DNA of 24,527 bases from a virus. This document shows positions 1 to 24,527 of the stretch, in pieces (position 1 is the stretch's first letter; every line of letters starts with the position of its first letter). The stretch is taken from IMG/VR virus record IMGVR_UViG_3300035704_000022, positions 1 through 24,527 of that record. The stretch is one strand, 5' to 3'. Position numbers and translations under genes: made by a program. The notes below the pieces were generated by a model. The model saw only the letters and a list, made by a program, of their open reading frames with translations, ran no database searches and had not been told where the DNA came from.

Positions 1-444
1 TCGATGTCCCGCCCGGAGAGCAGGGCGCACCGTTCGGCGACGCACAGGCGTGGAACGGAGTGATGACGTTCGCGGTGGATTGCTGTGCTGCCCGGGATGG
101 GACCCGGCCTTTGACGCGCACATGGCCGCGGCGGCCTTTCCGCCGTTCGGCTGGGTTCCGGTCGATCTTCCCGGCGTGGACCGCATCGCCGAGGATCGTG
201 ATCAGCAGGAGCGGGCGCCCCCGGCTACCGACCGGGCGTAGGGCGTTCCCCGTGCGCTGATGCGGGTGGGGATGGCGTTCTCCCAGGTCTCGATCTCGTC
301 GAACTCCAGGGACCCGAGCTCGCGCCCTTCGAACTCCGGAAGGATGAAGCCCTCGACGAAGTACTTGTACTTGGCGTGGGTCTTGGGCCCGATATCGCCG
401 AGCATCCCGACCCACACGTCGATTCTGGTCGCCGAGAGCGTCAT
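1..444 (-). pseudogene. Broken tyrosine recombinase (phage-type integrase), partial
   Basis: Reading the minus strand from 444 gives a core-binding (SAM-like) domain of an actinobacterial site-specific integrase, with motifs such as GPKTHAKYKYFVEGFILPEF and FDEIETWENAIPTR. The frame stops at 202-204, but the homologous reading continues in another frame as LLITILGDAVHAGKIDRNPA, so one base is missing near 208. A second missing base near 50-51 is needed to go from the VITPF segment to the AERCALLSGRDI segment. The catalytic domain (R-H-R-Y) would lie beyond base 1 and is not seen. Two single-base deletions make this a non-functional remnant unless they are sequencing errors. It probably marks a decayed integrative element beside the injection-system locus. 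The family assignment is by recalled motif similarity. Confidence 0.8.
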
Positions 445-485
445 GGATTGAGCATTCGACCGATCACAAGCCGCCCGCGATGAAA

Positions 486-505
486 CGAGGGATCTCCCCT
501 ATGCC
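486..505. repeat. Dyad-containing 20-bp repeat, copy 1
   Basis: The sequence cgagggatctcccctatgcc matches 18 of 20 positions with the segment at 867-886. Both contain an inverted repeat, GGGA-N2-TCCC. Looser similarity extends on both sides. It could be a regulator-binding site upstream of the operon. It could also be debris of a duplicated coding segment, since both copies read GIGE(I/V)PR on the minus strand. Confidence 0.4.
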
Positions 506-866
506 GCCATGTAAGCATGCGACATCGAGCAGGCACTCGTCATCATGATCACGGCCGAGATGCATTGATGGATGGTGGGAGGCCGCGAAGAGGCCGACTA
601 CCCGCACCCGGGAGCTGCGTGCCAGCGCGGTGAGCTGGCTGCGCTTGCCTTGCCCTGACCATACGAGTGACTGAGGGCACGTACCGGCCAATGGCCGCGA
701 CTTGAGCCGACGCTGTCGAGGCGCTCCCGTGGGCAAAGAAGGCGCAGTGGCCGGGCATGATCGCATGCAGCCTCGTGGCGATGGCCGGGAGCGGCTGCCG
801 CGCGGTCAGCGCAACCCCTGGGAGGAGCTCTGGCATGCGATCTGATCGCCCCGCGGCGCGGCTAAC

Positions 867-886
867 CGAGGGACCTCCCCGATGCC
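867..886. repeat. Dyad-containing 20-bp repeat, copy 2
   Basis: The sequence cgagggacctccccgatgcc is the second copy of the 486-505 segment, with two substitutions, and keeps the GGGA-N2-TCCC dyad. It lies about 140 bp upstream of the first eCIS gene, a position suited to an operator. That role is only inferred from position and symmetry. Confidence 0.4.
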
Positions 887-1017
887 TACCCCGCATCTGA
901 GGACGTGGACTGCTCTTAGCTGCTGTTTACCGGCAGGTGCAGGGGAGGCGACTGATGTACCAGGTCAGCATCAACGCCTGTGCCGGACACCGCCGGGGCA
1001 GCTATGTCAGCCCTGAC

Positions 1018-1023
1018 AGGAGG
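1018..1023 (+). promoter_or_regulatory. Ribosome binding site deciding a TTG start
   Basis: A full AGGAGG lies four bases before TTG at 1028-1030. The alternative in-frame ATG at 1004 has only GGGG in front of it. This is the main reason for choosing TTG 1028 as the start of the first eCIS gene. The four-base spacer is slightly short. Confidence 0.5.
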
Positions 1024-1027
1024 CACC

Positions 1028-2074
1028 TTGAGTGCCGTAGTGATCGAGCCGTTCAGCACCGTCACCGCCTGGACAGCGCACCGTGCCGATGGGTCGCCGT
1101 CGACCACGTTCGGGATCAACGCGGGTGGCCCGCCCCGGGTGCTCGGCCTCTCGGCACCCAGCGCGACCTTGCGCGCGGATGCCGGCAGCGACGGCCACTA
1201 TCTTGAGCGTGCCGGACCGGCTACGGACCTCACGGGCCACACCGACCTCCTGCTCTGGATCCGCTGCGACCGCCTCGCCGACGGCACGGCCGACCAACCG
1301 CTGTTTCTCCAGGTCAAGCTCGGCTCCGCCGCTATGGCAGCGGACGATCCAGGGAACTCGTGGCTGAGGCTCGTCCCGGTGGCCCAGTCCGGCGTCTGGC
1401 AGCCCGTCCCGATGTCTCTTGGCGACCTCCCGGGCGCCGTCCGCGGAGCTGTCACCACACTGCGCCTGACCTGCCTGGACGCCGGCACCGGCTGGTCATC
1501 CGGTCTGGATGCCATACTCGCCGTCCAGCCGGAAGTGCTCGCCGACGCTGACGCCGCGCTGCTCGCCCGGCTCGATCAGCGGCTGGAGCTGGACGGCAAT
1601 CCGGTGCCTGCCTTCCTGGTGCCGCCGAGCGCGGGCGCGGCTGCGCCACAACCGCCGGCGTTCCGGATCAGCAACTATGACGTCCAACCGGATCGCGCGA
1701 CCTTGCCGGCCGAAGGGCCGCGCACCGACTACACCGGGTCTGGGTTCGTGATCCGGCCGCCGGCCACCGTGTATCAGATCGACTACGCGGTCGAGGCGCT
1801 GGCGGGGGACCGGGGCACGGCCGCGGCGATGCTTAGCTTCGCGCTTGCCGAGTTGTCCCCGACCGCATTACTGCTCGGCGCCGGCAAGGTGATGACCGTC
1901 GATTGGATCGATGCGCCATCCACGGCGGCGCCACCGGTGGTCGCACCCCCCGCGGACCATCCGGTCGTCCATCTGCGGGTGCGCGGCGCCCAGCCCGGCA
2001 GGGGCACGGCCACCAGGGCTGTCCCACCATTCAACGAGATCAGTGTGGGGGTGGACTCCAGTGCCATCGGCTGA
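1028..2074 (+). CDS. Putative tail-completion/cap protein with N-terminal beta-sandwich-like region
   Basis: This is the first gene of the run, directly before the small basic protein and the sheath. The first ~180 residues (DLTGHTDLLLWIRCDRL, then W-rich strands and a final LDAILAV) look like a jelly-roll/carbohydrate-binding-type beta sandwich. The last ~130 residues, around VYQIDYAVEALAGDRGTAAA and MLSFALAELSP, resemble phage tail-terminator/completion proteins. In many eCIS loci the cap gene (Pvc16/Afp16, DUF4255-type) is the first gene before the sheath, so a cap role is inferred from position and faint similarity. The start is TTG 1028 because of the preceding AGGAGG; ATG 1004 is the alternative. 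The 3' end overlaps the next gene by 14 bases. The fusion of a binding-type domain to a cap is unusual if correct. Confidence 0.45.
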   Translation: MSAVVIEPFSTVTAWTAHRADGSPSTTFGINAGGPPRVLGLSAPSATLRADAGSDGHYLERAGPATDLTGHTDLLLWIRCDRLADGTADQPLFLQVKLGSAAMAADDPGNSWLRLVPVAQSGVWQPVPMSLGDLPGAVRGAVTTLRLTCLDAGTGWSSGLDAILAVQPEVLADADAALLARLDQRLELDGNPVPAFLVPPSAGAAAPQPPAFRISNYDVQPDRATLPAEGPRTDYTGSGFVIRPPATVYQIDYAVEALAGDRGTAAAMLSFALAELSPTALLLGAGKVMTVDWIDAPSTAAPPVVAPPADHPVVHLRVRGAQPGRGTATRAVPPFNEISVGVDSSAIG

Positions 2075-2498
2075 GCCCGGATCGGCCGGGCGGCCCAAGC
2101 AGCAGCTCGTCAACCTCGGGAGCTACCCGGTTGAGCTGCACCTGCCCGACCGGGTCGTGTTGCTCAATCCCGGCGAATCCGTATCGGTCACCCGCCTCGG
2201 TGGGCAGGTAGCCGAACTCGCCAGGCTGGGCCTGGTTGAGCTTCGCCCGGTGCCACCGAAACCCCGGCAGGCCGCACGCAGGCAACCGGCCAGGCGCAGG
2301 CAACAGGCAAAGCAGGCCCCGCCCGCCGAGCGCGCCACACCGGTCAAGGGCGCCACGCCGGCCAAGGACGCGCCGGCCAAGGACGCGCCAGCTCCTGGCG
2401 CCAAGCCGGCCGATCTCGCACAACCCCAAAGCGCGACCTCGAAGAAACAAGCCGATCGGCCCACCGGCCGTACCGGCCGGACACGCGGAGGAGCCTGA
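2061..2498 (+). CDS. Small eCIS protein with folded head and histone-H1-like basic tail
   Basis: The 145-aa product begins at GTG 2061, inside the end of the previous gene and preceded by GGGGGTGG. Residues 14-64 (QLVNLGSYPVELHLPDRVVL, then LNPGESVSVTRLGGQ) form a compact beta-rich segment of a kind seen in short proteins of phage-tail loci. Residues 65-145 are disordered in composition: Ala, Pro, Lys, Arg and Gln with repeated PAKDA units and almost no hydrophobics, like a histone H1 tail. It ends two bases before the sheath gene, so it is probably translated with it. I do not recognise a named family. A structural or adaptor role near the cap or sheath is inferred from position only. Confidence 0.6.
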   Translation: MPSAEPGSAGRPKQQLVNLGSYPVELHLPDRVVLLNPGESVSVTRLGGQVAELARLGLVELRPVPPKPRQAARRQPARRRQQAKQAPPAERATPVKGATPAKDAPAKDAPAPGAKPADLAQPQSATSKKQADRPTGRTGRTRGGA

Positions 2499-2500
2499 GG

Positions 2501-4246
2501 ATGGCCCTGAACATCGGACTCAATGTCATCGAGGTCGACGGCACGGCACCGGCAACCATCGCAGGCGCCGCGACCTCCGTCGCCGGCTTCGTCATCACCA
2601 CGCGACGCGGGATCCCGAACCGGCCGGTGCGAGTGACCTCTTTCCCCCAGTTCATCGAACGCTTCGGGGGGTTCTCGGCCAGCTCCCTCGGCGCCTATCT
2701 GGTCAAGGGATTCTTCGACAACGGGGGACAATTCGCCTATGTCAACCGGGTGGGCGGTGCCGGCGCCAATGCCCCGGCGGCCGCGAGTGGGGTACTGCCG
2801 GCAAACGCAGCGGCAGCCGCCCAGCTCCTCAAGCTGACGGCGGGCTACCGCGGCACGGCCGACCCCGGGTTGTGGGGCAACGACCTGACCGTCGCCTCGG
2901 CGCCGTCGTTCACCACCCGGGTAACAGTCGGCAGCGTGGACGCCGATGGCACAGCGCTGGCCAGCGTCGCCGGGTTCAGCGTCGGCGACGCCGTCGTGCT
3001 CACCGAGGGGGCAGACCGTGCAGTGGTCACCCTGACCACAATCAACGCGGCGAGCGGGGCGGTGACCTGGACCCCGAGCGTGACGGACCATGCAAACTTC
3101 GACCCGGCGGCCACCGTGGTGGCAAGCGCCGACTTCGACCTCACCGTGTCCACCCGGGCTTCTGGAACCGCGAGCACTGTCGAGACCTGGAGCCGGCTGA
3201 CCCTGCGGCGGGATGCCGCGAATTACGCCCAGACAATACTCAACGACACGCTGCGCGGCTCGCGGTACGTGCTGGCCGCCGACCCGCGGGCGCCGGATGC
3301 CGCCCTGGATTCGCCCGGCAGCTCGAGGGTCGACCTGGCTGGCGGCAGCGACGGCACGGTCGGGGTGACCGACATCACCGGTGACGAGGCCGCGCACACC
3401 GGTCTGCACGCCTTCGACCCATTCGACATCCAGCTGATCTGCACCGAGCGCTCAGATCCCGCGATCGTCAACGCCGCCTTGACCTACTGTGAAGACCGCG
3501 GCGACTGCATGTTCGTCGGCTCCGCCCCTGAAGGCTCAGTAGGCGGCGGCACCGCCATCGACTACGGGGCGCAGTTCCAGGGCAAGAAGGTCTACGGCGC
3601 GATCTACGCCCCCTACATCACCGTGCAGGACCCGCTGTCGAAGGCGGCCACGCCGGTGCGCTCGATCCCGCCGACCGGGCACGTACTCGGCGTCTACGCC
3701 CGGACCGAGTCCACCCGTGGGATCCATAAGGCACCGGCCGGAGACGACGCGCGGCTGCTCGGCGCGCTTGACATCGAGTACCGGCTCAGCGACGCCGAGC
3801 TGACCGACCTGGTGAAGCTCGGCAGCGTGAACGGGATCCGGGCGGTGCCAGGGGTTGGCATCGTGGTGGACTCGTCGCGCACGCTATCCACCGACCCGCG
3901 CTGGCTGTACGTCAACGTTCGGCTCCTGTTCAACTACGTCAAGAGCAGCCTGCGCCAGGGCCTGCGCTGGGTCCGCCAGGAACCGAACAAGGACACCCTC
4001 TGGACGTCGGTGAAGTTCGGCTCGGTGCGGCCGTTCCTGCTTGGCCTGTGGCAGCAGGGCGCCTTCGGCACCGGCGAGCCCGACCAGGTGTTCACCATAA
4101 TCTGCGACGCGACGAACAACCCGCCGGATCAGGTGGACCTGGGGAACTTCGCGGTCGACGTCTACTTCTATCCAAGCAAACCGGCCGAGACGATCGTGAT
4201 CACTATCGGCCAGCAGCCGTCCGGTGCGTCGTCATCCGAGTCGTGA
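2501..4246 (+). CDS. Contractile tail sheath protein
   Basis: This 581-aa protein is the outer sheath that contracts to drive the inner tube into a target. The N-terminus carries the sheath pattern TRRGIPNRPVRVTSFPQFIE, then FGGF and YLVKGFFDNGGQFAYVNRV (about residues 30-83). The C-terminus has the conserved core RWLYVNVRLLFNYVKSSL, then FGSVRPFLLGLWQQGAFG and VDVYFYPSKPAETIVIT. A variable beta-rich insertion (about residues 140-235) separates the parts, as in other sheaths. GGAGGAG at 2487-2493 precedes ATG 2501. There is only one sheath gene, whereas Afp/PVC loci carry several paralogues. The tube gene follows after 47 bases, the normal order for contractile tails. Confidence 0.95.
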   Translation: MALNIGLNVIEVDGTAPATIAGAATSVAGFVITTRRGIPNRPVRVTSFPQFIERFGGFSASSLGAYLVKGFFDNGGQFAYVNRVGGAGANAPAAASGVLPANAAAAAQLLKLTAGYRGTADPGLWGNDLTVASAPSFTTRVTVGSVDADGTALASVAGFSVGDAVVLTEGADRAVVTLTTINAASGAVTWTPSVTDHANFDPAATVVASADFDLTVSTRASGTASTVETWSRLTLRRDAANYAQTILNDTLRGSRYVLAADPRAPDAALDSPGSSRVDLAGGSDGTVGVTDITGDEAAHTGLHAFDPFDIQLICTERSDPAIVNAALTYCEDRGDCMFVGSAPEGSVGGGTAIDYGAQFQGKKVYGAIYAPYITVQDPLSKAATPVRSIPPTGHVLGVYARTESTRGIHKAPAGDDARLLGALDIEYRLSDAELTDLVKLGSVNGIRAVPGVGIVVDSSRTLSTDPRWLYVNVRLLFNYVKSSLRQGLRWVRQEPNKDTLWTSVKFGSVRPFLLGLWQQGAFGTGEPDQVFTIICDATNNPPDQVDLGNFAVDVYFYPSKPAETIVITIGQQPSGASSSES

Positions 4247-4293
4247 ACGGACAGTCGTGAACAGAAACCACCGCACCGGAAGGGAGCGAGACT

Positions 4294-4764
4294 GTGCCCA
4301 ACGTCGGGGACTTCTGGGAGTCCTACCGTGCCAATGAGTTCGTGCTCGTCATCGACGGCGTGCCGAGCCCGGGCGTCAGCAAGGTCAGCGGCCTGAGCGA
4401 GGGCGAGATCGACACGATCGAGCAGCCCGACGGCGGCACCGCACACGTATACAAGGTCGCCGCCGCCAAGATCAAGTACGAGCCGCTGACCGTGGAGCGC
4501 TATGTCGATGGGAGCCCGGAGGACAAGCGCTTCCAGGACTGGTTCCAGCAGATCTTCAACCTCAACAACGCTAAACAGGGCGGCTCGGGCGTGCGCAAGA
4601 ACGGCACGGTCGAGAAGCGGCACAACGGCGAGCGGGTGCTGACCTTTCTGTTCAAGAACGCCTGGATCAAGTCCTCCAAATTCACCGATCTAGAAGCCGG
4701 ATCGACGGCGCTGCTGAAGCAGACGATCGTCCTGGAGCACGAGGGGTTGGAACGTGTCGACTGA
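4294..4764 (+). CDS. Inner tube protein (T4 gp19-like)
   Basis: The 156-aa product matches the length and pattern of eCIS tube subunits (Afp1/Pvc1, T4 gp19 family). It starts with FWESYRANEFVLVIDGVPSP, followed by VSGLSEGEIDTIEQPDGG, EPLTVERYVDGSPEDKRFQD, and an ending NAWIKSSKFTDLEAGSTALL. Hexamers stack to form the rigid tube inside the sheath, and cargo can sit in its lumen. The start is GTG 4294, with GGAAGGGAG a few bases before. Its end overlaps the next gene by 11 bases. This is the only tube gene visible here. Confidence 0.95.
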   Translation: MPNVGDFWESYRANEFVLVIDGVPSPGVSKVSGLSEGEIDTIEQPDGGTAHVYKVAAAKIKYEPLTVERYVDGSPEDKRFQDWFQQIFNLNNAKQGGSGVRKNGTVEKRHNGERVLTFLFKNAWIKSSKFTDLEAGSTALLKQTIVLEHEGLERVD

Positions 4765-5545
4765 CATGCCTGCGACCGCACCCGCACGCCGCGAGTTCGA
4801 GTTCACCCTGCCTGTCGGGTACACCGATGGTGAGGGCAACGTCCACCGGCAGGTGGTGCTGCGCAAGATGACCGGCCGCGAGGAGGCGATCCTCGCCGAC
4901 CGCAAGTACCAGCGAAACGGGGGCAAGCTCGTCACCGAGCTGCTGCACAGTTGCATGACCCGCTTCGGCGACCTGAGCCCGAACGGCCGCGGCCCGATCA
5001 CGGCGATGACCTCCGCCGACCGCAACTTCCTACTGCTCAAGCTGCGCAGCATCACCTTCGGCAGCCAGCTTGAGGCGACCTACCACTGCCCTGGCTGCAG
5101 CGAGCAGCTGCACTTCACGGAGGATCTTGACGAGCTGCCGGTGCGGCATCTGCCGGACGGTGACGAGCGGGCCGAGATCGCCGTCGAGCTGGAAGACGGC
5201 TGGCAGGACCGGGAAGGCCAGGTGCATATCGCGCTGCGGTTGCGGCTGCCCACCGGCGCCGACGAAGAGGCGGTCGCGCCGCAGCTGCGTGAGAATGCCT
5301 CGCTCGGCAAGAACGCCTTGCTGGCCAGGTGCATCATCAGCCTCGGTGACGTGCCTGCCTACCGGCTTGAGGGGATGGGGCCGCGGATCATGAGCGACCT
5401 GACCATGGCCGACCGGCGGCTCATCGACCGTGCCCTGAGCGATGGCGCGCCCGGTGTCGAGCTGGTCCGCGCGCTGGAGTGCCCGGGGTGCGGCAAGCAG
5501 TTCAGCGCTAGCCTGGACATGTCAAATTTTTTGGTGATGGCGTGA
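4754..5545 (+). CDS. Zinc-motif tail assembly/baseplate protein (T4_baseplate-like)
   Basis: The 263-aa product resembles the T4_baseplate/tail-assembly proteins that follow the tube gene in many eCIS loci. The N-terminal half has a conserved FTLPVGYTDGEGNVHRQVVL region and the motif LRKMTGREEAILADR. Two CPGC pairs, Cys112/115 and Cys243/246, could jointly bind one zinc ion although about 130 residues apart. The start GTG 4754 has GAGGGG in front and overlaps the tube gene, and the end overlaps the DUF6760-like gene by four bases (GTGA). In P2-type tails the gene in this slot is the tape-measure chaperone gpE, so a chaperone role for the three large proteins downstream is plausible. Confidence 0.75.
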   Translation: MSTDMPATAPARREFEFTLPVGYTDGEGNVHRQVVLRKMTGREEAILADRKYQRNGGKLVTELLHSCMTRFGDLSPNGRGPITAMTSADRNFLLLKLRSITFGSQLEATYHCPGCSEQLHFTEDLDELPVRHLPDGDERAEIAVELEDGWQDREGQVHIALRLRLPTGADEEAVAPQLRENASLGKNALLARCIISLGDVPAYRLEGMGPRIMSDLTMADRRLIDRALSDGAPGVELVRALECPGCGKQFSASLDMSNFLVMA

Positions 5546-5712
5546 CTGACGACGCTCTTCGCAGTGAGATCTTCTTCCTCGGCTACCACCTGCACTGGTC
5601 ATGGAACGAGTTGATGGATCTCGACTGCGGGGAGCGGCGCGCCTGCGTGCGCCTCCTGGTGGAGCAGATCGAACGCGAGAACGCCAGGATCGACGAGGCC
5701 CGGCGGAGGTGA
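5542..5712 (+). CDS. DUF6760-like 56-aa eCIS protein
   Basis: A short frame from GTG 5542 encodes 56 residues, including RSEIFFLGYHLHWSWNELMD, then CGERRACVRLLVEQI and a basic helical end ENARIDEARRR. Small proteins with a leading (E)EI-F-x-Y-H-x-H-W segment and a trailing ERR-W/C helix occur between the T4_baseplate-like gene and the tape-measure region in actinobacterial eCIS loci (DUF6760). It overlaps the preceding stop and ends three bases before the next GTG, so it is translationally coupled to both. Its role is unknown. Position suggests a partner of the chaperone, comparable to the second product of the P2 E/E+E' pair. Confidence 0.75.
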   Translation: MTDDALRSEIFFLGYHLHWSWNELMDLDCGERRACVRLLVEQIERENARIDEARRR

Positions 5713-5715
5713 GCC

Positions 5716-7482
5716 GTGCCCCTGTCTCTGCTGCTGGCGCAGCAGTTCACCGTGCTCACCGACGGCGTGCGCAAGCTCTCCCGGTGGGAGAGCCTCACCG
5801 ACACCTTCGCGCTGGTCGCAAGGCGGCTGCGCAGCGCCTTCCTCGTGCAGTGGTTCGGCGCCAGCCTGCCGGTAGCGGGCCTTGACCTGCAGGTGACGAT
5901 CAGCAACCTGGACGAGCTGCAGGCACGCTGGGCCGTGGTCACCCAGGGCCGGCGCAACGACCCCGGCAGCCCGGGCCCGAACCTGACCGAACCGCTGCTC
6001 GGTGCCACCGGGATGCTCGCCGGGGTACTGACGGTACCGGTCAACGGCGTCGTCGCCGCGGTGCTGCTGGGTACGGTGCTGCGGCGCCTGTGGCAGAAGC
6101 TGCTCGTCGGGCTCGCCGGGATCAGCGGCTTGGGCCTGGTCGCGCTGCTGATCGTCAGCCCGCTGTTCGGACTCACCCTGATCGCCTACGCGATCAGCGG
6201 GCAGGCCAGTGACCTCTATGAGCTGCTCGGCGCGGTGGCTGCGCTGGCGCTGCCGCTGCGCCGGCTATGGGCGCAGCTCAGTGGCCGCGAGCCGATCCGC
6301 AATCCGCTGCTGCGTCAGCTGGTCACGCTCGCCGACCGGCTCGCGGCGCTGCTGGCCCAACTGCTCGGCGCGGTTGCCGTGGCGGTCACCCGGATCGCGC
6401 CGCAACTGGGCCCGGCGGTCGACGCCGCCAGGGCCACCCTGCACGCCATCGGGCAGATCTTGGACGCCATCCAGCTGGTGGTGCTCAGCGTGCTCGACGC
6501 GCTCGGCCGGATGCTGCACGGACCGGCGTCGCCGCCCGCGATCGCCCGCGGGGTGGTCACGGCGCTGGCCGGGCTTGTCGGCGGGCTCGGCCGGATGATC
6601 GCCGCCACGCTGACCGACCTGGTCGCCATCGCCATGGGCCGGTTCACCCCCACCCTGCACACCCTGGTCCGGTTCACGGTCGACGCCGCGCGGTTCGTCC
6701 GCGAGGTGATCGTGGACCACCCCACCGTGCGCTGGCTGCTGTCCCTGCTCGGGATCGTCCGGGTGGTGCGGGCCTGGTACGCTAGCCGCCCGTCGGCTCC
6801 GGCCAAATCGCGCAAACGTAAGCCGCCGCCCTCGCCGTGGCTCACCTCGTTCCCGGTCCCTGGCAGCGCCGTGAAGCTGGGCCGCTTGCTGACCACGACG
6901 CCGCCGGTGCCCAGTCTCACGATGAGCGCGCCGCCGCTGGTCGGGCCGGACCTGATCCCCCCGATAGCCGACGCGCTGCGGGAAGGGCTGCTTGCCCCGC
7001 CAGCCGACCCATTTGCCCTCACTCCGCCGCAGCGCGCTGCGCTGGAACGTTTCCGGCACCCACCGAGCGTGTTCGGCGGGGTGCGGGCCGAGCTGGTGAG
7101 TCGCAGGCAAGAGGCGGACACGACCGGCGCGATGTTCACCCTCGCCGACGTGCTGGCCGGGATCACGCCGTACCTCACCCGGAGCGCCGAGTCGGTGATG
7201 CCGGCGCAGGCCCAGAGTTTCCTCCCCGGGCTTGGGGCGCTGCTCGACCTGATCGACCTCAACCTGCACGGCAAGGCCCGCGCGCGGCCGACGAAGGACC
7301 TGCCAGAACCGGCGGACGTCCGGCCGGTGATCGGCAGGCTGCGCGTGCGCACCGACGCAGGACCGCAGGCCGGGCCGGCGATTCGTGACTTCGTCACCAC
7401 GCTGCGCCGGGAGTTCGATGCGCGAACCTATCCCGTGCCCGTGCCCGCGCCCGCGGCCACAGCCCGCAGGGGCGTGCGTTGA
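5716..7482 (+). CDS. Hydrophobic tape-measure-slot protein 1
   Basis: The 588-aa product is alpha-helical, rich in Leu/Ala/Val, with two strongly hydrophobic stretches at about residues 93-122 and 129-161 (for example SGLGLVALLIVSPLFGLTLI). Long amphipathic helices follow to residue ~350. A basic break (SRKRKPPPSPW, ~365-375) and a less hydrophobic C-terminal region complete it. It starts at GTG 5716 three bases after the previous stop. In P2/Mu-like contractile tails the gene between chaperone and baseplate-hub genes is the tape measure, which often has membrane-like segments. At the usual ~0.15 nm per residue, 588 residues would specify a shaft of about 90 nm. I see no specific family motif, so tape measure is positional inference. 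A membrane-active cargo is an alternative. Confidence 0.55.
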   Translation: MPLSLLLAQQFTVLTDGVRKLSRWESLTDTFALVARRLRSAFLVQWFGASLPVAGLDLQVTISNLDELQARWAVVTQGRRNDPGSPGPNLTEPLLGATGMLAGVLTVPVNGVVAAVLLGTVLRRLWQKLLVGLAGISGLGLVALLIVSPLFGLTLIAYAISGQASDLYELLGAVAALALPLRRLWAQLSGREPIRNPLLRQLVTLADRLAALLAQLLGAVAVAVTRIAPQLGPAVDAARATLHAIGQILDAIQLVVLSVLDALGRMLHGPASPPAIARGVVTALAGLVGGLGRMIAATLTDLVAIAMGRFTPTLHTLVRFTVDAARFVREVIVDHPTVRWLLSLLGIVRVVRAWYASRPSAPAKSRKRKPPPSPWLTSFPVPGSAVKLGRLLTTTPPVPSLTMSAPPLVGPDLIPPIADALREGLLAPPADPFALTPPQRAALERFRHPPSVFGGVRAELVSRRQEADTTGAMFTLADVLAGITPYLTRSAESVMPAQAQSFLPGLGALLDLIDLNLHGKARARPTKDLPEPADVRPVIGRLRVRTDAGPQAGPAIRDFVTTLRREFDARTYPVPVPAPAATARRGVR

Positions 7483-9458
7483 TCGACTTCGCGGCGATCG
7501 CGGCCGCCTTCCAAGCCGGGTTCGCCAGCCAGACGCATGGCTGGCCGGTGCTGTTCGACAAGCTCGACAAGCTGGTCGAGCAGCTCGACGACAAGGCCGG
7601 CGACACCGAGCGGGCGACCCGCGCCTACCCGGTGCTGCGCTACAGGGACGGCGCGCTCAGCGTGCGGCTGGCGCTCGGGCCCGCGCCTCTGCTGGTCGAT
7701 CCCGACCGGCAAGCGCTCAGCCTCGGTGCCGGGATCTCCGCTGGCGTCGACCGGTTCGCCGCCGGACTGGGCCAGGTCAGGGACGCTGTCGACGCCGAGC
7801 TCGCGCTGCCCAGGCTGGTCGGCGATCTAGCCGGGATGGTGGCCGCGGTAGAGGCCTCGCAGCTCCGGTTCGACCAGGCCACACCGGCTATGTTCGGCGA
7901 CGACCGCCGGTTCAGCGACGTTTTCGGCCTAGCCACGCTGACCTTGCGCGCTCTGCAGGGCCGCAAGAACCAGGATCAGCTGCGGGCGGCGGCCAGCCAG
8001 GCGGGCGGCGCCGTGGGCTTCCTGCGCTCGCTGGCCGGGCCCGCCGCCGGAGCCGGCGCGCCGGCTCCGGCGGCGTCACCGGCCGCAGCCGCCGGCCCGC
8101 TGACCCAGATGATCATCACGCTGGAAAGCGCCTCCGTCCTCGCGATGGATGCGATCTTTCTGCTCCCGGTCGCTGGGCTGGCCCTCGACGTGCTGCTCAC
8201 CGAGGGCGTCCTCGCGGTCGAGACAGCGGCGCTGAGTGAGTTCTCACAGCTCGAACAGTCCATCTACCAATTCCGGCAGGCCGTGGTGGACGCCTGGCTC
8301 GAAGCCTTCGATCTCGGCTCCGCATTGCACCTGTTCACCGCCGCCGCGGACTTCGTCGTGCGGGCGAATACCGAGCTGCTGTCCGGGATGTTCCCTGCCT
8401 GGCTGGACAGCACGCTCGACGGCGTCCAGATGTTCGGCTACGGGATCGGGCTGTGGGGAATGTGGGCCGAGGCGGTCGCCACCACCTTCGAGGCCGCCTC
8501 CGACGATCTGATGGCGGTCGACCTGATGCCGTGGATCGTCAGGAACACGCTCAGCGGCTGGGTAGCCGACCACGTGCCGATGCCCGCCCTCACACTCGGC
8601 GCCCTGGTCGCCTTGCTCACCGGCGACACGCTCGTCGGCCGGCCGCTGCGGGACGAGCTTGACGACTTCTTCGACAATGTCGACGACGTGCTCAGGGCCG
8701 CTGACCTGGTGATTGACGTCAAGGACATGCGGGAGAAGGCCGCTGCCCTCGCCAGCATCCTGCACATCACGCTCACGCCAACCCCGTTCCGCTACCCGCC
8801 CGACGTTCTGCCCTCGGGCCCGCTGGCCGGCTTCCCCGGCGCGTATCAGGACTTTTTGGGCGGCACCGCGCGCGCTGACCTGATGGCCGCGGTCCAGAGC
8901 ACGGGTACGGCCCTGCAGGGCGGCGTGCATGCCTTGCTCACCTCCGGCGCTGAGCTGTCCGCAGGGCTGGCCGCGGCCGCGAGGGACGAGCTGGACCGCC
9001 AGGCCCGGTTTGGCGCTGGACTCGGCCTGGGACAGCGGTCCGAGGCTGAAGGTGCTCTCGTGCACGGGCTGTTCGCCCCCCTGCGCGCCGACGTGTCGCG
9101 GCGGGCCGAAACCGAGCCAGCCGATCCGTTCGCTCAGGCCTTCGACCAGGCGGTGCGGACAGGAGGGATCGCCGCGGCGGCCGCGGCGATCCCCGCGTAT
9201 GTCGGCGAGCTGCGCCGGTTCTGGGCCGCGCGCACCGTGAGCAGGAAGTACCCGACGTCCGCGCACCTGCTCGCCCGCCGGGGACGGCTGGCAGCGGTGC
9301 GCGTGCCTCGGCTGACGATGAACGCCCCTGGGCGGGCTCCCGGTACGCCGCTGGCGGCCGAGACCGCGGACGCCTTCCGCGGCGCCGTGCGTGACGCTTA
9401 CTGGGACGGCAGGGACCGGATGGCTGTACTGGCGGGAGGTGGTGAGCCCGATGGATGA
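7479..9458 (+). CDS. Hydrophobic tape-measure-slot protein 2
   Basis: The 659-aa product starts at TTG 7479, overlapping the preceding TGA (TTGA), with AGGGG upstream. The N-terminal ~185 residues are mixed helices, followed by an Ala/Pro/Gly linker (187-206). A hydrophobic stretch with AMDAIFLLPVAGLALDVLL lies at ~222-240, and long helical segments follow. Near the C-terminus is RLAAVRVPRLTMNAPGRAPG. It is similar in size and composition to its two neighbours but not obviously a recent duplicate, since I see no shared motif. It is the middle gene of the trio in the tape-measure slot. Function is unknown; tape measure, tape-measure partner or packaged cargo are all possible. Confidence 0.55.
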   Translation: MIDFAAIAAAFQAGFASQTHGWPVLFDKLDKLVEQLDDKAGDTERATRAYPVLRYRDGALSVRLALGPAPLLVDPDRQALSLGAGISAGVDRFAAGLGQVRDAVDAELALPRLVGDLAGMVAAVEASQLRFDQATPAMFGDDRRFSDVFGLATLTLRALQGRKNQDQLRAAASQAGGAVGFLRSLAGPAAGAGAPAPAASPAAAAGPLTQMIITLESASVLAMDAIFLLPVAGLALDVLLTEGVLAVETAALSEFSQLEQSIYQFRQAVVDAWLEAFDLGSALHLFTAAADFVVRANTELLSGMFPAWLDSTLDGVQMFGYGIGLWGMWAEAVATTFEAASDDLMAVDLMPWIVRNTLSGWVADHVPMPALTLGALVALLTGDTLVGRPLRDELDDFFDNVDDVLRAADLVIDVKDMREKAAALASILHITLTPTPFRYPPDVLPSGPLAGFPGAYQDFLGGTARADLMAAVQSTGTALQGGVHALLTSGAELSAGLAAAARDELDRQARFGAGLGLGQRSEAEGALVHGLFAPLRADVSRRAETEPADPFAQAFDQAVRTGGIAAAAAAIPAYVGELRRFWAARTVSRKYPTSAHLLARRGRLAAVRVPRLTMNAPGRAPGTPLAAETADAFRGAVRDAYWDGRDRMAVLAGGGEPDG

Positions 9459-11259
9459 AGACGAGCTCGTCATAGCCCAGCTCGGGCTGCTGCTCACCCA
9501 GGTCCACTACGCCCGGATCGCGCTGGAGGGCATCGAGCGGGCCACGACCCGGTACGCCGGCATCGCCCTCACCATGCCGGGCACCAGCACCGGGGGCGCG
9601 GCCTGGGGTGCCCCGCCGATGATCGACGGCGCGCTCAAGGTGTACGTGGTGAACATCGCCGATCTTACCGCCGGCGCGTCGGTCGGCGACGTGATCGCGG
9701 GTGTGATCGGTGGCGTGGGGCGGTTCCTCGGCGGCTTCGCCGGCGGGGTCGCCACCGGAGTGGTCGGCGGGATCTTCTTCAAGAAGATGCTCGAGCAGGC
9801 CAACCAGCTTGTTACGTCCCTGGACCGGGTCCTGGCACGGCTCGGGGTCGGTGCCGGGCCGCCTCCCGGGTCCGGCGGGCCCGCGGGCGCCGGAACCAGT
9901 CTCGCCGACTTGATCCCAGCGCTGTCGCGGCTGCTGCGTGAGATGGTCACGCTGTTCACCGCGGCGGCCGGCGGTCCCGGGCCGGGCGCGGCGGCCCCCG
10001 CCGCCGACGTTGGCCTGCTGTCCAGCCTGCAACCCGCACTGGCCGTCGCGGTAGCCGCGACCCATCTGGTCAACGGCCTGATCATCCTGCTGCCGCTGGT
10101 GATCGGGGCTCTCGCGTCGCTGCTCAACCACCTCGGACTGATCGAGATCGCGGTACTCGACCTGGGGGAGTTCGGCCTCCGGCTGGCACTCCTACTGCGG
10201 GCGGCCGTGCTCGGCACGGTGCTGGACACCATCTCGCTGGTCGGCGGGCTGGCCGCCACCACCCTCGGCCTGATCGCCACAGCGCTGGACGCGATCATTC
10301 CGGCGGTGTTCCGGCTCGTGGTGTCCGGCCTGGACACCGCGCTGACCGTACTGCAGATCGCCAGCACCGGCCTTAAGAACCTGATCGACGCGCTCATGCT
10401 CTGGCTGCGCGACGGCCTCGGCAGCATGCTGATCTTCATCGGGAACCTGCGGGTGTTCAGGCTGATCGAGCACCTGACCCAGGTCGCGCCGTTCGTGTTT
10501 CCCGCGATCGCCCGGCTGCAGAGCACGCCGCTGACCAAGGAAGAAACCCAGTCGCTGACCCTTGCCGGGATGCTCATCGGGCCGGGGGGTGGCGGAGGGA
10601 GCGGTGCGCCGAGCCCGGCACCCACGATTGCGAAGGCGCCGGACGCCGTGAGCCTGCTCCTGCCGCCCGCCGCCCGCACGGCCATGGCGGACAGCGTGCG
10701 CTCCCTCGGCACTTCGTTCACGACGGAAACCCGGACCACCCTGTCCGCGGTCCAGGGCACCCTGAGCGGGATCGGCGCGAGCTTCCGTACCGCGGTGGAC
10801 GGGCTGGACGCCACCCTTGGCCGGGAGATCGGCGCCCGCACCAAGATCGCCGGCGCGGACGTCGACACGCTGCACGAGTCCCTCGAGCGGGCCAGGACGG
10901 CCGCGCGCGAGCGGCCAAAGACGGGCCTGGAGGAGATCGCCGGGGCGTACGAGGACTGGCTGCGCGGCGGCGGCATGACGACGTTGTTGACCCAGCTCGA
11001 CCAGCATCTGCGGACCGCGCCCGTGCAGGGCCCCGATACCGGCACGTCGATCCCTGGCCGGACGGTGCGGGCCGTCCTGGCCGACGAGGGCGACCGCCGG
11101 GTCGTGGTCGAGATCGACGAGGTGGTGATCGAGCTGGGCCCGGAACCCCCCGCAGCGCCGGCGCCGTCATACGCGGGCGCCGGATACGACCCCGAGGCCC
11201 ACCGGGCCTGGGAGGAAGAGATCGAGGACCGCGCCGGCCTGAGGGAGCTGCTGGTGTGA
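9451..11259 (+). CDS. Hydrophobic tape-measure-slot protein 3 with glycine-zipper segment
   Basis: From ATG 9451 (GGGAGGTGG just upstream) the product is 602 aa and overlaps the previous gene by eight bases. Residues ~77-110 form a Gly-rich hydrophobic segment with repeated small-xxx-small spacing (GVIGGVGRFLGGFAGG, GVATGVVGGIFF). Glycine-zipper segments like this occur in membrane-inserting proteins and in some tape measures. More hydrophobic helices lie at ~195-225 and ~240-305. A charged C-terminus ends AHRAWEEEIEDRAGLRELLV. With the two genes before it, it fills the tape-measure slot. The role is inferred from position and composition only. A pore-forming cargo is an alternative. Confidence 0.55.
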   Translation: MDEDELVIAQLGLLLTQVHYARIALEGIERATTRYAGIALTMPGTSTGGAAWGAPPMIDGALKVYVVNIADLTAGASVGDVIAGVIGGVGRFLGGFAGGVATGVVGGIFFKKMLEQANQLVTSLDRVLARLGVGAGPPPGSGGPAGAGTSLADLIPALSRLLREMVTLFTAAAGGPGPGAAAPAADVGLLSSLQPALAVAVAATHLVNGLIILLPLVIGALASLLNHLGLIEIAVLDLGEFGLRLALLLRAAVLGTVLDTISLVGGLAATTLGLIATALDAIIPAVFRLVVSGLDTALTVLQIASTGLKNLIDALMLWLRDGLGSMLIFIGNLRVFRLIEHLTQVAPFVFPAIARLQSTPLTKEETQSLTLAGMLIGPGGGGGSGAPSPAPTIAKAPDAVSLLLPPAARTAMADSVRSLGTSFTTETRTTLSAVQGTLSGIGASFRTAVDGLDATLGREIGARTKIAGADVDTLHESLERARTAARERPKTGLEEIAGAYEDWLRGGGMTTLLTQLDQHLRTAPVQGPDTGTSIPGRTVRAVLADEGDRRVVVEIDEVVIELGPEPPAAPAPSYAGAGYDPEAHRAWEEEIEDRAGLRELLV

Positions 11260-11274
11260 ACGCGACGACGGCAA

Positions 11275-11290
11275 GCGGCCGTGCGGCCGC
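11275..11290 (+). promoter_or_regulatory. Hairpin in the gap before the hub genes
   Basis: GCGGCC-GTGC-GGCCGC forms a perfect 6-bp stem with a 4-base loop. It sits in the 65-base gap between the third hydrophobic gene and the 11325 gene, one of the few gaps in the run. It could influence mRNA processing or relative expression, but such GC-rich hairpins also arise by chance. Confidence 0.3.
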
Positions 11291-11324
11291 CCGCCAGACC
11301 AACGACCTGAGGAGGTGAGGAGCG

Positions 11325-12026
11325 GTGCGCAAGACCGGTTACCTGGCCAATGAACTGAACATCCCGCCGCTGATCTTCCGGTTCCAGTACAACCCGGACC
11401 TGCTGACCGAGAAGAAGAGCTACAAGTACGACCAGGCGAACAGCTTCGGACAGTGGGGGCCCGACCAGACCTCCGCGGGCGAGGGCGCGCTTGGCACAGT
11501 GCTGGGCTTTGTTTCCGACGTGAAGGAGATCGGCTCGCTGCTGGTCAACACACGCCCGCTGGAAGCAATCGAGGGCGAGCTGCGCTCGTTCGAGCTGGAG
11601 TTCAAGCTCGACGCCTCGGCGCCAGGGCCGCTGGACGGCGATAGCCACTACGGCGGGAGCATCACGCCCGATCTCGCCGTCCTGCGCTCGTTCATGACCC
11701 CTACCTACACGGCACTCGACATCGTCAAGATGATCGCCGACCATCGGATCGGTTGTTTTACCCGGCCGCCGACCTGCACGCTCAACTACGCCGCGCTGTC
11801 AGTCGAGTGCGTGATGACCGACCTGACCATCAAGCACACCGCGTTCCAGGACGACGGCGAGCCGCTGCGGGCCGAGGTGAGCTGTACGCTCAAGGAGCAG
11901 ACCTTCTCCACCGACCCGATCTCCGGCATGATCACGCGCCTCTGGGACGTCGGGCGCAGCTACCACCGGGCCGGGATCGGCACCGACGTCAGGGTCAACC
12001 TCCCGATCGTCGGGTCGTTCCTGTGA
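11325..12026 (+). CDS. Tube-initiator/baseplate adaptor (Afp7/Pvc7 N-terminal-like)
   Basis: The 233-aa product matches the CIS tube-protein N-terminal domain of Afp7/Pvc7. The first 40 residues contain IPPLIFRFQYNPDLLTEKKS followed by YKYDQANSFGQ. A beta-rich core has ELRSFELEFKLDAS, and later segments are ALSVECVMTDLTIKHTAFQ and EPLRAEVSCTLKEQTF. In assembled particles this protein joins the hub/spike to the first tube ring. The start is GTG 11325 after a very strong GAGGAGGTGAGGAG. Afp7-type proteins usually carry a C-terminal LysM domain. Here that domain is a separate gene seven bases downstream. Confidence 0.85.
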   Translation: MRKTGYLANELNIPPLIFRFQYNPDLLTEKKSYKYDQANSFGQWGPDQTSAGEGALGTVLGFVSDVKEIGSLLVNTRPLEAIEGELRSFELEFKLDASAPGPLDGDSHYGGSITPDLAVLRSFMTPTYTALDIVKMIADHRIGCFTRPPTCTLNYAALSVECVMTDLTIKHTAFQDDGEPLRAEVSCTLKEQTFSTDPISGMITRLWDVGRSYHRAGIGTDVRVNLPIVGSFL

Positions 12027-12033
12027 GCCGGCC

Positions 12034-12357
12034 GTGACCACCCCGATCCGGTCGCCGGGGTCTCGCTATCGCGGCCAGGCCGCCTACCCGGCCGCGGGCC
12101 GGGACGGCATGGTCCGGGCCACCGTGCCCGCCCGGCCGCTGCCGCCACCGCCCCTCGGTACGCCCTACCTGCACACGGTGATCGCCGGGGACACGATCGA
12201 GTCGCTGGCCCAGCGGTTCCTCGGCGCGAGCGAACTGTGGTGGCGCATCGCCGATGCCAACCCGGCGATGTTCCCGGCCGACCTCCAGCCGGGCAGCGTG
12301 CTGGCGATCCCCACCGGGCCCGCGCCCGGCCTCGTTGTCCGGACGAGGTCGTTCTGA
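12034..12357 (+). CDS. LysM-domain baseplate protein
   Basis: The 107-aa protein has a Pro/Arg-rich N-terminus and one LysM domain at about residues 45-92: HTVIAGDTIESLAQRFLGAS, then WRIADANPAMFPADLQPG, ending SVLAIP. LysM domains in phage tails (gpX, gp53, Afp7 C-terminus) sit in the baseplate hub region and need not bind peptidoglycan. GTG 12034 is the start, seven bases after the preceding stop. The end overlaps the next ATG (TGATG, 12355-12359). The gene looks like the detached C-terminal part of an Afp7-type protein. Confidence 0.85.
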   Translation: MTTPIRSPGSRYRGQAAYPAAGRDGMVRATVPARPLPPPPLGTPYLHTVIAGDTIESLAQRFLGASELWWRIADANPAMFPADLQPGSVLAIPTGPAPGLVVRTRSF

Positions 12358-13475
12358 TGGCTGGCGACCAGCCCTTCCTCCAGGTGCTCTTGAACAAGAG
12401 CCCGATCACCACGTCGGTGGCATCAGTCGAGATCGAAGACCACGACCGGCTGATCGACAAAGCCACGATCGTGCTCCGCGACCCGCACGTTTCGGCGCCG
12501 AATCTCGCCAGGAACGACGAGATCGAGGTGACCCTCGGCTGGGAGTCCGAGCACGCGGTGCTGTTCTCCGGGCGGGTCGTGGCCGATCCGCAACAGGCCC
12601 CGGCGACCGGGGTGCCGATCGTGACCATCGTGGCTTACGACCCGTCGTACTCGATGCATGAGCAGAAGCACGACGAGAATCTCACCGGTTCGCTGAGCGG
12701 CATCGTGTACACCATCGCCTCCAGGTACCCGCTGGTAAATGCGGACAAGAAGAACATCATCTGCGACCCGGATCCGCAGTTCACCGGCGACCCCCCGCTG
12801 CGCCAGCACAACCTGACCGACCTGCAGTTCCTGCAGTGGCTCGCGTGGCGGTACGGGCACCGGGCGTTCGCCGAGTACAACGACGATGCCGCCCGGTTCT
12901 ACTTCGTGTCCAACCACAGGCTGCTGCAGTCCGACCCGCTCGGCGCGCTGCAATGGTGTCACGGGATGCGCCAGCTCAAGGAGTTCAAGTACGAGCGGGT
13001 CGCCTCCCGCGCCGCCCGCCAGCGGATCGCGTCGGTGCCGGATCCGCGCACGGGCGAGGTGACACCCACGGTGGGTGCTACGCCACCGCCGATCGACCAG
13101 CCGGAGCCCGACCCGGTGCACGCGGACACCCTCGGCAAGCTGGACCCGGCCGAGCGGGCTCGCTACGAGTCCGGCGGCACGGGCGCCCCGCCGCCTGCCC
13201 CGGAACCGGCGCCGATGGTGGGGCTGCCGTCCGACCCGCGGCTGGCTGACGCGGTCACCATCTGGGATCCGACCCAGGTGCTCGGCCTGCGAGGCAACGG
13301 CACCGCGGTAGGCACGATCCACCTGCGGGCCAAGGGCAAAGTCACCATCGACGGGCTGGCGCCATGGGCCCAAGGTGACTGGTATGTGAACAAGGCGGTG
13401 CACAGCTGGAAGGACACCACTGTCGGCAAGGACACAAGCGCGACCTACGAGACGAAGTTCACGGTGACGCGATGA
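12357..13475 (+). CDS. Baseplate hub protein (gpD / VgrG N-terminal-like)
   Basis: The 372-aa product is a phage late-control gpD-type hub protein, equivalent to the first half of Pvc8/VgrG and T4 gp27. Signs are VEIEDHDRLIDKATIVLRDP, EVTLGWESEHAVLFSGRV, YDPSYSMHEQKHDENLTGSL and the segment NLTDLQFLQWLAWRYGHRAF. A Pro/Ala-rich linker covers roughly residues 220-285, followed by a final beta domain (GTIHLRAKGKVTIDGLAPWA). It would form the trimeric hub joining tube and spike. It overlaps the LysM gene by one base and the spike gene by four. Afp/PVC fuse hub and spike in one VgrG-like protein, whereas here they are split. Confidence 0.88.
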   Translation: MAGDQPFLQVLLNKSPITTSVASVEIEDHDRLIDKATIVLRDPHVSAPNLARNDEIEVTLGWESEHAVLFSGRVVADPQQAPATGVPIVTIVAYDPSYSMHEQKHDENLTGSLSGIVYTIASRYPLVNADKKNIICDPDPQFTGDPPLRQHNLTDLQFLQWLAWRYGHRAFAEYNDDAARFYFVSNHRLLQSDPLGALQWCHGMRQLKEFKYERVASRAARQRIASVPDPRTGEVTPTVGATPPPIDQPEPDPVHADTLGKLDPAERARYESGGTGAPPPAPEPAPMVGLPSDPRLADAVTIWDPTQVLGLRGNGTAVGTIHLRAKGKVTIDGLAPWAQGDWYVNKAVHSWKDTTVGKDTSATYETKFTVTR

Positions 13476-14305
13476 CCATCTACCTGCCATCAACGGGTTC
13501 TGACCTCGACCGCCACCGCGGCCGCTGGTACGGCAAGTACTCCGGCGTCGTCGTGGACGACGACGACCCGGACAAGCTCGGCCGGCTCAAGGTCGATGTG
13601 CCCGCGGTCTGGCGCGGGGCGGACCCCATGTGGGCCCGGCCCTGCTTCCCGCCGGGGCATTTCTTCACCCCGCCGGTCGGTGCGCATGTATGGGTCGAGT
13701 TCGAGGCCGGCGACCCCGGTTACCCGCTGTGGGTCGGCGTCTGGTTTCCCCAGGACGATGTGCCGGCGGAGGCCGCGCTGGAACCGCCGACCAGCCGGGT
13801 GATCCAGACCCCCTCAGGGCACACGGTGGAATTCGCCGACGAGGACGGCAAGGAGAAGATCCTGGTGCGGCACAAGGCGGACGCGTTCTTGTCGATCGAC
13901 GAGAACGGCTCGGTCGTGGTCGGCAACGCAACCGGCTCACTGGTCTACCTGAACGCCAAGGATGCCGAGGTGGCCATGGTCAGCGAGCAGGGCCACCGGG
14001 TGACGATGTCAGGCGACGGGCTGACCGTGACCCACAACGACGGCTCATTCGTCGACGTGCGGTCCGACTCGGTCGTGGTGAACGCCGCGAGCAAGGTGCA
14101 GGTGATGGGCAAGGAGGTCGCGGTGACAGGTGGTGCGGTCTCGCTCGGTTCCGGTCCGCCGCAGTTCGGCGTGGTGCTCGATTCTCCCGTCTTGGCGCCG
14201 TTCCTGACGCACACCCATCCCTCCGCGATGGGCCCGACAGGCCCGCCGGTGCCGCCGGTGGTGCCGAACACCCTCGGCTCGAAGAGCGTGAAGGCCAGCT
14301 CATGA
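13472..14305 (+). CDS. Central spike (gp5/gpV-like, phage base V OB-fold)
   Basis: The 277-aa product starts at ATG 13472, overlapping the hub stop. Residues ~15-92 are a gp5/gpV OB-fold: GKYSGVVVDDDDPDKLGRLK, WARPCFPPGHFFTPPVGAHV and GDPGYPLWVGVWFP. A repetitive beta-rich shaft follows (~105-235; SIDENGSVVVGNATGS, HRVTMSGDGLTVTHNDGSFV, SKVQVMGKEVAV). Near the end is THTHPSAMGPTGPPVPP, with His247-x-His249. In P2 gpV and similar spikes an HxH motif near the tip binds a metal ion. This spike may therefore carry its own metal-stabilised tip, consistent with the absence of a PAAR gene in the window. Confidence 0.9.
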   Translation: MTIYLPSTGSDLDRHRGRWYGKYSGVVVDDDDPDKLGRLKVDVPAVWRGADPMWARPCFPPGHFFTPPVGAHVWVEFEAGDPGYPLWVGVWFPQDDVPAEAALEPPTSRVIQTPSGHTVEFADEDGKEKILVRHKADAFLSIDENGSVVVGNATGSLVYLNAKDAEVAMVSEQGHRVTMSGDGLTVTHNDGSFVDVRSDSVVVNAASKVQVMGKEVAVTGGAVSLGSGPPQFGVVLDSPVLAPFLTHTHPSAMGPTGPPVPPVVPNTLGSKSVKASS

Positions 14306-14646
14306 GCCGTTGCTCGTTCCCGCCGCTGAGCCTGCCCAGCGTGTCGCTGCCGTCGCCGTCCCTGCCTTCGCTTCCTGCGCTGCCGCAGGTGCCTGCGCTG
14401 CCGAAGCTGCCGGATATGCCGTCCCCGCCGCCGCTGAGCCTGCCCAGCGTGTCGCTGCCGTCGCCGTCCCTGCCTTCGCTTCCTGCGCTGCCGCAGGTGT
14501 CTGCGCTGCCGAAGCTGCCGGATATGCCGTCCCCGCCGCCGCTGAGCCTGCCCAGCGTGTCGCTGCCGTCGCCGTCCCTGCCCTCCCTGCCAGCTCCGCC
14601 CCAGGTGCCGGCCCTGCCCTCGCTGCCCCCCTGCCCGCTGGACTGA
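14302..14646 (+). CDS. Pro/Leu/Ser tandem-repeat protein
   Basis: The 114-aa product starts at ATG 14302, overlapping the spike stop. After MSRCSF it is made of 2.9 copies of a 36-residue unit, with pieces SLPSVSLPSPSLPSLPALPQ, VPALPKLPDM and PSPP, and ends PCPLD. The whole protein is built from L-P-x and L-P-S steps and would be an extended polyproline-type rod, with one Cys near each end. It occupies the slot between spike and gp25 where Afp/PVC loci have the PAAR tip protein. Short LP-rich proteins with terminal cysteines occur at similar positions in other tail loci, as I recall. A spike-associated or tip role is inference. The frame is supported by its close coupling and by repeat units that are whole codons long. 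Confidence 0.65.
   Translation: MSRCSFPPLSLPSVSLPSPSLPSLPALPQVPALPKLPDMPSPPPLSLPSVSLPSPSLPSLPALPQVSALPKLPDMPSPPPLSLPSVSLPSPSLPSLPAPPQVPALPSLPPCPLD
14320..14640 (+). repeat. 108-bp tandem repeat, about 2.9 copies
   Basis: Copies begin at 14320, 14428 and 14536, giving a period of 108 bp (36 codons). Copies 1 and 2 differ by a single base that changes Pro to Ser. Copy 3 matches for about the first 50 bases and then diverges. The near-identity of copies 1 and 2 points to recent duplication or repeat homogenisation. Confidence 0.9.
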
Positions 14647-14679
14647 CGTCCACCCGATACCTCCGAAGGAGCTGATCCG

Positions 14680-14886
14680 ATGGCACTGGACAAGAACGGC
14701 CTGAGCGCGGCGCTGCTCTCGATGATGAACAATGCCCAGGACAAGGCGTGGAACAAGCAGCAGGTGGCCGACGCGATGGCGGCGGCGATCGACGGTTACG
14801 TGCGCGCCGCGTCCGTGTCCGGCGTCGTGGTCGCGCTGCCGGGAGGCGTGACAGCCGCCCAGTCCAACACCGCGAGCCTGACATGA
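14680..14886 (+). CDS. Small helical tail protein upstream of gp25
   Basis: The 68-aa product begins MALDKNGLSAALLSMMNNAQ and continues with KQQVADAMAAAIDGYVRAAS, two predicted helices, then a short hydrophobic strand GVVVALPGG. Small proteins of this form are common in phage and tailocin baseplate regions, but I know of no assigned function. GAAGGAG at 14665-14671 lies eight bases before ATG 14680. The end overlaps the gp25 start (ATGA), which supports it being translated as part of the baseplate block. Confidence 0.75.
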   Translation: MALDKNGLSAALLSMMNNAQDKAWNKQQVADAMAAAIDGYVRAASVSGVVVALPGGVTAAQSNTASLT

Positions 14887-15266
14887 ACGGCGGCCTGGAC
14901 GGCGTACGCGGCATGGCGTTTCCTTTCCGCATCGACCCGGACACCGGCGGCGTGGCGACGACCGAGGGCGAGACCAAGATTGGCGAGAACGTCCGGCTGG
15001 TGATCGGCACCCGGCTCGGCGAGCGGCCCATGCTGCGCGACTTCGGCACCCGGGTGCCGGGTCTGGCGCACGACCCAGACGACGAGGTCTTGGTCGACTT
15101 GGCGGGCAAGCAGGTGCTTCAGGCGCTCATGCGCTGGGAGCCGCGGATCGTCATTACCTCCAGCCGGGTAGAGCCGGCCAGCGGGCCAGGCGAGGTCCGG
15201 CTGCGACTGGACTACGTGCACACCAACGAGCAAGTCGCGGGCACCGCGATCCTCCCGCTTAGCTGA
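14883..15266 (+). CDS. Baseplate wedge protein gp25-like (GPW/gp25)
   Basis: The 127-aa product is a gp25/gpW-family wedge protein: GMAFPFRIDPDTGGVATTEG near the start, then NVRLVIGTRLGERPMLRDFG, with the characteristic EW/RF-type positions and a final beta strand LRLDYVHTNEQVAGTAILPL. In T4 and PVC, gp25 contacts the first sheath ring and links sheath to baseplate. The start at ATG 14883 overlaps the previous stop. Length fits the family (about 110-140 aa). Confidence 0.93.
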   Translation: MNGGLDGVRGMAFPFRIDPDTGGVATTEGETKIGENVRLVIGTRLGERPMLRDFGTRVPGLAHDPDDEVLVDLAGKQVLQALMRWEPRIVITSSRVEPASGPGEVRLRLDYVHTNEQVAGTAILPLS

Positions 15267-15277
15267 GGCGAGCCGCC

Positions 15278-16942
15278 ATGACCACTCCAGCCGGTTCGCC
15301 GACCGCGGCCGTGACGCCGCTGCCGATCGATTACACCGACAAGGATTTCGCCTCCCTCCGGCAGGCGCTGCTCGACGTCGCGGCGTACCGGCTGCCGGAG
15401 TGGACCGACCGATCGCCAGCCGATCTAGGGGTCCTTCTCGTCGACCTGTTCGCCTACATGGGCGACGTGATCAGCTACTACCAGGACCGGCTGGCCGGAG
15501 AGGCGTTCCTGGACACCGCGGTCGAGCGGCGCAGCGTGATGTATCTGCTCCGGCTGATCGGCTATGAGCTGGCCGGCCCCACCGCAGCCGCCGCCGAGCT
15601 GGACCTGGTGTTCAACGCCCCCGGCCAGGGCCAGCCAACGGCCGTCACGGTGCCGAACCGCGCGCAGTTCGCGACGAAACCGGCTGGCGGTCCGGCCACC
15701 GCCAGTATCCCGACATTTGAGTACCTGGGCTCGGACCTGACGGTCGACCTGGCGGGATCTGGTGTGACCGCCCGGGCGGACGGCAAGCTGGTGCTGAGCC
15801 GCCTGCCCGTTCGGCACAGCCAGTCCGTAGTCGGTGAGGTGCTCGGCTCGACCACGGGCGAGCCTAACCAGCGGTTCGCGCTGTCCGGCGTCCCTGTGCA
15901 GGTCGACACGCTCGTGGTCACGGTGGACGAGGGCGCCGGGCCGGTGACCTGGACCCGCCGCGACAACCTCGCCTACCACGTGGGAGACGACGGCCAGGTG
16001 GTGCCTTCCGGCCCGGACAGCAGGGACTACCTCGTGCAGGCGGACGAGAACGGCGTCGCGTCGGTGGTCTTCGGCGACGGCGTCTTCGGCCGCCGCCCCC
16101 CCGCCGGGACCTCCAACGTGCGTGCCGACTACAGCATCGGCGGCGGCACGGACGCCAATGTGGCGGCGGGGGCGATCACCGTGGCCAAGACTCAGATCGC
16201 CGGGCTGGCGAGCGTGTCCAACCCGCTGCCGGCGGTCGGCGGTGCCGACGCCGAGACGGTTGACAGGGCCGTACGGCTCGGCCCGCAGGCGTTCCGCTCC
16301 GGCGACCGGGCAGTGACCCTCAATGACTACACGGCGCTGGCGCTGCAGGCTGGTGGCGTCGCGAAGGTCCGGGCCCGGTCCACCGGCTGGAACCGGGTGG
16401 ATCTGTATGTGGCGCCTGAGGGGGCCGTCGTCGCGCCGTGCCCGCCCGCGCTCAAGCAGCGCCTCGTGGGCTACTTCGACACCCGCCGGATGGTAGGCAC
16501 CTCTGTCCGGGTGATGGACGCGGTGCCGGTGCCGATCGACATCGCCGTGCAGGTCGTGCCCGAGCCACACTACGACCCCGGCAATGTGCAGGCCCGAGCG
16601 CAGGCCGCTGTCGAGGGCGTGGTCGCATTCGCTGCTGTCAGTTTCGGCCGGCCCCTGTATCTCTCGAAGGTTTATGAGGCGGTCGAAGTGCAGGACGGCG
16701 TGATGGCCGCGACAGTGACCCGGTTCCGCCGGCAGGACCAGGCCCCGCCGCCGGCTTTCCTGCACCGCCAGGGCATCTTGCTCGAGGCCGGTCTCGGCGC
16801 GGTGCAGGACTTCGTGCTGCGAGCCTACAGCGGCGACATCGCGGTCGAGGGCCGGATCGACATCGGCGAGGTGGAGCTGCCGACCGCCGGCGTGGTCACG
16901 GTCACCATCCAGCCCGACAGCGAGTTGACGGACAGCCAGTAG
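15278..16942 (+). CDS. Baseplate assembly protein (gpJ/gp6-like, Afp11-type)
   Basis: The 554-aa product has the N-terminal signature of putative baseplate assembly proteins: DYTDKDFASLRQALLDVAAY, SPADLGVLLVDLFAYMGDVI, SYYQDRLAGEAFLDTAVERR and YLLRLIGYEL. The middle contains FGDGVFGRRPPAGTSNVRAD and YSIGGGTDANV, typical of gpJ/gp6-like wedges. The C-terminal part has the usual ALKQRLVGYFDTRRMVGTSV segment. It should dimerise into the wedge ring around the hub. ATG 15278 lies 11 bases after the gp25 stop with GAGG upstream. It is followed by a 58-base gap containing a hairpin. Confidence 0.93.
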   Translation: MTTPAGSPTAAVTPLPIDYTDKDFASLRQALLDVAAYRLPEWTDRSPADLGVLLVDLFAYMGDVISYYQDRLAGEAFLDTAVERRSVMYLLRLIGYELAGPTAAAAELDLVFNAPGQGQPTAVTVPNRAQFATKPAGGPATASIPTFEYLGSDLTVDLAGSGVTARADGKLVLSRLPVRHSQSVVGEVLGSTTGEPNQRFALSGVPVQVDTLVVTVDEGAGPVTWTRRDNLAYHVGDDGQVVPSGPDSRDYLVQADENGVASVVFGDGVFGRRPPAGTSNVRADYSIGGGTDANVAAGAITVAKTQIAGLASVSNPLPAVGGADAETVDRAVRLGPQAFRSGDRAVTLNDYTALALQAGGVAKVRARSTGWNRVDLYVAPEGAVVAPCPPALKQRLVGYFDTRRMVGTSVRVMDAVPVPIDIAVQVVPEPHYDPGNVQARAQAAVEGVVAFAAVSFGRPLYLSKVYEAVEVQDGVMAATVTRFRRQDQAPPPAFLHRQGILLEAGLGAVQDFVLRAYSGDIAVEGRIDIGEVELPTAGVVTVTIQPDSELTDSQ

Positions 16943-16953
16943 GCACGCGGTCA

Positions 16954-16970
16954 GCCGACTGGCCGTCGGC
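16954..16970 (+). promoter_or_regulatory. Hairpin between wedge and tail-protein genes
   Basis: GCCGAC-TGGCC-GTCGGC forms a perfect 6-bp stem with a 5-base loop, in the 58-base gap before the 17001 gene. No T-run follows, so a strong terminator is unlikely. It could tune expression of the distal fibre genes or be chance. Confidence 0.3.
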
Positions 16971-17000
16971 AGGCGGGCATGACCGGGAGGAGGCGAGCGG

Positions 17001-18296
17001 ATGCGCGTCGAAGGGTTCACGGCGGTCGCCGACGTGGTCGGCCGCCGCGTCAAGGTTCGCTGGGACGTCGTCCTTGACGAGGGTGACACGCTCGCCGGCA
17101 TGCCTGCGATGGCGGTGCGGCGCAAGGAGCGTGACTTCGAGTTTCCCGATCCTCCGGCCGTCGGCGAAGACCCGTTCAACGTCTATGACAGCACGGCGTT
17201 CCCGCCGCAAGGGACAACCGTCACGGAGGTGGACCTCGGCGGCGTCCTGTTGCCCGACGGCAGCCGCCGGACCGCGCTCGCCGAGTCCGCCGCGCGCACT
17301 GTCGACGGCCACCCCATCGAGGTGCTGCGCCGCACCCGGAGCACGACGATCGGCCCGGACGGCCGGGTGCTCCAGCGGTCCGAGGAAGTGCTCGATGTCG
17401 CCGGTACCGGCCTTGGGCTGGAGCCACGCACCACGTACTACTACCAGCTTGAGGTGGCCGAGGGCGCCGCTGTGCCCGGCTGGCCCACCAGGCGGCCGCA
17501 GGCCATCGCCACGCCGACCGGCAGCTACGGCACCGGCCGGGCCCTCTACGAGCAGCTGCCAGCGATCTACCGGCGGCATGACGTCGTCACGGGCCCCGGC
17601 GACCGGGCGGCCGGGGCGATCCCCGAGGCAGTGCCGGACAACGGTCAGCTGCGCCGGTTCCTCGACCTGTTCGGCACCGGCCTCGACCACCTGCGCGGAC
17701 GTGCAGAGGGCCTGCTGGACCTGCGTGACGTCGATACCGTGGACGCGCGGATGCTGCCGCACCTGGCTGCCTGGCTGGGCTGGAACCTGTCCGCCGACCA
17801 GCCGATCCCGATCCAGCGGCACGAAGTGCGGTACGCCGCCCAGCTCTACCGGATCACCGGCACACTGCCCGGCTGCACGCTCTGGGCCAAGCGGCTGACC
17901 GGCTGGGACATGCAGGTCAGAGAGATGTGGCGGAACGTATTCGTCAGCAACGACCTGGGCAACCCGGGCGACCCTGACGACCGCGGCTCGCGCACGGTGG
18001 ACACCTCGGATGCGGCCCTGCTGGCTTCGAGGGGCACCCCTGACGACCGCTGCGACTACAGCTATGACACTAGCCCGGACGGCCTGCACGCCTTCACCGT
18101 TGTTGCCTTCTACGCCACCCCCGACCCGGCGCAGACGGTAGATGATGTGCTCGCACGGCGTGGTCGGCTGTTCAACGGCAGGAAATTCTTCCTGCCCTTC
18201 AACCTGCGCCCGGCGGTTGTCCTCGCCATCCCGGCCGACGACAGCGGCGAGACCTCCGCGCTCGGCCTGACCGCAAGCACTGACCAGGGGGTGTGA
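17001..18296 (+). CDS. Tail protein gpI-like (Afp12-type baseplate protein)
   Basis: The 431-aa product combines an N-terminal ~170-residue beta-rich region (FTAVADVVGRRVKVRWDVVL up to RTTYYYQLEVAEG, fibronectin-III-like in pattern) with a C-terminal P2-gpI/TIGR02242-type domain. The latter contains LYEQLPAIYRRHDVV, LRRFLDLFGTGLDHLRGRAE, MLPHLAAWLGWNLSADQPI and YRITGTLPGCTLWAKRLTGW. Such proteins sit at the outer baseplate and help attach fibres, which matches the two fibre-like genes that follow. GGAGGAGG precedes ATG 17001. The end is two bases before the next start region (TGACCATG). Confidence 0.85.
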   Translation: MRVEGFTAVADVVGRRVKVRWDVVLDEGDTLAGMPAMAVRRKERDFEFPDPPAVGEDPFNVYDSTAFPPQGTTVTEVDLGGVLLPDGSRRTALAESAARTVDGHPIEVLRRTRSTTIGPDGRVLQRSEEVLDVAGTGLGLEPRTTYYYQLEVAEGAAVPGWPTRRPQAIATPTGSYGTGRALYEQLPAIYRRHDVVTGPGDRAAGAIPEAVPDNGQLRRFLDLFGTGLDHLRGRAEGLLDLRDVDTVDARMLPHLAAWLGWNLSADQPIPIQRHEVRYAAQLYRITGTLPGCTLWAKRLTGWDMQVREMWRNVFVSNDLGNPGDPDDRGSRTVDTSDAALLASRGTPDDRCDYSYDTSPDGLHAFTVVAFYATPDPAQTVDDVLARRGRLFNGRKFFLPFNLRPAVVLAIPADDSGETSALGLTASTDQGV

Positions 18297-18298
18297 CC

Positions 18299-19990
18299 AT
18301 GAGCTTTTCCAACGGTGGTGTCGACACATTCGACGCGGCCAAGAGCTACATCGGAATCCGCTTGCAACAAGGCGTTCCGCTTCTCGACAGGGACTGGAAC
18401 GAGCTTGAGGACATCCGCCGGTACGTCGAGCGCACCCTGCGCGCCAGCTACCTCGGCGAGGGTGTGCCAGACGCCGACGGGTTCGCCGTCACCGCGCCCT
18501 CATTCCCCGCGCAAGACGACGTGCTCATCGGCACAGGCCAATGCAGCGTGGCCGGGTACGACGTTTGGAACCAGCAGGCGAGTGCGCTGTTCTCGGCCCA
18601 GGGCGACGGGGTCCCGCTGCCAGCGGCGCTGCCGGACGCGGCCGACGTACTCACCCTCTACCTCGAGCCGGACGTCGTCCGGGTGGACAGCGCGGACGAC
18701 CCGGCGCTAGCCAACTCGCAGGACGTCAACATGGAAACGTGCGTGCGAGACCGGCTGGTCTGGTCTGTGCGCGCCGCCCGGCAGCCAGCGATGCCGCCCG
18801 CCGGCAGCTACGTGCTGGCCGAGATCAGCCGGCCCGCGGGCACCACCCAGATCACCGCGGACATGATCACCGACCGGCGCCGGACGCTGCTCAACCTCGC
18901 CCAGGCGGTGGACAGGCTAGGCAGGGCCGAGAGCCGGATCACCGCGCTGACCTCGGCGATGGCCCAAGCGCAGCTGGACATCGAGGCGATGAAACAGGAC
19001 CTCGGCCGGCTGTTCTGGGACGTGTCGGTGAACAGCGAGTCCAGCTGGCTGCTGTTCGGCGGCAAGGCCATCATCCAGGTCCAGGTGCACGACCGGCTCG
19101 GCAGCCCGATCGACGGCGCGCTGCTGTCGTTCAGCACCGACTGGGGCGTGATCTCGCCGCCGTTCGCATCGACCGACGCCAACGGCGAGGCCAGCGTGGA
19201 CTTCGTCGGCGTGCCGGCCGACGTCCCGCTCCGGCTTCCTGACATCGGCATGCTGCAACGCGCCAGCGAAAAGATAGGCGCGGCCGTGCTGCCTACGCAG
19301 GACGCGGTGGAGTACGCCAAAGTGCGATTCGAGCCGGAGGAGCTGTCCGTGCTCTCCCGGTACACCTCACCCGCGCACCTGGCCGATCTCGGCACCGACC
19401 TGCCGGTCGGGCCGGTGGTGGCCCGGCCCGATCCGCGGACCGCGACTGTGACCGTGCACGCCCGGGAGGGCCAAGGCGCGATCGTCCGCGGGGTCGGCAG
19501 TATCCAGATCACCTTCGGGCTCTGGATCAGGGACTTTGTCCGGACGAAGATCGCCGATGTGGCGCGCACCGTCGAGGTTGGCGCCCGGATCGGCGACGTG
19601 CTCCGGCAAGGCCTCACGGCCGGCCAGTTCGACCACGACCGGGTAGCCACCCAGCTGCTCCCTGGGACCCTGCAAGCGATCCAGGACGACACCCACCTGG
19701 CCGTCAAGCAGCACCTGTTCGCCGACCCTGAAGTGGACGACGACCACGTGGCAGGCACCGGCGTGCTCAGCCAGGTGATCGCCCAGGAGTCGACCGCAGC
19801 CGTGGGCGCGCAGACCAACCAGGCGATCGGGAAGCAGATAGACCAGTTCGCGGCCGCCCAGCAGCAGCCGCTCGACGCCGCCGACGCTGCCGTGGCCAGG
19901 ACCGTCATCGTGCAGCGCGCATCGCAGATCACGGCTGGCTTCTCGCAGCATCAGCGGCAGCAGTACTCCGGTGCCCTGGTCGGGCGCTGA
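18299..19990 (+). CDS. Fibre-like protein (DUF6519-type N-terminus) with Ig-like domain
   Basis: The 563-aa product opens with GVDTFDAAKSYIGIRLQQGV and PLLDRDWNELEDIRR, the N-terminal signature of DUF6519-type proteins found at the fibre position of eCIS loci. Residues ~120-200 are beta-rich. A coiled-coil-like stretch (~200-238, AVDRLGRAESRITALTSAMA) leads to an Ig-like/Big-1-type domain at ~245-305 (AIIQVQVHDRLGSPIDGALL, then STDANGEASVDFVGV). The C-terminal 150 residues are helical and Gln/Ala-rich. GGGGG at 18287-18291 selects ATG 18299; GTG 18293 is in frame but less likely. Ig-like domains with this pattern occur in invasins and surface adhesins. A target- or surface-contact role is inferred from position and domains. 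Confidence 0.75.
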   Translation: MSFSNGGVDTFDAAKSYIGIRLQQGVPLLDRDWNELEDIRRYVERTLRASYLGEGVPDADGFAVTAPSFPAQDDVLIGTGQCSVAGYDVWNQQASALFSAQGDGVPLPAALPDAADVLTLYLEPDVVRVDSADDPALANSQDVNMETCVRDRLVWSVRAARQPAMPPAGSYVLAEISRPAGTTQITADMITDRRRTLLNLAQAVDRLGRAESRITALTSAMAQAQLDIEAMKQDLGRLFWDVSVNSESSWLLFGGKAIIQVQVHDRLGSPIDGALLSFSTDWGVISPPFASTDANGEASVDFVGVPADVPLRLPDIGMLQRASEKIGAAVLPTQDAVEYAKVRFEPEELSVLSRYTSPAHLADLGTDLPVGPVVARPDPRTATVTVHAREGQGAIVRGVGSIQITFGLWIRDFVRTKIADVARTVEVGARIGDVLRQGLTAGQFDHDRVATQLLPGTLQAIQDDTHLAVKQHLFADPEVDDDHVAGTGVLSQVIAQESTAAVGAQTNQAIGKQIDQFAAAQQQPLDAADAAVARTVIVQRASQITAGFSQHQRQQYSGALVGR

Positions 19991-20019
19991 CGGGATTAGG
20001 CACGGAGAGGAGACCGGCG

Positions 20020-23000
20020 ATGATCCTTCATGGCCGGGCTGGAGGCCACTGGCACCCGGCGCGGGGCAGCACGCGCCAGCTCCCGCTGTCGCCGAACCTG
20101 GTCTGCTTTACCGCCCTAGACCTCATCGGCGCGCTTCTCACCGGCGACGCGCCAGGCGGGATCGCCTATCTCGCGGTCGGCACCGGCGATCCGGCATGGG
20201 ACGCCCAGCCGCCACCGCCGGACCGGTCCCGTACCACGCTGACGGCGGAGATCTACCGGATCCGCCTGCGTCCAGGCATCGAGATCAGCTACGACAGCAG
20301 CGCGGGCGCGGTGGACGTCCAGGTCAGCCTCGGTCCCGGCGTCGCGACTGGCCCGCTGCGAGAGCTCGGCCTGTTCGGCGGCCCGGCCACCGCTATGCCG
20401 GGTAGCGGGCTACTTGTCAACCACAAGGTGCACGACCGGATCGACAAGGCTGCCGGCGACACCGTGAACCGCGAGCTGCGCCTTCAGCTGGCCGACGACC
20501 TGCTGCCCGGTACCAGGAACCTGATCGGCAGCCTGCTGGCAGGAGTGCCCGGCCTGGCGGGATTGCAGTTCGGCGCCCTCGGCACTGATGGATCGGTTCC
20601 AGCCGACCCGCCGGCCAGGCTGGCCGCGGAGGCGTTCCGCGCGCCGCTTGGCCGGCCGGACCTCCGCTACGACGCCGTACGGCATGAGGTGGTGGCCGTC
20701 CTGCGCGTGCCGTTCACCGCAGGCCCAGCCAAGGTCGCCGAGGCCGGGCTGTTCGGCGGCAGCGCGACCACCGACGCCGGCAGCGGCCTGCTCGTGCAGC
20801 GCCAGGTATTCCCTCCCATCGATAGGACCGCGCCGCGGGCGATCACCCGGCGGTTCGTGCTATCCCTGGTCCCTGCCACGGCAGTTCCGGTGCCTGAGGT
20901 CGTCGGCATCGCACTGAACGCGGCCACGGCCGCGCTCGCCGCGGCCGACCTCGTGCCTGGGGACGTCGAACTGGCTGCTGGCGGCGCGGTGCCCGCGGGA
21001 ACCGTGACCGCACAGCAGCCGGCCGCCGGCACCTCCGTCCCTGAGGGCACCCGGGTCGCACTGACCGTGGCAGCGACGGCCACCGTGCCGGTGCCCATGG
21101 TGCTCGGGCTGCCGGTGGCCACCGCCGAATCGGCGATCACCGCGGCCGGGCTGGTGCCCGGTGACCCGTCGCTGGAGGAGACCGAGGACGCGCCACGGGG
21201 CAGCGTGATCGCTGTCCGGCCGCCGCCGGGCAGCACGGTCCCGGTGGGCTCTGCGGTCACCCTCACGGTGGCCACACCCCCGATCCGCGCGGTGCCTGAC
21301 GTGCTGGGCCGGACTCCCGCCGCGGCCAGCGTGATACTCACGTCGGCCGGGTTCCGCCTGGCTGCCCCCCCGTATCCGGTGCTGGAAGGTGGCAGCACCG
21401 CAGGCACGATCGTGCAGCAGTCCCCGCCCGCCCGGACCCAGTCCGCGGTCGACCAGCCGGTGCAGATCACGGTGTCCGGCCCGTGGGGAGTGAACGTGCC
21501 GGACCTGACCGGCGACACACTGGATGCCGCCGCGCAGGCGCTTCGGGACGCCGCCGCGCCCGTGCTGGCAAGTCTCGGCCGGCCAGCCGATCCGCCGGGA
21601 CTGACCCTCGGCGCGACCTCCGAGCGGCCCGCGGTCACGGACGAAATTGTTGGCACCGTGGTCGGCCAGCAGCCGGCCGCCGGAACACGGGCGCCCCTGT
21701 ACGCGGCGGTCTCTCTCGTACTGGCCGGCGCTGTACATCAGCCCGTTCCAGCCCTCACCGGCCTCGAACTCGGTGCCGCGGCCGTCGCGCTGACCGCCGC
21801 GGGCTTCACGCTTGGGGCGGTCGCGCACCGGGCGGCCGACACCACCGCAGGCACCGTGGTGGACCAGGACCCGGACACTGGCAGTAGCTGGCCGCCGGGT
21901 GGCCGGGTCGCGGTGTCGCTCGCCGTGCCGCTGAGCGTCGTGGTCCCCGACCTGACCGGGCTGGATCAGGCGGCAGCGGTCGAGGGGCTGACCAGCCGCG
22001 GGCTCGCGGCCGGGCCGGTGACAAGCACACCTACGGGCCCGGGAACCGAACCCGGGCGGGTCATCGGCCAGAATCCCGCGGCCGGCGCGGTCGCAGACAA
22101 GGGATCTTCGGTGGCGCTCAACGTCGCCGCCGGGATGCCCTTCCTGGTCGGCCGCAGCCAGGCTGACGCCGTCGCCACCGTGACCGCGCTCGGGCTCACC
22201 CCCAGCATCACGCAACAGCCGGACGCCGCCGCGCCAGGCACGGTGATCAGCCAGGACCCACCGGCGGGCGCGCCGACAACCGCCGGCCAGACGGTGACGA
22301 TCGTAGTAGCCGTGCCACGGCCGGTGCTGGTGCCGGATGTCACCGGCCTGCTGCTCCCTGACGCCCAGGCCCGGGTAGCCGCTGTTGGACTGGCGCTCGT
22401 GGTCGGCGGGTCGCAAGAGCAGGCCGGCGTCCCGGAGGGCACGGTCATCGCGCTCGATCCGCAAGCAGGATCGGCGGTGCCGCCCGGCAGTACCGTGAGC
22501 GCGACCCTGTCCGTCGCGCCACCGGTCATGGTCGCCGTGCCTGCACTGACCGGACGTTCCGCAGCGGACGCCAAGCAGTTGGTAACCCAGGCCGGGCTCG
22601 TGCTGGCGGTGAGTGGCACGCAGCCATCCCCTGGCACGCCAGCCGGCGCGGTTCTCTCCCAGGACCCGGCCGCGGGCACTTCCGTGCGCACCGGCTCGAC
22701 GGTGTCTGTCATCCTGGCCAGCGTCGACACCAGCGTCGTCGTGCCTGACCTGCGCTCGCTGACCATAAGCGCCGCGCAAGCTGCCGCTCAGCAGGCGACG
22801 CTGGGCCTGACGCAAACCGGCACGGCGCTGTCGCCCGGGCCTCCGGGCGTGGTGCTGTCACAAGACCCGCTGCCCAATTCACGGGTGCCAGCCAGGACCA
22901 CGATCGGCGTCGTGACATCAGTGCGGGCTGTCCGGCTGCCGGATGTGGTCGGCGAGGACGTGAGCGTGGCATCGAACGAGTTGCGGGCGCTGGGCCTCGT

Positions 23001-23178
23001 GGTCCGGACCGTCCCGCGTCGGATGGTCAATGGAGACGGGACGGTGTTCGCCCAGTCACCGGCCGCCAGGACGGTGGTAGCTGTGGCATCGGCCGTCACT
23101 CTGAGCTTCTCGATTGCGGTGATCAAGCTACCAGGCCCGGGCGGGCCGGTCGGGCCCATCCGCCCCCTGCCCTTCTGA
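20020..23178 (+). CDS. Fibre-like protein with 11 PASTA repeats
   Basis: The 1052-aa product is the last gene of the run. Residues ~29-160 and ~167-285 are two related tail-fibre-type modules. Each has an early LxxG-x-GT segment and a late GLFGG(P/S)AT...GSGLLV...V...ID pattern. From residue 289 to ~1033 there are 11 PASTA repeats of about 65-70 residues. Their typical openings are VPDLTG, VPDVTG and VPALTG, with internal GTVISQDPPAGAP-type motifs. The tail ends LPGPGGPVGPIRPLPF. PASTA domains in PknB/Stk kinases and PBP2x sense or bind peptidoglycan or muropeptides. I see no kinase or transpeptidase domain and no N-terminal membrane anchor. GGAGAGGAG lies before ATG 20020. The likely role is baseplate-attached binding to cell wall, inferred from domains and position. 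Confidence 0.88.
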   Translation: MILHGRAGGHWHPARGSTRQLPLSPNLVCFTALDLIGALLTGDAPGGIAYLAVGTGDPAWDAQPPPPDRSRTTLTAEIYRIRLRPGIEISYDSSAGAVDVQVSLGPGVATGPLRELGLFGGPATAMPGSGLLVNHKVHDRIDKAAGDTVNRELRLQLADDLLPGTRNLIGSLLAGVPGLAGLQFGALGTDGSVPADPPARLAAEAFRAPLGRPDLRYDAVRHEVVAVLRVPFTAGPAKVAEAGLFGGSATTDAGSGLLVQRQVFPPIDRTAPRAITRRFVLSLVPATAVPVPEVVGIALNAATAALAAADLVPGDVELAAGGAVPAGTVTAQQPAAGTSVPEGTRVALTVAATATVPVPMVLGLPVATAESAITAAGLVPGDPSLEETEDAPRGSVIAVRPPPGSTVPVGSAVTLTVATPPIRAVPDVLGRTPAAASVILTSAGFRLAAPPYPVLEGGSTAGTIVQQSPPARTQSAVDQPVQITVSGPWGVNVPDLTGDTLDAAAQALRDAAAPVLASLGRPADPPGLTLGATSERPAVTDEIVGTVVGQQPAAGTRAPLYAAVSLVLAGAVHQPVPALTGLELGAAAVALTAAGFTLGAVAHRAADTTAGTVVDQDPDTGSSWPPGGRVAVSLAVPLSVVVPDLTGLDQAAAVEGLTSRGLAAGPVTSTPTGPGTEPGRVIGQNPAAGAVADKGSSVALNVAAGMPFLVGRSQADAVATVTALGLTPSITQQPDAAAPGTVISQDPPAGAPTTAGQTVTIVVAVPRPVLVPDVTGLLLPDAQARVAAVGLALVVGGSQEQAGVPEGTVIALDPQAGSAVPPGSTVSATLSVAPPVMVAVPALTGRSAADAKQLVTQAGLVLAVSGTQPSPGTPAGAVLSQDPAAGTSVRTGSTVSVILASVDTSVVVPDLRSLTISAAQAAAQQATLGLTQTGTALSPGPPGVVLSQDPLPNSRVPARTTIGVVTSVRAVRLPDVVGEDVSVASNELRALGLVVRTVPRRMVNGDGTVFAQSPAARTVVAVASAVTLSFSIAVIKLPGPGGPVGPIRPLPF
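20884..23118 (+). repeat. PASTA-repeat array (11 units, protein-level repeat)
   Basis: Eleven PASTA units of about 200 bp each follow one another. They are recognisable by VP-x-(L/V)-x-G openings and G(T/V)V-x-x-Q-x-P-x-x-G(T/S) motifs. The fourth unit is longer, with an insertion. The seventh begins directly with PFLVGRSQ and lacks the leading VPD. Units are diverged in DNA sequence, so the array is not a recent expansion. Confidence 0.88.
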
Positions 23179-23195
23179 GAGCGATGAGACAGGCT

Positions 23196-23218
23196 GGGCC
23201 GGTCGTAAACCCGGTCCC
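23196..23218 (+). terminator. Hairpin just after the last eCIS gene
   Basis: GGGCCGG and CCGGTCCC pair with one bulged T around an 8-base loop, 18 bases after the stop of the PASTA gene. No T-run follows, which is common for actinobacterial terminators. It is a candidate transcript end for the eCIS run. Confidence 0.45.
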
Positions 23219-23297
23219 GCACCAGCCACCCTGCGTTTTCCCCTGGACCACTCGTGGGCAGGGCCTGGCGGGCGGATCTGTCACTCTGTCACCGAGT

Positions 23298-23320
23298 TGG
23301 CCCTACAAACTGTAGGGCCA
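23298..23320 (+). terminator. Perfect 10-bp hairpin downstream of the eCIS run
   Basis: TGGCCCTACA and TGTAGGGCCA form a perfect 10-bp stem around AAC. Its position between the last eCIS gene and the IS6 element suits a terminator, possibly bidirectional. The perfect palindrome could instead be a regulator-binding site. No T-run is present. Confidence 0.5.
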
Positions 23321-23365
23321 CTTCTGGGGCCAAACGAAACGTGCGTGCCGAAAAGCTCGTCCACG

Positions 23366-23388
23366 GGCTCTGTTGCGTTGGGCGATCG
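23366..23388 (+). repeat. IS6 left terminal inverted repeat
   Basis: ggctctgttgcgttgg followed by gcgatcg matches the reverse complement of 24146-24168 at 19 of 23 positions. It contains the family core TGTTGC. Confidence 0.85.
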
Positions 23389-23410
23389 CGGCGGCCGGCA
23401 GACTGGTGCG

Positions 23411-24088
23411 ATGACGTCGTTGGGCTCTTCTTCTGTGTTCGCTGGCTTCCGCTTCCCGCGGGAGGTGATCTCCCTGGCCGTCCGCTGGTACCTGCGCTAC
23501 GGCCTGTCCTACCGCGACGTCGAGGAGCTGCTGGCCGAGCGGGGCATCACCGTTGACCACGTCACCGTGTACCGCTGGGTCCAGCGCTTCACTCCCGAGT
23601 TCATCGAGGCGGCACGGTTCTGCCGGCATGCTCCCGGTGACCGCTGGTTCGCCGATGAGACCTACGTCAAGGTCGCCGGGCGGTGGACATATCTGTACCG
23701 GGCGATTGACCAGCACGGCCAGGTCGTCGACGTGCTGCTGTCGGCGCGGCGTGACCTGGCTGCGGCCCGGCGGTTCTTCACCGGCGCGCTGCGCGCAGGC
23801 ACGATCCCAGCCGAGGTCACGACTGACCGGGCCGTGGCCTATCCGAGGGTTCTCGACGAGCTGATCCCCTCAGCACTGCATAGCGTCGAGCGCTACGCGA
23901 ACAACCCGGTCGGAGCCGACCATGGCCGCCTGAAAGCGCGGCTGCGACCGATGCGCGGACTGAAACGCCACCGGTCCGCGCGGATCATCTCCACTGGGCA
24001 CGCGTTCGTCCAGAACCTCCGCCGCGGCCACTATGAACTCGCCACCGACGTCCCGGCCCGTCACCGGATCCGCGCAGCCTTCGACTAG
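23411..24088 (+). CDS. IS6-family transposase, catalytic Glu apparently lost
   Basis: From ATG 23411 the 225-aa product shows the IS6 pattern. An N-terminal helix-turn-helix-like part (VRWYLRYGLSYRDVEELLAE, RGITVDHVTVYRWVQRF) is followed by a DDE domain with Asp82 in DRWFADETYVKVAGRW, Asp139 in VTTDRAVAYPRVLDE, and the C-terminal HGRLKARLRPMRGLKRHRSA. In relatives the third catalytic residue is the Glu of a NN-x-(V/I)-E-ADH motif. Here the motif reads NNPVGADHG, with codon GGA at 23912-23914, so Glu168 is replaced by Gly. The protein is full length otherwise. It is probably unable to catalyse transposition. That relatives have Glu here is from memory of the family. Confidence 0.88.
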   Translation: MTSLGSSSVFAGFRFPREVISLAVRWYLRYGLSYRDVEELLAERGITVDHVTVYRWVQRFTPEFIEAARFCRHAPGDRWFADETYVKVAGRWTYLYRAIDQHGQVVDVLLSARRDLAAARRFFTGALRAGTIPAEVTTDRAVAYPRVLDELIPSALHSVERYANNPVGADHGRLKARLRPMRGLKRHRSARIISTGHAFVQNLRRGHYELATDVPARHRIRAAFD

Positions 24089-24145
24089 CTCGCGATGACC
24101 ATCTGACAGCCGGTCATCTCCGTCATCGCGCTCTGTCATGCGGAG

Positions 24146-24168
24146 CGATCGACCAATGCAACACTGCC
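24146..24168 (-). repeat. IS6 right terminal inverted repeat
   Basis: Read on the minus strand this is ggcagtgttgcattgg followed by tcgatcg, pairing with the left end at 23366-23388 with four mismatches. It marks the right boundary of the element. Confidence 0.85.
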
Positions 24169-24225
24169 GCTGCGGGCGAGGAGCACGAGCCAGGCCAGAA
24201 TTCGGCAGAACATCAGGTAGATCAC
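24169..24225 (-). pseudogene. 5' remnant of an IS3/IS481-like transposase cut by the IS6 element
   Basis: On the minus strand, starting at GTG 24223-24225, the sequence reads VIYLMFCRILAWLVLLARS and then runs straight into the IS6 right inverted repeat. Actinobacterial integrase-core transposases commonly begin with this pattern (IYLMF-x-R-x-x-x-W-x-x-LLARS) and continue SAxKDxE. The continuation is missing, and it is not found on the other side of the IS6 element either. The rest was therefore lost or moved. The assignment rests on 19 codons, so it is tentative. Confidence 0.5.
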
Positions 24226-24358
24226 GCGTGGAGACACATCTTGTGGGTGCCGACAATCGTGTCATAGGCGCTGACCTGGTGTCTTGCGCTGGAGGATGGG
24301 CGGTCAGGTTTGGCATCTGGCTGCGCGAAGACCTCATGATCGGGCACTGTCAGTGGTC
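24226..24358. other. Short intergenic region between two divergent transposase starts
   Basis: No gene is evident in these 133 bases, which lie between the minus-strand transposase remnant and the plus-strand partial transposase. They may include the end sequences of one or both insertion elements. I could not identify clear inverted repeats. Confidence 0.35.
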
Positions 24359-24527
24359 ATGCTGCTACGAATGGTCTATCTAGCGTTGATTCGGGTGTTT
24401 GGCTGGCTCGCCTTGCTCTTCCGGTCCGACCGGGCCAAGGATGCGGAGATCTTGATCTTGCGCCATCAGGTCGCCGTGCTCCAGCGCCAGGTCAAGGGTC
24501 CTCGGCTGTCCCGGGCTGACCGGGCGG
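24359..24527 (+). CDS. Transposase with integrase core (IS3/IS481-like), N-terminus only
   Basis: An open frame from ATG 24359 runs off the window: MLLRMVYLALIRVFGWLALL, then FRSDRAKDAEILILRHQVAV and LQRQVKGPRLSRADRA. The segment KDAEILxLRHQVAVLxRQ is the hallmark N-terminus of a large group of actinobacterial rve-type transposases. The catalytic DDE domain would lie beyond the window. ATG 24371 is an alternative start. It is related in pattern to the minus-strand remnant at 24169-24225 but points the other way. Confidence 0.75.
   Translation, partial: MLLRMVYLALIRVFGWLALLFRSDRAKDAEILILRHQVAVLQRQVKGPRLSRADRA

Follow-up and report, generated by a model that had tools for sequence, protein, structure and literature searches.

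Baseplate wedge 3 (BW3) of Listeria phage A511 forms the proximal part of the tail fibres, and the wedge protein Gp119 of Bacillus phage Vp4 has two added carbohydrate-binding modules (CBMs) with confirmed binding (PMC11406892). Among eCIS, a 2026 catalogue of fibres defines DUF6519 as the baseplate-anchor domain eBAP5 and presents it as the mark of a CIS type with Tail_P2_I as adaptor, correlated with Actinobacteriota (PMC12923769). Firing of the cytoplasmic CIS of Streptomyces requires a membrane adaptor, CisA (PMC12237407). PASTA domains occur as tandem arrays in kinases and PBPs (PknB, PrkC, StkP and PBP2x). The PASTA regions of PknB and PrkC are linear rods, muropeptide is bound by only one of the three PrkC domains, and the ability to bind it is not inherent in PASTA domains (PMC3601408). 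An S-K-x-N-Q motif of M. tuberculosis PknB contacts muropeptide or lipid II (PMC6428115). We analysed a window of 24,527 nucleotides, the whole of IMG/VR virus record IMGVR_UViG_3300035704_000022, in which an array of PASTA domains is encoded within a contractile cluster.

Gene content of the contractile cluster

The window encodes, on the plus strand, the contractile sheath (2501-4246; PF04984/PF17482, phrog_23), the inner tube (4294-4764; gp19/TIGR02241), a T4_baseplate protein (4754-5545; PF12322) and, further 3', CIS_tube, the tube initiator or adaptor (11325-12026; PF19266). These are followed on the same strand by a hub protein (12237-13475; weak tail-protein match), a spike with a Phage_base_V OB domain (13472-14305), a gp25-type baseplate wedge (14748-15266) whose true start is probably internal, baseplate J (15278-16942; TIGR02243) and the Tail_P2_I baseplate wedge adaptor (17001-18296; TIGR02242). 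The run of sheath, tube, tube adaptor, hub/spike, gp25 and baseplate J is complete. Baseplate J is 59% identical to that of L019, a locus in an Acidobacteria MAG, and the hub gene is syntenic in L019 and in L051-L055, five more window-type IMG/VR clusters whose sequence stops short of the fibre position or close to it. The tape-measure slot is occupied by three large plus-strand proteins with hydrophobic stretches (5716-7482, 7479-9458 and 9391-11259), the first of which weakly matches a tape-measure family. Located 5' of the sheath is a plus-strand gene (980-2074) without Pfam or PHROG match; it is conserved in every window-type cluster that shows this side of the sheath and is a candidate for the cap.

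The gene next to Tail_P2_I (18293-19990, plus strand) encodes a DUF6519 protein of the eBAP5 baseplate-anchor type with a Big_1-like stretch. It matches PF20129 with 24.3 bits (cut-off 22.4), and its L019 ortholog with 33.8 bits. Scans of viral contigs with the DUF6519 and Tail_P2_I alignments gave no relatives. This gene probably encodes the anchor-type fibre proper of the cluster. Because the eBAP5 anchor fibre is already accounted for by this neighbour, the PASTA protein is probably a second, peripheral arm beside it.

The cluster is likely an eCIS. Neither an AAA+ ATPase gene nor a Pvc16-type cap gene was detected among the window genes, and none turned up 5' of the sheath in those relatives that were read; both an eCIS AAA ATPase gene and a Pvc16 cap gene are present in L056, a more distant relative. 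In the baseplate J tree, the clusters of the window type fall together with CIS from cellular genomes, L056 among them, and the phages form a separate, well-supported clade; support for the grouping is moderate, since the joining branch of the CIS group reaches only 85/96. Alternatively, the cluster might be the tail region of a prophage or phage, and its PASTA protein would then serve as an adsorption arm of the usual phage kind. The record does come from a virus collection, the N-terminal module family is frequent in phages, and among annotated phages the closest baseplate J proteins share about 30% identity with that of the window. A phage origin is nevertheless very improbable: baseplate J lies outside the supported phage clade, families of CIS type are present (CIS_tube, DUF6519 and TIGR02241/TIGR02243), and no capsid or packaging gene was found, either in the window, a fragment of 24.5 kb, or among the chromosomal genes flanking the L019 cluster. 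The L019 cluster lies among chromosomal genes, ordinary ones preceding it on its 5' side, and no head genes were seen; one of these chromosomal genes, indigoidine-synthase-like, is related to genes in other genomes from the phylum. In addition, a search of ten related records with phrog_2, which we take to be the large terminase, gave no match.

The PASTA gene (20020-23178, plus strand; 1052 aa) starts with ATG 29 nt after the stop of the preceding gene. A strong RBS (GGAGAGGAG, 20004-20012) ends 7 nt before it, and neither a sigma-70-like promoter nor a terminator-like site was detected in 18000-23500 with a scan that is blind to other promoter types. With this short gap, a good RBS and no promoter-like site, the gene belongs to the CIS operon by position. 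The first-pass annotation had considered that the gene might have its own promoter and be unrelated to the cluster, and we found no promoter-like site 5' of it. The same annotation called it the final gene of the eCIS run. It is the last as far as the 24.5-kb record goes, a restriction needed because an IS6-type transposase (23297-24088; protein matches all below 60%) comes next, and the eCIS label itself is likely rather than proven.

Domain architecture of the PASTA protein

Residues 1-285 are a tandem of one module, comprising module 1 (aa 1-158; 20020-20493, plus strand) and a second copy, module 2 (aa 159-285; 20494-20874, plus strand), which are 41% identical to each other. Both match phrog_5417, a phage family without assigned function. 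AF2 modelled residues 1-290 with a mean pLDDT of 91 and a pTM of 0.89, and structural neighbours of the model were retrieved with Foldseek and VIA-align. They include a 953-residue chain of the HFTV1 tail (Z 20.1, rmsd 3.4, 241 residues), A511 gp105 (6hhk_A; Z 10.2, rmsd 3.2, 110 residues; matched by module 1), the phi812 arm segment (9fko_A; Z 9.8, 109-110 residues) and T4 gp8 (Z 8.0). The two modules, as modelled, share the fold of baseplate wedge 3 (A511 gp105-like). The first-pass annotation had spoken of two tail-fibre-type modules and had proposed a structure prediction of this region. The two phrog_5417 stretches, their mutual identity, the confident model and its matches to A511 gp105, the phi812 arm and the HFTV1 tail all agree with its description.

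PF25691 (Baseplate wedge 3 tail fiber network component) scores 21.5 bits in the window protein, under the Pfam cut-off of 27. Among the 35 aligned module rows, all match phrog_5417, nine match PF25691 (best E 9.3e-10), and some additionally match families annotated as virion structural or tail collar fiber. Phages encode the module by itself, as a protein of about 190 aa whose gene mostly lies directly 3' of Tail_P2_I, and the module adjoins Tail_P2_I/DUF6519 in CIS clusters as well as in phages. Relatives of the N-terminus itself were found by tblastn neither in phages nor in plasmids, nor by a single-sequence pattern scan of viral contigs.

The PASTA array covers aa 289-1031 (20884-23112, plus strand). 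Over the whole protein, PF03793 reaches 368.5 bits (Pfam cut-off 23.2; E 1.1e-112), with 11 stretches at a permissive E limit and 10 at a stricter one. A profile search of the record gave 12 consecutive matches from 20884 to 23112, which represent 11 domains because an internal insertion splits the match to the fourth domain (21490-21723, plus strand) into two halves. This insertion of about 15 residues is kept in the ortholog from L019, which is 44.6% identical over the domain. The eleven consecutive repeats read from the sequence at first pass are thus recovered by PF03793, now with boundaries. The 11 domains are mutually diverged, and the array is no recent tandem expansion.

The protein contains no other Pfam domain above cut-off, the only matches being PASTA and the sub-threshold BW3TFN (PF25691). 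A kinase or transpeptidase domain was absent from the Pfam search, no recognisable signal peptide was detected, and no convincing membrane anchor was found, with no TM segment common to the window protein and its ortholog. Hydrophobicity is highest at aa 1019-1037, which corresponds to the last PASTA strand, and the same site is not hydrophobic in the ortholog. On each of these three counts (no kinase, no transpeptidase, no membrane anchor) the earlier reading holds. All ten linkers between the domains lack the S-K-x-N-Q motif of the PknB ligand contacts; this absence, together with the binding of muropeptide by only one of the three PrkC domains, speaks against a simple wall-binding reading. 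A full-length AF2 model (1052 aa, two sequences) had a pLDDT of 26.6 and was discarded.

Relatives of the architecture and a second PASTA-CIS association

A degenerate module motif scanned over one genome per species (84,980 species) identified eleven loci. One of them, L019, has the same operon order as the window, with pieces 32-58% identical by tblastn and the tube 72% identical. The slot equivalent to the PASTA gene (L019:9857-12841) encodes a 994-aa protein with two modules and nine PASTA matches that is 40% identical to the window protein over the full length; the arrays are collinear, with one copy fewer in L019. The E-values exclude chance, and so does the presence of this full-length ortholog at the equivalent place in a syntenic cluster. 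By sequence comparison, the architecture is conserved in two distant organisms. Conservation per domain ranges from 28 to 48%, evenly along the array and with no conserved distal tip, a pattern that fits a spacer too.

The remaining ten loci have a single module, sometimes followed by a helix-hairpin-helix-like region, and lie in a tail or CIS setting wherever the flanks are readable. The module-PASTA fusion was not found elsewhere in about 1,240 genomes of three phyla (297 Acidobacteriota, 150 of the family of L019, 398 of the phylum of L025 and 395 of the phylum of L027, with possible partial overlap between the first two sets). Other PASTA proteins of related genomes are encoded outside CIS clusters; of the two genes examined more closely, in L048 and L093, one is PBP-like and one carries three PASTA domains. 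The first-pass annotation had raised the case of homologues with this architecture residing mainly away from tail loci; no such homologue was found outside them, and the only ortholog occupies the same CIS slot. PASTA matches in the phage records MT837907 and MT835987 belong to kinases of the PknB type, which probably stem from bacterial contamination of the DNA, and were rejected.

PASTA domains were also found beside CIS genes on Rhodovulum plasmids, where a PASTA protein (WP_080618143.1) is encoded directly 3' of Tail_P2_I. Its 446 aa comprise an Ig-like N-terminus, two PASTA domains and one predicted TM segment, where hydropathy peaks (aa 125-143); the protein is retained in R. sulfidophilum at 82.5% identity. 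Its genetic place and topology recall CisA, a resemblance noted without a homology test. Baseplate J of the Rhodovulum clusters is far from that of the window in the tree (long branches), so the two recruitments look independent; the Rhodovulum case suggests that PASTA was recruited to CIS at least twice.

Possible roles of the array and comparison with known systems

The location of the PASTA protein as a fibre- or arm-type component of the contractile cluster is well supported, and we infer its attachment from fold and gene position. The protein is very probably a peripheral arm of a contractile particle; that it is such an arm and also binds an envelope is a proposition we would put at even chances. 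In the mechanism proposed here, the two N-terminal modules would dock on the outer baseplate beside the Tail_P2_I and DUF6519 proteins, and the eleven PASTA domains would reach outward as an extended multivalent rod, an elongated shape suggested by the linear PASTA regions of PknB and PrkC. The rod would engage a ligand in the envelope of a bacterial cell, be it peptidoglycan or something else, and the arm would keep the particle near the wall before the sheath fires. Peptidoglycan is the candidate ligand by analogy with the known role of PASTA domains. Since no recognisable signal peptide or membrane anchor is present, the arm protein would join the particle while still in the cytoplasm, and would meet a cell wall only after release, or once the membrane of the producer is lost.

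We tentatively suggest that the particle recognises its target via peptidoglycan itself, through a long multivalent PASTA arm. If so, cells would be selected by wall chemistry or by exposed or nascent wall, and not by a surface sugar or protein, and finding PASTA domains in CIS that are not related to one another would then point to sensing of the cell wall as an input that feeds into CIS firing generally. The first-pass annotation had likewise proposed an eCIS fibre with a cell-wall array, with Gram-positive prey as one option. Its fibre or arm component stands on the fold, the tail-locus relatives and the slot of the ortholog. Gram-positive prey is unsupported because both PASTA-CIS lineages are diderm, the ortholog belonging to an Acidobacteria MAG and the Rhodovulum protein to a proteobacterium.

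A rigid spacer or protein-protein scaffold that sets arm length or holds a further protein, without wall binding, would account for several features of the array: its even conservation without a conserved tip, the difference of one PASTA copy between the orthologs and the missing ligand residues. It would also agree with the linear rods of PknB and PrkC and with muropeptide binding not being intrinsic to PASTA (PMC3601408). CIS and phage fibres usually use other repeats as spacers, however, and the recruitment of PASTA in the second, unrelated CIS of Rhodovulum suggests that the ligand matters, so that a mere spacer appears somewhat unlikely. An array that acts on the envelope of the producer, by docking the particle at its wall or by triggering firing upon membrane failure as CisA would, is improbable, given the lack of a recognisable signal peptide and of a conserved TM segment and an N-terminus that is a baseplate arm module, unlike the CisA domain. 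For CIS of soil bacteria, whose targets may be other bacteria, eukaryotes or the producer, a conserved arm made from a domain family with cell-wall fragments as its best-known ligands offers a concrete, testable ligand hypothesis.

Searches of the literature for a PASTA-bearing CIS fibre or a PASTA phage receptor gave nothing relevant, and the word PASTA is absent from the main text of the catalogue of eCIS receptor-binding domains (PMC12923769). The first-pass statement that no characterised eCIS is known to have such a fibre agrees with the literature searched, in which we found no CIS of a DUF6519-type subgroup whose BW3-type arm bears a PASTA array. With the eBAP5/DUF6519-type eCIS of that catalogue, the window shares the Tail_P2_I and DUF6519 baseplate type and modular fibres, whereas its PASTA gene is a separate second appendage without DUF6519 or eBAP match. 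CisA, with its periplasmic C-terminus, and, by prediction, the Rhodovulum protein are single-pass membrane proteins; the window protein is predicted to be soluble and begins with baseplate modules. Its tandem PASTA array is shared with PknB, PrkC, StkP and PBP2x, from which it differs in having eleven copies where few are usual, in lying in a tail cluster, in lacking a kinase, transpeptidase or TM segment and in missing the PknB ligand residues. The BW3 proteins (A511 gp105, the phi812 arm segment and Vp4 Gp119) have the fold of the N-terminal module and the same place in gene order, after the gpI/wedge genes; the window protein differs from them in its two tandem modules, in having eleven PASTA domains rather than CBMs and in scoring below the PF25691 cut-off. 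The window protein is laid out like Vp4 Gp119, except that PASTA domains stand where Gp119 has its CBMs. If the proposed arm is correct, phage-type baseplate wedge arms would be able to bear peptidoglycan-type binding arrays.

Origin and flanks of the CIS cluster

The window and the five further IMG/VR clusters of its type (L051-L055) are probably cellular contractile injection system (CIS) gene clusters filed as viruses. Directly 3' of the PASTA gene lies an IS6/IS240-type transposase (window 23297-24088) that may have cut off the 3' part of the cluster. In L089, the record of L054, a stretch ~7 kb upstream of the window-type cluster (L089:2-9337) encodes two large proteins, one of 897 aa with LamG/PKD domains and one of 2210 aa with RHS repeats; the pair is a possible effector.

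Unassigned and tape-measure-slot genes

A gene of no assigned family is located directly 5' of the sheath gene in the window-type clusters (window 980-2074). Its product shares 29-41% identity with proteins from L047, L087, L088, L089, and L092, and searches against Pfam and PHROG returned no match. It is a candidate cap or terminator protein; no Pvc16 gene was observed in this type of CIS.

Three genes in a row fill the tape-measure slot (window 5716-11259), each encoding a ~600-aa product with hydrophobic stretches; at least two of these products are recognisable in each relative read (L019/L047 and L051-L055). PHROG gave a weak tape-measure hit for the first of them (E 0.005). The trio may represent a tape measure split over several genes, or components that act on membranes. 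Between spike and gp25, a short frame (window ~14310-14750) encodes a Pro/Leu/Ser-rich repeat, LPSVSLPSPSLPSLPALPQVPALPKLPDMPSPPP, in nearly three copies.

Baseplate modules and PASTA domains in other loci

The baseplate module of the PASTA gene recurs in seven CIS/tail loci of other genomes (L020-L024, L027, and L029), within a ~320-aa protein that also carries a helix-hairpin-helix-like region. Four of these loci (L021, L022, L024, and L029) encode an additional ~180-aa stand-alone module protein directly 5' of the DUF6519 gene. In the window protein, the helix of the fourth PASTA domain (window 21490-21723) is followed by an insertion of ~15 residues, and the Acidobacteria ortholog shows striking conservation of this insertion (ALRDAAAxVLAxxGxPxxPPGL).

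PknB-type PASTA kinases are encoded in two records classed as phages, MT837907.1 and MT835987.1 (L094 and L095), which are probably bacterial contamination. A PASTA protein also occupies the fibre slot of a CIS cluster on a plasmid of Rhodovulum sp. MB263 (NZ_CP020385.1; L130:11093-12433) and in a second Rhodovulum species (L134:14001-15332), with 82.5% conservation between the two species. It combines two PASTA domains, a single predicted transmembrane segment and a Cys-containing C-terminal region, a topology like that of CisA, the membrane adaptor of the Streptomyces CIS.
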